The notes beneath the pieces were generated by a model that was given only the letters and a program-made list of their open reading frames with translations, was not told the origin of the DNA and searched no databases. From Opitutaceae bacterium (GTDB lineage: Bacteria > Verrucomicrobiota > Verrucomicrobiia > Opitutales > Opitutaceae), in NCBI GenBank assembly GCA_027485815.1, contig JAIXQE010000220.1, forward strand, positions 1 through 64,000: a stretch of 64,000 nucleotides of DNA, written 5' to 3'. Both the position numbers and the translations under genes were made by a program. This document shows positions 1 to 64,000 of the stretch, piece by piece (the first letter of the stretch is position 1; every line of letters begins with the position of its first letter).

Positions 1-12
1 ATCACGAGTCAC

Positions 13-813
13 ATGAGCGAATCCCCAAAGATTGATTCAGCATTGACGTACACGTCATACCTCGCGGTTGATGAGCTGTTAAAGCTTCAACGTCCGCTAT
101 CTGATGGACCAGAGCACGATGAGATGCTCTTCATCATTATTCATCAGACATACGAGCTATGGTTTAAACAGTTGATACACGAGTTTAAACAAGCACAAGT
201 CGCACTCGAATCTGGCGATACTCACTACGCGCTCGCAATCTTGGGGCGCATTCGCACCATCATGAAGGTCTGTGTTGCCCAGATTGACATCCTGGAAACC
301 ATGACCCCGCTTCAATTCAACTCATTCCGCGGGTTCTTGTCATCATCAAGCGGCTTTCAATCAGTCCAATTTAGAAAAGTTGAGGCCATCCTGGGTCGTC
401 GTGACAGTAAAATGGCTGGGCACTTGCCACCCGATTCTCAAAGGGACATTGCAGAGATAACCTCAAGAAATTCAATTTGGGATTCGGCGCTTGTTTATCT
501 CCATAACGCCGGGCACACCATGCCTGCATCGGTTGTGAATCGAAATAAGTCAGAGCAGTACGTGCCCAATAAAGAGGTTCAAGATGTCCTGCTCGCGGTG
601 CACCAAAACGATTCTGAGCGCGCCATGATCTGCGAGCGTCTGGTTGATATCGATGAAGGCATTCAGGAATGGCGCTATCGCCACGTCAAGATGGTTGAGC
701 GCACGATTGGGCGCAAAGCTGGCACTGGCGGCTCAAGTGGCGCGGATTATTTGAGGTCCACCCTCTTTAATCCAGTCTTTGCCGATTTATGGGAGATTCG
801 TTCTCGCTTCTAG
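13..813 (+). CDS. kynA: Tryptophan 2,3-dioxygenase
   Basis: Haem enzyme that opens the indole ring of L-tryptophan to N-formylkynurenine, the first step of the kynurenine pathway; cytosolic. Seen: 266 aa, close to the usual bacterial length, with the family blocks HQTYELWFKQ (about residues 44-53), FRGFLSSSSGFQS (about 105-117) and the C-terminal WRYRHVKMVERTIG, whose His (about residue 224) matches the proximal haem ligand, followed by the KAGTGGSSG substrate loop. No other kynurenine-pathway gene is nearby. The gene is clearly AT-richer than everything downstream, uses A/T-ending codons freely, and is followed by a transposase scrap. Horizontal acquisition or a chimeric contig end are both possible. 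The identification itself is very secure. Confidence 0.95.
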   Translation: MSESPKIDSALTYTSYLAVDELLKLQRPLSDGPEHDEMLFIIIHQTYELWFKQLIHEFKQAQVALESGDTHYALAILGRIRTIMKVCVAQIDILETMTPLQFNSFRGFLSSSSGFQSVQFRKVEAILGRRDSKMAGHLPPDSQRDIAEITSRNSIWDSALVYLHNAGHTMPASVVNRNKSEQYVPNKEVQDVLLAVHQNDSERAMICERLVDIDEGIQEWRYRHVKMVERTIGRKAGTGGSSGADYLRSTLFNPVFADLWEIRSRF

Positions 814-849
814 TTCTGACGCTTTCCAATTCCAAGGAGCGGTGGGCTG

Positions 850-1035
850 TAAGCAATATAAGCAATCTCTTCGCGGCGCTTTTTATATCCGTCAGATGCT
901 CCCGTTGACCGGACTCACGTCTCTGGACTGACCGGACAGTCCGGTCAAAGCGCCCATCAAAGCTCTCGTTCACGCCGTTTTGCCACGGATCGCCCGGCTC
1001 GTTGAAGCGGATCCGGATGCCGGCCTGCCGGAGTG
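850..1035 (-). pseudogene. Remnant of an IS3-type transposase (integrase core fragment)
   Basis: Reading the minus strand from about 1035, the peptide GIRIRFNEPGDPWQNGVNESFDG matches the end of the DDE integrase core of IS3-like transposases, with the usual PWQNG and ESF-G-R pattern that carries the catalytic Glu. Similarity fades within about 20-30 residues on either side and no start, full catalytic domain or terminal inverted repeats are visible, so only a scrap remains. It lies at the border between the AT-rich kynA and the GC-rich remainder. The outer limits are approximate. Confidence 0.55.
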
Positions 1036-1598
1036 GGGCTAGACTCGGCCGGCAGCTGCCGTTCTCTTCCCCACGACCTTCACGCATCCGCGGAGGTGAC
1101 CCAATCGCCGCGACGGCGCACCCGCGAACTTCGGCTCCGTGCCGATCTCCGGCCCGGATCAATTCGATCAGCGCCGGTCTCCGACCCCGCTTCTCGCCCA
1201 ACCCTCCGCGTTCCTTCCCTCCCGCCGCGGGGCGGCCTGCCTTGGCGCCATCCCCACCGTGCCGTGCAGGCAACGCGCCTGCGGCGTAATCCGCGCAAAA
1301 ACCCAAACCCGGGCTTGCGCCCCGGCCTGAAGCAGCCTTTGTCCGCTCTGTCAGCGACAGCCTGTAGTCGAAAGTTTGATTCGCGTCAGTGAAAGGTTCG
1401 CGGTTTCGCAGCGACTTCCTGGGATTCAGACTCGATAGGCCAGCAGCAGCAGCAGCACACACCTCCGGTTGACCGAAGGCCGGAGAGAGCCCCTCCCACC
1501 GGGGAAGAAGTCGCGAACGTTCGGGATTCTCCGAACCACCCTCGCGCCGGTTTCTCGTACCACCGCGGGCAGAGCACTTCACCCAGCGAGCCAGGACC
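1036..1598. other. Gene-free stretch
   Basis: About 560 bases between the transposase scrap and the next plausible gene. Open frames here have no recognisable motif and the proline/arginine-rich look of translated GC-rich noise. There is a short CAG run at about 1440-1455. No RNA gene or terminator was recognised. Confidence 0.5.
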
Positions 1599-1652
1599 GT
1601 GTCCGCTGACGGTCCCGCCGGGCCACCAGCCACTCCAAACTTCCTCTCCCTT

Positions 1653-2069
1653 ATGGAAATCGACCACCTCCTTCGGCAACGCTCCGCCCTGCTCCGGCGG
1701 ACGCGACTGGCCAACCTCGCCTACGCTTACGCCGAGCTCGGCGTCTTCGCGGGGCGCATTGCCCGCGGGAACCTGCGGGGAGCGGTCACACTCCATCCGG
1801 CCGACCCAGCCGACGGGCGAGCCTGGCCCAGCCTGGTGGCCGAGCAAGGCAACCAGTCGGTCCTCGAGGAGCACTTCCTCGAGGAGGAACTGCTCGACCT
1901 CGCCGACCTGCTGGCCTTTGCCACGGGGACCGAGCTCCGGAGCCCCCTGGAGTTCCGCCTCGAGCATTTTGACCAGCGCTTCCGCACCGGTCTCCGCCGG
2001 GAGCTGGAACAGGCCGGCGTCGAAGTCCCCGGGGCGGCGGCCCGCCACACGCGCCGCAAGCGCCCGTGA
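1653..2069 (+). CDS. Conserved-looking hypothetical protein
   Basis: 138 aa when started at the ATG at 1653 (MEIDHLLRQRS...). A GTG at 1599 would add 18 poorly coding residues. The protein is predicted mostly helical and acidic in the middle (LEEHFLEEELLDLADLLAF), with a basic tail (HTRRKRP). No signal peptide or membrane segment and no family recognised. The balanced composition, unlike the Arg/Pro-rich spurious frames around it, supports a real gene. It sits 155 bases before the TonB receptor in the same direction; no functional link can be claimed. Confidence 0.55.
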   Translation: MEIDHLLRQRSALLRRTRLANLAYAYAELGVFAGRIARGNLRGAVTLHPADPADGRAWPSLVAEQGNQSVLEEHFLEEELLDLADLLAFATGTELRSPLEFRLEHFDQRFRTGLRRELEQAGVEVPGAAARHTRRKRP

Positions 2070-2224
2070 CACGAACGAAGGCAGGCGGGCCCGCCCGCGG
2101 TGTCGCCGCCCGTCCATTTTCGCATTGAGTCGCCGCGGGGGAGCCTCATCCCAAATCCGGCCCCAAACACCTCCGCCGCACTGAGCCGGCGCTGCGACTG
2201 GGGCCATAACCCCAACCTGCCGCC

Positions 2225-5200
2225 ATGGACTCACCCCTGTCGCTTCGCCCGCTCCTCCGCCACGGCGTGCTCGCCGCCTTTTTCCTCCTGCTCGCCAGTT
2301 TCGCCCTCGGCCAGGGCGCCATGGGCACCATCGAAGGGCGGGTGCTCAATACCCGCAACGGGGAGTATCTCGAAAAGGCGCGCGTCACCGTCATCGGCAC
2401 GCGCCTCGAAGTCTTCACCGACGCCACCGGCCAGTACCGCCTGACCGGCGTGCCGGCCGGCGAGGCCCGGGTGCGCGTGTTCCACACCGGACTCGCGGCC
2501 CAGACGGCCAGCGTGACGGTGGGCGCCGGGCAGATCGCCACCCGGGACTTCGATCTCACGGGCGAGGACCGCACGCCCGGTCCCGGCGACGGCACCGTCC
2601 GCCTGGATCAGTTCGTGGTCGCCACCTCCAAGGAAATGGAGGGCGCCGCCATCGCCATCAACGAGCAGCGCTTCGCCAGCAACATCGTCAATGTCGTCGC
2701 GGCGGATGAGTTCGGTCACATCGCCGAGGGTAACGTCGGCGAGTTCCTCAAGTTCCTTCCCGGCATGTCGATCGACTTCGTCGGCGGCGATGCCCGCACG
2801 ATCTCGATGGGCGGCGTGCCCTCCGGCAACGTGCCCGTGACGGTCGGCGGGTTCAATCTGGCCAGCGCCGCCTCCTCCGGCACCGGCCGCTCGGTCGAGC
2901 TCGAGCAGGTCTCGATCAACAACATCGCCCGCATCGAGGTCTACCACTCCCCCACCCCGGAGTCGCCCGGTTCGGCCCTCGCCGGCGGGGTCAACATGGT
3001 CCCGCGCGGCGCCTTCGAGCGCTCCAAGCCGCAGTTCAACGGCAGCGTCTACCTGATGATGCGCGACGCCGAGCGCAGCCTGCGCAAGACCCCCGGTCCG
3101 ATCCGCGAACCCACCTACAAGATCCACCCGGGACTGGACTTCTCCTGGGTCGTGCCGGTGAACAAAACCTTCGGGTTCACCCTCTCCGGCGGCACGACGT
3201 CCCAGTACACGATGCAGGACTACATGCTGAACACGTGGCGCGGCGCCGGCAACGCCACGACCGTCGCGGCCAACGCGCTCAACGGTTACCCCGACACCAC
3301 GCCGGACCAGCCCTACCTCTCCAATTACCAGGTGCGCGACGGCACCAAGCTCACCACCCGCTCGTCGGTTGGCACCACCCTCGATTACAAGCTCTCCCGC
3401 CACGCCCGCCTGGCGTTCTCATTCCAGTACGCGTTCTTCGACGCGATGTTCAACAACCGCTCGCTCACGTTCAACACGAACCGCGTGCTGCCGGGCAACT
3501 TCAGCACCCGGGACACGCTCGGTGACCGCGGTTTTGGCGAAATCACGGTGGGCAACGGCGCCCGGGAGAAGTCCGGCACCACCTACATGCCGACCCTCCG
3601 GTTCTTCCACGAAGGTCCGATCTGGAAGATCGATGCTGGCGCCGGTTCCTCGCACGCGAGCAACCACTATCGCGACATCGACAAGGGTTACTTCAACGGC
3701 GCCTCCGCCCGCCGCACCGGGGTGACCGTCCGCTTCCGCGACATCTTCTATCTGCGCCCCGGCCGGATCGAGGTCACCGAGGGCCCCAACGACACGCCCG
3801 TGGATCCGTACGATCTGCGCTCCTACGTGCTGAATACCAACAGCAGCGACTTCCGGGAATCCTCGGACCTGCAGCGCAGCGCCTTCGCCAATATCCGGCG
3901 CGATTTCGAGGTCCGCCGGGTCCCGATCTCCCTCAAGCTCGGTGCGGATATCCGCGAATCCGCCCGCGACATCCGCGGCGGCACCGTGCCCTATACGCAC
4001 CGTGGCGCTGACGGCCGCACCTCCACCACGCCGGCCGATCCGCTCGGCACCGACGACGGGGCCGCCTTCCTGCTCGACGAGGTGTTCTCGCAGCGCACCG
4101 GCCCCTATGGCTTCCCGAAGATCCAGTGGCTGAGCAATTTCAAGGCCTGGGAATACTACTCGGCCAATCCCAACCACTTCACCATCGATCAGAACGCCGC
4201 CTACCGGAACGCCGTCAACCTCTCGAAGCGCGCCTCGGAGATCATCTCCTCGGCCTATCTGCGCGGCGACCTCGCCTTCTTCGATCGCCGCCTGAAGCTC
4301 GTGGGCGGCATCCGCGCCGAGCAGACCAACGTGTCCGCCCAGGGCCCCCTCACCGATCCGACCGGCAATTACCGCCGCGACGCCAACGGCGACGTGATTC
4401 CCCAGCGTGATGCCAACGGCAACATCATCTTCACCGGAACCGGGGTGAACCGCATCCCCGCACCGACGCTGATTGAGCCTACCACGATCAACGGCGTCTC
4501 CAACGCCCTCGCCGTCTCCCGCCTGACGCTGCTCGACCGCCAGCAACAGGTGCGGAAGGAATACCTGCGCTGGTTCCCCAACGTGAACGCGAGCTACAAT
4601 ATCCGGGAAAACCTGATCGGCCGCGTCTCCTACTATTATTCAATCGGCCGGCCCGACTTCAACCAGTACGCCGGCGGGCTCACGTTGCCCGACACCGAGC
4701 TGCCGCCGAATTCCTCCAATAACCGGATCGCGGTGAACAACGCGGGCATCAAGGCCTGGAGCGCCAAGACCACCCGGATCCGTTTTGAATATTACTTCGA
4801 GCGTGTGGGGCAGATCTCCGTCGGCGGGTTCCGCCGCGACTTCCGGAACTTCTTCGGCAGCGTCGTCCTGCCGGCGACCCCGGAGTTCCTCAGCCTCTAC
4901 AGCCTGGATCCGGAGATCTACGGCGAGTACCCCGTCTCCACGAACTACAATATCGATTCCACGGTCCGGATGCAGGGCTTGGAGTTCGACTATAAGCAGA
5001 CGCTCACGTTCCTGCCGCCGTGGGCGCGCGGGGTGCAGGTGTTCGCCAACACCACCGCCACCCGCGCGACCGGGGCCGCCTCGTCCAATTTCTCCGGCTA
5101 CATCCCCCGCATCTACAACTGGGGCGTCAGCCTGTCCCGTCCCCAGTACAATCTGCGGATTAACTGGAATTACCGCGGCCGCCAGCGCCGGGGCCTGATC

Positions 5201-5440
5201 GCCGCCGGCCGAAGCATCGAGCCCAGCACCTACGATTGGGGCACCAAGCGCCTCTACATCGATCTCAGCGGGGAATACACGTTCTACAAGCGCCTCGCCG
5301 TCTTCGGCAGCCTGCGCAACGTGAACGACGCCACCGAGGATTTCGAGCGCGCCGGGCCGAGCACGCCAGAACACGCCCAGTTCCGGCAGCGCGAGGACTT
5401 CGGCTCGCTCTGGACCTTCGGCCTCAAGGGCACGTTCTAA
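2225..5440 (+). CDS. TonB-dependent outer-membrane receptor with carboxypeptidase-like N-terminal domain
   Basis: Energy-dependent outer-membrane importer, 1071 aa. A signal peptide (about residues 1-30) precedes a carboxypeptidase-regulatory-like beta domain (about 33-112, GTIEGRVLNTRNGEYLEKA then YRLTGVPAGEARV). The plug (about 125-255) has FGHIAEGNVGEFLKFLPG and the IARIEVYHSPTPES segment; the rest is the 22-strand barrel, ending in an aromatic residue (GLKGTF) as expected for BAM-assembled proteins. It closely resembles the receptor on the minus strand at 8960-11974. An SLC13-type anion symporter follows 147 bases downstream, hinting at an anionic substrate, but the substrate is not readable from sequence. 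Confidence 0.93.
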   Translation: MDSPLSLRPLLRHGVLAAFFLLLASFALGQGAMGTIEGRVLNTRNGEYLEKARVTVIGTRLEVFTDATGQYRLTGVPAGEARVRVFHTGLAAQTASVTVGAGQIATRDFDLTGEDRTPGPGDGTVRLDQFVVATSKEMEGAAIAINEQRFASNIVNVVAADEFGHIAEGNVGEFLKFLPGMSIDFVGGDARTISMGGVPSGNVPVTVGGFNLASAASSGTGRSVELEQVSINNIARIEVYHSPTPESPGSALAGGVNMVPRGAFERSKPQFNGSVYLMMRDAERSLRKTPGPIREPTYKIHPGLDFSWVVPVNKTFGFTLSGGTTSQYTMQDYMLNTWRGAGNATTVAANALNGYPDTTPDQPYLSNYQVRDGTKLTTRSSVGTTLDYKLSRHARLAFSFQYAFFDAMFNNRSLTFNTNRVLPGNFSTRDTLGDRGFGEITVGNGAREKSGTTYMPTLRFFHEGPIWKIDAGAGSSHASNHYRDIDKGYFNGASARRTGVTVRFRDIFYLRPGRIEVTEGPNDTPVDPYDLRSYVLNTNSSDFRESSDLQRSAFANIRRDFEVRRVPISLKLGADIRESARDIRGGTVPYTHRGADGRTSTTPADPLGTDDGAAFLLDEVFSQRTGPYGFPKIQWLSNFKAWEYYSANPNHFTIDQNAAYRNAVNLSKRASEIISSAYLRGDLAFFDRRLKLVGGIRAEQTNVSAQGPLTDPTGNYRRDANGDVIPQRDANGNIIFTGTGVNRIPAPTLIEPTTINGVSNALAVSRLTLLDRQQQVRKEYLRWFPNVNASYNIRENLIGRVSYYYSIGRPDFNQYAGGLTLPDTELPPNSSNNRIAVNNAGIKAWSAKTTRIRFEYYFERVGQISVGGFRRDFRNFFGSVVLPATPEFLSLYSLDPEIYGEYPVSTNYNIDSTVRMQGLEFDYKQTLTFLPPWARGVQVFANTTATRATGAASSNFSGYIPRIYNWGVSLSRPQYNLRINWNYRGRQRRGLIAAGRSIEPSTYDWGTKRLYIDLSGEYTFYKRLAVFGSLRNVNDATEDFERAGPSTPEHAQFRQREDFGSLWTFGLKGTF

Positions 5441-5587
5441 GGCGGGCCCTAAGGGGGGCAGGCCGTTAATCGTTACCCGCCCGTTCAGGGTTCGACCCCT
5501 TCCCGCGGGGATTCTAAGATCTTCTCGCGATCCGCAGCTCCTATCGGATCCTATCACGGCCCCCACCCCGAAACTGCGCCGGCCATC

Positions 5588-7132
5588 ATGTCGCTTCCCC
5601 AGGAATATCCCCACCCTACCGGCAGCCTCTCGGCCGGGGAGGAGCGTTTTGATCGCCTGCGCCGCAGACTCGGTTGGTACCTAGCCCCCGCGGTCTTGGC
5701 GATCCTCTGGCTGCAGCCCGTCCCCGGGCTCTCGGAACCCGCCGCCCGCCTGCTGGCCATCGTCGGAATGACGCTGACGCTCTGGATCACGGAGGCGATT
5801 CCGCTGGCGGCGACCGCGCTGCTCGCCACCGCCCTGTGCGTGGCCGCCGGTCTCGGTTCAGCCCGGGAAGTCTTTCGCCCGTTCTCCGATCCAGTCGTGT
5901 TCCTGTTCATCGGCAGCTTCCTGATGGGCGAGGCGATGCTGAAACACGGGCTGAACCGGCGCTTCGCCTTCGGCCTGCTCACGCTCCCTTGGGTCACCGC
6001 CAGCCCAGGCCGCCTGTATCTGGCTTTCGCGGGCATCACCGCGGTGGTCTCGATGTGGGTCTCCAATGCCGCCGCCACGGCGATGATGCTTCCCATCGCC
6101 CTCTCGATCCTGTCCGAACTCGGGCTCCGGCAAGGGGCGCGGGACTTCCGCGCCACCCCCTACGCTGCGGGTTTGATCCTCATCACCGCCTTCGCGGCCT
6201 CGGTGGGCGGTTTGGCCACGCCGGTCGGCACGCCCCCCAACCTGATCGGGATGGGCGCCGTCGAGCGGCTGCTCGGGTACAAGATCACCTTCTTCGAATG
6301 GATGCAGCTCGGGCTGCCGATCGCGGTGGTGCTGACCCTCTTCCTGATCTGGCGGTTCAGCCGATCCTGCCCCTTTCCCGCCCTTTCGCTCGCCGACAAC
6401 CGACGTCTGCTGGATAGCGAGCGCTCCAAGCTGGGTCCCTGGACCCGTGGGCAAAAGAACGTCATCGGGGTATTCATCGGGGCCGTTGCGTTTTGGATGC
6501 TGCCCGGGGCCATTGCCGTTTGCGCCGAAAAGGGATCGGCCAGCCCGGCCTTCCTTTGGCTCAACGCCCGCGCGCCGGAAAGCATCGTGGGCCTGCTGGC
6601 TGCTTCCGTGCTCTTCATCCTACCGGCGGACAAGAAGCGGGAGAGCTTCACGCTCGAGTGGCGGGATGCCGCGGGCATCGATTGGGGGACGATTCTGCTC
6701 TTCGCCGGTGGGATGAGCCTCGGGGAACTGATGTTCTCCACCGGCCTGGCCCACTGGATCGGGTCCGGGCTCGCCGGCGTCTTCCAGAGCCACTCCGTGG
6801 TGGGGCTAACCCTGCTCTTCACCGGGATCGGGATCATTGTGAGTGAGACCACCACCAACACCGCTTCGGCCACGATGGTGGTCCCGATCGCGATCGCGGT
6901 GGCGCAAGCGGCGGGCGTCGACCCCCTGAAGCCGGCCCTCGCGGCCTGCCTGGGCTGCTCGATGGGGTTTCTCCTCCCGGTGTCCACCGGTCCGAACGCG
7001 ATGGCTTACGGCACCCGCTGTGTGCCCCTGAAGGCAATGATGCGCCACGGCATCTGGCTGGATCTGGCCGGCTGGGTGGTGATCGTCGGCACCGTCTTGC
7101 TGCTCGGCCCCTCCTTGCCCGCCAAGCCGTAA
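5588..7132 (+). CDS. SLC13/DASS-family sodium-coupled anion symporter
   Basis: Inner-membrane secondary transporter, 514 aa, normal for the divalent anion:Na+ symporter family that carries dicarboxylates or sulfate. About 11-12 hydrophobic helices are visible. The two pseudo-symmetric SNT-like ion/substrate motifs are present: WVSNAAATAMMLPIA (about residues 157-171) and ETTTNTASATMVVPIA (about 419-434), followed by LLPVSTGPNAMAYGT, typical of bacterial members. The start at 5588 gives a short hydrophilic N-terminus. It lies in the same direction as the upstream TonB receptor and may act in series with it. Dicarboxylate versus sulfate specificity cannot be decided by eye. Confidence 0.9.
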   Translation: MSLPQEYPHPTGSLSAGEERFDRLRRRLGWYLAPAVLAILWLQPVPGLSEPAARLLAIVGMTLTLWITEAIPLAATALLATALCVAAGLGSAREVFRPFSDPVVFLFIGSFLMGEAMLKHGLNRRFAFGLLTLPWVTASPGRLYLAFAGITAVVSMWVSNAAATAMMLPIALSILSELGLRQGARDFRATPYAAGLILITAFAASVGGLATPVGTPPNLIGMGAVERLLGYKITFFEWMQLGLPIAVVLTLFLIWRFSRSCPFPALSLADNRRLLDSERSKLGPWTRGQKNVIGVFIGAVAFWMLPGAIAVCAEKGSASPAFLWLNARAPESIVGLLAASVLFILPADKKRESFTLEWRDAAGIDWGTILLFAGGMSLGELMFSTGLAHWIGSGLAGVFQSHSVVGLTLLFTGIGIIVSETTTNTASATMVVPIAIAVAQAAGVDPLKPALAACLGCSMGFLLPVSTGPNAMAYGTRCVPLKAMMRHGIWLDLAGWVVIVGTVLLLGPSLPAKP

Positions 7133-7161
7133 GGCCCGGGCTAGTGTGAAGCCGCCGTGGG

Positions 7162-7239
7162 TCTGGTGTCACCGGGGCCTCCTGCGGTCTGATGTCGCCG
7201 GGGCGTCCTGCGGTCTGGTGTAGCCGGGGCATCCTGCCC
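7162..7239. repeat. Three tandem 26-bp GC-rich repeats
   Basis: Units at 7162-7187, 7188-7213 and 7214-7239 follow the pattern TCTGGTGTnnCCGGGGC then TCCTGCGG or TCCTGCCC. They differ at only a few positions. The third unit together with the next bases forms a hairpin (CCGGGGC at 7224-7230, GCCCCGG at 7236-7242). Confidence 0.85.
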
Positions 7240-7318
7240 CGGTAAATGCAAACTGAACCCAAGCCTGCGGCGCGATCCGCTCCGCCACAGACAACGAAAA
7301 CCTCTTCGTCTTCACCTA

Positions 7319-7337
7319 CCGGGGCGGCGCGCCCCGG
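7319..7337. repeat. GC-rich palindrome related to the tandem repeats
   Basis: CCGGGGCG at 7319-7326 and CGCCCCGG at 7330-7337 form an 8-bp stem with a 3-base loop, with TA and CTA flanks like the third tandem unit. No T-run follows on either strand, so it looks like a REP-type element rather than an intrinsic terminator. The rest of 7133-7470 shows no gene. Confidence 0.6.
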
Positions 7338-7470
7338 CTACATCGATCCGAGGCGACTCATTCGAGGGCCTCACGCGGTGAATTGTTGCCCGCGCAAGGT
7401 CGGCCGGCCCTGACGCCACATCGTCGCGGCGCCCTCGCCCGGCCGCGCTGGCGCGAACTGCCTTTCCGGC

Positions 7471-8946
7471 TCACTTCTGTTCCCGGTAAACCACCCGGCC
7501 GTCCGTATCGTGCAGGCGGAGCTCCAGACTGGCGCCAGTCGCCGTGGGGGTGACGACGCCGGAGAGGAAGCCGCCGTGACCGGTGCGCAGGAAGCGGTGC
7601 TCGGGGCGCGGGGTTTTTTCCTCCCAACCACCAGCGTGGGCCGCCGTGGCCGGACCGACGCTCCATTCATTCACCGAGGTCGCGGGGTCCACCGAAACAT
7701 ACTGCCAGTGCCGATCCCCCGTAATGACCGTCAGGTTGCGATGGCGGGCCAGCAAGGCGCGGACCTGGTTCCCTTCGACCGCGAAGCCCGCATTGGCGTA
7801 GTTGTCGTCCTTATTGCTCCGGTCCGGGCCCACCACGGGGACCGTGGTGAGGATCACGCGGAAGGTAGCGGTCGACGCGGCCAGCGTCTCGCCGAGCCAC
7901 TTGATTTGGGCGGGACCCCAGAGCGTCGGCGCAGACCCCCGGCCAGCCTCCCGATCGGGGGTGCGATAATCCCGCCCCTCCATCAGCCAAACCTGCAAGT
8001 CGCGCCCCCAACGGAACGTCCGGTTGGCGACCTCCGGGAGTCCGGTCTGCTCGCGGAAGATCCGGACGCCCTCCGCGTAGGTCAGCTCTCCGCTCCGCGA
8101 CGCGGGCCCGCAGTCGTTCGCCAGCGTGTCGTGGTCATCCTTCATAAAGAAGCTGCTATGATTCCGGTGGAAATCCCGCAGCGTCGGCAACGCGAACATC
8201 CGCGCCCAATGGAAGCGCGCGAGCGCCGGCGTGAGGGCGATGACCGGACCGTGATCGAAATAGACCACGTCCCCCGTGGTCACGAAAAAGTCGGGCCGCA
8301 GCGCGGCCATCGCCGGGTAAATGGCCAGCCCGTCAGGACGATCCTGCCGCTCGTACTTCTGGCAGGTCATCACGCAGAAAACCACGCGCTCCGACTGGGT
8401 GGGCAGCGGCGCGGTCTTGAATTCACCCGCCTGCTCATCCGCCCCCCCGTCGTTGGCATTCCGGCGCGCCTGCACCACGACCTCATACCGCGCGGCCGGG
8501 AGCAACCCCGGCAGGGCGTGCAGGACAATGCCATCCCGCTCCAATCCGGCGTCCCGCCAAGGGGTCTCGGCCCATGGGGCGGTCCCTTTGACGCGAAAAC
8601 GCACCCGCGTTTGTCCGGCGGTGGCGGGCGCCCCCCCACCCGCCGCACTCAGATCCAGCCCCGGGGGCATCTGCACCGTGATCCGGGCATCCGGGAACAT
8701 CCGATTTTCCCGCAACGCCACGGGCTGTCCGGTCTTCGCTTCGAAGACCTCGACCCGCGGCAACGGGGCATCCGACGGATTGGCCGCCGCGCGCAAGGTG
8801 ACCCGGGTCCAGACCTCAGCGGAGGAGGAGGTCACATTGACGACTTTGAACCCGGTGGCCTGATGGACCTCCGCGGCCACGGCCGAACGGACGAGGCCCA
8901 GCGCGACGGCGAGGAGCGGAAGAACCAAAGATGATGCTGTTTTCAT
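7471..8946 (-). CDS. PhoD-like alkaline phosphatase (metallophosphatase)
   Basis: Secreted phosphomonoesterase/phosphodiesterase that releases phosphate from organic esters, 491 aa. Signal peptide at about residues 1-24 (cleavage after AVAA). The N-terminal PhoD beta domain starts at ATGFKVVNVTSSSAEVWTRV. The catalytic domain follows, with the metal-ligand segments VTTGDVVYFDHGP, FMKDDHDTLANDC and VITGDRHWQY. It lies only 13 bases after the TonB receptor on the same strand and is almost certainly co-transcribed with it, suggesting that the pair captures a phosphorylated compound. It ends close to the tandem-repeat region. Confidence 0.88.
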   Translation of the reverse strand: MKTASSLVLPLLAVALGLVRSAVAAEVHQATGFKVVNVTSSSAEVWTRVTLRAAANPSDAPLPRVEVFEAKTGQPVALRENRMFPDARITVQMPPGLDLSAAGGGAPATAGQTRVRFRVKGTAPWAETPWRDAGLERDGIVLHALPGLLPAARYEVVVQARRNANDGGADEQAGEFKTAPLPTQSERVVFCVMTCQKYERQDRPDGLAIYPAMAALRPDFFVTTGDVVYFDHGPVIALTPALARFHWARMFALPTLRDFHRNHSSFFMKDDHDTLANDCGPASRSGELTYAEGVRIFREQTGLPEVANRTFRWGRDLQVWLMEGRDYRTPDREAGRGSAPTLWGPAQIKWLGETLAASTATFRVILTTVPVVGPDRSNKDDNYANAGFAVEGNQVRALLARHRNLTVITGDRHWQYVSVDPATSVNEWSVGPATAAHAGGWEEKTPRPEHRFLRTGHGGFLSGVVTPTATGASLELRLHDTDGRVVYREQK

Positions 8947-8959
8947 CGGGAGCGGAAGC

Positions 8960-11900
8960 TTAGTGCGACCAATTCACGCCGAAGGTCCAGAGCGCGCCAT
9001 ACTTGGTGGTCTGGAAGAACCGGGCGTTGCGGGGGGTGCTGGGACCGTAGATTTCCGTGGTCGCCCCCTGGTCGGTGACGTTCCGCAGGTTGGCGTAGAC
9101 CGAGAGATTTCGGCGGAGGTTGTATTCGCCGATCACGTCGACGAACGTGGACGGCGGCTGCCAGTTGTAGGTGCCCGGCTCGATGCTGGCCCCGGGCGCG
9201 ACCGCGTTCAGGCGCGTGCGCCCGCGATGATTCAGGTTTACCCGCAGGTTGTACTTTTCCCGGGTGAAACTGAGCCCGGCACTACCGCTGCGCGGGATGT
9301 AACCGGCGAAGTTCCCGCCCGTATCGCCCACCGAGCGTTGCGCCGTGCCGTTGGCAAAGACCTCGAAGCCCCGGGCCCAAGCCGGGAGGAAGGTAAGGCT
9401 CTGCCGATAGTTGAAGCTCAAGCCCTCGAAGCGCACCGTTCCCGGAAGATTGAACTGGGTCGCCACATTATAGCGGCCGTAGGCGTTGGCATCGAGGCCG
9501 TAGGCGGTGAGGAATTCGGGGGTGGCCGGACGGACGGTGCTGCCGAAGAAATTCTCCACCTCGCGGCGAAACGCGGCCACCGAGACCACGCCGACGCCCT
9601 CGAAATAATGCTCCAGCCGAAGGACCAGCGACCGAGCGGACCACGGGTTGATATCGACGTTGTTCACGACGATCCGGTTCGTGGCGCTGTCCCCCGCGCT
9701 GGTATCCGGCAGGGTCAGGCCCCCGGCATACTGGTTGTAGTCCGGCCGACCGATCGACTCGTAGGCGGCCAGGCGGCCGATCCAGTTTTCCCGGATGGCG
9801 TAGCTGACGTTCAGGCTGGGAAACAGCTGGTCATAGGTCTTGGTGGTCTTGGCGCCGCGTTCGATCCCGATCGGGCTGCGCCGCGGATCCGTCAACGGGC
9901 CTTGTGCCTCGACCTCGGTCCTTTCCGCCCGCACCCCGGCGACGACCTTCAGGCGTTGATCCAGGAAATCGAAGTCCGAGCGCAGGTAGGGGGCGAGCAC
10001 CCGCTCCCGGGCAAACTTGGAAGTTGCCACGCGGTTGCGCGCGATCGTGGTGGCATTGGTGGTGAAGGAGGTCGGCTGCGCCGTGTAGTGCTCCCAGACC
10101 TTGCGGTTGCTGGGGGCCTCGGAGGCCGAAAACCCGTACGGCATCACCCGCTGCGAGAACACCGGATCGAGGAAGGGCGCGAGCTGGTCGTCGCCCGTCA
10201 CCGGAGAGGTGCTGGCTACCCGGTCCGCCCCCACGTAGGTGTAGGTTGCGGATCCATCCGTGATGTCCCGCACCCCTTCCTGGAGGTTGAAGCCGACCTT
10301 TACGGTCACCGGGATGCGCGCCGGGAGCTTCCGGCTGACACTGCCGTAGGCGGTCTTCTGGGTATCGCGCGTGGCGTTCTGCTGACTGGCCGCCGAGGTG
10401 AGGGCGTAATTGCTGATCAGGTAGGGGTTCACGTCGCTGCCGGCCGCATTCCGCACCGTGATCACGCCGGGCCGCAGGTAGGTGACGTCGTCGAACGACA
10501 CGGTCAGGCCGCTGCGGATCGCATTCACCGCCCGGAAGTAGCCTTGGTTGATATCGTGGTTGTCATCCGTGGCCGAGGAATAGGCCACGCCGAGATCGGC
10601 CTTCCAATCCGGCCCCTGGTGCTTCCACATCAGGCTCGGCATATAGGTGCGGTTGAAGCGATTGCGCTCGTTGTGGATCATCGAGACGTTGCCCGAGCCG
10701 GCGCTCCCGCGAACAGACGTCGAGGAGAAGCCGCCCGCCTGCACCGCGCCGGGGTTGAACGTCAGCGAATGCAGCACGAACTGCACATCGAAGGAGGAAT
10801 ACAGGAAACCAAGGGAAACGCGGTCGTTGTCCGACAGCTTGAAGTCGATCGAGCTGGCGAAGGACTTGCGCGCGGTGATCTTGGGCTGATCCTCGACGCG
10901 ATAGGCCGACAGGTAGGGCTGGGTGAAGGACGTCGCCGGGAACGCCGTCCCGGCCGTGGCGACGCCCGTGCCGCGCCAGGTGGACTGGGAGCGATCCTGG
11001 GCGGAGTAGCTCGTCGAGTCGCCGGCCGAGATCGAGAAGCCAAACCTCCGGTTCACCGGTGCCGAGTAGGAGAAATCAAAGCCCGGGTAGACGTTGCGGG
11101 TGGGGCTCGGCCGGGCCCCCGGGGCCTTGCTGAAGCTCTTCGCGTTGTCGCGCAGGCTGAAGTAGACGTTGGATTGGAACAGGGGCTTGGCCCGCTCGAA
11201 GGAGCTGCGCGTCACCATATTCACGGAGCCCGCGAGGGCGGAGGCCGGCGACTCCGGGGTGGGCGTGTTGAGCACCTCAATGCGGGAGAGGTTATTGATC
11301 GAAACCATATCCGCCATCACCGTGCGGTTGGTGCGGCCGCCGTCGGCGGAAGCGAGGTTGAAGCTGTCGATCGTGACCGGCACGTAGTCCGAGGGCACGC
11401 CGTCGATCGAGATCCCGCGGGCATTGCCCCCGGTGTAACTGATCGTGATGCCCGGCAGGAATTTCAGGAACTCGGCGGTGTTGCCCTCGGCCACGTTACC
11501 GAACTGCTCCGTCGAAACCACCTGCTTGATGCTGGGCGCGAACCGCTGCTCGTTGATCGCCAGCGCCGAGGCGTCCATCTCGCGCGAGGTGGAGACCTTG
11601 AATTGGGCCAATTGCACGACGTCGCCGCCCTTGGGCGATGCTCCCAGCGCGAGCGTGAGTTCCGTGACCTTCCCGGCCGTAACCTGGATGGAGCGGACTT
11701 CGCGCGGGAGGCCGGTGTAGAAGACCAGTACCTTCACCGCGCCGGCCGGCACCTGCGCCAGGCGGAAATTGCCCTCGGCGTCGGTGAGCGTCACCAGTCC
11801 GGTGCCCTCGATCGAGACGCGGACGCCCTCAAGGTACTGGGCATTGCGCTCGTTGAGCACCCGCCCCTGCAGGGTACCGGTGTTTTCGCCCACGGCGGCC

Positions 11901-11974
11901 CCCTGCGCGTGCGCCGGGAATCCCGCGAGCGCGAGCCAGGCGGCAAGGAAACTAAGGAGGAGGGTTTTGTTCAT
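8960..11974 (-). CDS. TonB-dependent outer-membrane receptor with carboxypeptidase-like N-terminal domain
   Basis: 1004 aa from the ATG at 11974; the open frame runs 35 codons further upstream but the signal peptide MNKTLLLSFLAAWLALAG begins here. Order: signal peptide (1-24), carboxypeptidase-regulatory-like domain (GTLQGRVLNERNAQYLEGV, about 31-115), plug (about 130-255, FGNVAEGNTAEFLKFLPG), then barrel. The plug signature and whole layout match the receptor at 2225-5440, so these are paralogues. The C-terminus reads GVNWSH, ending in His rather than the usual aromatic residue. It heads a two-gene unit with the PhoD phosphatase 13 bases downstream. Confidence 0.92.
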   Translation of the reverse strand: MNKTLLLSFLAAWLALAGFPAHAQGAAVGENTGTLQGRVLNERNAQYLEGVRVSIEGTGLVTLTDAEGNFRLAQVPAGAVKVLVFYTGLPREVRSIQVTAGKVTELTLALGASPKGGDVVQLAQFKVSTSREMDASALAINEQRFAPSIKQVVSTEQFGNVAEGNTAEFLKFLPGITISYTGGNARGISIDGVPSDYVPVTIDSFNLASADGGRTNRTVMADMVSINNLSRIEVLNTPTPESPASALAGSVNMVTRSSFERAKPLFQSNVYFSLRDNAKSFSKAPGARPSPTRNVYPGFDFSYSAPVNRRFGFSISAGDSTSYSAQDRSQSTWRGTGVATAGTAFPATSFTQPYLSAYRVEDQPKITARKSFASSIDFKLSDNDRVSLGFLYSSFDVQFVLHSLTFNPGAVQAGGFSSTSVRGSAGSGNVSMIHNERNRFNRTYMPSLMWKHQGPDWKADLGVAYSSATDDNHDINQGYFRAVNAIRSGLTVSFDDVTYLRPGVITVRNAAGSDVNPYLISNYALTSAASQQNATRDTQKTAYGSVSRKLPARIPVTVKVGFNLQEGVRDITDGSATYTYVGADRVASTSPVTGDDQLAPFLDPVFSQRVMPYGFSASEAPSNRKVWEHYTAQPTSFTTNATTIARNRVATSKFARERVLAPYLRSDFDFLDQRLKVVAGVRAERTEVEAQGPLTDPRRSPIGIERGAKTTKTYDQLFPSLNVSYAIRENWIGRLAAYESIGRPDYNQYAGGLTLPDTSAGDSATNRIVVNNVDINPWSARSLVLRLEHYFEGVGVVSVAAFRREVENFFGSTVRPATPEFLTAYGLDANAYGRYNVATQFNLPGTVRFEGLSFNYRQSLTFLPAWARGFEVFANGTAQRSVGDTGGNFAGYIPRSGSAGLSFTREKYNLRVNLNHRGRTRLNAVAPGASIEPGTYNWQPPSTFVDVIGEYNLRRNLSVYANLRNVTDQGATTEIYGPSTPRNARFFQTTKYGALWTFGVNWSH

Positions 11975-12309
11975 CGAGGTTGGAGTGAGGGGATTTCCGC
12001 CGGGAGGCCGGGGGAGAAGGTGGGGGTGATTGCGGCGCAAGTCGGGCGCTGCGCGTTTGGGGCAGACTCCGGGAACCAAAGCGCTGGGCGCCGGAGTCAG
12101 GGGGCTGAGGTAGGATGCTCCGGGGCGTCCGGGGGCAATGGCAAGCCGGATGCGCTCGTTGTGAGGGGGGGCGAGGTCGCTCCGCCGCTCAAATCCAGGC
12201 GGCTGGTCTCCCGGCGCGACTCTGACTTCGACAGCGACAACCGCCCGACCGAGACTAGCCGCGCCCCCTCCCGCTTTTCCTCAACCCGCAGCTCCCTGCC
12301 CTTACCGCG
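11975..12309. other. Divergent intergenic region, no recognised site
   Basis: 335 bases between the leftward TonB receptor and the rightward nucleoside permease gene must hold both promoters. I see no clear -35/-10 pair, operator-like palindrome or RNA gene in it. Confidence 0.5.
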
Positions 12310-13383
12310 ATGATTCCGCCTTCCGCCCCACTCCTCCGGCACGCCTTGACCGTCGCCCTCGCGCTCCTCGCGTCAGCCCTGCTACCGGCGGCGGAGGTGT
12401 TCCGGCCCAAGGTCGTCGTGGTGACGATGTTCGAAATCGGGGAACCCACCGGGGATCGGCCCGGCGAGCTGCAGTACTGGGTCGAACGCGAAGGGTTGAC
12501 GCGCACCCTCTCCGTGCCAGCCGCGCCGCATCCGCTGCACGCCAATCCCGAGGTTTCGGTCGTCGCGCTTCTCACCGGGGTGGGTAACACCAACGCCGCC
12601 GCGGCCGTGATGGCGCTCGGGCTCGACCCGCGTTTTGACCTGCGCCGTACCTACTGGCTCGTGGCGGGGATCGCCGGAGTCGATCCCGCCGACGCCTCCT
12701 TGGGTTCTGCCGCGTGGGCACGCCACGTGGTCGAGGGCGACCTCGCGCACGAGTTCGACGCGCGGGAAATCCCGGAGGACTGGCCCACGGGCTTCGTGCC
12801 GCTGGGCAAACGCCGGCCCTACGAGCTCCCCCGCGCCGCCCCGCGCCCCGGGCAGGTCTTCTCGCTCGACGAAGGTCTGGTGCAATGGGCGTATGCCCTG
12901 ACCAAGGAGGTGGCGCTGCCCGATCCGGAGGGGCTGCGGCAGTTGCGGGCGCGCTATGCCGGCCTTCCGGCCGCCACACGGCCGCCGTTCGTGCTGCTGG
13001 GCGACGCGATGGCCTCGAGCACGTTCTGGCACGGCCGGCGGATGAACGTCTGGGCGAACGAGTGGCTGCGCTATTACACCGAGGGCCGGGCCAATTACGT
13101 GATGACCGCGATGGAGGACACCGGCACCCTGCGAGCGCTGGAACTGCTGGGCCAGGCCGGACGCTGCGACCCACGTCGCGCCCTCGTGCTGCGCACGGCC
13201 AGCAATTACGACTCGCCCTGGCCCGGGGCCACCGCGGTGGAGAGCCTCAACAGCGAGGCCCCGGGCACCTTCTCCGGGCTCCTGCCGTCGTTGGAGGCCG
13301 CCCACCGGGTCGGATCGCGCGTGGTGCGCGAACTCGTCTCCGGCTGGGAACGCTACGAGACCCAGGTGCCGGGCGCGCGTTGA
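12310..13383 (+). CDS. Purine nucleoside permease (NUP)-family protein
   Basis: 357 aa with a signal peptide (about 1-28, ...LLASALLPAAE). The mature part starts PKVVVVTMFEIGEPTGDRPGE and carries LLTGVGNTNAAAAVMALGLD and YWLVAGIAGVDPADASLG, the conserved body of the NUP family first described in fungi. The fold is related to nucleoside phosphorylases, so exported bacterial members could be periplasmic nucleoside-binding or -cleaving proteins rather than true permeases; no multi-span membrane domain is visible here. Conserved segments MTAMEDTGTLRAL and RTASNYDSP near the C-terminus support the family. It stands alone, divergent from a TonB receptor. Confidence 0.85.
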   Translation: MIPPSAPLLRHALTVALALLASALLPAAEVFRPKVVVVTMFEIGEPTGDRPGELQYWVEREGLTRTLSVPAAPHPLHANPEVSVVALLTGVGNTNAAAAVMALGLDPRFDLRRTYWLVAGIAGVDPADASLGSAAWARHVVEGDLAHEFDAREIPEDWPTGFVPLGKRRPYELPRAAPRPGQVFSLDEGLVQWAYALTKEVALPDPEGLRQLRARYAGLPAATRPPFVLLGDAMASSTFWHGRRMNVWANEWLRYYTEGRANYVMTAMEDTGTLRALELLGQAGRCDPRRALVLRTASNYDSPWPGATAVESLNSEAPGTFSGLLPSLEAAHRVGSRVVRELVSGWERYETQVPGAR

Positions 13384-13725
13384 TCCGCGCCTCCGCCGCC
13401 CCAGCACCCGGCCGACGCCAAGGCTTCGACCAAGTAGATCAGCGCGCACCCCAGAACCGGCGCGCCGCAAAGCACCCTGCCCCCAACCGCGGCCCGGACG
13501 TCCTTTGGCCCCTCCTCCGGCTGCCCGGCCAGCCGCCGATCCCCGCCCTCGGTGGAATCGCCGCCCCGAGCGCCCCACCCTTCGGCCCACGCTGTGCGGC
13601 GCGGCAAACGCCCGCGCGAACAAAGCGCGCACCCCAAAGGTCGCCGGACCCCAGCTAAACCACTGCGATGCAATGGATAAACGCCACCTCATCCTTGGCT
13701 AAATCCATCCCTTCTCCTCCCCTCA
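13384..13725. other. Gene-free stretch before the 11-bp repeat array
   Basis: About 340 bases after the NUP gene with no recognisable coding signal. Open frames on both strands are Arg/Pro/Gly-rich noise and no RNA gene was recognised. Confidence 0.45.
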
Positions 13726-13824
13726 TCCTTCGGTTATCCTTCGGTTATTGTTCGGTCTCTTAGAGATGAGATATATGAGCTAACTAGGTAAAACCGAAGG
13801 ATAACCGAAGGATGACCGAAGGAT
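13726..13824. repeat. Phased 11-bp repeats in two opposed blocks of three
   Basis: Left block 13726-13758 holds TCCTTCGGTTA twice, then the variant TTGTTCGGTCT. Right block 13792-13824 holds AACCGAAGGAT twice, then GACCGAAGGAT, i.e. the same unit inverted. Positions 13726-13746 and 13792-13812 are perfect 21-bp inverted repeats. The 33-bp AT-rich centre contains CTCTTAGAG and ATATAT-like sequence. The 11-bp period is about one helical turn, fitting co-operative binding of a regulator. The next gene starts at 13908. Confidence 0.85.
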
Positions 13825-13907
13825 CAGGCCTTGACGAAGCGGGCAGAAAGCCCCTGATTCTCTGGGTGGCAGAAGTCGTCATTCCGGCGGCTCCGCCCCC
13901 TCTTTTT

Positions 13908-14519
13908 ATGGCCCAAGCCTCCCTCAATCCCGCCCTGAAGGAACTGCGCGGCTCGCTCGACGGACTGACTTTCCGGCGACGGGCCGACGGCGAGGCGTCC
14001 GTCTTCGTCCAGAGTCCCGCCTCCACCCCACCCTCTGATGCACAACTCGCTCGGCGCAAAGCGTTTGGATCAGCCCAGCGCTACGCCCGTGAGGTGCTCG
14101 CAGATCCGCTCCAGCGCGGCGTCTACCAGGCTTTGGCGAAGACGCTCGGGCGGCCCACCAACACGTTGCTGGTCGGGAACTTCTTGAATCCGCCGGCAAT
14201 TGAGACCGTCGTTCTCGCGGGCTACACGGGGGCGGCCGGCGAGGAGATCGCCGTGCTCGCCTCGGATGCCATCGCGGTGGAGAGCGTGGCCATCGAGATC
14301 CGCGGCACCTGGGACGCGATTCTAGAGGCCGGATCTGCGCGGTGCCTCCACGGCGTCTGGCGTTATCGCACCACGGCGGATGTCCCCACCGGGACACCGT
14401 GGCGGGTGGTTGTGACGGCCACGAACCGGGCGGGCCACGCCGTGATCCTTTCCCTCCCCGACCCCCGCGATCCCACCGCCCCCGCGGCGCAGGCCAGCAC
14501 CCGCCCACCGGCGGCGTGA
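13908..14519 (+). CDS. Hypothetical protein
   Basis: 203 aa from the ATG at 13908 (MAQASLNPALKELRGSLDGL). The frame is open back to 13812, inside the 11-bp repeat array, but the upstream residues do not look coding. The N-terminal half (to about residue 85) is polar and helical with FRRRADGEASVF. The C-terminal part (about 95-190) has alternating hydrophobic residues like a beta-sandwich (VAIEIRGTWDAI, VWRYRTTADVPTGTPWRVVVTATNRAG). A Pro/Ala-rich tail ends it. No signal peptide, no recognised family. The phased repeat array directly upstream is the main clue that it may be specifically regulated. Confidence 0.65.
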   Translation: MAQASLNPALKELRGSLDGLTFRRRADGEASVFVQSPASTPPSDAQLARRKAFGSAQRYAREVLADPLQRGVYQALAKTLGRPTNTLLVGNFLNPPAIETVVLAGYTGAAGEEIAVLASDAIAVESVAIEIRGTWDAILEAGSARCLHGVWRYRTTADVPTGTPWRVVVTATNRAGHAVILSLPDPRDPTAPAAQASTRPPAA

Positions 14520-14541
14520 GGCGAGCCGGGGCTTCCCGCCT

Positions 14542-14829
14542 TTAGCCCGCCAGGGCGTCGATGCGCTGGGCCAGTTCCACGTCGAGGTCCGACAACGCAC
14601 CGAGATCGTGGGTGGAGAGCGTGATGGTGACCCGGTTCCAGATGTTGCTCCAGTCCGGGTGATGCCCGAGTTGCTCCGCCACGAGCGCCACCCGCGTCAT
14701 GAAGCCGAACGCGGCGGAGAAGTCGGCGAACCGGAACTCCCGGCGCAACCTGCCCTCGTGCAGCGTCCAAGCGGGCAAGGTGGCGGGAAGCGCCGCCAGC
14801 GCGGCGGGCGTGAGGCGTTGGGCGGGCAT
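14542..14829 (-). CDS. 4a-hydroxytetrahydrobiopterin (pterin-4a-carbinolamine) dehydratase
   Basis: Small cytosolic enzyme, 95 aa from the ATG at 14829 ([11 protein letters not shown]); the longer open frame upstream is non-coding in character. It dehydrates 4a-hydroxytetrahydropterin, recycling the cofactor of aromatic amino acid hydroxylases. Seen: [18 protein letters not shown] near the N-terminus, then the signature [16 protein letters not shown] and the [19 protein letters not shown] end, with the conserved His-His-Pro and Thr-His. Length is normal for the family. No phenylalanine hydroxylase gene is in the window. It is transcribed away from the adjacent PQQ-repeat gene. Confidence 0.9.
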
Positions 14830-15037
14830 CACCGCCAGTGAGGCCTCCCGGACCGGGGATGTCAGGCAAAAGCGGGCGCGTGAGAGGCGGCCCGGCGGAG
14901 CGAAGCCACTGCCTCCGGCAGGCTCGGGCGGAAAACGAACGGGCCTTCCCAGCCGGAGGACGGTTGCCAAGGCGCCGGTTCCCTCTTTGCCTAAGGCGCC
15001 CCCGGACCGTGCGGTCCTCCCCCGCTTTCCTCCCACG

Positions 15038-16270
15038 ATGCATCCTCGCCTGCTCCCCCTCCTCCTCGCCTTGCAGACCGCGGCCCTCGCCGCCCCTCAC
15101 GACTGGCCCCAATGGCGCGGGCCGGACCGCTCCGATGTCTCCCGCGAAACTGGCTTGCTGCAGCAGTGGCCGGCGGGCGGTCCGAAGAAGCTCTGGACCT
15201 TCGAGAATGCGGGCAACGGCTACTCGGGACCGGCGATCGTCAATGGGCGCCTCTTCACCCTCGGGACCCGGGACGGCAAGGAGATCGTCCTCGCGCTCGA
15301 CGCCGCCACGGGCAAGGAACTCTGGGCGGCGCCGATGGACGGCATCCTCGCCAATGACTGGGGCGGCGGTCCGCGGGGCACGCCCACCGTGGATGGTGAC
15401 CGGGTTTACGCCCTGAGCGGCACGGGCGGTCTCCATTGCCTCGCGTTCGCGGACGGCAAGGTGCTCTGGAAGGCCAGCCTGAAGGCGCTCGGCGGGTCGG
15501 TGCCCAAGTGGGGCTACACCGAGTCGGTGCTGGTCGACGGCAACCTCGTGCTCGCCACCCCGGGCGGCGGCAAGGGCACGGTCGCGGCGCTCGACAAGGC
15601 CACCGGGAAGCTCGTCTGGCAGAGCAAGGACCTCACTGACGCGGCCCATTACTCGTCGATCGTACCCGCGATGATCCACGGCAAGAAGCAGTACGTGCAG
15701 CGGACGGAGCGGCAGGTCTTCGGCCTGAGTCCCGAGGATGGCCGGGTACTGTGGCAGACGGACTTCCAAGGGCGGACGGCGGTGATCCCGACGCCGGTGG
15801 TGAAGGATAATTTCGTGTACGTTACCGCGGGCTATGGTTCCGGGTGCAAGCAGGTCGAGATCTCCCCCACCAACGCGGTGCGGGTCGTCTATGAGAACAA
15901 GGTGATGCGCAACCACCACGGCGGCGTGATTCTCGTTGGGGATCACGTGTTCGGCCATGACGACCCCAGCGGGTGGGCGTGCCAGAACTTCAAGACGGGC
16001 GAAGAGGTCTGGAAGGTGAAGAACCTCGGCAAGGGGGCCATCGCCTACGCGGACGGCCGGCTTTACTGCCTCGAGGAGAACACCGGCGTGGTGGTCCTGA
16101 TCGAGGCCTCCACCCAGGGCTGGAAGGAGCACGGGCGCTTCCGCATCGAGCCGCAGACGAAGATCCGGAGCGAGCGGGGCAAGGTCTGGACCCACCCGGT
16201 GATCAGCAACGGCCGGCTCTTCCTGCGGGATCAGGACATCATCGTCTGCTACGACGTGAAGGCGAGCTGA
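15038..16270 (+). CDS. Exported PQQ-like beta-propeller repeat protein
   Basis: 410 aa from the ATG at 15038; the frame extends upstream but a signal peptide ([19 protein letters not shown]) starts here. Begins with [19 protein letters not shown], the usual opening of planctomycete/verrucomicrobial outer-membrane-biogenesis-like quinoprotein repeats, followed by about seven blades of the type [11 protein letters not shown] (for example near residues 88-98 and 187-197). Such proteins are periplasmic scaffolds or non-enzymatic propellers; whether PQQ is bound cannot be told, and no dehydrogenase heme or disulfide motif is evident. A strong terminator follows directly, so it is probably monocistronic. 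Confidence 0.85.
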
Positions 16271-16300
16271 AGGCTGAAACGCACCCCTTAGAAAGCGAAA

Positions 16301-16326
16301 AGGCCCCTCAGTGAGGGGCCTTTTTC
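16301..16326 (+). terminator. Intrinsic terminator after the PQQ-repeat gene
   Basis: Perfect 9-bp stem AGGCCCCTC (16301-16309) / GAGGGGCCT (16313-16321) with loop AGT, followed by TTTTT. It lies about 30 bases past the stop codon and just before the convergent tRNA-Pro. Confidence 0.93.
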
Positions 16327-16332
16327 ATTGGA

Positions 16333-16409
<77 letters not shown>

Positions 16410-16501
16410 ACATCCGGCTCGCCGAAGCGAGGGGTCAGGACGGAGCCGGAGGAGCGCGCGGGGAGCAAGCAGAAAAGCGGAATATCCCGGATTTCGGGCA
16501 C

Positions 16502-16530
16502 AAAAAAACCCGGTGCGGGAAGCACCGGGT
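16502..16530 (-). terminator. Intrinsic terminator of the exbB-tonB operon
   Basis: Minus-strand stem ACCCGGTGC/GCACCGGGT (16522-16530 with 16508-16516), five-base loop, then a run of T (A7 at 16502-16508 on the plus strand). It sits 16 bases past the last gene of the seven-gene operon. Confidence 0.93.
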
Positions 16531-16545
16531 TCGCTCGAGGCGAAA

Positions 16546-17085
16546 TCACTTCTTCGCCGGGGGCGCCGGGATCACCGGCGGCCGGGTCAGCGAGCTGTCC
16601 GCGGCGCGGCGGGAGACCATTTCGGTCATCCGCTGAATCTCCAGTTCGGCGTTGCGGCGCGCGATCCGCGCCAGCTCCACCTTCTTGGCGAGCTCGAAGG
16701 ATTCGCGGCTGGTGGCGTCCCGGTCCTTGCGGAGCTTGGCCAGTTCGGCCTCCAGGGTATCGACCTGCTTCTGGGCCGCCGTGCCTTTGGCGAGGTACTC
16801 CTGAGTCTGGTCGCGCACCTTCTTATCGTCAGCGGCCTGCTTGGCCACCTTATCTGCCTCCTTCTTGCGCTCCTCGGCGTCGCGCTCGTCCTGACGCTTC
16901 TTCGCGTCCTCGCGGGCCTTGGCTTCCGCGGCCTTCTTCTTGGACTCGGCGTCAGCGCGCTCCTTCTCGATCCGGGCGGCGGTGGCGCGCTCCTTGATCT
17001 TCGCCTTCTCAACGTGGGCGCGGAAGACAAAGACGAAGCCCACGAGCATCACCGTCGGGGCAAGGACATACATCCACTTTTTCAT
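16546..17085 (-). CDS. Single-pass membrane coiled-coil protein, last gene of the tonB operon
   Basis: 179 aa from the ATG at 17085 (MKKWMYVLAPTVML); upstream codons are spurious. One N-terminal transmembrane helix (about 4-22) is followed by a long, highly charged Ala/Lys/Glu-rich coiled coil (about 25-150) and a Pro-rich tail (RPPVIPAPPAKK). The N-in topology would put the coiled coil in the periplasm, recalling the TolA stalk, though no TolA C-terminal domain is present. It has the same architecture and MKK(W/S)-Y start as the gene before it, so the two are likely tandem duplicates. Function unknown; operon position suggests a role with the ExbB/ExbD/TonB machine. Confidence 0.8.
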   Translation of the reverse strand: MKKWMYVLAPTVMLVGFVFVFRAHVEKAKIKERATAARIEKERADAESKKKAAEAKAREDAKKRQDERDAEERKKEADKVAKQAADDKKVRDQTQEYLAKGTAAQKQVDTLEAELAKLRKDRDATSRESFELAKKVELARIARRNAELEIQRMTEMVSRRAADSSLTRPPVIPAPPAKK

Positions 17086-17104
17086 CGGATAAGGGTAGAG
17101 AGGG

Positions 17105-17662
17105 TTACTTCTTGGCGGCGGCGGCGGCAGCGGCAGCGGCGGCCCGGGCGGCGTCTTCGGCGGCCTTGTCGGCGGCCTGAATGCGTTCCAGGACACCCTT
17201 GAGGCTGTTGGAGTTGGCCTTGGCCTTCTTCACGTACTCGTTCAGGAACTTTTCCTCGTCGACGACGATCTTTCGGGCGGCCACGACCTCCGCGAGTTCC
17301 TTCTTCTCGGCCTCGATCTCCTTCTGGAGACGACGGGTCTGGACCTCGAGCTTATCGGCATCGCGGCCTGCCTTGTCGCGGGCCTGACGGGCCTTCTCGC
17401 GCTCCTCCTTGGCTTGGGACTCGCGCTCATCGCGGACCTTCTTCTCGGCCTTGCGCTTCTCCTGGGCCTCGAGGGCGGCGGCGACGGCCTTCTCGCGGTC
17501 CTTGGCCTCCTTCTCGAGTTTGGATTGGCGGGCCTCGCGGGCGGCCTTCACCTTGCCTTGCTCCCGCGCCTGGTACTCGGCGTGCGCGTTCCAATAGAGG
17601 CCGAAGAAAAAGGCGGCCAGCGCGACGATCGGCACCACGAAATAGATGTAGCTCTTCTTCAT
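17105..17662 (-). CDS. Single-pass membrane coiled-coil protein, paralogue of its downstream neighbour
   Basis: 185 aa from the ATG at 17662 (MKKSYIYFVVPIVAL). Transmembrane helix at about residues 5-24, then an almost unbroken charged coiled coil (EKEAKDREKAVAAALEAQEK and similar) to about residue 150, ending in an alanine run before the terminal KK. There are 19 bases to the downstream paralogue and 16 bases from the TPR gene upstream, so all are one transcript. The coiled coil could span periplasm like TolA, or tether the TPR protein. No enzyme motif is present. Confidence 0.82.
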   Translation of the reverse strand: MKKSYIYFVVPIVALAAFFFGLYWNAHAEYQAREQGKVKAAREARQSKLEKEAKDREKAVAAALEAQEKRKAEKKVRDERESQAKEEREKARQARDKAGRDADKLEVQTRRLQKEIEAEKKELAEVVAARKIVVDEEKFLNEYVKKAKANSNSLKGVLERIQAADKAAEDAARAAAAAAAAAAKK

Positions 17663-17678
17663 TGGGATAGGGATGGGA

Positions 17679-19082
17679 TCAGCTCTTCGCCTTGGGGGCC
17701 TTCTCGGACTTCTTCGCCTCGCGTTCGGCGATGGCTTCCTCGATGACTGCCTTGAGGCGTGGGAATTGGGCGTCCTTCTTGGACTCCTCGAAGGTGGAGG
17801 CCTTCTCGATCGCGGCCTTTGCCTCGTCGACTTCGCCGAGGTCATAGGCGGTGTAGGCGATCAGGTAGTGGGCGGAGAACGGCTTGGTGCCCTCGAAATT
17901 GCCCTTCTGGACCGCGAGCTTCGCGTGCTTCAGCGACTCGCGGTTGTTCTCCATCTGGGTGTAGATCTGGGCGATCTGCATCTCGATCTCCCCGTTCTTG
18001 GGGAAGAGGCCGGCGGCCTCCTTGAGCACCTTGACGGCCTGGTCATTCATGTTGGCCTCAAGGTAATAACGCCCGAGGACGCGCCAATTGTTGGGCTCGC
18101 TCTCGATCTCGCCCTTCTTCATCCCTTGGTAAAGGATCTCGGTACCGCGGCTGAACTGGCCGGCCATCAGGTACAGCGAGACGAGATTCATGCTGTCCTT
18201 CGGGGTCTTCATGTGCCCATGGGACTGAGCCCGCTCGCAGGTAACGATTGCCCGCACCAGATACTCGCGCGAAAGCGTCGGGTTCTGCTTCGAAGCGCGC
18301 TCGGAGAGCTGGAGATAGGAGGCCATCAGCAGCTGCCAGAAGTCCTTCTTGGTGGGATTCTGCGCCAGCAGCAGCTCGAGGTATTCCGAGGAGCCCTGCA
18401 GGTCGTTCTGCTGCTGCAGGAGCGTGAGGAGGAGTTGGTAGAAGCCTTCGCGGGGCTTGACCGCCTCGAGCATGCCCTGTTCGACGATCTTCTGCGCCTC
18501 GGCGAGGCCGGCCTTATCCACGTTGTTCGGATCGGCGACCGCACGGTAATAGAGGATGGACGCGTACGCCATCAGCGTCTCGGGCGTGGGCTTCTTGGTC
18601 TTGTCCAGGAACCGCCGGAAGTAGGTGATCGCCTTGGCGAAATACTGCTGCTGGAGCTTCGGGTCCTTGGAGCTGGAGCCTTCCTGCCCGTAGAGCTGGG
18701 CAAGCAGAACCACGGTCTCGAGGGTCTGCTTTTCCGGGAAGTACTCGAACTTGTCCGAAAGCTCGATGGCCTTCTCCCACGGCGCGATGGCCTTGGAGAA
18801 CTGGTTGGTCATCGCGAAGATCTTGGCCTTCATGTCGAGGACCAAGGCCTGATCGTAACTGTTGGCCTGCACCGGGACCGCCTCCAGGACGGCGAGCATC
18901 CCGTTGAAATCCTGCTTTTCCTGCAGCGGACGGAGCTTCTGGAACGCCTCGCTGGTCTTTTCGCCGATGCTGGGCGGCGCCTTCTTTTGGGCGGGCGGAG
19001 GCGCGGATTGGGCGGCGAGACCGCCCACGAGGGTCGCGCCGAGCAGGCAGGAGCGAATCAGGGAGAAGAGGGACGGGCTCAC
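17679..19082 (-). CDS. Exported TPR-repeat protein of the tonB operon
   Basis: 467 aa starting at the GTG at 19082 (MSPSLFSLIRSCLLGATLVGG), which places a signal peptide at about 1-24 (GLAAQ-SAPPP) and leaves 6 bases after tonB. The mature part is a solenoid of helical hairpins with TPR-like spacing: ALVLDMKAKIFAMTNQFSKAIAPWEKAI, VLGRYYLEANMNDQAVKVLKEAAGLFP, IEMQIAQIYTQMENNRESLKHAKLAV. It is Lys/Glu-rich at the C-terminus. Such proteins accompany ExbB/ExbD/TonB in many Bacteroidota and Verrucomicrobiota clusters and probably act as periplasmic scaffolds; the partner is unknown. Confidence 0.85.
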   Translation of the reverse strand: MSPSLFSLIRSCLLGATLVGGLAAQSAPPPAQKKAPPSIGEKTSEAFQKLRPLQEKQDFNGMLAVLEAVPVQANSYDQALVLDMKAKIFAMTNQFSKAIAPWEKAIELSDKFEYFPEKQTLETVVLLAQLYGQEGSSSKDPKLQQQYFAKAITYFRRFLDKTKKPTPETLMAYASILYYRAVADPNNVDKAGLAEAQKIVEQGMLEAVKPREGFYQLLLTLLQQQNDLQGSSEYLELLLAQNPTKKDFWQLLMASYLQLSERASKQNPTLSREYLVRAIVTCERAQSHGHMKTPKDSMNLVSLYLMAGQFSRGTEILYQGMKKGEIESEPNNWRVLGRYYLEANMNDQAVKVLKEAAGLFPKNGEIEMQIAQIYTQMENNRESLKHAKLAVQKGNFEGTKPFSAHYLIAYTAYDLGEVDEAKAAIEKASTFEESKKDAQFPRLKAVIEEAIAEREAKKSEKAPKAKS

Positions 19083-19088
19083 AGTGAC

Positions 19089-19742
19089 TTATTCCTCGTT
19101 GAGGGTGAACACGATCGGGACCTGCATGTGCGTCGGCACGTCGCGGCCGCCCTTGCGGCCGGGCTTGAACTTCCACTTGCTCACCGCGGCGACCGCGGCG
19201 GCCTCGAACTCGCGCTGCGAGGACCGCAGCGCGTAGGCGTTCTGGACGTCGCCGTTGGTATCGACGATGAAGTCGACCACGACCTCGCCCGCGATGCCGG
19301 CGCGGCGCATCTCGAAGGGATACTGGGGCCGGGCCTGGAACTTCGGCACCGGGGTCTGATCCAGCATCGAGATGTCGAAAACCTTCATCCCGCGGAACAT
19401 GTTCGGGTCCCGGACCTCCGGGACGATGTTCATGCTGGCCGAGATGGTCACCCCTTCAGGCGGCGGGGGCTGGATCTTCTGCACGAAGGAGTCGGGCTGG
19501 ACGAGCTGCGGAACGTCCTGCTGCATCGGAGGCGCAAGATCCAGCGGCTTCACGTCGGGATCGTTGGTCTCGATGATCTCGGGTTCCTCCTCCACCTTGG
19601 GCATCGCGATCAGCTCCACCTTGGGCGGCGGTTCCTCGATCTTCTTCACCACCTTCTTCTCCGGGACGAGCTTGTCCCCGAAGAGGATCGCGAGGTGGAA
19701 CGAGGCGGAAAGGAGGACTCCGATGATGATGTCGCGGGTCAT
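19089..19742 (-). CDS. Energy transducer TonB
   Basis: 217 aa. Couples the ExbB/ExbD proton motor to outer-membrane receptors. N-terminal membrane anchor (about 5-24, IIIGVLLSASFHLAILF with the SxxxH-type serine/histidine), a Pro/Glu/Lys-rich linker (about 28-110) that can cross the periplasm, and a C-terminal TonB domain (about 130-217) with QYPFEMRRAGIAGEVVVDFIVDTNGDV and SKWKFKPGRKGG. It follows two exbD genes and precedes the TPR gene within one operon. The window encodes four TonB receptors that such a transducer could serve. Confidence 0.92.
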   Translation of the reverse strand: MTRDIIIGVLLSASFHLAILFGDKLVPEKKVVKKIEEPPPKVELIAMPKVEEEPEIIETNDPDVKPLDLAPPMQQDVPQLVQPDSFVQKIQPPPPEGVTISASMNIVPEVRDPNMFRGMKVFDISMLDQTPVPKFQARPQYPFEMRRAGIAGEVVVDFIVDTNGDVQNAYALRSSQREFEAAAVAAVSKWKFKPGRKGGRDVPTHMQVPIVFTLNEE

Positions 19743-19759
19743 GGCGGCGTGGTTCCGGG

Positions 19760-20209
19760 TTACTTGCCGGTGGGGCTCGAAACCGTCTCGACGGAGACCT
19801 GTTCGATGCCGGCCTTGCGGACCTCATCGAGGGCGAAGACCGCGGCGCCGAAGCGGGCGCGGTTGTCGCCCCGGATCAGGATGCGGGGATTGTTCTCGCT
19901 GCGGCGGTAATCCTGCAGCCGGGGAGCGATCTCCGCGCTGGAGATGGGCTCGGCCGTGCCCTGTCCCTGCTTCCAATAGTAGGCGCCGTCCTCGGAAACC
20001 TGGAGGTAGATCGTCGTGTCGTTCGGATTCGACTGGGCGTTCTGCGGCTGCGCCACCGGCAGGGTCACCGGGAGCGAGACGATGCGGCTCAGGGAAAGCG
20101 TGAAGAGGACGAACGTGGCCAGCAGGAAGAAGATGACGTCAATGAGAGGGATGATCTCAATGCGTGCCTTCTTCTTGGCATCGCCGGGTTGAGGAGAGGA
20201 GCCAGCCAT
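19760..20209 (-). CDS. ExbD/TolR-family biopolymer transport protein (second copy)
   Basis: 149 aa. One transmembrane helix at about residues 19-40 (IEIIPLIDVIFFLLATFVLFTLS) carrying the essential Asp of the proton path (IDVIFF, about residue 24), followed by a periplasmic domain ending in GIEQVSVETV. The first 40 residues are nearly identical to the preceding exbD, showing a tandem duplication, while the periplasmic domains have diverged. Two different ExbD subunits in one operon suggest a heteromeric ExbD pair in a single motor. It is 17 bases before tonB. Confidence 0.93.
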   Translation of the reverse strand: MAGSSPQPGDAKKKARIEIIPLIDVIFFLLATFVLFTLSLSRIVSLPVTLPVAQPQNAQSNPNDTTIYLQVSEDGAYYWKQGQGTAEPISSAEIAPRLQDYRRSENNPRILIRGDNRARFGAAVFALDEVRKAGIEQVSVETVSSPTGK

Positions 20210-20233
20210 GGGGCGGAAAGGGGAGATGCTAAA

Positions 20234-20668
20234 TCAACGGCCCGTCTGGCGGACCTTGGTCTCGATGAAGATCTTCTGGAAGCCGGTCTTGCGGGCTTCG
20301 TCGAAGACGTAGAGGGCGGCATTGAACAGCGCGCCCTCGTCGCCGTTGATCAGGATCCGGCCTTCGGGCTCAGCCGTCTTGAACGTCCGGAGGCGGTCGA
20401 TGAACTCGGCGAGGCTGATGTAATCCTTGTTCCAGGCGATCGTCCCGGCCTCGGTCACGGAAATCGTGACGGTCCCGGCGGGATCCCGGCTTTCCCCCGA
20501 CTCCGCGGACGGCAGCGTGATGCCGCTGACGCCGTTGGACTTGTTGAGGGAGAGCGTGAAGAGCACGAAGGTCGCCAGCAGGAAGAAGATCACGTCAATG
20601 AGAGGGATGATCTCAATGCGCGCCTTCTTCTTGCCGTCCGAAGACGTGCCACCAGAGGAGCCGGCCAT
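20234..20668 (-). CDS. ExbD/TolR-family biopolymer transport protein (first copy)
   Basis: 144 aa. N-terminal cytosolic stretch with KKKARIEI, then the membrane helix IPLIDVIFFLLATFVLFTLS with the conserved Asp (about residue 24-25), then a periplasmic domain (about 45-144) with LAEFIDRLRTFKTAEPEGRILINGDE. It lies 47 bases after exbB and 24 before the second exbD. A TATAAT hexamer lies 14 bases before the start but without a -35 partner, so an internal promoter is not proposed. Confidence 0.93.
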   Translation of the reverse strand: MAGSSGGTSSDGKKKARIEIIPLIDVIFFLLATFVLFTLSLNKSNGVSGITLPSAESGESRDPAGTVTISVTEAGTIAWNKDYISLAEFIDRLRTFKTAEPEGRILINGDEGALFNAALYVFDEARKTGFQKIFIETKVRQTGR

Positions 20669-20715
20669 GGCGGGGGAGGAGGATTATACCGGAGCCTGGA
20701 ACGCGGGGCGCGAAC

Positions 20716-21384
20716 TCAATGACGCGCCGAGGAGCCTTCGGCCTTCTTGGTGAAGACCTCGAGGGCGTGGGAGGCGTCGGAGACCCGGAGCTTGGCCTGG
20801 GTATCCATCGTGTTGAGGTAGTTGTAGGGGAAGAGACCGAGCACCGCGACCGCAAGGCCGGCGGCGGTGGCGATGAGCGCCTCGGCGACACCACCCGTGA
20901 TCGCGCCGGCGGCGGCACCGATGTCGCCGCCACCCAGGGCGCCGAAGGTGCGCATCATGCCGGTCACGGTGCCGAGGAGGCCGAGGAGGGGCGCGGCGGT
21001 GATGCAGGTGTCGAGCGTGGCCAGACCCTGCTGGTAGCGCATCAGCTGCTGATTCGCCGCGCGGGTGAAGGCGTTGGAGAGGGACTGTTCGCGATGCTTG
21101 AGGCTCTCGGCGATGATCTGGGCCACGAAGTCGGAGCTGCCCTTGCCCAGGGAGATCGCCTTGTCGGCATCCCCACGTTCCACGGCCTCGAGGATCTGCT
21201 TCACCGCCGCGTCATTCCGGGAGGAATTCTCGCGGAAGATGAAGATCAACCGCTCCACGACGACCGTGATCATCACGAAGGACACGAGGATCATGGGCCA
21301 CATGATCCATTCGCCCTTGATGAACAGTTCCATCGGGGTGGCGTCGCCGAGGAGAAACGCGAGGGGGAGGCTTTGCATAATCAT
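20716..21384 (-). CDS. ExbB/TolQ/MotA-family proton channel protein
   Basis: 222 aa, first gene of the seven-gene operon. Inner-membrane pentamer subunit that uses the proton gradient to drive TonB. Three membrane helices are visible: about 26-50 (EWIMWPMILVSFVMITVVVERL), about 128-148 (CITAAPLLGLLGTVTGMMRTF, the family signature) and about 165-190 (GGVAEALIATAAGLAVAVLGL). A cytosolic helical domain lies between the first two. Either ATG (21384 or 21378) may be the start. A promoter at 21549-21577 lies about 165 bases upstream. Confidence 0.94.
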   Translation of the reverse strand: MIMQSLPLAFLLGDATPMELFIKGEWIMWPMILVSFVMITVVVERLIFIFRENSSRNDAAVKQILEAVERGDADKAISLGKGSSDFVAQIIAESLKHREQSLSNAFTRAANQQLMRYQQGLATLDTCITAAPLLGLLGTVTGMMRTFGALGGGDIGAAAGAITGGVAEALIATAAGLAVAVLGLFPYNYLNTMDTQAKLRVSDASHALEVFTKKAEGSSARH

Positions 21385-21548
21385 GGCTGGGAGTTGATGG
21401 GTCTTGGGAAGAAGGGGAAGCGGGAAGGGAAAAGCGCGAAACGTGAGGACAGGAGGGCCGTCAGGCGTGGGGTTGCGGTGCGAGCCGGGGGATGGGGCAC
21501 TCCGCGGAGCGAGGGGAAACTTCGGATACGGCGATCACGAAAGCCGGC

Positions 21549-21577
21549 ACTAGGGGAAAGGGAAAGTGGAGTGTCAA
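21549..21577 (-). promoter_or_regulatory. Sigma-70-like promoter of the exbB operon
   Basis: On the minus strand a perfect -35 hexamer TTGACA (21572-21577), a 17-base spacer and the -10 hexamer CCTAGT (21549-21554, three of six consensus positions). Predicted transcription start is near 21542, giving a 5' leader of about 155 bases. It lies between the tRNA cluster and exbB, so the operon need not rely on tRNA read-through. Confidence 0.6.
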
Positions 21578-21655
21578 CCTACTTTGTCGGGGTTTTCGGT
21601 GAAAAGAAAGTGACGCCGCGCGTTCCAGCGGGGACCGCGGCGCGGAACCGGAGAT

Positions 21656-21729
21656 TGGCTGCCCGACTAGGACTCGAACCTAGACAAAACGAGTCAGAGT
21701 CGTTTGTGCTACCATTACACCATCGGGCA
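21656..21729 (-). tRNA. tRNA-Gln (CTG)
   Basis: Acceptor TGCCCGA/TCGGGCA, anticodon stem AACGA/TCGTT enclosing CTCTGAC (anticodon CTG), T arm CTAGG/CCTAG around TTCGAGT, discriminator G and an encoded CCA. Last of three tRNAs in the Lys-Thr-Gln cluster. Confidence 0.94.
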
Positions 21730-21763
21730 GAAGAGGAGGAGGGAAAGTGCGGCGCGAACGCGG

Positions 21764-21838
21764 TGGAGCCGGCGATGGGATTCGAACCCGCAACCGCCTG
21801 TTTACAAAACAGGTGCTCTACCGTTGAGCTACGCCGGC
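21764..21838 (-). tRNA. tRNA-Thr (TGT)
   Basis: Acceptor GCCGGCG/CGCCGGC, anticodon stem CCTGT/ACAGG around TTTGTAA (anticodon TGT), T arm with GTTCGAATC, encoded CCA. Middle gene of the three-tRNA cluster. Confidence 0.95.
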
Positions 21839-21897
21839 AACTTCCACCGGAATCCGAGGGACAAGTGGGAAAAAACGCGACCAAAACCGAGGCCCCT

Positions 21898-21972
21898 TGG
21901 TGGCTCCCCGGGGACTCGAACCCCGAACCTACTGATTAAGAGTCAGCTGCTCTACCATTGAGCTAGGAAGCC
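21898..21972 (-). tRNA. tRNA-Lys (CTT)
   Basis: Acceptor GGCTTCC/GGGAGCC with one T-G pair, anticodon loop CTCTTAA (anticodon CTT), T arm with GTTCGAGTC, discriminator A and encoded CCA. First gene of the cluster. Confidence 0.95.
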
Positions 21973-21988
21973 AGACCAAGGAATGTTC

Positions 21989-22017
21989 AGAACTTCCCAA
22001 CGCGCCCGGGATGTCAA
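21989..22017 (-). promoter_or_regulatory. Probable promoter of the tRNA Lys-Thr-Gln cluster
   Basis: A perfect TTGACA on the minus strand (22012-22017) with a weak -10 (AGTTCT, 21989-21994) at 17 bases, about 17 bases before the mature 5' end of tRNA-Lys. The -35 is convincing; the -10 is not. Confidence 0.4.
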
Positions 22018-22043
22018 CTGCGATTTCCAGCCGCGCGGCGGGT

Positions 22044-23534
22044 TCAGCGCGCGCCGCGCGGCGCCAGTTCCCACCGATGCGAAACCGTCCCGCTGCGCCG
22101 CGCGCCGTTCTCCGCCGCGGCGGGATAGGCGCGGACGTATTCGGACACGGTCCGCTCCGGCCCAACGGAGATCCGCAGGATCCCGGCCGCCCCTTGGATG
22201 GTGCCGGAGCGGTACCCATATTCCGCAGCGCTGCGCGTCTGATCAAAGCGGCTGTGGCCCGGCTGCGGCACCAGCTGATACACGACCCCGTCGCGCTCCT
22301 GGTGCGCATAGAGATGATCATGACCGTGGAACACGGCCACTCCCCCACCCCGCTGCCGCAGCAACTCGTGGATCGGAGCCTCCCATCCCGGCCGGCGTTC
22401 CGCGAAGCGGTCCCGCCCCTCGAGATCCCGCCCGCCCCACTCGAAAAACCGCGAGGCCTCCGCGCCCCCGCGGCCCTCGCGGGTCTCCCCGCCCACCAGG
22501 TGATGAATGAACACGAACGTGTACCGCGCACGACTCGCGGCGAGGACGCGCCGCAGCCAGTCGTACTGGGCCCGCCCGAGCGTCCGGCCCCAATTCTCGT
22601 CCACCGCGCGGACGCGGGCCGACGTCCAATACTGGTCCAGGGCGATCAGCAGCGCATCGCCCCATTCCCAAGCGTAGTAATTCTCGATCAGCCCGAGGCC
22701 GGGGACCTGCTCCCCGTTACCCGAATAGAAGGCATCCGGCACCGGATTGGGAAACAGGGAGCGCCGCATCGTGTTGGACCACTCGGTCGTCGGATCCACC
22801 ACGCTCCCGGCCCTACCCCGCTGCTCCCCATCGTGATTGCCCAACACGAGGAAAACCGGCGCGACCCGGCCGACGATCCCCAAGTAATGGCGCTGGGCGA
22901 GGTAGTGCGGGCGCGCGTCCTCCGGCCGGAGGTACTTGTCCGTCATGAAGGTGTCCCCGAGATCCACGTGGAAGTCGGTGCCCGCGGCGACGGCGTGTTC
23001 GAGGGACTTCCGGTAGGCGCCCGTGTCGACGCCCTGGTCGAGGTGCGAGTCCGCCTGAACGGTGAACACGAAGGGCGTGCCGGGCGGGCGGGCCGTGGTG
23101 AAGGCGTGGACCGGGCTCGCGGCGTCCACCCCGGCGGTATCCCGGGAGACGAAGCGGTACTCATGGCGCGCGCCGGGCGTCAGGCCCTCGAGCACGAGGT
23201 TGACGGCCTCGCCCGCGGGAAAATGGCGCGGGGCGGTGCGGCGGAGCCGTCCCGCGCCCGCGGGGCCGAATTCCACGTGCCCGTCGCGAGCCGCGGCGGA
23301 GCGGATGCTCAGCGTGACGCTGCGGTCGGTGGGGCGAGCGAGCAGGAGGGTCCACGGCTCCGCCGGCACCTCGGTGCGGGCGGCCGCCGGCGGCATCCGC
23401 ACCTCACCGCGGCCGGCGCCACGATCGGCGGCGGGTTCGCGGCGGGGACGATCCCCGGGTTCCCCGGCGCCCACGCTGAGCACCAGGAGCAGGGAGAGGA
23501 CGGGGCGCAGGTTGGGAAGGGCGAAGGCACGCAT
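22044..23534 (-). CDS. Exported calcineurin-like metallophosphoesterase
   Basis: 496 aa from the ATG at 23534 (MRAFALPNLRPVLSLLLVLS), giving a signal peptide; longer starts would run into the sulfatase gene. An N-terminal fibronectin-III-like beta domain (about 60-150) precedes the phosphoesterase core with the full motif set: FTVQADSHLD, DLGDTF, VLGNHDGE, FVFIHHLVGG and VFHGHDHLYAH. The arrangement resembles purple-acid-phosphatase-like secreted enzymes. It lies 7 bases after the sulfatase gene and is the last gene of the leftward arm of the divergon, so removal of phosphate or phosphodiester groups from the same ligand is likely. Confidence 0.9.
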   Translation of the reverse strand: MRAFALPNLRPVLSLLLVLSVGAGEPGDRPRREPAADRGAGRGEVRMPPAAARTEVPAEPWTLLLARPTDRSVTLSIRSAAARDGHVEFGPAGAGRLRRTAPRHFPAGEAVNLVLEGLTPGARHEYRFVSRDTAGVDAASPVHAFTTARPPGTPFVFTVQADSHLDQGVDTGAYRKSLEHAVAAGTDFHVDLGDTFMTDKYLRPEDARPHYLAQRHYLGIVGRVAPVFLVLGNHDGEQRGRAGSVVDPTTEWSNTMRRSLFPNPVPDAFYSGNGEQVPGLGLIENYYAWEWGDALLIALDQYWTSARVRAVDENWGRTLGRAQYDWLRRVLAASRARYTFVFIHHLVGGETREGRGGAEASRFFEWGGRDLEGRDRFAERRPGWEAPIHELLRQRGGGVAVFHGHDHLYAHQERDGVVYQLVPQPGHSRFDQTRSAAEYGYRSGTIQGAAGILRISVGPERTVSEYVRAYPAAAENGARRSGTVSHRWELAPRGAR

Positions 23535-23541
23535 CGGCGGA

Positions 23542-24927
23542 TCAGCGTTTTTCCCGGCGCTGACCGGCCCCCCGCCCCTCGCCCCGCCGCGGTTCCTCAG
23601 CGGGGGCGTTGGCGGGGTCAAAGTTCGGATTCGGGCGGGCCATCCGCGCCCCCAATTCCCGCAGGCGTGCATCCATCCGCGCGACGAGGTCGCGCAGCCG
23701 CGCGGGTTCGGCGGCCGCCAGGTCGCGGGTCTCGCCCGGGTCCGACTCGAGCTCGAACAGCCGAATCGCGCCGGTCTCATAGGACCGGATCAGCTTGTGG
23801 GTGCCGAGCAGGAGGGCGGTCGCGGGCCCGCCGTTGCCCAGATCGTAATGGGGAAAGTGGAAGAGCAGGTCTTCGGCTGGACGCAGCACCCGACCGCGCC
23901 CGGCGGGATCGCGGAGCACCGGGACCAGACTGCCGCCGTCGACCGCCGCCGGAACCGGAATCCCGGCCAGCTCGGCGAAGGTGGGCAGCAGGTCGCAGGC
24001 GGTGACCGGGACGCGCGAGCAGACCCCCGCGGCGATCCCGGGCCCCCGCAGCAGGAACGGCACGCGCAGGCCCCCCTCAAGCACGGACCCCTTGCCCCCG
24101 GAGAGCGGGGCGTTGCCCGTCCGGCCCTGGCCGCCGTGGTCGGCCGTGTAGGCCACAACGGTGTTGCCCGCGAGGCCGAGGGCGTCGAGCGCCGCCAACA
24201 GGCGCACGAGCTGCCGGTCCACCTCTTCCGAGGGGCGCGGGCCCCCGCCGCGATCCTCGCGGCCTTCCTTGCGTTCCTGATCCGGGTAATGGGACAGCTG
24301 GACGTAAAAGGGCCGGCCCGCGCGGGCGGCGGCGGTGAGGAACGCGATGCCGCGGTCCGTCATCCCGATCGCCTGTTTCGGGTTGGGGCTCGCCACCTGG
24401 TCGGGGCCGCCGTTGTTGGTCGGTCCGTCGCTGGCCTCGAACCCATGGCGGGCGGGGTCGGCCCGGCCGACGTGCCATTTGCCGAAGTGGGCGGTCGCGT
24501 AGCCGCGGGCGCGCAGCAGCTCGGCCACCGTGACCGTGTCCGCGGGCAGCTCGAGCACGGGTTCGGGCGGGAGTAGGCGGGTGCGGGGCGTTTCGGCGGA
24601 GCGGCCGATCCCGACGAACGTCATCTGCAGCGCCGCCGGGTTGCGGCCGGTGAAGAGGGCCGCGCGGGACGGGGTGCAGCGGGGCGAGAGCGCATAGCCG
24701 AAGGTGAAGCGCATCCCCTCGCGGGCGAGGCGCTCCACGCCGGGGGTGCTGAAGGTGCGGCTGCGCGAGCCCGGCACCCGGTCGTCCATCTGGACGGAGG
24801 TCTGCGCCCAGCCTTGGGCCTCCGCCATGATGACCACAAAGTTGGGTGGGGGCGCGGGTTGGGCCGCGGATCGAGCCGCACCGGCGGCCAAGGCGGCGAG
24901 GACGAGGAGGGCAAGCAGTGGGCGCAT
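23542..24927 (-). CDS. Exported sulfatase (formylglycine type) with an unusual first metal motif
   Basis: 461 aa from the ATG at 24927 with signal peptide (MRPLLALLVLAALAAGAA). Type I sulfatase fold: catalytic Cys84 in CTPSRAALFTGR, the site converted to formylglycine; TAHFGKWHVG and AYTADHGGQG also match the family; C-terminal LFELESDPGETRDLA. Odd: the first metal-binding block, usually ADD-G, reads MAEAQGW (residues 34-40), so two Ca-binding Asp are replaced by Glu-Ala. It is 19 bases after the YHYH gene and 7 before the phosphoesterase. Substrate unknown, presumably a sulfated glycan or small ester. Confidence 0.9.
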   Translation of the reverse strand: MRPLLALLVLAALAAGAARSAAQPAPPPNFVVIMAEAQGWAQTSVQMDDRVPGSRSRTFSTPGVERLAREGMRFTFGYALSPRCTPSRAALFTGRNPAALQMTFVGIGRSAETPRTRLLPPEPVLELPADTVTVAELLRARGYATAHFGKWHVGRADPARHGFEASDGPTNNGGPDQVASPNPKQAIGMTDRGIAFLTAAARAGRPFYVQLSHYPDQERKEGREDRGGGPRPSEEVDRQLVRLLAALDALGLAGNTVVAYTADHGGQGRTGNAPLSGGKGSVLEGGLRVPFLLRGPGIAAGVCSRVPVTACDLLPTFAELAGIPVPAAVDGGSLVPVLRDPAGRGRVLRPAEDLLFHFPHYDLGNGGPATALLLGTHKLIRSYETGAIRLFELESDPGETRDLAAAEPARLRDLVARMDARLRELGARMARPNPNFDPANAPAEEPRRGEGRGAGQRREKR

Positions 24928-24946
24928 CGGGCGGAAATGGGTTGGC

Positions 24947-26020
24947 TCAACGCTCACGGCGGGGGGAAGGAGCCTTGCCCTTGCCGCCGCCGCGGCGCTC
25001 GCTGGCGCGGTAAACCACCTCCCGGACTTCGCCGGCGGGTTCCTGAAAACGGAAGCGCCAGACGCCCTCCCCTTCGCGCTGGTAGGAGACTGAGCCGGGG
25101 ATGCCCCGGACCTCGTAGCGCAGGACGTAGGCGGACCGGGAGGCCATCTCCTCAAAGCCCGTGATCCGGGCGCCGCGCAACTGGGTGAGGGCCTCGCGCA
25201 CCCCTTGGGCGCGGGGCTGGGGATCGACCTGTTCCTCGCGTTCGACGACCACCCCACGGAACCCCGCCATCAGGAACGGGTAGGTTTCCGAGGCGTGGTA
25301 ATGATAACCCAGGCCCGGCGTCTCGTGGCCGCGCCACGCGTCCAAGGTCTGGGGCGCGGACCCGTCCGGTTCGGTCAGGCCGAGGATCGGGTAACCATCC
25401 AACGCGAAGGCGATGGGCCGGCCGACGCCCGTGGTCGCCTCCAGGTGGAGCGGGGCCACGTGGTAATGGTAATCATCCGCCCGCCCGCAATGGCCGCCCC
25501 AGCGGTCGAGTTCCCCGATCTCGGCGGAAACGGCGCCGCGATTGTTCTGGGGGTTGAAGATCGGGACGCCGTTGACCGCGAGTGCGATCGCCCCGCGCAG
25601 GAAACGGTCGCGGATCGGCGTGCCGGCCGGGGCCGGAACGGGCCGCAGAGGAATACGCCAGGCGTTGGCTCCCGCATACGGCTGGGGCAAAGGGACCTGC
25701 TGCTGCCACGCGGTGATGCCGACCATCATCCCGTGGGCGGGCAAGCCGTCGCTCTCGACCAGCAGCGTGTCCCCGACCACCCGGGTCCGCACCGCGGGGG
25801 CGAACGGCGCGAAGGCCGCCGCGGGGCCCTCCGCCAGCGTCCACGCGGCCGGCTTCGACGAGGAGGGCGCGGCGAGCGCCAGGGTCGGTGCCGGTCGCCA
25901 CGCCAAGGCCAGCCGGGCGGCGGCCGCATCGTGTCCCGGCTCCCCCGTGAAGTGCGCCCAGCCCCCGGCGGGGAAGACCACCAAACCGAGCGCCAGTCGC
26001 CATCCGCAAGCCGCTTTCAT
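24947..26020 (-). CDS. YHYH-domain protein
   Basis: 357 aa with a signal peptide (about 1-22, GLVVFPAGGWAHF). The two eponymous motifs are present: DDYHYHVAPLHL (about 182-193) and LGYHYHASETYPFLMAGFRG (about 238-257), with HGMMVGITAWQQQVPLPQPY and PIFNPQNNRG before them. The family is common in marine and Verrucomicrobial genomes, is exported, and has no settled function; the His clusters suggest metal binding. It lies 67 bases after the TonB receptor and 19 before the sulfatase, so it belongs to the receptor-sulfatase-phosphoesterase unit. Confidence 0.88.
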   Translation of the reverse strand: MKAACGWRLALGLVVFPAGGWAHFTGEPGHDAAAARLALAWRPAPTLALAAPSSSKPAAWTLAEGPAAAFAPFAPAVRTRVVGDTLLVESDGLPAHGMMVGITAWQQQVPLPQPYAGANAWRIPLRPVPAPAGTPIRDRFLRGAIALAVNGVPIFNPQNNRGAVSAEIGELDRWGGHCGRADDYHYHVAPLHLEATTGVGRPIAFALDGYPILGLTEPDGSAPQTLDAWRGHETPGLGYHYHASETYPFLMAGFRGVVVEREEQVDPQPRAQGVREALTQLRGARITGFEEMASRSAYVLRYEVRGIPGSVSYQREGEGVWRFRFQEPAGEVREVVYRASERRGGGKGKAPSPRRER

Positions 26021-26087
26021 CCTCCTAAGGGACGGCAGACGGATTAATTCCCCTGACGCCCCCGGATGACAGGACGTTAACCCGGCG

Positions 26088-29000
26088 TCAGAAGCGCTTG
26101 GAGACCTGGCCGTAGAAAGCGCGACCGCGGGGGTTGGTGCCGGCCCCGCGCTGGTAACCCGTGTCCGAGTCCGCGAGGGGCGGATCCGTGTCGCGGACGT
26201 TGTTCACCCCAAGGCGGGCGGAGAGGTTGGACCAGAGCGAGCCGCGGCGGGACGGGAACGCGTAGTTCACGTAGGCGTTGTGAAGGACGTGGCTCGAGAC
26301 GAGGTAGCGGTAGCGCCGCACCCCGCCGGAATCGACGTAGGAGGAAATGTAGTCCGGCCGGCCCAGCGCGGCGTAGACCGCCTCGGTGGTGGCGGTGCCG
26401 GTGTCGACGTAGGGACCGTAGTAACTGGTGAACCAGCCGGCGCTCCAGCCCTCGTGGCGCCAGGAGAGGCCGATATTGCCGCGGAAGCGGGTGCGTCCGT
26501 CGCGGTTGATGTTGCCGATCTTCGGGGCGCCCGGATCCGCCTGCGTGTCGAATTGAAGGAGGTAGGAGGCGTCCCCGCGCACCGTGCCTTGGCCGAGGCG
26601 GGTGCGGGGCAGGCGGTATTCGAACCCGAAGTCGAGGCCCTCGGCCTCGCGGCCGGCCAGGTTGACGTAGTCCGTGACCACGGAACGGATCCCGCCGACG
26701 GGCGCGCGGCGTTCCTGCGGCGGGCGCGTGGCGTTGAAGGCCGCGAAGGCCTCGATGTCCGCGGGGGTGACCGGGTCGCGCACGACCTTCGGGTTGCCGA
26801 CGTACCCCGCGGTGCCGCTACCGAGGTCGATGCGCTCGATCGGCGTGCCGGCGGCGAGGGCCCGGCGGACGGCGCCGTCCAGGAGCTCCTCGTCCTGGAG
26901 CAGTTGCGTGGTGCCGCTGACCGCCGAGATGACGTCCCGCTGGTGGATCCGCCAGTAGTCGACGGTGATCGTGAGGGCCTTGAGGAAGGGCGGCGTGAAG
27001 CCGGTGCCGAGCGTGAGGGAGCGGGCGGTCTCGGGCTGGAGGTTGGCGTTGCCCTGGCGGAAGACCACTGGCACCGCGTTGGAGTCGCGATTGAGGCCCG
27101 TGACCTCGGCGCGGTAAACGTCGTTGAAGGTCGAGCCGGAGCGCTGGAGCGGGGTGACGTTGGACTGGACGAGGTTCGGGGCGCGGAACGAGGCGGCGCT
27201 GGTGGAGCGGACGAGGAGCCACTCGTTCGGCCGGTAGTTGAGGCCGACCTTGGGCTTCACGGTGTCACCGAAGTCGGAAAAGCGTTCGGCGCGGCCGGCG
27301 AGGGAGACCTCGAGGGAGCGGGCGAAGCGGCTGCGGTTCGCCTTGCCGACGACGGGGAACAGGGCCTCGGCGAAGACCGAGGCGTTGGTGCGGGACTTGT
27401 AGAGGTTCGGGTTGGGGCTGAGCGCGATGAAGTCGTTCTCGTTGGGTCCGAAGAAGAGGTTGTTGGGGTCGGAGGCGTTGCCGTTGAACGGCGCGTCGGC
27501 GGGGTTGAAGGCGGCGTAGGGCGGGCGCCAGTCCTTGTAGTCCTCCCAGCGGAACTCGGCACCGAGGGCGAGGCCGACCGCGCCGCCCCAGAAGCGGTCG
27601 AGCACGCGGCCGTTGAGCTTCAGGTCCCAGCTCGCGAGCTGGGTGCGCCCCTCGCGGACAAAGTCATCGTAGAGCGAGGCGGTGAGCGCCTCGGGGTTGC
27701 GGTAGGCGCGGTCGACGACGAGCAGGTAGGGGTTCGTCGTGCTGGCCTGGGGCACGAGGCGGAAGGTATAATTGAAGGGGTTGAACGCCTTGGCCGGATC
27801 GGAGGTGGTGAGGGCGGCCCGGAGGCGGCTTTCGCGCACCGCGAAGTTCTCAACGTCGCGGGTGAAGTTGCGCCCGTACATCACGCCCGACTCCCATTCC
27901 CAGCCGGCGGCGAACTTACCCCGCAGGCCGCCGACGAGCCGGATCGCGGTCGAATTCACGGTGATGCGGCGGGGCTGGAAGTCGCGCGGGATCACGCCGA
28001 CCCCGCCGAGGAACTGGAGCGCGGCGGGGGCGCCGGCGAGCCGCGGGGTGCCATCGGCATTGGGGCGGCCGAGCGGATCGTAGAACCGGCTGCCGAAGGG
28101 ATTGAACGGATGGTCGGCGCCGACGTAGATGTTATGGTCCGTGCTCGAATCGAAGGCGGACGGCAGGCGGCCGGTGATGGACTTCGCCCGGTAGGTGAGG
28201 ACCTCACCGAAGGCCTCCAGGTCGCGACCCAGCCGGTGGCGCAGCACGGCGGTCAGGTTGAAGCGATCCGTGCGCGGGAGGATCGGTTTGAAGTCGTTGG
28301 GGTTCTGGTACCAGTTGACCGTGAAGTCGTCGATGTTGTGTGAGGGCAGCGTTTGCCGGAAGCCGACGTTCCCGTCGGCGAGCGGGATGAGGTAGAACGT
28401 GCCGTTGGTCGCAAGCGTGGCGCTGGTGGAGCCGGAGGTCGTGATGATACCGCGGTTACCCTCCGGCCGCGCGCCGATGAAGCTGAAGTTGGGACCCCAG
28501 GTGCCACGGACGAAGCCGCCGTAGTAGCTCGAATCGGTGCTCAGGCGGTTGTCGAAATCGTTGTCGCGGACCACGGTGCCGGCGGCGTCGAGGAGCGGCA
28601 GGCCGTCCCACGGCGGCGGGACGTTGCGGACCACGCGGACGTCCTGGTTGCGGGAGAACTTGCGCTGGTTGAGCCAGAGGAAATCCCGGTGGTAGTAGTC
28701 GAGCGTCACCAGCAGGTTGCTCCGGCCGCGGTTGAAATTCCGGCCCTCCGTGATCTCGAGATTCCAGTCGTTGCCGCCGCCGCGCTGGGTGACGCTGGCG
28801 CGGGCGCGCACCGAGAGGCCGTCGAAGCGGGTGCGGGTGATCGAGTTGACCACGCCGGCCGCGGCGTCGGTGCCGTAGATCGCGGAGGCACCGTCGCGGA
28901 GGACCTCCACGCGCGAAATGGCGGCCATCGGGAGGTTGTTGACGTTGGTGGAGAGCGAGGGGACGGAGCTCTCGGCCATGCTGATCGGGTGCGGCGGCAG

Positions 29001-29372
29001 GCGGCGGCCGTTGAGCAGCACGAGCGTATTGCCCGAACCGAGCCCGCGCAGGTTGATCGTGGAATTGTCGCCGCGGGCGTCCGCCCCGAGGGTGTTGCCC
29101 TCGTCGAGCGTGATGGGGCCGCCGATCGAGAACGTGTCGAAGAGCTCGGCCGCGGTGGGCACGCCCCGCAGGTCGAGGTCCTCGAGGTTCATCACCGTGA
29201 CGGGGAGGATCTTCTCCTCGTCCAGCCGGCGGATGTTGGTGCCGGTGACGGTGAACGCCTCGAGTTGCACGGCCTCGGCGGCGGGCGGAGCCGGCGGGCG
29301 GGGGGCCGGGGCGGGTTGGCCCGGGAGCAAGGCCGGCAGGAACAGCAGCGGGAGGAGACGGGAAGAGCGCAT
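26088..29372 (-). CDS. TonB-dependent outer-membrane receptor
   Basis: 1094 aa; signal peptide (MRSSRLLPLLFLPALLPG) then a Pro-rich linker and a TonB-box-like AFTVTGTNIRR (about 40-52). Unlike the other receptors here it lacks the carboxypeptidase-like domain. The plug (about 50-180) has INLRGLGSGNTLVLLNGRR and ISRVEVLRDGASAIYGTDA, the classic segments; the barrel ends FYGQVSKRF with terminal Phe. It heads the leftward arm of the divergon, so its ligand should be what the sulfatases, phosphoesterase and GH84 route process. The 125 bases before it are shared with the rightward operon. Confidence 0.92.
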   Translation of the reverse strand: MRSSRLLPLLFLPALLPGQPAPAPRPPAPPAAEAVQLEAFTVTGTNIRRLDEEKILPVTVMNLEDLDLRGVPTAAELFDTFSIGGPITLDEGNTLGADARGDNSTINLRGLGSGNTLVLLNGRRLPPHPISMAESSVPSLSTNVNNLPMAAISRVEVLRDGASAIYGTDAAAGVVNSITRTRFDGLSVRARASVTQRGGGNDWNLEITEGRNFNRGRSNLLVTLDYYHRDFLWLNQRKFSRNQDVRVVRNVPPPWDGLPLLDAAGTVVRDNDFDNRLSTDSSYYGGFVRGTWGPNFSFIGARPEGNRGIITTSGSTSATLATNGTFYLIPLADGNVGFRQTLPSHNIDDFTVNWYQNPNDFKPILPRTDRFNLTAVLRHRLGRDLEAFGEVLTYRAKSITGRLPSAFDSSTDHNIYVGADHPFNPFGSRFYDPLGRPNADGTPRLAGAPAALQFLGGVGVIPRDFQPRRITVNSTAIRLVGGLRGKFAAGWEWESGVMYGRNFTRDVENFAVRESRLRAALTTSDPAKAFNPFNYTFRLVPQASTTNPYLLVVDRAYRNPEALTASLYDDFVREGRTQLASWDLKLNGRVLDRFWGGAVGLALGAEFRWEDYKDWRPPYAAFNPADAPFNGNASDPNNLFFGPNENDFIALSPNPNLYKSRTNASVFAEALFPVVGKANRSRFARSLEVSLAGRAERFSDFGDTVKPKVGLNYRPNEWLLVRSTSAASFRAPNLVQSNVTPLQRSGSTFNDVYRAEVTGLNRDSNAVPVVFRQGNANLQPETARSLTLGTGFTPPFLKALTITVDYWRIHQRDVISAVSGTTQLLQDEELLDGAVRRALAAGTPIERIDLGSGTAGYVGNPKVVRDPVTPADIEAFAAFNATRPPQERRAPVGGIRSVVTDYVNLAGREAEGLDFGFEYRLPRTRLGQGTVRGDASYLLQFDTQADPGAPKIGNINRDGRTRFRGNIGLSWRHEGWSAGWFTSYYGPYVDTGTATTEAVYAALGRPDYISSYVDSGGVRRYRYLVSSHVLHNAYVNYAFPSRRGSLWSNLSARLGVNNVRDTDPPLADSDTGYQRGAGTNPRGRAFYGQVSKRF

Positions 29373-29417
29373 CGGTGTCTGGTGCTGCCGTTACAGGGCC
29401 TGGGAAGGGGCGCGGGC

Positions 29418-29451
29418 GCAAGCCCGCCCGGCCCTAGCTTCGCGGGCTTGC
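29418..29451. promoter_or_regulatory. Operator-like inverted repeat in the divergent promoter region
   Basis: Perfect 9-bp inverted repeat GCAAGCCCG (29418-29426) and CGGGCTTGC (29443-29451) with a 16-base spacer. It lies roughly in the middle of the 125-base gap between the divergently transcribed TonB receptor and the nine-gene operon, where a shared repressor or activator would bind. No regulator gene lies next to it. Confidence 0.45.
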
Positions 29452-29497
29452 CAGTCGCGCGCCACCGGTGCCTGCTCGCGGGGTCGGCCGTACCCCC

Positions 29498-31624
29498 ATG
29501 CGCCCCTCCCCCGCCCGCCTGCTCCGCCGCTGCCTGCCCTGCTTGATGACCCTCACCGCATGGGCGCAACCCATCCCGCAGGAGTTCCGGCAGGAGGTGG
29601 CCCTGCACCACGCGGGGGAGCCAGGCCGGCCCGCGGGCGCCGTCACGGCCCTCGCACTGGGGCCGGCGGGCGAACCGCGGGCGCGGGTCGGGGACGCATG
29701 GTTCGCGCGCGAGGGCGGCAAGTGGACGATGCTGGCCGCGCCTCCGGTCCGGCCGGAGCCGCCGGATCGCCCGCCGCCCGGGGAGCCGCGGCAAATTGCG
29801 CGGGGGCCGGACGGCACCTGGTGGGCGGGGACGGGCGCGGGATTGTGGCGCCGGACGCCGGAGGGCTGGCGGGAAGAGGTGGTGCTGGACGGCGCGGGGC
29901 GGCGCTGGGCCGTCGGCGAGGTGCGGGCGGTGGCGGTCGACTCCGCCGGCCAACCCTGGTTCGCGGTGTCCGCCGGCGTGGGGGTCCGGACCGCGGGCGG
30001 CTGGCGGTTCTTCGAGGGCAAGGACGGCCTGCCGTGGAACGGTTTCACCTGCGCGGCGGCGGGGCCCGGCGGCGAGGTCTGGTTCGGCACGGACCGCGGG
30101 GCGATCCGCTGGGACGGCCGGGAATTCCACTACCGCCAGGGACCGCGCTGGCTGCCGGATGACCGCATCGGGGCGATCGCGGTGGGCCCGGACGGCACCG
30201 CGTGGTTCGCGACCGCAGCGGGCGTGGGCGGCATCGCGCGCCGACCGATGACCCTCGCGGCGAAGGCGGAGTTTTACGAGGAGGAGATTGACCGTCACAT
30301 CCGGCGCACCCCGTTCGGCTTCGTGGCGGAGGCTCCCCTGCGGGTCCCGGGCGACCGCGCGAGCGCAGGCCGCCACGACTCGGACAACGACGGCCTGTGG
30401 ACCGCAATGTACGGCGCGGGGCAATGCTTCGCCTACGCCGCCACCGGCGATCCGCGCGCCAAGGCGCGGGCGGACGCCGTGTTCGCGGCCCTGCGCTTCC
30501 TCCAGACCGTGACCCAGGGCGGACCGGTCGCGCCGCCCCCCGGGTTTGTCGCCCGCACGATCCTGCCAGGGGACGGCCCGGACCCCAACGCCGGCCAGGC
30601 GGAGCGCGACCGCGCCATGCAGGGGCGGGACGCGTTGTGGAAGCGTCTGGAGCCGCGCTGGCCGCGCAGCGTGGACGGCCGCTGGTACTGGAAGGCGGAC
30701 ACCAGCAGCGACGAACTGGACGGCCATTACTTCTTCTATCCGCTCTACCACGACCTGGTGGCGCGGACCCCGGAGGAAAAGGCGGCCGTGCGGGAGGTGA
30801 TCCGCGCGCTCACCGACCACCTGCTGGCGCATGGCTTCACCCTGCGGGACCACGACGGGCGCCCCACGCGCTGGGGCATGTACGCCCCGGAGCACCTGAA
30901 CGCCGACCCGCAGTGGGTCGTCGAGCGGGGCCTGAACTCGCTGAGCCTGCTCGCCTACCTCAGCGCGGCGGCGCACGTCACGGGTGAAGGCCGCTACACC
31001 GCGGCGGCGGCGGAGCTGATCACGCGGCACGGCTACGCCCAGAACCTGTTCCACCCGAAGTTCCAGACCGGCCCGGGCTCGGGCAACCAGTCCGACGACG
31101 AGATGGCGTTCATGTGCTTCTACACCCTGCTCCGGACCTCCCGCGACGAGGCCCTGCAGGAGCGCGCGCTGACCGCCTGGCACGTCTACTGGGGCCTGGA
31201 GGCGGCGGAGCGAAATCCCTTCTTCGCCTTCGCCTACGCGGCGCACGCCGAGGGGCGGACCCTGCGCAACCTCTGGGGCGAGTTCCCGATCTCGCCCGCC
31301 GCGGGCTGGCGGGAGGACGCCGCCGCGACCCTGCGGGGCTTCCCCCTCGACCGCCTCAACTGGCCGCTGCGCAACGCCCATCGCCTCGACGTGGTGCCGC
31401 TGCCCGCGGTGCAGGCGCGCGACCCGCACGAGCCGGGCAACGAAGGGCGAGGTCACGGGCGGGACGGACGCGTGCTGCCGGTGGAGAACCGGCATTTCAA
31501 CCATTGGAACACGGATCCCTGGCAACTCGACTACGCCGGCCGCGGGGACGTGCTGGGCGCCGGAACGGTCTTCCTGCTGCCGTACTACCTCGGACTGCAC
31601 CACGGATACGTGGCGAAGCCGTGA
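29498..31624 (+). CDS. Exported beta-propeller plus alpha/alpha-toroid-like protein of unknown activity
   Basis: 708 aa from the ATG at 29498; a GTG ten codons upstream is possible but the signal peptide (MRPSPARLLRRCLPCLMTLTAWA) starts here. The N-terminal third (about 35-255) has repeated propeller blades of the two-component-regulator type (GPDGTWWAGTGAGLWRR, GPGGEVWFGTDRGAIRWDG). From about 260 on the sequence is helical with Trp- and His-rich loops (HDSDNDGLWTAMYGAG, SSDELDGHYFFYPLYHDL, NRHFNHWNTDPWQLDY), like an alpha/alpha-toroid glycan-active or lyase-like domain. First gene of the overlapping nine-gene operon. Its enzymatic nature is an inference. Confidence 0.7.
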   Translation: MRPSPARLLRRCLPCLMTLTAWAQPIPQEFRQEVALHHAGEPGRPAGAVTALALGPAGEPRARVGDAWFAREGGKWTMLAAPPVRPEPPDRPPPGEPRQIARGPDGTWWAGTGAGLWRRTPEGWREEVVLDGAGRRWAVGEVRAVAVDSAGQPWFAVSAGVGVRTAGGWRFFEGKDGLPWNGFTCAAAGPGGEVWFGTDRGAIRWDGREFHYRQGPRWLPDDRIGAIAVGPDGTAWFATAAGVGGIARRPMTLAAKAEFYEEEIDRHIRRTPFGFVAEAPLRVPGDRASAGRHDSDNDGLWTAMYGAGQCFAYAATGDPRAKARADAVFAALRFLQTVTQGGPVAPPPGFVARTILPGDGPDPNAGQAERDRAMQGRDALWKRLEPRWPRSVDGRWYWKADTSSDELDGHYFFYPLYHDLVARTPEEKAAVREVIRALTDHLLAHGFTLRDHDGRPTRWGMYAPEHLNADPQWVVERGLNSLSLLAYLSAAAHVTGEGRYTAAAAELITRHGYAQNLFHPKFQTGPGSGNQSDDEMAFMCFYTLLRTSRDEALQERALTAWHVYWGLEAAERNPFFAFAYAAHAEGRTLRNLWGEFPISPAAGWREDAAATLRGFPLDRLNWPLRNAHRLDVVPLPAVQARDPHEPGNEGRGHGRDGRVLPVENRHFNHWNTDPWQLDYAGRGDVLGAGTVFLLPYYLGLHHGYVAKP

Positions 31625-32871
31625 GCGCTACCCTGCCCCCCTCCGGCGCACGCTGGTTGCGCGGCCTCCAGGCCGTCGGGGAAAACCCGGCCCTCGCGGC
31701 GATCCGCGCGGGGATGGTGGCGCTCGTCCCGCTGACCATCCTGGGCGGCCTCTTCCTCGTGTTGACGCACCTGCCCCTGCCCGGCGGGGCGGCCCTGCCG
31801 GAGGCGTGGAAGCCGGTGCTGGAGATCCCCGTCACGGCCACGTTCGGGCTCCTGGCCGTGTTCGCCTGCTTCGCCATCGCCCACGATTTCGCGGGCCGGC
31901 TGGGACTCGATGCCGCGGGCTCGGCGCTGCTCGCCACGCCCTGTTTCCTGCTCCTCCAGGTGAAGCCGGGGGCGCCGGGCCTCGACCCGGCCGCGCTCGG
32001 CTCCGGGGGACTCTTCACGGCCATCGTCGTGGCGCTGGTCGCGGTGCGGGTGAAGGCATGGTTCGTCGCGCGCGGGCTCGTGATCCGGCTCCCAGGCGAG
32101 GTGCCGGCGGTCGTGGCGGAGTCCTTCCTCTCCCTCGTTCCGCTGCTGGCGCTCGCGTCCGGGTTCTGGGCGCTGCGCTTCCTGCTCGGCCTAGACCTCA
32201 ACGCGGCCGTGCAGGCCGCCTTTGCGCCGCTGGTCTTCGCGCTGGACACGCTGCCCGGCATCCTCGTCTACGCGCTGCTCGTGACGCTGCTCTGGTCCCT
32301 GGGGGTGAACGGCGACAACACCCTCGACGCGGTGGTCGCCCCCGTGTTCCTGCAATTCCTCGCGGCGAACGTGACCGCGCTGGCCGAGGGGCGACCGCCG
32401 CCGCACATCACCGCCAACGGCTTCTTCTCGACCTTCGTGAACGTCGGCGGCACCGGGGCCACGCTCGGGTTGGCGCTGGTGCTCTGGCGTTCGAGCGACC
32501 CCGGCCTGCGCCAGGTCGCCCGCGTCTCGCTGCCCACGCAGGTTTTCCAGATCAACGAGCCCATTTTCTTCGGGGTGCCGATCGTGCTCAACCCGCTGCT
32601 GATGGTCCCGTACATCCTGAACGCGCTGCTGCTCACGGCCGGCACCTATGGCCTGCTGGCCGCGGGCCTGATCGCCCGCCCCGTGCTGAACATCCCGTGG
32701 ACGACCCCGCCCGTGATCGGCCATTATCTCGTGACGGGGGGCGACTGGCGAGCCGCGGTCTGGGGCGTGATCTCCCTCGCGCTGGCGACGCTCGTGTACC
32801 TGCCGTTCGCCCGCGCACTGGAGCGGAGCCGCCGCGCGGCCGCGGCCCGGCCTGAGGAGTCTGAACGATGA
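31621..32871 (+). CDS. PTS EIIC-type sugar permease (cellobiose/diacetylchitobiose-like), apparently orphan
   Basis: 416 aa from a GTG at 31621 that overlaps the previous stop by 4 bases. About ten hydrophobic helices. Recognisable EIIC landmarks: SLGVNGDNTLDAVVAPVF (about 230-247, the H-G-x-N-like sugar site shows GVNGDN), QINEPIFFGVPIVLNPLLM (about 305-323) and the PWTTPPVIGHYLVTGGDW end. No EIIA, EIIB, EI or HPr gene is in the window, so phosphorylation-coupled transport is uncertain; it may work as a facilitator or use distant partners. It lies directly before GH84, pointing to N-acetylhexosamine saccharides. Confidence 0.87.
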   Translation: MSATLPPSGARWLRGLQAVGENPALAAIRAGMVALVPLTILGGLFLVLTHLPLPGGAALPEAWKPVLEIPVTATFGLLAVFACFAIAHDFAGRLGLDAAGSALLATPCFLLLQVKPGAPGLDPAALGSGGLFTAIVVALVAVRVKAWFVARGLVIRLPGEVPAVVAESFLSLVPLLALASGFWALRFLLGLDLNAAVQAAFAPLVFALDTLPGILVYALLVTLLWSLGVNGDNTLDAVVAPVFLQFLAANVTALAEGRPPPHITANGFFSTFVNVGGTGATLGLALVLWRSSDPGLRQVARVSLPTQVFQINEPIFFGVPIVLNPLLMVPYILNALLLTAGTYGLLAAGLIARPVLNIPWTTPPVIGHYLVTGGDWRAAVWGVISLALATLVYLPFARALERSRRAAAARPEESER

Positions 32872-34220
32872 GCCGCGCGCCGTTCCTCGCGGGAGTGGTG
32901 GAGGGTTTCTACGGCCGGCCGTGGACGCCCGCGCAGCGCCACGCCCTGGTGCGGCGGCTCGGCGCCCTCGGCCTCAACACCTACCTCTATGCGCCGAAGG
33001 ACGACCTGCGCCACCGTGCCCGTTGGCGCGAGCCGTACCCGGCGGGGGAGGCCACCGAGTTGCGAGACCTGATCGCCGCGTGCAGCGCGGCGGGCGTGGA
33101 ATTCGTGTACGCGCTCGCGCCGGGACTGGACCCGGACTTCGCGCAACCGGCCGGGCTCGCCGCGTTGGCGGCGAAGGCAGAGCAACTCGCCGCGTTGGGC
33201 GCGCGGCACTTCGCGGTCCTGTTCGACGACATCATCGCCGCGCCCGCCTCCGGCCATCTCGGGGCGACCGAGCACGATGCGGCGCCTCAGGTCGTCTTCG
33301 CCCACCAGCTGCGGGAGCGACTGCGCCGGCGGGACCCCGACGCGCGGCTCCTGTTCTGCCCCACCCCCTACTGCGGACGGATGGCGGGCGACCCGGCCGC
33401 TTCGCGCTACCTGCAGCACCTGGGCGCGCACCTCGATCCGGCGGTGGACATTCTCTGGACCGGGCCGGAGATCATCTCGGAAACGATCACCCCGGCGGAC
33501 CTGCGGGAGCTCACGCGCGTCCTGCGGCGCCCCCCGCTGATCTGGGACAATCTCTTCGCCAATGACTACGACCTGCGACGCCTTTACCTCGGGCCCTACG
33601 CAGGGCGGCCGGCGGAGCTGCGTGGAGCCGTCACCGGGGTCCTGCTGAATCCGAACTGCGAGTTCGCCGCCCACCGCCTCGCGCTGGAGACCTTCGCGGA
33701 GTGGGTCGCCCGGGACGATTACGAGCCGGGACGCGCCCACGCCGCGGCGCGCGAGCGGTGGCGCGCGGACTGGCGGTGCCTCGACGCCGTCGGGGGCGCC
33801 GCGCCACTGCCGGCCGACCTGTTCGCGTTGCTCTGCGACTGCCTGCACCTGCCCTTCGCCCACGGCCCGCTCGCCGAAGCCTGGCACGCCGACGTCACGG
33901 CGGCGTTGCAGGGGGACGAGACCGCCGCGACCCGCGCCCGGGCGGGCTGCGCCCGGGTCGCGACGCTCTTCGAGCACCTGACGCGCCTCGAGGACCGCGA
34001 GTTGCTCCACACCGTGTATCGCCTCGCGTGGGAACTGAAGGAGGAGGCGGGTCTGATCGCGGGTTATCTGGACTGGCGGGAGCGGGGACCGGCCGTCGGC
34101 GCCGCGTTCTCCTCCGCGGAGCATCGTCCGCGCACCTACCGCGGCGGCCTCGTGGCGGATCTGCAGCGCCTGCTGCCGATGACGCCGGACGGCCGCTTCA
34201 CCCCGGCCCCACCGTCATGA
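32868..34220 (+). CDS. GH84 beta-N-acetylglucosaminidase (O-GlcNAcase-like)
   Basis: 450 aa, starting in a 4-base overlap. Seen: the GH84 opening LAGVVEGFYGRPWTPAQR (residues 7-24), LNTYLYAPKDD (36-46), and the catalytic Asp pair FAVLFDDI (Asp120, Asp121) that in the family assists and anchors the substrate acetamido group in the oxazoline mechanism. Also FCPTPYCG and LWTGPEIISETITP, and IWDNLFANDYD. No signal peptide, so it should act in the cytosol, as does animal O-GlcNAcase, unlike many secreted bacterial GH84 enzymes. The next gene encodes a GNAT resembling the animal enzyme's second domain. Substrate: GlcNAc conjugates brought in by the operon's transporters, or protein O-GlcNAc. Confidence 0.93.
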   Translation: MSRAPFLAGVVEGFYGRPWTPAQRHALVRRLGALGLNTYLYAPKDDLRHRARWREPYPAGEATELRDLIAACSAAGVEFVYALAPGLDPDFAQPAGLAALAAKAEQLAALGARHFAVLFDDIIAAPASGHLGATEHDAAPQVVFAHQLRERLRRRDPDARLLFCPTPYCGRMAGDPAASRYLQHLGAHLDPAVDILWTGPEIISETITPADLRELTRVLRRPPLIWDNLFANDYDLRRLYLGPYAGRPAELRGAVTGVLLNPNCEFAAHRLALETFAEWVARDDYEPGRAHAAARERWRADWRCLDAVGGAAPLPADLFALLCDCLHLPFAHGPLAEAWHADVTAALQGDETAATRARAGCARVATLFEHLTRLEDRELLHTVYRLAWELKEEAGLIAGYLDWRERGPAVGAAFSSAEHRPRTYRGGLVADLQRLLPMTPDGRFTPAPPS

Positions 34221-34843
34221 TCCCTCGGAAGCTCGATGCCTTCACGCTCCGGCTCGCGTTACCCCGCGATCGGGAGGCCTGCTATGCGGTGTGCCTTGGC
34301 ACGGGGGACAGCGGCCGCGATGCGACGCACCTCCACGCGGATCCGGAGGCACTGGGCCACGTGTACGTGGGAGCTTACCTGGCCTTCGAACCGCAATTGG
34401 CTCTGGTCCTTGAGGACAGCGCCGGCGTCTGCGGCTACGCGCTGGCGGTCGTGGACACGCGCGAATTCCAGCGCCGGTACGTTGAGGAATGGCTGCCGCC
34501 CCTGCGGGCGCTCCGGTCGGCGCCGTCCGGTCCTGCGGAACGATGGAGCCGGGACGAGCAGCTCTGGCACCTCTACCACCATCCGGAGCTGTTCGTGCCG
34601 GAGCCTTACGCGGACTATCCGTCGCACCTCCACCTTGACCTGCTGCCACGCGCGCAGGGGCGCGGCCTCGGACGGGCGATGATGGCGGAGCTGCTCGAGC
34701 GCTTGACCGCAAGGGGCGCGCCCGGCGTGCATCTCGCGATGGCGGCCGACAACCACCGCGCAGCGGCCTTCTACGCCAAACTGGGCTTCCGCGAGCTGGC
34801 CCGGGGCGGCGACGCGATTTACCTCGGCCGGAGGCTGCGATGA
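34217..34843 (+). CDS. GNAT acetyltransferase related to the C-terminal domain of animal O-GlcNAcase
   Basis: 208 aa, start ATG in a 4-base overlap with the GH84 gene. GNAT fold: RPRD-like N-terminus (LPRDREACYAVC), core LVLEDSAGVCGYALAVVD (about 64-81), a long helical insert with WLPPLRALR and HHPELFVPEPYADYPSHL, the acetyl-CoA loop AQGRGLGRAMM (about 146-156, intact Q/RxxGxG/A), then DNHRAAAFYAKLGF. From memory the core block and the insert resemble the pseudo-acetyltransferase domain of human O-GlcNAcase. The acetyl-CoA loop looks functional here. Likely substrate: an amino sugar or a protein. Confidence 0.9.
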   Translation: MIPRKLDAFTLRLALPRDREACYAVCLGTGDSGRDATHLHADPEALGHVYVGAYLAFEPQLALVLEDSAGVCGYALAVVDTREFQRRYVEEWLPPLRALRSAPSGPAERWSRDEQLWHLYHHPELFVPEPYADYPSHLHLDLLPRAQGRGLGRAMMAELLERLTARGAPGVHLAMAADNHRAAAFYAKLGFRELARGGDAIYLGRRLR

Positions 34844-35766
34844 AAGCGCCCCTTCACCCCGCGCCGATGGTTTCCCCCGCCACGCATTCCTCCCCGGTCG
34901 GCCTCATTGGCCTCGGCCTGCTGGGCAGCGCGCTCGCGGACCGCCTGCGCGGCGGCAGCCTGCCGGTCCTCGGCTACGACCTCGATCCGGCGCGCCGCGA
35001 GGCCCTCGGCGGCGCCGGGGGCGAAGTCGCCCGCGATGCGGCGGAGGTTTTTGGCCGTTGCCACCGCGTCCTCCTGAGCCTGCCGACCCACGTGGAGGTG
35101 GAAGCGGTGCTGGCCGCGGCCGAAGGCACGGTGCGGTCAGGCCATGTCATCGTCGACACCACGACGGGCGACCCGGAGGCCACGGCCGCGCTCGCCGCCA
35201 AGCTTGCGACCCGGGGGGTGGCGTACCTCGACGCCACCGTTTCCGGCAGCAGTGCCCAGCTGCGGGAGGGTTCAGCCGTGCTGATGGTGGGTGGGGACGC
35301 CGCGGCCTTCGCGGCCTGCGGGGATCTGTTCGCCCCGCTCGGCCGCGCCACCTTCCACTGCGGTGGCGCGGGCGCCGGGGCGCGGATGAAGCTGGTCACG
35401 AACGTGGTCCTCGGGCTGAACCGCGCGGCGCTCGCCGAAGGCCTCGCCCTCGCGCAGGGACTGGGGCTCGACGCCCGCCAGGCGCTCGCCGTGATGCAGG
35501 GCGGTCCCGCCTACTCCCGGATCATGGATCGCAAGGGCGAGCGGATGCTGTTCGGCAACTTCGTCCCGGAGGCCCGCCTTTCCCAACACCTCAAGGACGT
35601 GCGGCTGATCCTCGAGCAGGGCGAAGCCGCGGGCCTGCCGATGCCGCTCAGCCGCGCGCACCGCTCGGTCCTCGAGGCGGCCGAAAAGGCGGGCCTCGGC
35701 GCGCTCGACAACAGCGCCATCATCCGCGTCCTCACCGCCCGCGCGGGCCCTCCTGAAGCCCGATGA
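34840..35766 (+). CDS. NAD(P)-dependent 3-hydroxyisobutyrate-dehydrogenase-family oxidoreductase
   Basis: 308 aa. Cytosolic beta-hydroxyacid dehydrogenase. Rossmann motif VGLIGLGLLGSALADRL (about 20-36), substrate-binding signature LDATVSGSSAQLREGSAVLMVGG (in place of the usual DAPVSGG), and the catalytic Lys segment GARMKLVTNVVLGLN (about 180-195). Members reduce or oxidise 3-hydroxyisobutyrate, tartronate semialdehyde or similar C3-C4 acids, which suits the end of a sugar-acid route. The ATG at 34840 overlaps the previous stop by 4 bases; an ATG nine codons later would also give a complete domain. Confidence 0.9.
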   Translation: MKAPLHPAPMVSPATHSSPVGLIGLGLLGSALADRLRGGSLPVLGYDLDPARREALGGAGGEVARDAAEVFGRCHRVLLSLPTHVEVEAVLAAAEGTVRSGHVIVDTTTGDPEATAALAAKLATRGVAYLDATVSGSSAQLREGSAVLMVGGDAAAFAACGDLFAPLGRATFHCGGAGAGARMKLVTNVVLGLNRAALAEGLALAQGLGLDARQALAVMQGGPAYSRIMDRKGERMLFGNFVPEARLSQHLKDVRLILEQGEAAGLPMPLSRAHRSVLEAAEKAGLGALDNSAIIRVLTARAGPPEAR

Positions 35767-37016
35767 CCGCCGCGCCCCTTTCCCCCCGCGCCCGCTACGC
35801 GGTCCTCGCCGCCGCCTTCGGCGCCCTGCTGTTCGACGGCCTGGAGCTCGGCCTGATGCCGCTGGTATCCCTGTCGGTTTCACAGTCCCTGCTCGGCGCC
35901 ACCTACACGCCCACCCTTGGCGGCGACTGGTTCGCCCGCTACACGGCGGCCCTGATGGGCGGGGCGGCCCTCGGGGGCATTCTGCTCGGGGCGCTCGGCG
36001 ACCGGATCGGGCGCACGCGCGCCATGGGCGTCAGCATCCTGTTCTACTCGGTCTTCGCCGGCGTGGGCGCCTGGGTGACGACGCAGGAGCAGATGCTCGC
36101 GCTGCGTTTTGCCGTGGGCCTCGGCGTGGGTGGCGTCTGGCCCAACGCGGTCGCGTTGGTGGCGGAGTCGTGGCCCGACAAGTCGCGTCCGGTGGTGGCC
36201 GGCCTGATGGGTGCCGCGATCAACTCCGGGATTTTGCTTTTGTCGCAGGTCGCGCAGTTCCGTCCGGTGACCCCGGACTCGTGGCGGTGGCTGTTCTCCC
36301 TTGCCGGCGCCCCGGCCGTGCTCGGCGTCGCGGTGCTGCTGTTCCTGCCGGAGTCGCCGACCTGGCTGGCGACCCGCGTCCGGGCCGGGCAACCGAAGCC
36401 GCCGGCGCCGCTGCGCGAGTTATTTCGCCCTCCGCTGTTGCGCGTCACGCTCGTCGGGATCCTGCTCGGTTCGATCCCGCTCGTCGGGGCGTGGGCCGCG
36501 AGCAAGTGGATGATCCCGTGGGCGGACGAGATCGGCCGGACCGCACAGTCCAACTACAAGGCGATGACGCAGGGCTGGTGGGCCAAGGGCGCGATCCTCG
36601 GGAGCCTGCTCGGCGCGCAGATCGCCGCGCTGCTCGGCCGGCGCGTCTCCTATTTCCTGATCAGCGTGGGCGCCTTCGGCCTCACCTGGGCGATGTTCCA
36701 GCTGACGGCACCGCTGCAGCCGAGTTTCCTGCCGATCGTCTTCGCGCAGGGCCTGGTCGCGACGCTCTTCTTCGGGTGGCTGCCGCTGTACCTGCCCGAG
36801 CTTTTCCCGACCGCGGTGCGCGCGACGGGCAGCGGGATCTCCTACAACGTCGGCCGGTTCGCCACCGCCCTCGGCGTGCTCGCCGCGGGCGCGATGTTCA
36901 CCGCCCTGGGCGGCAGCTACGCCCGCGTCGGCGCGGCCGCCTCCTTCATCTACGCGGCGGGCATCCTCGTCATCTGGCTCGCCCCCGAGACCAAGCGCCA
37001 ATCCCTCGCGAAATGA
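35763..37016 (+). CDS. MFS transporter (sugar/organic-acid type)
   Basis: 417 aa with twelve hydrophobic segments. Between helices 2 and 3 stands GDRIGRTRAMGVSILFYS, the A-motif of the major facilitator superfamily; also FLPESPTWL at the end of helix 6 and a long loop in the middle. The sequence AVGLGVGGVWPNAVALVAESWP resembles aromatic-acid and sugar-acid porters. Position in the operon between a hydroxyacid dehydrogenase and a DUF6807 gene suggests import of a sugar or sugar acid, or export of a product. Four-base overlaps on both sides. Confidence 0.9.
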   Translation: MTAAPLSPRARYAVLAAAFGALLFDGLELGLMPLVSLSVSQSLLGATYTPTLGGDWFARYTAALMGGAALGGILLGALGDRIGRTRAMGVSILFYSVFAGVGAWVTTQEQMLALRFAVGLGVGGVWPNAVALVAESWPDKSRPVVAGLMGAAINSGILLLSQVAQFRPVTPDSWRWLFSLAGAPAVLGVAVLLFLPESPTWLATRVRAGQPKPPAPLRELFRPPLLRVTLVGILLGSIPLVGAWAASKWMIPWADEIGRTAQSNYKAMTQGWWAKGAILGSLLGAQIAALLGRRVSYFLISVGAFGLTWAMFQLTAPLQPSFLPIVFAQGLVATLFFGWLPLYLPELFPTAVRATGSGISYNVGRFATALGVLAAGAMFTALGGSYARVGAAASFIYAAGILVIWLAPETKRQSLAK

Positions 37017-37999
37017 AACCCCTCCGCCGCCTGCTCGCCTCCCTCGCCGGGTTGGCCGCTGCCACCGCCGCCGGCGCCGGCGAGCCCGTCACATTCACCC
37101 GCCTCCCCGACCGCGTCCGCATCGAGATCGGCGGCCGGCACTTCTCGGACTACCTCCACGCGGGTTGGCCGAAGCCTTGCCTCTACCCGATCCTGGATGC
37201 GGACGGCACCGCGTACACCCGCGATTTCCCGTTCAGGAAAAACCCGGCCGAAGTGCCGGACCATGACTGGCATCGCGGCGTCTGGTTCGCGCACGGCGCG
37301 GTCAACGGCCACGACCTCTGGCGGGAACTGCCCGAGCGGAAGACCGGCCGCATCCGCCTGGAGCGCATTGTGGAGACGCGCGATGGCCCGACCGGGCTGC
37401 TGCGCGTCCGCAGCCTCTGGGAAACGGCGGACGGAAAGCCGCTGCTCACGGACGAGACCACCCTGCGCATCGCGCGGTCGGGTGCGGTGACCCGCCTCGA
37501 CTACGACGTCCGCCTCCTCGCGACCCACGGGCCGGTGACCCTCGGCGACACCGAGGAGGGCACGATGGCGGTGCGGGTGAACGAGGCCTTGCGGGTGACC
37601 CACGGCAAGGGCGCGACCAAACGCCCCGGCACCGGGCGCCTCGTGAATGCGAAGGGCGACGCCGGCGTTCCCGCGTGGGGCAAGCGCGCCGCATGGGCCT
37701 CTTACAGCGGCCCCCTGCCCGACGGGCGGGTGATCGGGGTGGCCCTGCTGGAGCATCCGGGCAACTTCCGGCACCCGACGTGGTGGCACGCGCGCGATTA
37801 CGGCCTGCTTTCGGCGAACCCGTTTGGCCGGCACGACTTCGAGAAATTGCAGGACCAGCCGAACGCCGGGGACCACGTGATCCCCGCCGGCGGCGAGCTG
37901 ACGCTGCGCTACCGGCTCGTGTTCCACCGCGGGGACGATCGTTCCGCCGGCCTCGCCGCCGAGTTCGCCGCCTACGCGGCCGAGGGGGTGGCGCGATGA
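37013..37999 (+). CDS. DUF6807 (PmoA-family) exported protein
   Basis: 328 aa from the ATG at 37013, in a 4-base overlap, with signal peptide (LLASLAGLAAATAAGAGE). Landmarks of the family: GRHFSDYLHAGWPKPCLYPILDADG (here DYLHAG and KPCLYPI), FRKNPAEVPDHDWHRGVWFAHGAVNGHDLW with the His pair, and GVALLEHPGNFRHPTWWHARDYGLLSANPFG. The fold is thought to be a beta-sandwich related to aldose-epimerase-like proteins. The family is very common next to Gfo/Idh/MocA oxidoreductases and sulfatases in Planctomycetota and Verrucomicrobiota, as here. Biochemical activity is not established. Confidence 0.88.
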   Translation: MKPLRRLLASLAGLAAATAAGAGEPVTFTRLPDRVRIEIGGRHFSDYLHAGWPKPCLYPILDADGTAYTRDFPFRKNPAEVPDHDWHRGVWFAHGAVNGHDLWRELPERKTGRIRLERIVETRDGPTGLLRVRSLWETADGKPLLTDETTLRIARSGAVTRLDYDVRLLATHGPVTLGDTEEGTMAVRVNEALRVTHGKGATKRPGTGRLVNAKGDAGVPAWGKRAAWASYSGPLPDGRVIGVALLEHPGNFRHPTWWHARDYGLLSANPFGRHDFEKLQDQPNAGDHVIPAGGELTLRYRLVFHRGDDRSAGLAAEFAAYAAEGVAR

Positions 38000-39372
38000 G
38001 ACGCCTGGCGCTCCTCCTGCTCCTCGCCGCCACCCTCCACGCGGCGCGGGACCCGCGGCAGAACATCGTGTTCATCCTCGCGGACGACCTCGGCTACGGG
38101 GACATCGGCCCGTTCGGGCAGAAGCTGATCCGCACCCCGAACCTCGACCGCCTCGCCGCCGAGGGCACCGCCTTCACGCACTACTACGCGGGAGGCTCCG
38201 TCTGCTCGCCCACCCGGAGCGTCCTGATGACGGGCCAGCATACCGGCCACACCCGCATCCGGGGCAACCACGGCCGCGCCGGGCTCGCGCGCGTCCCGCT
38301 CCGCGCCGAGGACCAGACCGTCGCCGAACTGCTGCGGAATCAGGATTACGCCACGGCGATGATCGGGAAGTGGGGCCTCGGCGAGCCCGGGACGGAGGGT
38401 ACCCCCGACCGGCAGGGTTTCGACCGCTGGTTCGGCTACCTCAACAACGACCTCGCGGAGTTCCATTTCCCGGAAAAGCTCTGGCGCGACGGCAAGGAGA
38501 TCACGCTGCCGGGCAACGCCGGCGGCGCGCGGGGCCAGTACTCGCACGACCTGATGACCGAGGAGGCCCTGGCCTTCCTCGAAGCGCGTCACCAGCGCCC
38601 GTTCTTCCTCTACCTTGCCTACACCGTGCCGCACTCGCTGCTGGAGGCGCCCGAGGACGCGTTGGCCGAGTACCGCGGCCGCTTTCCCGAGCCGCCCGCT
38701 GGTCAAGGCGGCAAGAACGACGTCCCTTTTCCCCGCGCCACCTTCGCCGCGATGGTGGGCCGGCTGGACCGCGACGTGGGCCGGATCCTCGACCGGATCC
38801 GCGCCCTCGGGATCGACCGGCACACCGTGGTATTCTTCTGTTCCGACAACGGCGCCCCGGCCCGCGCCGGGATCTCGGACTTCTTCGGCAGCACCGCGGG
38901 TTTCCGCGGACACAAGGGCTCGCTCTTCGAGGGCGGGATCCGCGCGCCGATGATCGTCCGCTGGCCCGGGCAGATCCCGGCCGGTCGGCGGAGCAGTTAC
39001 CCTTGGGGCGGCTGGGATTTCCTGCCCACCGCCCTCGCCCTCGCGGGCATCACCCAGCCCGAGCCCGGCGTCGACGGCCTCAACGTGCTGCCCGCGCTCC
39101 GCGGCAAGGAGACGGAGCGGCCGGGCCACCTTTACTGGGAACACCACCAGCGGGAGTTCTCCCAAGCGGTGCGCGAAGGCAGGCTCAAGGCGATCCGCGA
39201 GCGGCCGGGCGCCCCGGTGCTGGTGTTCGACGTCGTCCGCGATCCGGGCGAGACCCGGGATCTCGCCGCCAAGGAGCCCGGTTTCGTCGCGCGGGCGGAG
39301 GAACTGTTCCGGACCTCGCGCACCGAGAGTGAACCCTGGCCCGTCGCCTCCCGAACCTCCCCCAGCCGATGA
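37996..39372 (+). CDS. Exported arylsulfatase-type sulfatase
   Basis: 458 aa from the ATG at 37996 (4-base overlap), signal peptide at about 1-17. All landmarks of a formylglycine sulfatase are present: metal site FILADDLGYGD (Asp30, Asp31), catalytic Cys70 in CSPTRSVLMTGQ, IGKWGLGEPG, FFCSDNGAP for the second Asp-Asn metal pair, and KGSLFEGGIRAPMIVRWPG. It therefore needs a maturation enzyme; the FGE-like protein at 57308-58378 lacks the catalytic cysteines. Likely removes sulfate from glycans such as GlcNAc-6-sulfate, given the GH84 gene in the same operon. Confidence 0.93.
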   Translation: MRRLALLLLLAATLHAARDPRQNIVFILADDLGYGDIGPFGQKLIRTPNLDRLAAEGTAFTHYYAGGSVCSPTRSVLMTGQHTGHTRIRGNHGRAGLARVPLRAEDQTVAELLRNQDYATAMIGKWGLGEPGTEGTPDRQGFDRWFGYLNNDLAEFHFPEKLWRDGKEITLPGNAGGARGQYSHDLMTEEALAFLEARHQRPFFLYLAYTVPHSLLEAPEDALAEYRGRFPEPPAGQGGKNDVPFPRATFAAMVGRLDRDVGRILDRIRALGIDRHTVVFFCSDNGAPARAGISDFFGSTAGFRGHKGSLFEGGIRAPMIVRWPGQIPAGRRSSYPWGGWDFLPTALALAGITQPEPGVDGLNVLPALRGKETERPGHLYWEHHQREFSQAVREGRLKAIRERPGAPVLVFDVVRDPGETRDLAAKEPGFVARAEELFRTSRTESEPWPVASRTSPSR

Positions 39373-40820
39373 AAACCCTGCCCCGCCGTGACTTCCTGCG
39401 CCGCGCGACCACCGGCGCCGCCCTAGCCTTTCCCGCCCTGCGCCTCGGCGCCGCGGGTTCCAACCAGGACATCCGGCTCGCGGTGATCGGGCTCGGCGGC
39501 AAGGGCCGCGGCCACGCGCGGATGCTGCTGAAGTTCCCCGGCGCCCGGCTGACCGCCCTGTGCGACGTCGACCCGCAGCGCCTCGCGGAACAGGTCGCGG
39601 CCGCGAAGGAGGCCGGCGTGACCGTCGCGGGCGCCACCGACCCGCGGCGCATCCTCGAGCGGGCGGACGTCGACGCCGTCGTCATCGCCACCCCGAACCA
39701 CTGGCACGCTGTCCTGACCGCCTGGGCCTGCCGCGCCGGCAAGGACGTCTACGTGGAGAAACCCGTTTCCCACAGCCTCGGCGAGGGCCCGCGGATGCTC
39801 GCGGCCGCAGAGCGGTACGGACGGATCGTGCAGTCGGGCACCCAGTACCGGTCCGACGAGGGCATCCGGGCGGCCACGGCCTGGATCCGCGAGGGGCATA
39901 TCGGCCGCCCGCGCGCGGCGCACGTCGCGTGGTACGAGTACCGGCCCGGCATCGGCCGCGCGGCCCCGCACCGCCCCGCGGGCCTCGATTATGACCTCTA
40001 CTGCGGCCCCGCGCCCGCGGATCCGCTCACGCGCCCGAAGCTGCATTACGACTGGCACTGGTTCTGGTCGACCGGCGACGGGGACCTCGGCAACAGCGGC
40101 GTGCACCCGATCGACGCCTGCCGCTTCATGGCCGGGCTCACCGGCCTGCCCCGGCGCGTGCGCTGCCTCGGCGGCCGCTTCGGGGTCGACGACGCCGCCG
40201 AGACGCCCAACACCCAGCTGACGCTCGTCGACTACCCGGGCCTGCCGATGCTGGTGGAGAACCGCAACCTGCCCGCCAAGGCGGGCCAGAAGGCGATGGA
40301 CGCGTTCCGCGGGATTCGCGAGGGCTTTGCGCTCGACTGCGAGGGCGGCTCCTTCGTGGGCCTGAAGGGCGGCGGCGTGATTTACGACCGCGAAGGCAAG
40401 CGCCTGCGCCAGTTCCCCGGGGAAGGCGGAGGACGCCATTTGGCGAACTTCCTCGACGCGGTGCGTTCGCGGCGCGTCGCCGACCTGAACGCGCCGCTGG
40501 CGGAAGGCCACGCGTCCTCCGCCGTCTGCCACCTCGGCAACCTCTCGTGGCGGCTCGGGCGCGAGGACTCGCTGGCCGCCTGCCACGAGGCGGTCCGTGC
40601 CCACGCTGGCGCGGCGGAAGTCGTCGATCAGTTGGCGGGGCACCTGCGGGCGAACCAGCTCGATCTGGGTCAGGCGCGATTCCGCATCGGACCGTGGCTG
40701 GAGATCGCGCCGGAAACCGGTGCGCTCACGACGGTCGAGGGCGCCACCACGGCCGAACTCGCGGCTGCCCGGCGACTCGCCGAGGGCAGTTGGCGCGCGC
40801 CCTACGGCTTCGAGGCCTAG
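39369..40820 (+). CDS. Tat-exported Gfo/Idh/MocA-family oxidoreductase
   Basis: 483 aa with a twin-arginine signal (PRRDFLRRATTGAALAFPAL, Arg6-Arg7), so the folded protein with bound NAD(P) is exported. Rossmann fold: RLAVIGLGGKGRGHARML (about 37-54), LCDVDP, IATPNHWHA, catalytic Lys in YVEKPVSHSLGEG (about 134-146), then GNSGVHPIDACRFM with the conserved GD/H-type segment. Members act on sugars and sugar glycosides; some exported ones are NAD-dependent glycosidases (GH109, e.g. alpha-N-acetylgalactosaminidase), which would suit this operon, though the GH109 assignment cannot be made by eye. Last gene of the nine-gene operon. Confidence 0.9.
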   Translation: MKTLPRRDFLRRATTGAALAFPALRLGAAGSNQDIRLAVIGLGGKGRGHARMLLKFPGARLTALCDVDPQRLAEQVAAAKEAGVTVAGATDPRRILERADVDAVVIATPNHWHAVLTAWACRAGKDVYVEKPVSHSLGEGPRMLAAAERYGRIVQSGTQYRSDEGIRAATAWIREGHIGRPRAAHVAWYEYRPGIGRAAPHRPAGLDYDLYCGPAPADPLTRPKLHYDWHWFWSTGDGDLGNSGVHPIDACRFMAGLTGLPRRVRCLGGRFGVDDAAETPNTQLTLVDYPGLPMLVENRNLPAKAGQKAMDAFRGIREGFALDCEGGSFVGLKGGGVIYDREGKRLRQFPGEGGGRHLANFLDAVRSRRVADLNAPLAEGHASSAVCHLGNLSWRLGREDSLAACHEAVRAHAGAAEVVDQLAGHLRANQLDLGQARFRIGPWLEIAPETGALTTVEGATTAELAAARRLAEGSWRAPYGFEA

Positions 40821-40839
40821 CCCCGGCGCGCCGACCGGT

Positions 40840-42297
40840 TCAGAGCAGCCCCAGCCACATCCACCACGGGACCTCGACGGCGAGGACCACGAGGAAGACG
40901 ACCGCGGTCATCGGCAGCCCCAGCCGCAGCACCTCGCGCTGCGTGTAGCCGCCGTTGCCCTCGCCGAGTCCGACGAGGACGTTCATGTGGTGGAACGGCA
41001 GGAGCCAGTGGCAGGCCACGGCCGTGTAGGTGATCAGGGCCGGCACCAGCGGGTTGATCCCAGCCGGCGCGGTGAACGCGACCAGCGCGGGCGTGGCAAT
41101 GCTCATCGCGGCGACCACGCTGCCCAGCGCAAGGTGCAGCAGCATGGCGATCCCCGCGATCAGGGCCGCCAGCACGAAGGGGTTCGTGGGGACCGTGGCC
41201 GGCAGCAACTGGGCCGCGAGCCAGGCATTTAGACCCGTCCCCCCGACATTCAGACCTGTCACCGGATCCAACTCCGGTGGGCCACCCGTGCGTCCCAGGG
41301 CCACCGCCGCGGCGAGGAAGATCAGAGTCTCGAGCGGGACCTGCCGCCAATGCGTCGGCCCGAGGACGCCCCCCACCCCGGGCAGCGCCAGTCCGAGCGC
41401 CGCCAGCACGGTCACCCAGCCCGGATGCACCCCGTGGAGCGGGCCGGTCAGCCACCCGGCCGTGGCGAGCGCGAGCCAGACGAGGGTGCGGGCCTCCACC
41501 CGCGACAGGGAGCCGAGGGCGAGCGCCTCCCGCCGCAGCCGCTCCCGGTCGAGCCGGAACTCCGCCGGGCCGGGGAAGAGCCGGAGTTGCAGCGCGCAGC
41601 AGAGTACGCTGGCGGCCACGCCGGGCACGCCCATCAGCCGCAGCCAGCCCAGCCACCCCGGCGCGTCGATGCCTGGTTGGCTGGTCGCCAGCACGTTGAT
41701 TGCGCTGTCGCCGGTGAGGAGGATCATCGAGACCGGCGCGGAACCCGCGAACACCGCCAGCCCCACCGCGGCCCCGTGTTCGCGGGACAGCCCGGCGGCC
41801 CCGACCACCACGGCCATCACCCCCATCAGCAGGAACGCCCGCGGCCACGGCTGCGGGATCAGGAAACTCAGCAGGAAGGTGAGGACGTAGCAGGAGATGA
41901 TCAGGCTCCGGTAGCCGGTGACCCAGCGGCTGAGCCACGCGTAGGCGATCCGTCGGCCGAGGCCGGAGGAGGTCACCGCCGCCGCGAGCAGGTATCCCCC
42001 GACCACGAGGTACAGCAGCGGACTGGTGAACATCCCGAACACCAGAGGGGCCGGCGCGACCTGCAGGACCGTCAGCGCCACCAGCAACCCGAGCGCGGTG
42101 TACCCGGCGGGCATTACCCGCGCCGCCCACCAGACGACCGCCACCACGGTGCAGGCGAGGCCGCGGCGGCCCTCGGGCGCGAGCCCCGCCAGCGGCGCGA
42201 AGAGGATCGCGGCCCCCGCGGCGAGCCCCGCGACGCCCCAGAGCAACGGCGAGAGACTCCGGTCCGGAGCCGTTGGAGGTGGAAAAGGCGCACTCAC
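40840..42297 (-). CDS. SLC13-like anion permease
   Basis: 485 aa from the GTG at 42297 (VSAPFPPPTAPDRS...). A TTG at 42417 would add 40 non-membrane residues with poor coding character. About twelve hydrophobic helices. The two ion-site hairpins are recognisable but divergent: LLTGDSAINVLATSQPG (about 190-206) and LALGSVVAAMSIATPALVAF (about 386-405), followed by ACHWLLPFHHMNVLVGLG. This corresponds to the SLC13/CitT group rather than to ABC or MFS proteins. It is convergent with the nine-gene operon, separated by 19 bases from its last stop, and may share substrates such as sulfate or carboxylates. Confidence 0.8.
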   Translation of the reverse strand: MSAPFPPPTAPDRSLSPLLWGVAGLAAGAAILFAPLAGLAPEGRRGLACTVVAVVWWAARVMPAGYTALGLLVALTVLQVAPAPLVFGMFTSPLLYLVVGGYLLAAAVTSSGLGRRIAYAWLSRWVTGYRSLIISCYVLTFLLSFLIPQPWPRAFLLMGVMAVVVGAAGLSREHGAAVGLAVFAGSAPVSMILLTGDSAINVLATSQPGIDAPGWLGWLRLMGVPGVAASVLCCALQLRLFPGPAEFRLDRERLRREALALGSLSRVEARTLVWLALATAGWLTGPLHGVHPGWVTVLAALGLALPGVGGVLGPTHWRQVPLETLIFLAAAVALGRTGGPPELDPVTGLNVGGTGLNAWLAAQLLPATVPTNPFVLAALIAGIAMLLHLALGSVVAAMSIATPALVAFTAPAGINPLVPALITYTAVACHWLLPFHHMNVLVGLGEGNGGYTQREVLRLGLPMTAVVFLVVLAVEVPWWMWLGLL

Positions 42298-42634
42298 CGG
42301 CTCCCGCCCTTCGCAAGACGCCAAACGCGGACGGACGCCCGGCGGACAACACTGGGGCGGGGAGCGCTGCGGAGCTTCACACCGCGTGAGCCAAGGCAAA
42401 GTGGCGGCGGAGCCCAAGCCAAATGCAGCTCCACCGCATGCTCATCCACAGGCGAACAGACGGCCGGCGGGACATTACCTGGAATCGCAGCTCCGGCGTG
42501 ATTCGCTACCGGCTTACGCCGCTGAAACCTTACGCCAGCAGTTTCCCGCCGGCAGGCCAGCCGAGCTAGGGTCGAACACGAGCCGAGCACTCGCCCCTTG
42601 CGCGGCGCAGGGGAAGTCGCATCCCTCGAGTACG
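42298..42634. other. Gene-free stretch
   Basis: About 340 bases between the divergent anion permease and the DUF5069 gene. It is open in several frames but without recognisable coding; no palindrome, RNA gene or clear promoter was found. Confidence 0.45.
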
Positions 42635-43138
42635 ATGACTCTCCGCCGTCCCCACGATCAACTCGCCGGCTGCGTATGGCTTCCACGCTTCATCGACAAG
42701 GCGCGCCAGCAACAGGCGGGCATCTTGCCGCCTGATTTCCAACGCGCGTTCGGCAATGCCCTAGCGACGGACGGAGCGTTCCTCGCGCACTTCAAGCTCA
42801 CACTGAATGCTGCGCTCACAGTCATCGGATCGGCATCATCCGACGCAGAGATCGCACAGTGGTTCCTTGCCCAGCAAGGCGTCACTCCCGCGACGATCGC
42901 GGAATGGAACACCCGTGCCCCGCTTTTCGGCGGACCCGGACAGCCGGGCGAGCGCACTTTTCGCTTCGCGTTGAAGACGCTCTACCGCGGATGCGACGAT
43001 CCACGGGTCACGAACGCCTTTACCGCCATCGCGTGGGACGAAGGCTTCCTCGACGAGGTCGTTCCATTGGCCACAGCGGAACGCATCACCGACCCATCGT
43101 CGGACAGAGGTAAGAGCAACCCATCCGTGGCGCCGTAA
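42635..43138 (+). CDS. DUF5069-family protein
   Basis: 167 aa from the ATG at 42635; the frame is open far upstream but the family starts near here. Opening VWLPRFIDKARQQQAG (about 14-29) is the hallmark of DUF5069, followed by LATDGAFLAHFKL and WFLAQQGVTPATIAEWN, a small all-helical cytosolic protein. The C-terminal 50 residues (YRGCDDPRVTNAFTAIAW...) extend beyond the usual core, and base composition is lower in GC than flanking genes. Function of the family is unknown. No operon partner; the next feature is a tRNA-Ala on the other strand. Confidence 0.75.
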   Translation: MTLRRPHDQLAGCVWLPRFIDKARQQQAGILPPDFQRAFGNALATDGAFLAHFKLTLNAALTVIGSASSDAEIAQWFLAQQGVTPATIAEWNTRAPLFGGPGQPGERTFRFALKTLYRGCDDPRVTNAFTAIAWDEGFLDEVVPLATAERITDPSSDRGKSNPSVAP

Positions 43139-43321
43139 CGGGGCGTTTACGCCAAGCCATGAACATTTCCTTGGCGGCACCGAGCGCCGGGCAGCCGGCT
43201 AGCGCCGCAGTCCGATCCACTCGCACTTCAGCCGAACGGATCCCTAACATCCTGGCTTCACCAAACTCGCTCCCGAATTTCAGGGCCGGAGCTCACCCAA
43301 ACACAGCCCGGCGGTGGAAAG

Positions 43322-43397
43322 TGGTGGACCAGATCGGGATCAAACCGACGACCTCATCGTTGCGAACGATGCGCTCTATCAACTGAGCTACTGGCCC
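43322..43397 (-). tRNA. tRNA-Ala (CGC)
   Basis: Acceptor GGGCCAG/CTGGTCC, anticodon stem CATCG/CGATG around TTCGCAA (anticodon CGC), D arm GCTCAGTTGATAGAGC, T loop TTTGATC, encoded CCA. One of two alanine tRNAs in the window. Confidence 0.92.
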
Positions 43398-43458
43398 GCG
43401 TGAAGGAACAGGTTCGGAGAAAACCGCCCGGCAAGTAAACACCATTTTTCGCGCGCGC

Positions 43459-43584
43459 TCACCAGCCCAGCACGTGCCGCGCGACCAGCAGGATGATCGG
43501 CACCAAAATCAGTACGAGCGTGACTCGGCGCAGCCAGCGCCGCGCCCGCTCGGCCAACGCGCGCTCCTGCTCCGTGGGCTCCAT
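43459..43584 (-). CDS. Small single-pass membrane protein (41 aa)
   Basis: Read by hand on the minus strand from the ATG at 43582-43584. A charged amphipathic start (MEPTEQERALAERARRWLRR) is followed by one hydrophobic helix (VTLVLILVPIILLVA, about 21-35) and a short end RHVLGW before TGA. The clean pattern of charged N-terminus plus one membrane helix is better than chance for a frame this short, and it fills most of a gap between tRNA-Ala and the divergent EVE gene. No family recognised. Confidence 0.45.
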   Translation of the reverse strand: MEPTEQERALAERARRWLRRVTLVLILVPIILLVARHVLGW

Positions 43585-43682
43585 TGCCGCGGAGCGCAAC
43601 CCGCCCTCCCGCTGCGCTCAAGGCCGAAACACACGCGGAGGTTTCGCTGGCGTTGCCCGGGCGTCCGTGGCACCGGAAAGGG

Positions 43683-44111
43683 ATGCCCTCCCGCCCTGCC
43701 CCGCCCCAGCACTGGCTGGTGAAGTCCGAGCCCGAGACCTACTCCTGGGCCGACTTCCAGCGCGAACGCTCCACCGCCTGGACCGGCGTGCGGAACTACT
43801 CCGCGCGGCTCAACCTGCTCGCGATGCGCGCGGGGGACCTCGCCCTGTTCTACGAGAGCGTCTCCACCAAGGCGGTGGTCGGGACTGCCCGCGTGGTGCG
43901 GACGGCTTTCCCGGATGCCACGGCACCCGGCGAAAACTGGGTGGCGGTGCAATTGGAGGCCGGGGAACCGCTCGCGACGCCGGTCACCCTCGCCCGAATC
44001 AAGACCGAGCCGGCCCTGAAGGCGATGGCCTTGCTCCGGCTCTCGCGACTCTCGGTCCAGCCGGTCACCGCGGCGGAATACGCCCGCATCGTGCGCCTCG
44101 GCCAAGGCTGA
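43683..44111 (+). CDS. EVE-domain protein
   Basis: 142 aa from the ATG at 43683; the family begins with the segment seen here, HWLVKSEPETYSWADFQRE (about 10-28). Further landmarks: WTGVRNYSARLNLLAMRAGDLALFYES (about 37-63) and IKTEPALKAMALLRLSRLSVQPV. EVE domains are PUA-like folds that bind modified bases in DNA or RNA; stand-alone bacterial members often sit near tRNA or cytochrome genes. Cytosolic. It precedes tyrA by 38 bases on the same strand. Confidence 0.92.
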   Translation: MPSRPAPPQHWLVKSEPETYSWADFQRERSTAWTGVRNYSARLNLLAMRAGDLALFYESVSTKAVVGTARVVRTAFPDATAPGENWVAVQLEAGEPLATPVTLARIKTEPALKAMALLRLSRLSVQPVTAAEYARIVRLGQG

Positions 44112-44149
44112 GCGGGGCCTCGCCGCTCGACACCCGTCACCGTTTTTGC

Positions 44150-45022
44150 GTGCCTGCCCCCGTGGCCGCCTTCGCCCAGCTCACCCTGCTCGCCCCCGGA
44201 CTCCTCGGGGGATCCGTGGCCCGCGCCGCGCGCGCCGCAGGGCTCGCCCGCCGCATCGTGCTCTGGGCCCGTCGGCCGGAAACCCGCGCCGGCCTGCGTG
44301 ATCAACCTTGGTGCGACGCCGCGCCGGACACCCCCGAGGAGGCCGCTGCGGGCGCCAGCCTCGTGGTGATCGCCAGCCCCGTCGATCAGATCGCGGCGCT
44401 CGCCGCGCGGATCCGCCCCGCGCTGCCCGCCGGCGCGCTCGTCACGGACGTCGGGAGCGTCAAGGCCGAGGTCTGCCGCGACGCCGCGGAAGCGCTCGGG
44501 GATCGGGCGGTGTTCGTCGGCGCGCATCCGATGGCCGGTTCGGAAAAGACCGGCTGGGAGCATTCCCGGGCCGACCTGTTCCAAGGCCGCGCCTGCTTCG
44601 TCACGCCGCTGCCGGAAACGCCTGCCGCCGCGCTCGAGGCGGTCGCGTCCTTCTGGCGCGCGCTCGGCTGCCGGGTGGCCGCAGTGTCGCCGGCCGAACA
44701 CGACCGGATCGTCGCCCACATCAGCCACCTGCCGCAGGTCGCGGCCTCGGCCCTCTGCGCCGCTCTCGCCAGCCAGGACCCTGGGTGGCGCGACTTCGCG
44801 GGCGGAGGCCTCCGGGACACCACCCGGATTGCCGGGAGCGACCCGGAGCTCTGGCGCACCATCCTCGCGCAGAACCGGACCGAGGTGCTCGCGGCCCTCG
44901 ACCTTTACCTCGGCGAACTCCATGGCCTCCGCGCCGCGCTGGGCGGCGGTGACCTGCCGGCCGTGACGGAGATCCTGCAGCGCGGCCGCGCCTACCGCAC
45001 CGGCGTCCCGCCGGCCCCTTGA
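44150..45022 (+). CDS. tyrA: Prephenate dehydrogenase
   Basis: 290 aa from the GTG at 44150; another GTG lies four codons later and no ATG is suitably placed. Converts prephenate to 4-hydroxyphenylpyruvate in tyrosine synthesis, using NAD(P). Rossmann part LTLLAPGLLGGSVARAARAAG (about 11-31), ASPVDQIAALA, and the family signatures VTDVGSVKAEV, FVGAHPMAGSEKTGWEHS and HDRIVAHISHLPQ (catalytic His region), then FAGGGLRDTTRIAGSDPELW. No chorismate mutase or ACT domain is attached. It is followed 4 bases later by the prenyl-diphosphate synthase gene, so the two are probably co-transcribed. Confidence 0.93.
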   Translation: MPAPVAAFAQLTLLAPGLLGGSVARAARAAGLARRIVLWARRPETRAGLRDQPWCDAAPDTPEEAAAGASLVVIASPVDQIAALAARIRPALPAGALVTDVGSVKAEVCRDAAEALGDRAVFVGAHPMAGSEKTGWEHSRADLFQGRACFVTPLPETPAAALEAVASFWRALGCRVAAVSPAEHDRIVAHISHLPQVAASALCAALASQDPGWRDFAGGGLRDTTRIAGSDPELWRTILAQNRTEVLAALDLYLGELHGLRAALGGGDLPAVTEILQRGRAYRTGVPPAP

Positions 45023-45026
45023 ACCG

Positions 45027-45911
45027 ATGGATCCCGCCCCTTTGCTCGCCCGGCACGTCGCCCGTTTCGAGGCAGCCCTTGACCGCCTGACTCCACCGGC
45101 GGACACCCGCCCGGAGCGCCTGCATCGCGCGATGCGCTACAGCCTGGAGGCGGGCGGCAAACGGCTCCGGCCCGTGCTCTGCCTCGCCGCGGCCGAACTA
45201 TGCGGGGCCGCCCCGGAGGACGCCCTGCCCGCCGCCGTGGCCCTGGAGTGCGTCCACACGTACTCCCTGATCCACGACGACCTCCCCTGTCTCGACAACG
45301 ACGACCTCCGCCGCGGCCGCCCCACCGTGCACCGGGCCTTCGACGAGGCGACGGCCCTCCTTGCCGGCGACGCCCTGCTCACCCACGCCTTCGTGCTGCT
45401 CAGCACGGCCCACGCTGATCGTCCCGGTCTCGCTCACGCGCTCATCCGGGAATTGGCCGACGCCGCCGGCAGCCGCCGCCTGATCGGAGGCCAGATGGAG
45501 GACGTGCTGGCCGAGAAACGAGCGGACGTGACCGCCGCGGACCTCGAGTTCATCCACCGCAACAAGACCGCCGCAATGCTCGAGGCGTCGCTCGTGATGG
45601 GCGGTCTCGTCGCCGGCACCCCCGAACCGACCCTCACGGCGCTCCGCCGGGCGGGCGAACACCTCGGGCTCTGTTTCCAGATTGTGGACGACGTCCTCGA
45701 TGCCACCGCCGACCAGGCCACGCTGGGCAAGACCCCCGGCAAGGACGCCCGCGCCGGCAAGGCGACCTACGTCAGCCTGCACGGACTGGAAACCGCGCGG
45801 CGGCTGGCGGCGGAACAGACGGAGGCCGCGGTCCGCGAACTGGCGGCCGTGCCCGGGGACTCCGCCTTCCTGCGCGCGTTGGTCGCCAGCCTCGCCCGGC
45901 GGGACCGTTAG
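45027..45911 (+). CDS. ispA: Polyprenyl (farnesyl/geranylgeranyl-type) diphosphate synthase
   Basis: 294 aa, typical for short-chain isoprenyl diphosphate synthases. Condenses IPP with allylic diphosphates in the cytosol. Seen: GGKRLRPVL (about 43-51), first Asp-rich motif HDDLPCLDNDDLRRGRPT (about 83-100), GDALLTHAF, GGQMEDVLAE, KTAAMLEASL and the second Asp-rich motif QIVDDVLDAT, then GKTPGKDARAGKATY. The residues before the first motif (CVHTYSLIH) fit an FPP/GGPP-type enzyme; exact chain length is not determined. Its stop codon overlaps that of the convergent cimA gene. Confidence 0.92.
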   Translation: MDPAPLLARHVARFEAALDRLTPPADTRPERLHRAMRYSLEAGGKRLRPVLCLAAAELCGAAPEDALPAAVALECVHTYSLIHDDLPCLDNDDLRRGRPTVHRAFDEATALLAGDALLTHAFVLLSTAHADRPGLAHALIRELADAAGSRRLIGGQMEDVLAEKRADVTAADLEFIHRNKTAAMLEASLVMGGLVAGTPEPTLTALRRAGEHLGLCFQIVDDVLDATADQATLGKTPGKDARAGKATYVSLHGLETARRLAAEQTEAAVRELAAVPGDSAFLRALVASLARRDR

Positions 45912-47485
45912 GCCGCCCCAGCGGCCGCGGTCGAAAGCTTGAACTCCACCGACTCGCGCAGGGCTTCCCAGCTCGCGTCGATGATGTTGTCGCTCACGCC
46001 GACCGTGCCCCAGATGCGCGCCCCGTCCCCGCTCTCGATCAGCACCCGGGTGCGGGCGCCAGCGCCGCGGGTCCCCTCGAGGATCCGGACCTTGTAATCG
46101 CGCAGCACGACGTCGCGCAGGACCGGGAACGTGCCCTCGAGGGCGAGGCGCAGGGCCCGGTCGAGGGCGCCCACCGGGCCGGCATCCTCGGCCACGGTAT
46201 GGACCGTGCGGCCCTCGACCTTGAGCTTCACCGTGGCCTCGGCCACGAGCTCGCCGCGGTGCTGCTCGATGATCACGCGGTAGCCCTCGACCTCGAAGAA
46301 GGAGCGGCGCGAGCCGAGGTGTCGCTCGACCAGCAGCCGGAAGGAGGCGTCCGCCGCCTCGTACTCGTAGCCACGGAACTCCCGGTCCTTGAGCTCGTCG
46401 ATCAGCCCCTTCATCTCCGGCCGCCGCTCGTCCAGCTCGATGCCCAGCTCGCGGGCCTTGAGCGTGAGGCTCGTGCGGCCGGCCATGTCGGAAACTAGGA
46501 CCCGCGTGCGGTTGCCGACCAGCGCCGGGTCGATGTGCTCGTAGCTGCGCGCCACCTTGCCGGCGGCATTGGCGTGCAGTCCTCCCTTGTGCGCGAAGGC
46601 GGAGTGCCCCACGTACGGCGCCTTGGGGTCCGGACGAAGGTTCGCGAGGTCGTCAAAGAACAGCGCGAGCTCACGCAACTGGCCCAGCTGCGGCTGGCAA
46701 TGGGCCGTGCGGCCCAGTTTCAGGAAGAGATTGGGCAAAATGGTCGTGAGGTTCGCGTTCCCGACGCGCTCCCCGTAGCCGTTGATCGTGCCCTGCACGA
46801 GGGAAGCCCCGGCGGTCACTCCCGCGAGGGAAAGCGCCACCCCGAGCCCGCTGTCGTTGTGGCAGTGCACGCCGACCCGCTCGGCCCCGAACTCCCGCAC
46901 CACCCGGGCGACGATCTCCCGGAACTCCTCCACCATCGTGCCGCCATTGGTGTCGCAGAGGGTGAGGTTGCTCGCTCCGCCGCGCACCGCCGCCGCCAGC
47001 GTCCGCAGGGCATAGTCGGGATCCGCCTTGTACCCGTCGAAGAAATGCTCGGCGTCGTGGATCACTTCCCGCCCGGCCGCCACGAGGTGGCGGACCGAGT
47101 CCTCAATCATCGCGAGGTTCTCCTCGAGGGTGGTCCGAAGGATCTCGGTGACGTGGAGGTCCCACGTCTTGCCGACGATCGTCAGGACCGGCATCCCGCT
47201 GTCGAGCAGGGTCCGCAACTGCGCATCCTCCTCGGGTCGAACGCCCGCGCGACGGGTGGAGCCGAAGGCCGCGAGACGGGCATGGCGCAGGCGCAGTTGG
47301 CGCGCTTCCTGGAAGAAGGTGATGTCCCGCGGGTTGGAGCCCGGGAAGCCGCCCTCGATGTAGTCGACGCCGAACTGGTCGAGCTTCTCCGCGATGAGCA
47401 GCTTGTCCGCCACCGAGAAGCTAATCCCCTCCCCCTGCGTGCCGTCGCGAAGGGTCGTGTCGTAGATCTTGAGGGGGAGACTCAT
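45908..47485 (-). CDS. cimA: (R)-citramalate synthase
   Basis: 525 aa, matching the CimA/alpha-isopropylmalate-synthase-like length. Condenses pyruvate with acetyl-CoA to citramalate for the threonine-independent isoleucine route. N-terminal HMGL-like TIM barrel: YDTTLRDGTQGEGISFSV (about 8-25), DYIEGGFPGSNPRD, CDTNGGTMV and GVHCHNDSGLGVALSL (metal-binding HxH region). A linker with GHSAFAHKGGLHANA follows, then the C-terminal LeuA-type regulatory domain (about 390-510). The GGFPGSNP segment distinguishes it from LeuA. The start codon overlaps the stop of the DUF2851 gene by 4 bases (ATGA), and the stop overlaps the convergent prenyl synthase stop. Confidence 0.92.
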   Translation of the reverse strand: MSLPLKIYDTTLRDGTQGEGISFSVADKLLIAEKLDQFGVDYIEGGFPGSNPRDITFFQEARQLRLRHARLAAFGSTRRAGVRPEEDAQLRTLLDSGMPVLTIVGKTWDLHVTEILRTTLEENLAMIEDSVRHLVAAGREVIHDAEHFFDGYKADPDYALRTLAAAVRGGASNLTLCDTNGGTMVEEFREIVARVVREFGAERVGVHCHNDSGLGVALSLAGVTAGASLVQGTINGYGERVGNANLTTILPNLFLKLGRTAHCQPQLGQLRELALFFDDLANLRPDPKAPYVGHSAFAHKGGLHANAAGKVARSYEHIDPALVGNRTRVLVSDMAGRTSLTLKARELGIELDERRPEMKGLIDELKDREFRGYEYEAADASFRLLVERHLGSRRSFFEVEGYRVIIEQHRGELVAEATVKLKVEGRTVHTVAEDAGPVGALDRALRLALEGTFPVLRDVVLRDYKVRILEGTRGAGARTRVLIESGDGARIWGTVGVSDNIIDASWEALRESVEFKLSTAAAGAA

Positions 47486-48729
47486 GGCAACGCGTCACGC
47501 TTGGGAGCGGCGGCGGGACTGGCAAGGGAGCATTTGGCGGCCTCGCGCTGCAGCAGCCAGCCGAGGAGGCCCTGCGCCAAGCCATGACACTGCGGCTGCG
47601 TCCGGCCGTCCGCGACACCGAGCCGGCGGAGCGCCAGGCGCACGCCGGCGGGCGCATCGCCCAGAAACCAGTGAAACCACCAGGGGTGAAGGCCCGCCCC
47701 ACCCTCCGCCGCCGCCAGCGGCAGCAGCGCGTCCGTCACGAGGTTGTCGAACCTCCCGCCCGCGCGACCCGGGAGGCCCAGCCCGGCCGCCAATTCCCCC
47801 CGGACCCGGGGCAGGGCCAGCCGGCGTCGCTCCGCTCCGGTCTCGCCCGCTGCCTCCGCGGGCGGCCGGCTTTCCGCCCAGCTGCGGAACCAACCGGGCC
47901 AATCCGGCGCGCGGCGCTGCCACGCGGCGTACGTGAGGAGCCGGCGCGCGGGTTGGTTGGCCGGACGCACGCCCTGCACCCGCCACGACCCCTCCTCCGC
48001 CGTCCACGCCACCGCGGGGTCAATCCGTCCCTGCACCCAGTCCACCCGCGGAAACGCGGCGGCGAGCCGCAGCATCGGGGCGCGGTTCGCGCCATACCCG
48101 AGCACCTCGAGGGCGGCGTGGTGGCAGGCGGCGTCCCAACCGAGCCGGCGGAGGCGGAGGCCGGCGAACCGGACCTTCTGGGCCCAGCGGCGCGCTGCCT
48201 GCGCCTCCAGTTCCCGCCGGAGGTCCGCCAGCGGCAACGGGGCCAGCGCCTCCACCAGACCCAGCCACGCATCACCGGCGAGCGACTCCACGGCGTCGTC
48301 GGCCGCGAACTCTTCCAGGCCGCGATGGAGGAGCGGCAGGAGGGCCGCCACGGGGATTTCCGTCCCGGCCCAGCCGCGGGTGACCAGCCCGGCGGCCGGC
48401 GGGAAGAGCACGACGTGGAGCAGCACCCCGGCGTAAGCGGGATCACGCGCGTGCCCGTGCACGTCCCAGTCCCGCGTATCCAAGTGGACCTCGATGTCTC
48501 CGGTGACCGGCGGATCCGCGCCGAAGGCGATCCGGGCGCCGAGGAAGTCGGGGCCGGCGAGGCGGTTCCAACGCCCGGGGTCAAGGACGCGGACCGGACA
48601 GCCCGCGGCGGTGGCGAGCGCGGCGCGCTCGAAATCCCCCCGCCACCAGATCTTCTGCAGCAGGCGCTCGGGGAAAAGGAATCCCCCATAGAGGCCCTGA
48701 TACTCGGCGAGCGAGGCGACGGCGTGCAC
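47482..48729 (-). CDS. DUF2851-family protein
   Basis: 415 aa when started at the GTG at 48729; a GTG at 48765 would add 12 residues and no ATG is available. Family landmarks: ERLLQKIWWRGDF, PVRVLDPGRWNRLAGPDFLGARIAF and GDIEVHLDTRDWDVHGHARDPAYAGVLLHVVLF near the N-terminus (about 20-115), then GYGANRAPMLRLA in the middle. DUF2851 proteins occur mainly in Bacteroidota and Verrucomicrobiota, appear cytosolic and have no defined function; the conserved Asp/His residues hint at a nuclease-like fold but that is speculation. It overlaps cimA by 4 bases and is co-transcribed with it. Confidence 0.85.
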   Translation of the reverse strand: MHAVASLAEYQGLYGGFLFPERLLQKIWWRGDFERAALATAAGCPVRVLDPGRWNRLAGPDFLGARIAFGADPPVTGDIEVHLDTRDWDVHGHARDPAYAGVLLHVVLFPPAAGLVTRGWAGTEIPVAALLPLLHRGLEEFAADDAVESLAGDAWLGLVEALAPLPLADLRRELEAQAARRWAQKVRFAGLRLRRLGWDAACHHAALEVLGYGANRAPMLRLAAAFPRVDWVQGRIDPAVAWTAEEGSWRVQGVRPANQPARRLLTYAAWQRRAPDWPGWFRSWAESRPPAEAAGETGAERRRLALPRVRGELAAGLGLPGRAGGRFDNLVTDALLPLAAAEGGAGLHPWWFHWFLGDAPAGVRLALRRLGVADGRTQPQCHGLAQGLLGWLLQREAAKCSLASPAAAPKRDALP

Positions 48730-48854
48730 GGAGTGGGACCTTGGTGGCCGCCCGGGCCATTGCACGCCGTGGGAGGCCCGGAAACGCGGGTGAGCGCGCC
48801 CGGAGAAAGCTCGACCCGGGCGGACGGATGCCCGAGCGTCCCGCGTCCGCGAAC

Positions 48855-48944
48855 GGAGAGGTGGCAGAGTGGTCTATTGCGGAAGTCTTGAAAACTTCTG
48901 TGGGCGAAAGCTCACCGGGGGTTCGAATCCCTCCCTCTCCGCCA
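48855..48944 (+). tRNA. tRNA-Ser (TGA)
   Basis: Class II tRNA of 90 nt: acceptor GGAGAGG/CCTCTCC, anticodon stem GAAGT/ACTTC around CTTGAAA (anticodon TGA), a long variable arm (TGTGGGCGAAAGCTCACCG), T arm GTTCGAATC, discriminator G and encoded CCA. Confidence 0.95.
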
Positions 48945-48971
48945 TCCTTCGCTCTGCGAGCTTCGGATGGC
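48941..48971. repeat. Hairpin repeat at the 3' end of tRNA-Ser
   Basis: GCCATCC (48941-48947) and GGATGGC (48965-48971) form a 7-bp stem enclosing a small CTC-TGC-GAG helix. Its first four bases are the GCCA end of the tRNA. No T-run follows, so it is not a canonical terminator. Confidence 0.55.
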
Positions 48972-49112
48972 ACGGCCATCCCTTCGGAGAGCCGAGATCG
49001 CCGCATGCACGCAAAACCCTTTGCAGCGAAGGATGCCCTGCGAAGCCTCGGCGCAGCAGGCCGGCATTCCGAAACCCGGGCCTTGGAACATCCTTCGCTC
49101 TGCGAGCTTCGG
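48943..49112. repeat. Two 24-bp direct repeats and an inverted fragment
   Basis: The 24-base sequence beginning CATCCTTCGCTCTGCGAG is exactly repeated at 48943-48966 and 49089-49112. An inverted 11-base fragment (AGCGAAGGATG) lies between them at 49025-49035. The interval 48945-49384 has no convincing gene; its open frames are short and lack motifs. Confidence 0.8.
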
Positions 49113-49384
49113 TGGTGAGACCATCTCCATGCTCGAGGACGGGACATTCCGTAATCGAGTCACGCGTCAGGTCAGTGGCGCGGAGACGCTCATTCGACGG
49201 CGCGAATGTCACAGGGGAATTCTTCCCCTGCGAAAGGGAGCGACCAAATGCCGGAAGCAGTGCGCCGGCATCGGGCACAACCACGACACGACTAAGCATC
49301 GCCGCCAAACGAGCAGCAGCGGCCTTCAGGAAAACCGGAAACCTTCCCGCCCGATCCCGCAGCGGAACCGGGCGGGCGACTCGG

Positions 49385-49477
49385 TCACTTCTTCGTTCGC
49401 TTCGCCGCCTTCTTCTGCTTGGGGCTTTTCTTCGCCGGTTTCTTGGTCTGCTTGCGCGCGTTTTGGGACTTGGCCAT
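49385..49477 (-). CDS. Very small lysine-rich basic protein (30 aa)
   Basis: Starts at the ATG at 49477, 26 bases after rpoZ, and ends TGA at 49385. The peptide MAKSQNARKQTKKPAKKSPK continues with more lysine-rich sequence: about 14 Lys and Arg residues, Ala/Pro-rich, no hydrophobic core. It resembles histone-H1-like or ribosomal tails and could bind nucleic acid. Low-complexity ORFs can arise by chance, but the position directly behind rpoZ and lysine richness in an arginine-biased GC-rich genome argue for a real gene. Confidence 0.5.
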   Translation of the reverse strand: MAKSQNARKQTKKPAKKSPKQKKAAKRTKK

Positions 49478-49503
49478 GGGATTGATGACTGGTTTCGGAC
49501 GGA

Positions 49504-49728
49504 TCAGCGGCGCCCGGGCCGCAAGTCCTCGGGACTCGCTGTCTGGTAGCTGATCTTGCGCTCCGCGATCTCGCGCAGGGCAATGTCCTCGAGCGAGAGC
49601 TTCTCCAGCGACTCCACGAGCGCACGGTTGCCCTGTCGAAGCTGCTTCACGCGACGGGAGACGACGTTGATCAGCACGTTCGGGTCGTCGATGACGCGAA
49701 GGGCGCTTTGCAGGTAATCGTTGCGCAT
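49504..49728 (-). CDS. rpoZ: DNA-directed RNA polymerase omega subunit
   Basis: 74 aa, the normal size for omega. It assists folding and assembly of the beta-prime subunit. The conserved block DDPNVLINVVSRRVKQLRQGNRALV is present in two recognisable parts (NVLINVVSRRVKQL, about 17-30, and LEDIALREIAERKISY, about 46-61). Start is the ATG at 49728. Downstream in the same direction lies the small lysine-rich ORF. Confidence 0.9.
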   Translation of the reverse strand: MRNDYLQSALRVIDDPNVLINVVSRRVKQLRQGNRALVESLEKLSLEDIALREIAERKISYQTASPEDLRPGRR

Positions 49729-50018
49729 AGGGAGCGGTCGCCGGCGGGGAGAGCGGCGGGAGGCGAAAAATCCGCATCTCGTCGGACCGAGGAGAGAGAC
49801 CCATCCTCGGCGTGCAGCGAGGGAATAGCGATCCCCATCGTCGCGGAAACGGCGCGGCCGGCTAACTCGTTCCCCGGGGAACGCCTTCGGTCAGAAAGAG
49901 CGCACCCCACGGGAACTTTCGGGTTGCCCGGCCGGGGGTTTCGCCGCTGTCTCGGGCTCGCGTCTGACCCCCGACGCGCCGTCCGTCGGACGTTCACCCC
50001 GTTGCCCCGCCCACGCCC

Positions 50019-53000
50019 ATGCCCTCGCCCCTGCGTCTCCTCGCCGCCCTGCTCAGTCTGACTCCGTTGCCGCTGGTCCCCCTCGCCGGGCAACCCGCCG
50101 CGGAGAGTGCGAATCTCGCGCTCGTCACCGGAACCGTCACCAACGCCGCCACCGCGCGCACCCTCTCGGGCGCCCGCGTTCTGGTGCGCGGCACGAACCG
50201 CGAGGTCTTCACCGACGATCAGGGCGGTTTCCGCCTCACCAACGTCACGCCGGGCACGATCGTCCTGGAGGTTTCGTACACTGGTCTCGACGCGCAGACG
50301 CTCGAGCTCGCCGTCGCCCCGGGCGCAGCGGTCCGTCGCGACTTCGCCCTCACCTCCAGCATCTACACCCTCGGGGAGTATCGCGTCTCCGGCGAGCGCG
50401 AGGGCAACGCGCAGGCCATCACCCTCCAGCGCCAGTCCCGGGGCGTGAAGAGCGTGGTCTCCGCGGATGCCTTCGGGAACCTGGCGGGCAATCCGGCCGA
50501 CCTGCTCATCCGCCTGCCCGGCGTCGAAGGCCAGTCAATGGATGGCGACATCCGCTTCATCCGCATCCGCGGCATGAGCCAGAACCTCAATACCGTCACG
50601 ATCAACGGCAACCGCGCCGCCAACGCCGCGTCCGCGGGATCCAGCCGCGAGTACCAGTTCGAGCACACCAACGCCGACGCGATCGAGCGGATGGAGGTCG
50701 TGAAGTCGCCGACGCCCGACATGGACGGCGACTCGATCGGCGGCGCGGTGAACCTCGTCACCAAGAGCGCCTTCGACAGTTCCCCGGAACGCCGGATCAG
50801 CGGCTCGATCGGCTCCATCTGGCGGCCCTGGGACCCGCGGGACACGAAGTGGCCCCAGGCCCGCAGCTATTCGCTCAATTACTCGGAGGTGTTCCGGGAC
50901 CAGCTGGGGGTGGCGATCAACCTCGGTTACCGCGTGGTGCCCTCGATCCTTTCGGAGTCGATGCAGTCCTACCAGCAGCTGCCCAACGGCAACCCCGGGC
51001 CCGCCTACGTCTACCAAATCGACTGGCGCGACTCCCGCATCCTGCGCGCGCGGGGCGGCGCCAACCTCAAGCTCGACTACAAGCTGAGCAACGAGGTCCG
51101 CTTCTTCCTCAACGGCTCAACGGACGCCAGCGACGAGCGCAAGGACCAGTACCGCGAGCAATGGCAGACGAACCAGGCGGTGGCCGGGGTCGACGCCGCA
51201 GGCAACTTCACCGGCACGGGCGGCATCATTCCGGGCTACACCGAGGCCGTGACCAACGTCCGCGCGGTCGCGGCGAGCAACCTCCAGCTCATCCCGGAGT
51301 TCCTGCACAAGCAGGCGAAGTCGAACTACCTGCAGCTCGGCGGCGTGCACAAGACCGAGACCTACGACCTCGATTACGACGTGTACCGCTCCTGGGCGGA
51401 GACCAATTACCCCGGCACCCGCTCGATGGCGTTCATCGCCCGCGGCATCGGCTTCCGGGTGGAGAAGCGCGACAACCCGTACTTCCCCTACATCACCCAG
51501 ACGGGCGGGCCGGACGCGACCCGGCTCTCCACGTACACCGAGAACCTCTACAGCAGCACCATCCGCAACGGCCAGGATCAGTACCTCGGCGCGGCGCTGA
51601 ACTTCACCCGCCGCTTCGCCAGCCCCGTGCCTTCGTGGGTGAAGCTCGGCGCCCGCCTCCGCCAGCAGCGGCGCGACCTCACCGACGACTCGTACCGCGG
51701 CACCTACGTCGGTCCGGACGGCGTGATGGGCGTCAATCCCGCGACGGGGATCAACGATGACAACCTCGCCCAGTTCGGCCGCGGCTTCACCGTGCCGGAC
51801 ACCGAGCTCTCCCGCTACGCCAACCTCCCCTACGCCAACTTCCCGGGCAACGGCCGTCAGGGCATCGACCAGATCTTCGCCGGCAGCCGCCAGTACTTCA
51901 AACCCGACATCACCGCCAACACGACGGTGCGCTACACCGGCCGGCAGAACTTCAAGGAGACGATCTCCGCCGCCTACGTGATGGGCAACGTCGACCTCGG
52001 CGCCCTCTCCGTCCTGGGCGGCGTCCGCGTCGAGCGCACCGATGTCTACGGCGAGGGCGCGCTCCAATACGTCTCCCCCGCTGAGCGTGCCCGGCGCGCC
52101 GCGTGGACCGGGCCGGTCACCGACGCCGAGCTCGAGCGACGCCTCCGCACCGAATACGAGGGCCGCCAGTCCACCCGCGGTGAGACCCAGGACGTGTTCC
52201 CCGGGGTGCACTTCAAGTACTCGGCGACCCGCAACCTCATCACCCGCCTGAGCTACGCGACCAACATCGGCCGCCCGGCCATCGGCCAGCTCATCCCGCG
52301 CACGACGGTCAACGACGACAGCCAGACGATCGTGACTAGCAACCCGGGACTGAAGGCCCAGAAGGCGAACAACTTCGACCTGAGCGCCGAGTACTACTTC
52401 GAACCCGCCGGCGTGGTCTCGGCCAGCGTCTTCCTCAAGGAGATCAGCCGCTTCATCTACACCGCCAGCGGCGCCGTCGTCGCCGGTGGCCAGGACAACG
52501 GGTTCAACGGGAACTACACCGGCTACGTCCTCACCACGCAGTACAACGGCGGCTTCGCACGCATCCGCGGGCTGGAGCTGAATTACAACCAGCAGTTCAC
52601 CAACCTGCGCGGGTTCTGGCGTGGCTTCGGCGCCTTCGCCACCTTCACCAAGATGGAGATCAAGGGGAACTACGAGAGCAGCGGCGCCCTGCAGTCCACC
52701 AGCGAGGTCCCCGGCTTCAACCCGATGACCGCCAACGCCGGCCTCTCCTACATCCGCGGCCGCGTCACGGTCCGGCTCCAGTACAACTACACCGACCGTT
52801 TCCTGAGCTCCTACAACGCCAACCAGTCCCGCCTCTGGTACACGATCAAGCGCGGCGTGTTCGACCTGAAGACGATGTACCGCGTCTCGCCGCGGATGGA
52901 TGCCTACCTCGACTTCAACAATCTGTTCGACGAGCCCGACTCGGGCTCGTCGTGGTACGGCAACCGGCCGCGCAACGTGAAGGAGATGAGCCCGCTCGTC

Positions 53001-53027
53001 TCGCTCGGCCTCAACTTCCGCCTCTGA
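50019..53027 (+). CDS. TonB-dependent outer-membrane receptor with carboxypeptidase-like N-terminal domain
   Basis: 1002 aa. Signal peptide (MPSPLRLLAALLSLTPLPLVPLAG), carboxypeptidase-regulatory-like domain (about 38-115, VTGTVTNAATARTLSGARV and GGFRLTNVTPGTIVLEV), plug (about 125-255) with FGNLAGNPADLLIRLPGVEG, IRFIRIRGMSQNLNTVTING and AIERMEVVKSPTPDMDGDSIGGAVN, then the barrel to the C-terminus (SLGLNFRL). The plug belongs to the large TBDT group common in oligosaccharide users and differs from the receptors at 2225 and 8960. It is followed 26 bases later by the PVC-type cytochrome gene, so both are probably one transcript. Confidence 0.92.
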   Translation: MPSPLRLLAALLSLTPLPLVPLAGQPAAESANLALVTGTVTNAATARTLSGARVLVRGTNREVFTDDQGGFRLTNVTPGTIVLEVSYTGLDAQTLELAVAPGAAVRRDFALTSSIYTLGEYRVSGEREGNAQAITLQRQSRGVKSVVSADAFGNLAGNPADLLIRLPGVEGQSMDGDIRFIRIRGMSQNLNTVTINGNRAANAASAGSSREYQFEHTNADAIERMEVVKSPTPDMDGDSIGGAVNLVTKSAFDSSPERRISGSIGSIWRPWDPRDTKWPQARSYSLNYSEVFRDQLGVAINLGYRVVPSILSESMQSYQQLPNGNPGPAYVYQIDWRDSRILRARGGANLKLDYKLSNEVRFFLNGSTDASDERKDQYREQWQTNQAVAGVDAAGNFTGTGGIIPGYTEAVTNVRAVAASNLQLIPEFLHKQAKSNYLQLGGVHKTETYDLDYDVYRSWAETNYPGTRSMAFIARGIGFRVEKRDNPYFPYITQTGGPDATRLSTYTENLYSSTIRNGQDQYLGAALNFTRRFASPVPSWVKLGARLRQQRRDLTDDSYRGTYVGPDGVMGVNPATGINDDNLAQFGRGFTVPDTELSRYANLPYANFPGNGRQGIDQIFAGSRQYFKPDITANTTVRYTGRQNFKETISAAYVMGNVDLGALSVLGGVRVERTDVYGEGALQYVSPAERARRAAWTGPVTDAELERRLRTEYEGRQSTRGETQDVFPGVHFKYSATRNLITRLSYATNIGRPAIGQLIPRTTVNDDSQTIVTSNPGLKAQKANNFDLSAEYYFEPAGVVSASVFLKEISRFIYTASGAVVAGGQDNGFNGNYTGYVLTTQYNGGFARIRGLELNYNQQFTNLRGFWRGFGAFATFTKMEIKGNYESSGALQSTSEVPGFNPMTANAGLSYIRGRVTVRLQYNYTDRFLSSYNANQSRLWYTIKRGVFDLKTMYRVSPRMDAYLDFNNLFDEPDSGSSWYGNRPRNVKEMSPLVSLGLNFRL

Positions 53028-53053
53028 CCTTGCGCGCGGACCGCGCCCCCACG

Positions 53054-56000
53054 ATGCGCCCCCGCCTCTCCGCCGCGCTGGTGCTGCTGGCGCTCTGCGC
53101 CCTCCGCGCCGGCGCCCCGGCCACGGACGCCCCCGCCCCGGCCGCGGCCGCCGACCTCGCGGTCGACCTGCTGCTGCAGGAGCCGCGGGTCGCGCAGCCG
53201 GTGTTCCTGCAGTTCGACGAGCGCGGCCGCCTCTGGGTCGTCCAGTACCTCCAGTACCCGGATCCCGCCGGCCTCCGCGCCGTCTCCCGCGATAGCGTCT
53301 GGCGGGTGATCTACGACCAGCGGAAACCGCCGCCGCCGTACGACAGCCCCGAGAAGGCGCGCTTCCGCGGCCGCGACCGCATCTCGATCTTCACCGACCG
53401 CGACGGCGACGGGACGTTCGAGACCGAGCGCACGTTCGTGGACGGGCTGAACATCACCACCGCCGTCGTGCGCGGCCGGGGTGGCGTCTGGGTCCTCTCG
53501 CCGCCCCAGCTGCTGTTCTACGCGGATGCCAACGAGGACGACGCGCCCGACGGCCCGCCGGTGGTCAAGCTCGACGGCTTCAACCTCGAGGACACCCACT
53601 CGGTGGCCAACTCGCTCCGCTGGGGTCCGGACGGCTGGCTGTACGGGGCGGTCGGCTCGACCGTCTCGGCCGACATCACGCGGCCCGGGCTCGACCGCGC
53701 GCCCATCGCGCACCTCACCGGGCAGGGCATCTGGCGCTACCATCCCGAGTCCGCCCGCTTCGAGGTCTACGCCGAGGGCGGCGGCAACACCTTCGGGGTC
53801 GAGATCGACGCGAAGGGCCGCGTATTCTCCGGGCACAACGGCGGCAACACCCGCGGCTTCCACTACGTGCAGGGCGGCTACCACCGCAAGGGCTTCGACA
53901 AGCACGGCGAACTCTCCAACCCCTATGCCTTCGGCTTCTTCCCCGCGATGCCGCATCCCGACGTCGCGCGCTTCACGCACAACTTCGTGATCTACGAGGG
54001 CGGCACCCTGCCGCCCCGCTACCACGGGAAGCTCATCGGCACCGACCCGATGAACCACTGGCTGCCCGTCGCCGAGCTCACCCCCCGCGGTTCCACGTTC
54101 GCCACGCGGGACGTCGACGCGGCGCTCCGGCCCGGGGACCGCCGCTTCCGCCCCGTCGACATCAAGCACGGACCGGACGGCGCCCTCTATGTCACCGACT
54201 GGCGCGACCTGCAGGTCAACCATTACCGGAATCACGAGGGCCAGATCACCCGCGAGGACGGCCGCATCTACCGGCTCCGCGCCGCCGGCACCCCGGCCGG
54301 CTACGCCCCCTTCGACCTCGGCCGCGAGTCCTCCCTCGCCCTGCTGGCGCTCCTGGAGGACCCCAACCGCTGGCGGCGCGAGACCGCCCGGCAGGTCCTC
54401 GGCGACCGTCGCGACCAGTCGCTGATCGCCCCGCTGCGGGCGATCCTCGACGCCGGTACGGTCGGCCAGCGCTCGCTCGAGGCCCTCTGGGCGCTGCACC
54501 TGTCCGGCGGGTTTGACGCCGCGACCGCCCTGCCGCTGCTCGGCCACCCCGATCCGCACGTGCGTGCCTGGACCGTGCGCCTCCTCGGCGACGAGCCTCC
54601 GCCGGGGCCGGCCCTCGCCCGCGCGCTCGCGGACCTGGCCACCCGGGAGCCGAACGTGGAGGTCCGCGGCCAGTTGGCCGCCACCGCCCGGCGGCTCCCC
54701 GCGGCCAGCGCCCTCCCGGTGCTCGAGGCCCTGCTCGGGCGCGATGAGGATGTCGCTGACCCTTACGTGCCGCTGCAGCTGTGGTGGGCGATGGAGAGCA
54801 AGGTCGCCACCGACCGCGACGCCGTGCTCGCGCTGTTCGCGACCGCGTCCGAGCACTCGCTCTGGACCCGACCGCTGGTGCGGAGCCATCTCGCCGCGCG
54901 GCTGATGCGGCGGTTCGCGGCGGCGGGCGGAACGGCGGACCTGCAGGCGGCCGCACGACTGCTCGGCGCCGCGCCGGATGAGGTTTCCCGCCGCGCGCTG
55001 CTGGAAGGTTTCGAACAGGCCTTCGAGGGCCGGGCGCTGCCCGTGCTGCCTCCGGCGCTCGTCGAGGCACTGGTGCGGGCGGGTGGCGGCTCCCCTGCCC
55101 TGCGGGTCCGGCAAGGCTCTCCCGAGGCCCGACGCGAGGGCCTCGCGCGCCTTGCGGACCCCACCTCCCCGGCCCTCGACCGGGTGCGGCTGGCCCAGGC
55201 CTTCGGGGAAGTGCCGTATCCGCCCGCCGCGGCCGTCCTCGCGCGGCTCGTGGCGGAGCCGGCCCCGGCGCTCCGCCCCGCGGTGCTCGCGGCGGCCGCC
55301 GCGTATCCGGATTCCGCGGTGACGGAGGCGTTGCTCCGCGCGTGGGAAGGCCTCGCCCCGTCCGAACGCCCGCTCGCGCTGTCCGTCCTAGCGAGCCGCC
55401 GGGCCAGCGCCGAGGCCCTCCTTGGTGCGATCACGTCCGGGAAGATTCCGGCCCGCGCGCTGCCGCGGGAGCTGCAGGACCAGCTTCGCCGCGTGGACGG
55501 AGGGACCCTCGCCCCCGCGGTCGACGCGCTCTTCGGCCCGCCGCCCGAGGCTTCCGCGGCGGAGTTCGAGCGCGAGATCGCACGCGTGGTCGACGTGGCG
55601 CGAGCGGGCCGGGGTAGCCCCTACCAGGGACGCGACCTGTACGCGCGGCAGTGCGCCGCCTGCCATCGCCTGCACGGCAAGGGGGGTGACCTCGGACCGG
55701 ACCTGACGCCCTATCCCCGGGAGGATCTGGCGAACCTGGTGCTCAACATCGTGCATCCCAGCGCCGAGCTCCGGGAGGGTTATGCGCCGTTCCTCGTGAC
55801 CACGAAGGCGGGCGCGACGCATACCGGGTTCCTGGCTCGCCAGGACTCGGAGCGGATCGTGCTGCGGGATCTGGCGGGCATCAGCCTCGCCGTGGAGCGC
55901 AGTCAATTGGCGGCGCTGCGGAGCCTAGGCCGCTCGCTGATGCCCGAGGGCCTGCTCGCGGGCCTCAGCGACGGCGAACTGCGCGATCTCTTCGCCTACC

Positions 56001-56056
56001 TCCGCACCACCCAGCCCCTCGTGGGAGCCGAGACCACCGCGACCGCGGCGCCCTGA
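53054..56056 (+). CDS. PVC-type heme-binding CxxCH protein (dehydrogenase-like propeller, HEAT repeats, cytochrome c)
   Basis: 1000 aa from the ATG at 53054, with signal peptide (RLSAALVLLALCALRAGAPA). The N-terminal half (about 40-430) is the soluble-glucose-dehydrogenase-like propeller found in Planctomycetes-Verrucomicrobia-Chlamydiae membrane-bound dehydrogenases: FLQFDERGRLWVVQYLQYP, SLRWGPDGWLYGAVGS, IKHGPDGALYVTDWRD. The middle (about 440-830) consists of HEAT-like helical repeats. At the C-terminus the c-type heme motif CAACH is at about 867-871 with a likely axial Met near 963. It should oxidise a carbohydrate-like substrate in the periplasm. The upstream TonB receptor may supply that substrate. 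Confidence 0.92.
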   Translation: MRPRLSAALVLLALCALRAGAPATDAPAPAAAADLAVDLLLQEPRVAQPVFLQFDERGRLWVVQYLQYPDPAGLRAVSRDSVWRVIYDQRKPPPPYDSPEKARFRGRDRISIFTDRDGDGTFETERTFVDGLNITTAVVRGRGGVWVLSPPQLLFYADANEDDAPDGPPVVKLDGFNLEDTHSVANSLRWGPDGWLYGAVGSTVSADITRPGLDRAPIAHLTGQGIWRYHPESARFEVYAEGGGNTFGVEIDAKGRVFSGHNGGNTRGFHYVQGGYHRKGFDKHGELSNPYAFGFFPAMPHPDVARFTHNFVIYEGGTLPPRYHGKLIGTDPMNHWLPVAELTPRGSTFATRDVDAALRPGDRRFRPVDIKHGPDGALYVTDWRDLQVNHYRNHEGQITREDGRIYRLRAAGTPAGYAPFDLGRESSLALLALLEDPNRWRRETARQVLGDRRDQSLIAPLRAILDAGTVGQRSLEALWALHLSGGFDAATALPLLGHPDPHVRAWTVRLLGDEPPPGPALARALADLATREPNVEVRGQLAATARRLPAASALPVLEALLGRDEDVADPYVPLQLWWAMESKVATDRDAVLALFATASEHSLWTRPLVRSHLAARLMRRFAAAGGTADLQAAARLLGAAPDEVSRRALLEGFEQAFEGRALPVLPPALVEALVRAGGGSPALRVRQGSPEARREGLARLADPTSPALDRVRLAQAFGEVPYPPAAAVLARLVAEPAPALRPAVLAAAAAYPDSAVTEALLRAWEGLAPSERPLALSVLASRRASAEALLGAITSGKIPARALPRELQDQLRRVDGGTLAPAVDALFGPPPEASAAEFEREIARVVDVARAGRGSPYQGRDLYARQCAACHRLHGKGGDLGPDLTPYPREDLANLVLNIVHPSAELREGYAPFLVTTKAGATHTGFLARQDSERIVLRDLAGISLAVERSQLAALRSLGRSLMPEGLLAGLSDGELRDLFAYLRTTQPLVGAETTATAAP

Positions 56057-56077
56057 GCTTTCCCGTACGGCCCGGCC

Positions 56078-57229
56078 TCAAAGCCCGAACCAGCGGGCGC
56101 GGCGACTGGAGCCGAAGGCTTCCTTGCCCTCGCGCAACGCCACGGACGGCTCGTGGTAAATCCCAACCGGGCCCGCCGGGTTGGAGAAGAAATCGATGTC
56201 TACCCGGCCGATCCGGCCCGCCCCGAATTCGATGTAGCAGGAGCCCGTTCCCCGGTGCACGGCGTCCGACGTCCCACCCCGCAGGCGGGCGATCAGGCTG
56301 GCCGCGACCGCCCGGGCCGCTCCCTCGGCGAAGACACCCGCCTTCGGCGTTCCCTGCCGGGCGCAATCTCCGACCGCGTACACGCCGGGAAACCGGGTCT
56401 CGAGCGTCTTCGGGTCGACCGGCACGAATCCATCCGCCGTCAGGCCGCACCCCTCCAGCACCCGCGGGGCGCGGATCGCGGGCACCCCGAGCAGGAGGTC
56501 GTAGGGCACCTCCCGCCCGTCATCGAGAATCGCCACCCGGCGCGCGGAGTCCACCCGGCGCAGCAACCGCTCGGGCGTGAACGTGATGCCCCGCTCGGCG
56601 AAGGCGCCGAGCAGCGCGCGGGACATTTCCGGCGAAGGGGGGGACGGGGACCTTTGACGGCAACACGAGCGTGATCTCGCTCGCCGCCCGGATCCCACGC
56701 CGGGTCAGGTAATCGTGCATCATCAGCGCGGCCTCGCTCGGCGCCGGCGGACACTTGAACGGAGCCCCACCGACCGCGATGAGCACCCGGCCACCTTGAA
56801 AGTCAGGCAGCAGCCGGCCCAACTGCGCCGCGCCAGGGACCGACTAGAATTCCGTCGCCTCGGATAGCCCCGGCGTGGCCGCGAAATCGTGGTCCGCCCC
56901 GAGCGCCACCACGACGTGGTCCCCGGTGTGCACGCCCCGGTCGGTGACCACCCGCCGCGCCACGGGTCAAACGATGCAATGGTCTCCTGGACGAAGCGCA
57001 CGCCGGGCTTCAGGCTGCGTCGATAAGGCAGCCACACCGCATCGAGCGCGACCCGACCGAACATCACATCGAGTTTGGATTAGCCAAAGGTGAAAGCGTC
57101 AGCGCGATCGATCGGCGTGACCTCGACGTCCGCGCCGAGGTTCTGGGAGAGGATCGAGCATAATTCGAGGCCGCCGAAGCCGGCGCCGAGGACCAGGATA
57201 CGGGGGGGCCTGCGGAAAATGGGAGGAGC
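56078..57229 (-). pseudogene. Decayed FAD-dependent pyridine-nucleotide-disulfide oxidoreductase (sulfide:quinone-reductase-like)
   Basis: Pieces of one flavoprotein lie in order on the minus strand in two frames. N-terminal FAD motif RILVLGAGFGGLELCSILSQ at about 57202; then FTFG, an in-frame TAA (57080-57082), SKLDVMFGRVALDAVWLPYR; a frameshift near 56965; an in-frame TAG (56844-56846) before GRLLPDFQGGRVLIAVGGAP; a second frameshift in a seven-C run near 56637-56643; finally AVGDCARQGTPKAGVFAEGA and the C-terminus WFGL. No start codon precedes the FAD motif. Four lesions make sequencing error unlikely as the only explanation, although the C-run shift alone could be one. Confidence 0.85.
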
Positions 57230-57307
57230 GCGCAGGAAAGCGTCTCAGGTCAGTTTGCCGGCTCGCCCACGCCGCCTCCGCGCGCGGGCGGGTTCAAACT
57301 CGCGCTC

Positions 57308-58378
57308 CTACGGAACCCGCCGGAGGGCGAGGCGGAAACCGAGGCCGTCGTACAGGTCGTCGGGGGCGATCTTGAACCGGTGCGAATACCTCAGGTTCCC
57401 GGCATCGCCGCTCCACCCGCCCCCGCGATAGATGCGGAACGAGCCCTCGGCCGGACCGGTGGGTTCAGTCACTCGTCCGCCCGGGAGGCTGTCCTTAAAC
57501 CAGTCGTGACACCATTCGAGGACGTTGCCGTGCATGTCATGCAACCCCCAGGCGTTGGCCTGCTTGGTCCCGACCGGATGGGTCTGCAAATCGCTGTTGG
57601 CGTCGTACCACGCCATCGCGCCCGGGTCCGCGGCGTAGTCGCCGGTGGAGCCCGCCCGGCAGGCATACTCCCACTCCGCCTCGGTCGGCAGGGTGAACTC
57701 GAAGCCCGCCGGCAACTTGCCGGCCGCCCGGGCGCGCTCGGTCAGTCTCCGGCAGAAGAGCATCGCCATGTCCCACGAGACGTTCTCGACGGGCAGGTCG
57801 CTCCCACGGAAGCGGGAGGGATTGCTCCGCATCACAGCCTGCCACTGCGCCTGGGTGACCTCCGTCTTGCCGAGGGCGAAGTCCCGCAGGGTCACCTGGG
57901 TCAGCGGACGCTCGTCGGTGTGCCCCTGCTCGCTGCCCATGCGAAAGGTGCCGCCCCGGATCGGGACCAGCTCGAGTACGATGGTCTCCAAGACCCAGGC
58001 CCGGCTGACCGCAATCTGGGCCAGAAATTCCTCGGGGGCCTTGGCCGCGGGCACGCGTTCCCCCTCGGCCGGGGAAGCAGCTGCCGCGGTCGATCCCGCG
58101 CCCGGCCCCTCGCCGGGGTTCCGCTGCGCGCAGGCAGCGTCAACGGCGAGGACGCCCATCCCGAGCGCGATCAGCGCCAGTCGGCTCCGCGAGCTCCGCC
58201 GCGCTCCCGCCTCGGGTCGCCGAAGTTCCTTCGGCCGGGCATACTCGCTGCGGCTGCCAAGGTAGGTGGCGGCCAGGTCGAGGCGCGCGCAGCGTCGGCT
58301 GAAGGCGGCCAGCGCGTCGAGCATGAGTATCGCGTCCGAGTTCTGTTTCCGGCGCGCGGCGAGGACGGGTTCGTTCAT
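57308..58378 (-). CDS. SUMF1/FGE-fold membrane protein lacking FGE catalytic cysteines
   Basis: 356 aa. The N-terminal 60 residues are basic and cytosolic, then one membrane helix (about 65-85, LALIALGMGVLAVDAAC), a Pro/Ala linker, and the FGE-sulfatase domain (about 140-354): VPIRGGTFRMGSEQ, LGKTEVTQAQWQAVM, PVENVSWDMAMLFCRRL, LPTEAEWEYACRAG, NAWGLHDMHGNVLEWCHDW and a final RGGGWSGDAGNLRYSHRF. In true formylglycine-generating enzymes that last block has two Cys that bind copper; here there are none. It is therefore unlikely to mature the sulfatases in this window and may be a binding or structural member of the fold. Confidence 0.9.
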   Translation of the reverse strand: MNEPVLAARRKQNSDAILMLDALAAFSRRCARLDLAATYLGSRSEYARPKELRRPEAGARRSSRSRLALIALGMGVLAVDAACAQRNPGEGPGAGSTAAAASPAEGERVPAAKAPEEFLAQIAVSRAWVLETIVLELVPIRGGTFRMGSEQGHTDERPLTQVTLRDFALGKTEVTQAQWQAVMRSNPSRFRGSDLPVENVSWDMAMLFCRRLTERARAAGKLPAGFEFTLPTEAEWEYACRAGSTGDYAADPGAMAWYDANSDLQTHPVGTKQANAWGLHDMHGNVLEWCHDWFKDSLPGGRVTEPTGPAEGSFRIYRGGGWSGDAGNLRYSHRFKIAPDDLYDGLGFRLALRRVP

Positions 58379-58450
58379 GGTGACACCGGCATCGCGCGGG
58401 GCCGCCGAAACGGGGTCAAGCTTTTGGCGTGAACGAAGCCCGCGGTCGGC

Positions 58451-60517
58451 TCAATTCCGACCGCTGGCGGAAAGGCCGTGATCGATGGCGTGCGGGGGCG
58501 GCGCGCCACCGGGGCCGGTCAGGTAGTGCTCGAACCACTGGAACAGGCGCAACGAATAATCGAGCCGCGCCGCCGCCTTGCGGTTGCCGTGCTCCTCGCC
58601 CGGGTACAACACGAGCCGGACCGGCGCCTGGCCGCGCATCCGCAGGTGGCGGTAGAGCTCCCGCGACTGGCCCACGTTCACGCGCGGATCATCCTTGCCG
58701 TGCAGGATGAGCAGCGGGGTGCGCGCGTTCTCCGTGTGGCGGATGGGACTGCGCTCGAGCAGGAAGTTCCAGTCGTCCCACGGCCGCTTCCGGGCGTGGA
58801 CCAGGAACTCCTCCTCCGGGATGTCGGTGGTGCCGACCTTGGAGATCTTGTTGCTGATGCCCACCATCATCACCCCGGCGGCGAACCGCTCCGAAAACCG
58901 GGTGCTGCACCACGCGGTCGCATAGCCCCCGTACGAACCGCCGGTCACGCCGACCTTGGCGGCGTCCACCAGGCCGACCGCCACCAGGTGATCGACGGCG
59001 TCGACCAGGTCATCGAATTCCTTCCCGGCGGCATCGCCCTGACCGAGCTTGGAGAACGCCACCCCGCGGCCGGTGCTGCCCCGGTAGTTCGGATAAAAGA
59101 CCGCGAACCCCCGCGCCGCGGCGACCTGGCCGGGGTTCGAGTAACTCGTGACCCAGCCGTTGCCCACGTGGGCCTCGGGCCCGCCATGCACCGCGAGGAT
59201 GAGCGGATGCCGCTGCCCCGCTCGCTCGTGGAGCGGCCGCACCAGGATCCCCTCCAGTTCCAGACCGTCCCGCGCCCGGTGGCGCACGATCTCCTGGCGC
59301 GCGAGGCTGAACCCGGCGAGCCAGGGATTGCTGTCCGTGCGCCGGTGCGGGTTCGCCCCGGGCGATCCCGTGAAGAGCTCCGCCGGGTGCGCGGGCGTGT
59401 GGGCGATCCAGGCGAGCGTCGCGCCGGCGACCGCCAGGTTGCTCGCGACGCCGCCCGTCCGCGCCACCCACCGCTCCAGCACCGCGCCGGAGGCGTCGGC
59501 CCCCACCCGGCCGACGTAGGACTCCACTCCCTCGTCCGCGAGCACGACGAGGGTCCCGGCGTCCAGCCACGCGAGGTCACCGGCGTCCCCCTGCCACGCG
59601 GGCGCCAGCACCGGGCGGAACGCGCCCGTGGCCGCGTCGGCCACCATCAGGCGGCCGGCAGAGGGGTCGTGGCGATCCTCTCCGGAAATGAACGCGATCC
59701 GCCGCGCGTCCGGGCTCCAGGCGAAGGCGCCGAGCTTGCCGGGGTTCTCGATGCGCGCCGACACCGCGCCGGTATCCGCCGCGATCACCCGCAGCCGCTG
59801 CTGCATCATCCCGTGGTCCACGCTCGGCGTCGGCGCGACCGTCACCAGCAGCCGGTCGTCGACCGGCGACCAGCGCACGGCGCGGACATGGCCCTCGACC
59901 CCGAGGGCGACGGGCGCCGGCTTCTCCCTCAAACCCGCGACCCAGACGCGCTGGGGCCGCCAGTCCTCCTCGTAGACCTCGGCCCGGAAACCCTTCTCGC
60001 GCAGCTTGCGGACCGCCTCGTCCTCCGCCTCGCGGGCGACGAACGCCACCCGCTTCCCGTCGGGGGCGAAGCTGTAGTCGACGATGTCCGCGGCGGGCGC
60101 GAGCCCCCGGCGGGCCTCGCCGCCGCCGACGGGGATCAGGTACAGCGAACGGACCTTGTCGTCGCCGCGCTTCGCCAGGAACGCGAGTTCGCGGCCGTCC
60201 GGCAGCCAGCGCACGAGGCTGACGTTGACCTTGCCGGCGACGTAGGCCCGGGGCGTGCCGCCCGCGGCGGGCAGCACCCATAACTCGGCCCAAGGCTCGC
60301 CGTCCTCCTCGTCGCCCGGGCGCCGCGGCACGGAGACCGTGTAGGCCAACAGGGCGCCATCCGGAGACGGCGCGACCGCGGTGACGGCACGGATCTCGGC
60401 GACCCGGTGGGGGGTCAGGACCGGTTCGGCGGCCCCGGCGCTCGCGCCCGCGAGGGCGAATGCCAGGACGAACCGGAAGGCGAAAAGGGACCGGAAGGCG
60501 GGAGGACGGAGGTGCAT
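58451..60517 (-). CDS. Exported S9-family (prolyl oligopeptidase-like) peptidase
   Basis: 688 aa from the ATG at 60517, giving a signal peptide (RSLFAFRFVLAFALAGASAG-AAEP). An N-terminal beta-propeller (about 35-400) of WD/DPP-like blades (AVAPSPDGALLAYTVSV, YSFAPDGKRVAFVA, FAWSPDARRIAFIS) is followed by an alpha/beta-hydrolase domain. The catalytic triad is visible: Ser about 528 in GGSYGGYAT, Asp about 610 in HGKDDPRV, His about 643 in GEEHGN. It cleaves short peptides in the periplasm, dipeptidyl- or acylaminoacyl-peptidase type. No neighbour clarifies the substrate. Confidence 0.93.
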   Translation of the reverse strand: MHLRPPAFRSLFAFRFVLAFALAGASAGAAEPVLTPHRVAEIRAVTAVAPSPDGALLAYTVSVPRRPGDEEDGEPWAELWVLPAAGGTPRAYVAGKVNVSLVRWLPDGRELAFLAKRGDDKVRSLYLIPVGGGEARRGLAPAADIVDYSFAPDGKRVAFVAREAEDEAVRKLREKGFRAEVYEEDWRPQRVWVAGLREKPAPVALGVEGHVRAVRWSPVDDRLLVTVAPTPSVDHGMMQQRLRVIAADTGAVSARIENPGKLGAFAWSPDARRIAFISGEDRHDPSAGRLMVADAATGAFRPVLAPAWQGDAGDLAWLDAGTLVVLADEGVESYVGRVGADASGAVLERWVARTGGVASNLAVAGATLAWIAHTPAHPAELFTGSPGANPHRRTDSNPWLAGFSLARQEIVRHRARDGLELEGILVRPLHERAGQRHPLILAVHGGPEAHVGNGWVTSYSNPGQVAAARGFAVFYPNYRGSTGRGVAFSKLGQGDAAGKEFDDLVDAVDHLVAVGLVDAAKVGVTGGSYGGYATAWCSTRFSERFAAGVMMVGISNKISKVGTTDIPEEEFLVHARKRPWDDWNFLLERSPIRHTENARTPLLILHGKDDPRVNVGQSRELYRHLRMRGQAPVRLVLYPGEEHGNRKAAARLDYSLRLFQWFEHYLTGPGGAPPPHAIDHGLSASGRN

Positions 60518-60742
60518 CGCGAGGGAGCTGCCCTGACACTGGCGCGCGCGGAGCCGGGTTTCCAAGCGGATTTCCCCGCGGTTCCGCACCTCGGACCGAC
60601 CGCGGCCCCGCACGGAACGCCCCGCTGGCCAGACCTCGTTGCGCCGCGGCGCGGATCGCCCATTGACCCCGGCCGAATCTCCCCTAGGCACCCCTTACCG
60701 GGCCCGTGGTGGGCACGGCCCCTCAACAGCCCCCAGATCCCG

Positions 60743-62005
60743 ATGAAGAGACTGCTCCTCGCCACTTTGCCCTGTATCCTCTTCGCCGGCTCGCCCGGCG
60801 GAAAAGACCCCGCCCCTGCCCCGGCGCTGGCGCACACCGTGGTGCTGACCAAGCTGGACGCTCCGTGGGACATGGCCTTTTTGCCCGACGGGACGATGTT
60901 CTTCACCGAGAAGTGCCTTGGCCTGTCCGTCCGGCTGCCCAACGGCACGGTGGTGAAGCTGCTCGGGATGAAGGACTCCAAGGGCTACGCCTCGACCGCG
61001 AATGACCTGTTCTGCGAGGGCCAAGCCGGCATGCAGGGGGTCGCCGTTGATCCCGACTTCGCCCGCAACCGCTTCCTTTACGTCTACGCGACGTCGAGCC
61101 TCACCGCCCCGGGCACGAACCGGGTGCTGCGGCTGAAGGTCAACGCCGACGTGACCGCGGTGTCCGGACGCGTGGACATCGTCGCCGACATCCCCTACAA
61201 GGACAAGGCGAACGACCTGCCCTTCGGGGGACCCGGCGCGCACAATGGGGGCCGCCTGCGCTTCAGCCCCGGCGATGGCTACCTGTACGTGACCACGGGC
61301 GACACGCACAACAGCGTGGTGCCCCAGAGCCCGACCCTCCTCGGGGGCAAGGTCCTGCGCATCGATCGTGACGGCAAGGCCGCGCCGAACAATGGCGCTC
61401 CCGCGGGCTTCGATCGGCGCATCTACACCTACGGGCACCGCAACCCGCAGGGCCTCACCTTCCGGCCGGGTACCCATCAGCCGTTCACCGCCGAGAATGG
61501 TCCCTGGCACAGCGACGAGGTCACGGCGCTCCGCGCGGGCGGCAACGCGGGCTGGGATCCCCGGCCGAACATGGCGGGACGCGGGGATTGCCCGGCCGGC
61601 TACTGCGGCTACAGCCCGAACCAGATGGGTCCGATGGATCCCAAGGAACGGTCGGCCTACATGCCGATGACCGATCTGAAGACTTATCCCGACGCGATGC
61701 GGCCGGCTTGGAACAACGACGGCCTGTCGCAGGGTATGTTCAGCGCCACCTTTGTCAGTGGTCCGCAATGGAAGGGGTGGGACGGCCGGATGATCGTGGG
61801 CTTCGCCGGCATCGGCATGCACGGCACGCCCGTGGGGAACCGGCTCGATGTGCTCGACCTCGCCGCCGACGGCCTTTCCGCCACGCGCACCACGGTGAAG
61901 CTGCCGATGCCCGCCGCCCGCTTCCGGTCGCTGGTGCAGGGACCGGACGGCAACCTCTACGTGGCGGTCGACGAGGGAACGATCTACCGGATGACCCCGC
62001 AATGA
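60743..62005 (+). CDS. PQQ-dependent aldose/glucose sugar dehydrogenase-like protein
   Basis: 420 aa from the ATG at 60743, signal peptide about 1-18. Soluble-GDH beta-propeller: DAPWDMAFLPDGTMFFTEK, GMQGVAVDPDFARNRFLYVYAT, GGPGAHNGGRLRFSPGDGYLYVTTGD (where the catalytic His region lies), YTYGHRNPQGLTFRPGT and ENGPWHSDEV. All are landmarks of sGDH/Asd enzymes that oxidise aldoses with PQQ. There is a Cys-Cys pair in GDCPAGYCGYS. The stop codon overlaps the start of a c-type cytochrome by 4 bases, so the electron acceptor is encoded next. PQQ binding is inferred from the family. Confidence 0.9.
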   Translation: MKRLLLATLPCILFAGSPGGKDPAPAPALAHTVVLTKLDAPWDMAFLPDGTMFFTEKCLGLSVRLPNGTVVKLLGMKDSKGYASTANDLFCEGQAGMQGVAVDPDFARNRFLYVYATSSLTAPGTNRVLRLKVNADVTAVSGRVDIVADIPYKDKANDLPFGGPGAHNGGRLRFSPGDGYLYVTTGDTHNSVVPQSPTLLGGKVLRIDRDGKAAPNNGAPAGFDRRIYTYGHRNPQGLTFRPGTHQPFTAENGPWHSDEVTALRAGGNAGWDPRPNMAGRGDCPAGYCGYSPNQMGPMDPKERSAYMPMTDLKTYPDAMRPAWNNDGLSQGMFSATFVSGPQWKGWDGRMIVGFAGIGMHGTPVGNRLDVLDLAADGLSATRTTVKLPMPAARFRSLVQGPDGNLYVAVDEGTIYRMTPQ

Positions 62006-62397
62006 GTCTCCCCAAGGTCACGCCCCCAGGCCCCCATCGCCGGCACCGCCGCGGCGGGCCGGAGGGGGCGGCTTCCCCGTGTCGCGCGCTGAAGGCCTCG
62101 TGGGTCCTCGCGGCGGGCGTCCTTTGCCTCCCCGTGAACCGCGCGGTCGCGGACGAGGAAATGTACAAGGCCAAGAACTGCTTCGCCTGCCACCGGGTCG
62201 ACCGGAACCACCTCGCGCCGCAGTTCAAGGTCATCGCGGCGAAGTACGCCGGGGCGCCGGGCGCCGAGGACCTGCTGGCGCGGAAGATCCGCGAGGGCGG
62301 CGTGGGCGTCTGGGGCAACACGCCGATGCCGCCGCAGCCTCAGGTCACGGAGTCCGAGGCCGGCACGCTCGCGCGTTGGATTTTGGGGCTCAAGTGA
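62002..62397 (+). CDS. Small c-type cytochrome, partner of the sugar dehydrogenase
   Basis: 131 aa from the ATG at 62002 in a 4-base overlap. The N-terminus is unusually long and basic (to about residue 30) before a hydrophobic signal (SWVLAAGVLCLPVNRAVADE). The mature part carries the heme motif CFACH (about 60-64), APQFKVIAAKYAG and PMPPQPQVTESEAGTLARWIL with the axial Met in MPP, as in cytochrome c551/c552-type proteins of about 80 residues. It probably accepts electrons from the dehydrogenase in the periplasm. A later start cannot be excluded, as the basic stretch is odd. Confidence 0.9.
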   Translation: MSLPKVTPPGPHRRHRRGGPEGAASPCRALKASWVLAAGVLCLPVNRAVADEEMYKAKNCFACHRVDRNHLAPQFKVIAAKYAGAPGAEDLLARKIREGGVGVWGNTPMPPQPQVTESEAGTLARWILGLK

Positions 62398-62511
62398 GCC
62401 CGCGAAGGGCGAGCGGGGCGGGAGGCGGGTGCAGCTTGCACCCGAGGAGCAAAACGCGGGGGGCAGCGGGAGGCGCATGCGCTGCACCGGCGTAGGCCGG
62501 AAGACTTCCGG

Positions 62512-62587
62512 TGGTGGACCCTAGCGGGTTCGAACCGCTGACCTCCTCAATGCCATTGAGGCGCTCTACCAACTGAGCTAAGAGCCC
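62512..62587 (-). tRNA. tRNA-Ala (GGC)
   Basis: Acceptor GGGCTCT/AGGGTCC, anticodon stem CCTCA/TGAGG around ATGGCAT (anticodon GGC), D arm GCTCAGTTGGTAGAGC, T loop TTCGAAC, encoded CCA. 76 nt. Confidence 0.93.
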
Positions 62588-62644
62588 GAGCCACTGACGA
62601 AGGGCCAAGAAATCCGACCTCACCCTCCGAACGCAAGGACTTTT

Positions 62645-63658
62645 TCAGCCTTGGTCGCGGTCGCGCATCGTGAAGACGAACTCGAAGGTCTCCGCGGCGC
62701 GATGCTCGGACGGGCGCGCGGGCATCCGCACGCGGCGCACCGCCGCCAGCACTGCCTGGTCGAACTCGCGGCTGCCCGAGGACACCGTGATCCGCGCGCC
62801 GCTGAGCGAACCATCCGGGTTGCTCCGCACCTCCAGGGTGGCCTTGAGCGAGTCGCTCACGCCCGGGGGCGGTTCGAAGGCCGACCGCAGCTCCCGCTTG
62901 AAATACGCATAATAGCTGTCGAGCACGCCCTCGCCTGAACTGGTGAGCGCCTTGCCGCCCGCCCCACCCTTGCGGTTCGCCGTGGACCCGCCGACCACGC
63001 CCTTGGCGATTCCCTCGCCGTCGATGCGGGCGACCTTGGTCGCGGGCGCCTTCGCACCGCCGCCCTTGGCCCGCTGGGCGCGGTCGAACTCCTCCTTGGT
63101 CATCCGCTTCGCGTCCTCAGCCGCCCGCTTGCGCTCCTCCGCCTGCCGCTTCTGCTCCGCCTCGCGCTCCCGGCGCAGCTGCAGCTTGGCCTTCGCGTCG
63201 CCCCGCACGATCTCGTACTGGATCTTCTTCTTGAAGTTGGGCACGGGCTCATTGCCCGCGGTGGAGGGCGCCTTCTCCGGGGGCGTCTTTTCCGCCTTTT
63301 CCACGGGCGGCGCAGGCGTGGGTGGAGCCTTGGCGGCAGGTACCGGCGGCGGCACCGCGACCGGCGCGGGCGCGACGGGCGCGACTTCGGGCTCCGGTTC
63401 GGGGGGACGCAGCAGGGCGGGCGGCTCCGGCCGGGGCGCGGCGGCGGCGGGAACACTGAGTTTCACCCCGCCCTCAACCCCCAGCGCCGGCGCCTCGGTG
63501 GCGGCGTAGTTGTCACCCTCCCCCGCCACCAGCTCGATGATCCGGGAAACCTCCGGTTCGCGGTTCGCGGCGACAAAGCCGAGCCCGAGCGCCAGCGCGA
63601 CAGCCACCGCGTGCAGCGCGAGCGACTGAAGAAATCCGCGGGAGGAGCTGTCGGTCAT
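62645..63658 (-). CDS. TonB/TolA-like energy transducer
   Basis: 337 aa. One N-terminal membrane helix (about 10-32, LQSLALHAVAVALALGLGFV with the conserved Ser-His), a Pro/Glu/Val-rich segment (about 65-135), a charged Arg/Glu/Lys helix (REREAEQKRQAEERKRAAED, about 160-200) as in TolA, and a C-terminal TonB domain (about 245-335, FKRELRSAFEPPPGVSDS and FDQAVLAAVRRVRMP). The charged helix and the TonB-type end make it intermediate between TonB and TolA. It follows exbD by 22 bases on the same strand. Confidence 0.88.
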   Translation of the reverse strand: MTDSSSRGFLQSLALHAVAVALALGLGFVAANREPEVSRIIELVAGEGDNYAATEAPALGVEGGVKLSVPAAAAPRPEPPALLRPPEPEPEVAPVAPAPVAVPPPVPAAKAPPTPAPPVEKAEKTPPEKAPSTAGNEPVPNFKKKIQYEIVRGDAKAKLQLRREREAEQKRQAEERKRAAEDAKRMTKEEFDRAQRAKGGGAKAPATKVARIDGEGIAKGVVGGSTANRKGGAGGKALTSSGEGVLDSYYAYFKRELRSAFEPPPGVSDSLKATLEVRSNPDGSLSGARITVSSGSREFDQAVLAAVRRVRMPARPSEHRAAETFEFVFTMRDRDQG

Positions 63659-63680
63659 CGCCGGGAATGCGGGCGGCCGC

Positions 63681-64000
63681 TCAGGAGTCGGTCTTCGAAT
63701 CGAGGGTGATCCGGGTGAGTCCGGCGCGCTGGAGCTCGGTCATCACCTCGGCGACCTTCTGGAACGGCACCGCGGCGTCGCCCCGCACGCGGATGACGGG
63801 GGGCTTGGGCTCGGCGGCCAGCGCGGCGAGGCGGGGGCGGAGTTGGGCGAGCGTCAGCGGCGTCGGCTGGTTGTCCAGGTAGAACCCGCGCGCGTCGATG
63901 GCGACGGCGACGTGCCGCTCGTCGGGCTTGGACTTCGGCGGCGGCGCCTTGGCCACCGAGGGCAGGTTCACGGCGACCGTCTGCTCCTGCTGGATCAGCG
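63681..64000 (-). CDS. ExbD/TolR-family protein, cut by the window edge
   Basis: The C-terminal 106 residues are in the window; the frame is open to the last base, so the start and membrane helix lie outside. Visible part: QQEQTVAVNLPSVAKAPPPK after the missing helix, then the periplasmic domain HVAVAIDARGFYLDNQPTPL and VIRVRGDAAVPFQKVAEVM, typical of ExbD/TolR. It belongs to a second proton-motor cluster, distinct from the one at 16546-21384, with the tonB/tolA-like gene downstream; an exbB/tolQ gene is expected beyond the edge. Confidence 0.88.
   Translation of the reverse strand, partial: LIQQEQTVAVNLPSVAKAPPPKSKPDERHVAVAIDARGFYLDNQPTPLTLAQLRPRLAALAAEPKPPVIRVRGDAAVPFQKVAEVMTELQRAGLTRITLDSKTDS

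Follow-up and report, generated by a model that had tools for sequence, protein, structure and literature searches.

Within the window (the whole 64,000-nt stretch of Opitutaceae DNA analyzed here), two overlapping genes encode what is, judging from sequence, a bacterial O-GlcNAcase (OGA) split into two genes: an OGA-type GH84 β-N-acetylglucosaminidase followed by a GNAT protein of the OgpAT family (Table 1). Because adjacent OgOGA and OgpAT genes were described in Oceanicola granulosus (PMC3814719), this two-gene arrangement has been in print since 2013, and the present pair is a further example of it. The coordinates and the 4-nt overlap given in a preliminary description of this DNA were exact. 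Both genes are under purifying selection relative to their counterparts in the pair-bearing genome G007 (dN/dS of 0.18 for GH84 and 0.12 for GNAT, at 83% and 86% identity, respectively), and the GH84 gene of the pair is the only GH84 match in its genome.

Table 1. Features in and around the GH84-GNAT pair
Feature	Coordinates	Strand	Details
TonB-dependent-receptor-like gene	26088..29372	-	Divergent; retained in G007 and G010; label putative, from sequence
Secreted-looking protein	29468..31624	+	N-terminal β-propeller (Reg_prop), C-terminal (α/α)6-type barrel
EIIC, PTS lactose/cellobiose/chitobiose family	31621..32871	+	416 aa; GTG start; TIGR00410 over cut-off; overlaps GH84 by 4 nt
GH84 OGA-type β-N-acetylglucosaminidase	32868..34220	+	450 aa; ATG at 32868, TGA at 34218-34220; TIM barrel and C-terminal stalk; catalytic Asp120-Asp121
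ATGA overlap, GH84 stop/GNAT start	34217..34220	+	4 nt
GNAT, OgpAT/SsAT/OGA C-terminal-domain family	34217..34843	+	208 aa; ATG at 34217; P-loop QGRGLG at 147-152; candidate catalytic His139
3-Hydroxyisobutyrate/6-phosphogluconate dehydrogenase-type oxidoreductase	34840..35766	+	Overlaps GNAT by 4 nt
MFS sugar transporter	35763..37016	+	
DUF6807 protein	37013..37999	+	Start is first Met of domain part; ORF 36170-37999
Sulfatase	37996..39372	+	Start is first Met of domain part; ORF 37675-39372
Gfo/Idh/MocA oxidoreductase	39369..40820	+	

The GH84 and GNAT proteins

A Pfam profile search assigned the upstream protein to PF07555 (4.6e-78; 263 bits against a cut-off of 25). When compared with OGA structures, as the preliminary description had proposed, residues 7-444 aligned with 2xsa (1.3e-95), which we take to be OgOGA, followed by the 916-residue O-GlcNAcase chain 5m7r (6.3e-88), presumably human OGA. 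Stalk-domain chains were matched separately (5uhk_B at 5.7e-10), and the best solved relatives are OgOGA first and human OGA second, stalk included. Asp120-Asp121 aligned with human Asp174-Asp175, and identity extended to 18 of 18 selected active-site and nearby human positions (66-69, 98, 99, 174, 175, 215, 217, 219, 278-280, 284-286, and 313). The barrel match begins at about residue 6 and therefore leaves no space for a signal peptide, in agreement with the cytosolic enzyme first proposed. Hydrolysis of O-GlcNAc substrates is the predicted activity.

In a PDB profile search, the downstream protein matched 3zj0 (4e-48) and 4bmh (3e-38), which are OgpAT and SsAT, respectively (PMC3814719, PMC3919268), and its residues 8-205 matched residues 714-914 of 5m7r at 1e-24. 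YpeA and RimI matched at only ~1e-5 (RimI, 3.5e-5) and within the last third of the protein, and the NCBIfam RimI model TIGR01575 scored 33 bits, below its cut-off of 86.4. These scores, together with the far better OgpAT, SsAT, and OGA matches, ruled out a generic RimI-type GNAT and bear out the kinship with the OGA C-terminal domain that had been suggested from the sequence. The alignment runs through the OgpAT insert region, an extended insertion that separates strands 3 and 4. Two marks of an active form are present: the P-loop conforms to the pattern [QR]xxGx[GA], so the acetyl-CoA loop is intact as originally described, and His139 corresponds to His135 of OgpAT. Thr29, Gly33, Tyr54, His139, and Asp141 were retained in all 36 of the linked or fused rows. 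Acetyl-CoA binding is in print for OgpAT and SsAT; here the active-site residues are intact and binding is predicted.

The O. granulosus system shares with ours the two families, their order, their adjacency, and the intact acetyl-CoA loop (PMC3814719). OgOGA and OgpAT were also the top PDB matches of our two proteins, at 42% (GH84) and 46% (GNAT) identity. The O. granulosus locus (L178) contains an ABC importer, GH84, GNAT, and a BadF-type kinase, whereas in our window the place of the importer is taken by EIIC, with no EIIB, and the operon includes other genes. The gene order in O. granulosus has been likened to the domain order of human OGA (PMC3814719), and animal OGA indeed carries a GH84 barrel, a stalk, and a GNAT-fold domain in the order seen here. 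However, the animal enzyme is a single polypeptide whose GNAT half is described as unable to bind acetyl-CoA (PMC3814719, PMC12494797), in contrast to the two proteins and intact GNAT residues of the present pair.

Distribution, natural fusions, and phylogeny

Within the genus the pair is patchy, occurring in 9 of 25 genomes, but in each of these nine the two genes are neighbors. In an even draw of 387 Verrucomicrobiota genomes, with the top 4 or 8 candidates of each genome scored, the orthologous pair was found in its own genome alone, which rules out phylum-wide conservation at that depth. Of the points that the preliminary description proposed to check, conservation across Verrucomicrobiota was not borne out, and the two genes are linked in relatives. 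Elsewhere, the GNAT was linked in 4 of 4 Planctomycetota genomes with a full-length OGA-type GH84 (392 searched) and in 4 of 7 Deinococcota genomes with a near-full-length one (111 searched). Adjacency was seen in Verrucomicrobiota, Planctomycetota, Deinococcota, and one alphaproteobacterium.

We compared 36 pair-bearing genomes, excluding Salinibacterium, in which the GNAT is divergent from the GH84 cluster. In every one, GH84 preceded GNAT on the same strand, with aligned gaps of -12 to +192 nt; since these genomes were picked for having the pair, adjacency among them is not an unbiased rate. GNATs of more distant kinship came from 35 genomes (actinobacterial, proteobacterial, and other); 11 of these genomes had no more than partial GH84 matches and 24 had none, and therefore the GNAT family is also used without GH84. 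Of 80 loci, 50 were taken on to this GH84 comparison (that is, all except L021-L024, L026, L028-L032, L034-L037, L039, L040, L043-L046, L050, and L092-L100). At four loci (L033, L038, L048, and L049), there was no adjacent GH84, yet the GNAT was still beside an EIIC. In plasmid searches, 29 records carried a distant GNAT and a single one carried a GH84, with none in both organism counts; we opened four of the GNAT loci and the GH84 locus. The latter, from Deinococcus (51% identity over residues 3-283), had no GNAT within the region shown.

Two natural GH84-GNAT fusions were found, a 713-aa ORF in a Planctomycetota MAG (L052) and a protein of 654 aa, counted from ATG, in a Trueperaceae MAG (L053). 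Unlike the two proteins described here, each is a single polypeptide; both contain the two halves in the same order as the pair, the P-loop QGRG, and an HxH motif, with no intervening stop.

We placed these proteins in hand-chosen trees of 79 GNAT and 58 GH84 rows, from which same-genome duplicates were dropped. Eukaryotic OGAs were represented by human and part of Trichoplax, and the GNAT tree took in 20 of the 44 loci in the range L054-L100 that carry more distant GNATs. The clades to be tested were chosen once the trees were in view, apart from the grouping of the fusions, which was a question from the outset. On the GH84 tree, grouping L052 or L053 with human OGA was rejected (p 1e-4 or less), as was grouping the two fusions together. 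A single group of animal OGA and either bacterial fusion was rejected on GH84 but not on GNAT. On the GNAT tree, animals stood beside a Trueperaceae clade (96/84) with a long-branch warning, and none of three alternative animal placements was rejected; because of both, we claim no closest bacterial relative for the animal GNAT domain. The two bacterial fusions suggest that fusion of the pair has happened repeatedly.

Human GH84 fell inside a 46-row clade that is otherwise bacterial and in which the GNATs are mostly separate neighboring genes. This fits the earlier proposal that the pair is an ancestral split form of OGA, while human as sister of all 45 bacterial OGA-type rows was not rejected either (p = 0.235). 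We regard an ancestral split form as a plausible candidate.

Genomic context and the role of the acetyltransferase

We sought importers at the 36 pair loci and found them at 28 (EIIC at 13, ABC at 10, and SSS at 5); at the other eight, the stretch examined had none of the types sought. BadF-type kinase and/or SIS genes occurred at 16 of 36 loci, and in our window no kinase or SIS gene lies beside the pair. The secreted-looking protein encoded ahead of EIIC precedes the pair in 10 of these 36 genomes, ours among them. Structure searches with the whole model of this protein matched its propeller. Its C-terminal half alone (mean pLDDT 69.9) resembled (α/α)6 carbohydrate enzymes, namely GH76, GH9, and 2-epimerases (VIA Z of at most 17.2, rmsd 4.2, 303 aligned; best Foldseek E only 0.0034), and we assign it neither a family nor a substrate.

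PTS EIIB (PF02302), the one partner component searched for, was absent from all 24 genomes searched, including our own and four other pair-bearing genomes (control positive in 6 of 14). This rules out phosphorylating PTS import on the evidence of EIIB, and because no EIIB was found, EIIC probably works without phosphorylation. nagB scored over cut-off in all nine same-genus genomes with the pair, ours included, and also in 12 of 16 without it.

The preliminary description allowed for either imported GlcNAc conjugates or bacterial protein O-GlcNAc as substrate. Under the second, a GT41 enzyme would add GlcNAc to cytosolic proteins and GH84 would remove it; Thermobaculum terrenum has been argued to possess such a cycling system (PMC4683255), and our genome does encode a GT41 homolog (PF13844, 82 bits, 620-aa frame). 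However, GT41 showed no association with the pair, occurring in 6 of the 9 genomes of the genus that have the pair and in 8 of the 16 that lack it, and it had no match in three pair-bearing genomes (G003, G007, and G010). Importers, not GT41, accompany the pair, and we regard cycling as highly improbable. Because importers change around a fixed core, NagK-like kinases and SIS genes recur, and GT41 is unassociated, the gene surroundings favor amino-sugar salvage; they support imported conjugates to that extent, with import itself deduced from context.

The model we favor, though its chance falls a little short of even, is a salvage operon that acetylates and then cleaves. A sugar containing GlcNAc or GlcN would be imported, here probably through EIIC without phosphorylation. 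The GNAT would move the acetyl group of acetyl-CoA onto the 2-amino group of glucosamine, either saccharide-terminal or free, and GH84 would release terminal β-GlcNAc using the 2-acetamido group as internal nucleophile. The GlcNAc would then pass through a sugar kinase to NagA/NagB. We infer three elements of this model: substrate import, glucosamine as acceptor, and acetylation before hydrolysis. Glucosamine is our best guess by analogy, resting on gene context and precedent, and no sequence feature here points to it. The acceptor of OgpAT was termed "as yet unidentified" in 2013 (PMC3814719), and OgpAT and SsAT have narrow tunnels, that of SsAT suggesting a small acceptor (PMC3814719, PMC3919268).

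The precedent is RmNag, a fungal β-N-acetylglucosaminidase and GH3-GNAT fusion with a glucosamine N-acetyltransferase region, reported to require acetyl-CoA for the cleavage of (GlcN)2 (PMC4680927). It shares the idea of acetylating GlcN before hydrolysis but is an analogy only, with GH3 in place of GH84 and a tandem GNAT that has no detectable kinship to ours, since RmNag was missing from the 33 PDB sequences matching our GNAT at E ≤0.1. Similarly, lysosomal HGSNAT acetylates the terminal GlcN of heparan sulfate before a glycosidase acts (PMC2757673); it differs from the pair in being a membrane enzyme with another linkage and other families.

Against the favored model, acetylation followed by NagA deacetylation looks wasteful if the glucosamine is free. 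Also counting against it are the eight pair loci that lack an importer in the stretch examined, the lack of a kinase or SIS gene beside the pair in our window, the use of the GNAT family without GH84, and the Deinococcus plasmid GH84 with no GNAT in the region shown. The GNAT might instead acetylate glucosamine in its free form, or a comparable small amine, for GlcNAc-specific enzymes, after or beside the hydrolase. Consistent with such uncoupled salvage, a GNAT family member on a Falsirhodobacter plasmid is flanked by a NagK-like kinase gene and by nagB-nagA, with no GH84 within the region shown, and the distant GNATs are carried by genomes lacking a full-length OGA-type GH84. NagK-like kinases also neighbor some loci: they were present at two of the four opened plasmid GNAT loci (one with nagB-nagA), the other two having no amino-sugar gene. 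The kinases of four loci had NagK_SO3507 as their sole NCBIfam match, every one under cut-off, and the kinase beside locus L051 matched a hexokinase (5e-32) and GlcNAc/MurNAc kinases (3e-30 and 2e-20) in the PDB. These kinases and the Falsirhodobacter nag genes speak for the favored model as well. Nevertheless, the fixed order, the adjacency to GH84, and the two fusions suggest coupling to the hydrolase, and we consider uncoupled salvage rather unlikely. The SIS neighbor of L051 matched the structure of SCO4393. Because the dehydratase activity of SCO4393, named NagS, is described as limited to Streptomycetaceae (PMC12680351), we did not transfer it to this neighbor.

Acetylation of a protein, such as GH84 or the transporter, as a regulatory step would suit the common use of protein substrates by GNATs. 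In animal OGA, the C-terminal domain serves in regulation (PMC12494797), and Ngs1, an unrelated GH3-GNAT protein, is a GlcNAc sensor with reported histone acetylation (PMC5063960). In SsAT, however, the tunnel-like acceptor site clashes with a modeled peptide, although elongated substrates may still fit (PMC3919268). The insert region of our GNAT aligns to the same OgpAT/SsAT family, and this reading seems improbable to us.

GNATs at large include enzymes that inactivate aminoglycosides and other toxic amines. The present protein could have such a role (toxic-amine-inactivating GNATs are noted in PMC4680927), its linkage to GH84 being incidental. We find this barely credible, as incidental linkage is hard to reconcile with adjacency in three phyla and one alphaproteobacterium and with two fusions.

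Implications for O-GlcNAcase evolution

To the published arrangement, we add in-genus patchiness with fixed adjacency, two fusions, changing importers with kinases and SIS genes, and the lack of association with GT41. Beyond PMC3814719 and the analogs above, the openly licensed literature yielded no bacterial GH84-GNAT fusion and no glucosamine acceptor for an OGA-linked acetyltransferase. The gene contexts gathered here point to a testable acceptor, glucosamine, and L052 and L053 are single proteins joining a hydrolase to an apparently intact acetyltransferase, as in RmNag.

The role of the animal OGA C-terminal domain is still termed controversial (PMC12494797). Taken jointly, and with a likelihood we put clearly below even, the pair may be an exo-glucosaminidase that first acetylates and then cleaves saccharides imported in partly deacetylated form, with glucosamine as the acceptor and with at least two bacterial fusions that arose independently of animals and kept both sites intact. 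In animal OGA, the dead C-terminal domain would then be a relic of this sugar acetylase and not of a histone acetyltransferase. If the pair has fused repeatedly, the architecture of animal OGA need not be a eukaryote-specific invention.

Gene pair and operon

The stop codon of the GH84 gene and the start codon of the GNAT gene share the nucleotides ATGA (34217-34220). The coordinates and features that the preliminary description had assigned to the pair were re-read in the sequence and are correct. GH84 matches the human enzyme at all 18 of the active-site or neighboring positions checked, and its alignment to OgOGA, the GH84 of Oceanicola granulosus, covers the stalk domain. Both genes are under purifying selection.

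Features of the pair and its neighborhood in the window
Feature	Position	Strand	Details
Secreted-looking two-domain protein	29468-31624; upstream of EIIC		beta-propeller and (alpha/alpha)6-type barrel
EIIC (PTS membrane component)	directly upstream of GH84, 4-nt overlap		lactose/cellobiose/chitobiose PTS family; TIGR00410 above cut-off
GH84	32868-34220	+	450 aa; catalytic Asp120-Asp121
GNAT	34217-34843	+	208 aa; P-loop QGRGLG; His matching His135 of OgpAT, the O. granulosus GNAT
Oxidoreductase, MFS transporter, DUF6807 protein, sulfatase, MocA-type oxidoreductase	downstream of GNAT, in this order		

The barrel of the secreted-looking protein matched no Pfam family; relatives carry this protein upstream of the pair as well, some copies lacking the propeller. 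Sulfatase genes recur near GH84, both in the window (37996-39372) and at three other loci (L162, L169, and L174), hinting at a sulfated substrate.

The gene for OgOGA is immediately followed by that for OgpAT, and the resemblance to the human domain order has already been noted (PMC3814719). The pair in the window is therefore a further case of a known arrangement. OgpAT binds acetyl-CoA, and the human domain does not (PMC3814719).

Distribution and linkage

Among 38 genomes (the source genome, 24 of the same genus, and 13 others of the same order), a GNAT ortholog (>200 bits) was detected in nine, and GH84 in exactly those nine. All nine belong to the genus (9 of 25 genomes, compared with 0 of 13 for the rest of the order), and in every one the two genes are neighbors on one strand. 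Ten further genomes gave only weaker GNAT matches (≤92 bits), which brings the genomes with any GNAT match at 0.001 to 19 of 38.

In the larger draws, scoring covered the best few candidates of each genome. Of 387 genomes drawn evenly from the phylum, 47 contained some GH84 at 1e-20; among the candidates scored, only the source genome had a full-length OGA type with the GNAT, and the remaining 46 had partial matches (≤40% identity). Three other genomes of this draw carry a distant GNAT (75-81 bits). Seven of 392 Planctomycetota genomes matched, four of them with a full-length OGA-type GH84, and in all four the GNAT either follows immediately or is fused to it. A near-full-length GH84 match was found in seven of 111 Deinococcota genomes, with the GNAT adjacent or fused in four (G431, G544, G547, and G548). 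In G564 and G477 the GNAT lies elsewhere in the genome, the G477 GH84 having 37% identity and an in-frame TAG; G546 has a near-full-length GH84 and no GNAT match, and G569, cut by a contig end, was left out of judgement. The pair is patchily distributed and strongly linked, and among the candidates scored in the even draw it is not shared across Verrucomicrobiota.

Ten GNAT loci from Verrucomicrobiota, Planctomycetota, Deinococcota, and unclassified genomes lack an adjacent GH84, and whole-genome searches located an OGA-type GH84 elsewhere in eight; the same search found no GH84 for L047. In the L025 genome, the GH84 located elsewhere is accompanied by a second, adjacent GNAT (L166). The genes are apart, within the stretches read, at L033, L038, L042, and L048, and probably also at L049, which is nearly identical in sequence to L048 and whose GH84 contig is short. 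Adjacency was not judged at L027 and L051, where contig ends intervene. Among 35 genomes with more distant GNATs (actinobacterial, proteobacterial, and other), GH84 matches were only partial, within long frames, in 11 and absent from the other 24, so the wider GNAT family also works without an OGA-type GH84.

Several single loci show other states. L041, the last of the ten loci above, carries an OGA stalk-like remnant without the GH84 barrel (5577-5957), preceded by a phosphotriesterase-family gene and followed by a GNAT that groups with those of Verrucomicrobiota; the genome is labeled Trueperaceae. In Salinibacterium (L057 and L058), genes for an ABC importer, GH84, SIS, and a BadF-type kinase form a cluster, and the GNAT is transcribed away from it. 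L176, in a genome of the same genus with no GH84 match (G012:C105, 7049-7288), is a GNAT fragment and a probable relic; it covers residues 76-155 at ~54% identity, and its match shows one TGA. A Deinococcus psychrotolerans plasmid (NZ_CP034185, 345780-347033; L213) encodes a GH84 with 51% identity over residues 3-283, beside a site-specific integrase, an oligopeptide ABC transporter, and a GH3 gene, with no GNAT within the plasmid region shown.

Bacterial fusions and the origin of animal OGA

Both halves occupy a single open frame with no stop between them at L052 (Planctomycetota, 2255-4396) and L053 (Trueperaceae, 18-1982), the junctions being taken from metagenome-assembled contigs without reads. 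Both fusions keep the QGRG and HxH motifs, and L053 aligns with human OGA in a single block that spans the stalk, the linker, and the GNAT domain to its end. By comparison, 16 unfused pairs were examined, and in each the frame of GH84 stops at its natural C-terminus. L028 and L200 (G921:C169:62816-64909), with both genes in the same frame and one and two intervening stops, respectively, are close to a fusion. We found no literature report of a bacterial GH84-GNAT fusion, and the domains listed as fused to bacterial GH84s in PMC12494797 do not include an acetyltransferase.

In the GH84 tree, where human is the sole animal sequence, it joins 45 bacterial rows to form a 46-row clade (100/99), as opposed to the secreted GH84s. 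This tree rejects the two fusions as one group (P = 8e-5) and human with either L053 (1.6e-5) or L052 (1.1e-4). The GNAT tree likewise rejects the two fusions as one group (P = 4e-4) and does not reject animals with either fusion (0.15 and 0.11). The rejected groupings favor three separate fusion events; the less likely alternative is a single early fusion followed by many later splits. In the GNAT tree, the animal domains nest among bacterial sequences on long branches, with a Trueperaceae clade as neighbor (96/84). For GH84, the test does not reject a human sequence sister to the 45 bacterial OGA-type rows as a whole (P = 0.235). A bacterial two-gene ancestor of animal OGA is plausible as a hypothesis.

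Transport, amino-sugar context, and proposed roles

Across 36 genomes having the pair, gene order and strand are constant, with an aligned gap of -12 to +192 nt. The nearby importer was EIIC in 13, ABC in 10, and SSS-type in 5; none of the types looked for was found in 8, some contigs being short. This interchange of importers around a fixed core suggests that the pair acts on imported material. EIIB, the phosphorylating partner of EIIC, was not found in any of 24 genomes, including the source genome and four others bearing the pair, while a control search was positive in 6 of 14. EIIC therefore probably delivers unphosphorylated sugar, which fits GH84.

BadF-type kinase and/or SIS genes lie near the pair in 16 of the 36 genomes. 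The kinase at L051 resembles hexokinase (5e-32) and GlcNAc/MurNAc kinases, and the kinases of L051, L066, L211, and L212 match NagK_SO3507 below its cut-off. Within the genus, nagB scores above cut-off in 9 of 9 pair-bearing genomes and also in 12 of the 16 that lack the pair, and so reflects capacity rather than linkage. The nagB match in the source genome (G000:C97:97290-98006) sits in an open reading frame some 1,147 codons long, possibly encoding a longer NagB-containing protein; several genomes of the genus show the same.

A distant GNAT of the OgpAT family lies in an amino-sugar operon on a Falsirhodobacter algicola plasmid (NZ_CP047292, 1-7202; L212), in the order NagK-like kinase, ROK regulator, DMT transporter, GNAT, nagB (above cut-off), and nagA (by best models, below cut-off), with no GH84 within the region shown. 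Another, on a Duffyella plasmid, has genes for a sugar ABC transporter and for a NagK-like kinase nearby; two further plasmid loci, in Mesorhizobium and Agrobacterium, show no amino-sugar gene.

The fungal protein RmNag joins a GH3 GlcNAcase to a glucosamine N-acetyltransferase and cleaves (GlcN)2 with acetyl-CoA but not without it (PMC4680927). RmNag combines both activities in one protein with a GH3 hydrolase, whereas the window encodes a GH84 and a separate GNAT. By analogy, the pair would divide the work similarly, the GNAT acetylating glucosamine and GH84 then hydrolyzing the product. This proposal draws on genomic context, intact active-site residues, and the small-molecule-like acceptor tunnel of solved relatives, in addition to the analogy. 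Rival readings are that the GNAT salvages free glucosamine, that its acceptor is a protein, that it serves detoxification, or that the pair cycles protein O-GlcNAc; genes of the OGT-type family GT41 showed no association with the pair. As for acetylation followed by cleavage, the passages on RmNag note the OGA layout and do not propose such a role for OGA (PMC4680927).

The original observation is sound, although its core had been published before. What this analysis adds is the fusions, an EIIC that lacks EIIB, and the amino-sugar contexts, which give testable content to the question of OGA's second domain.
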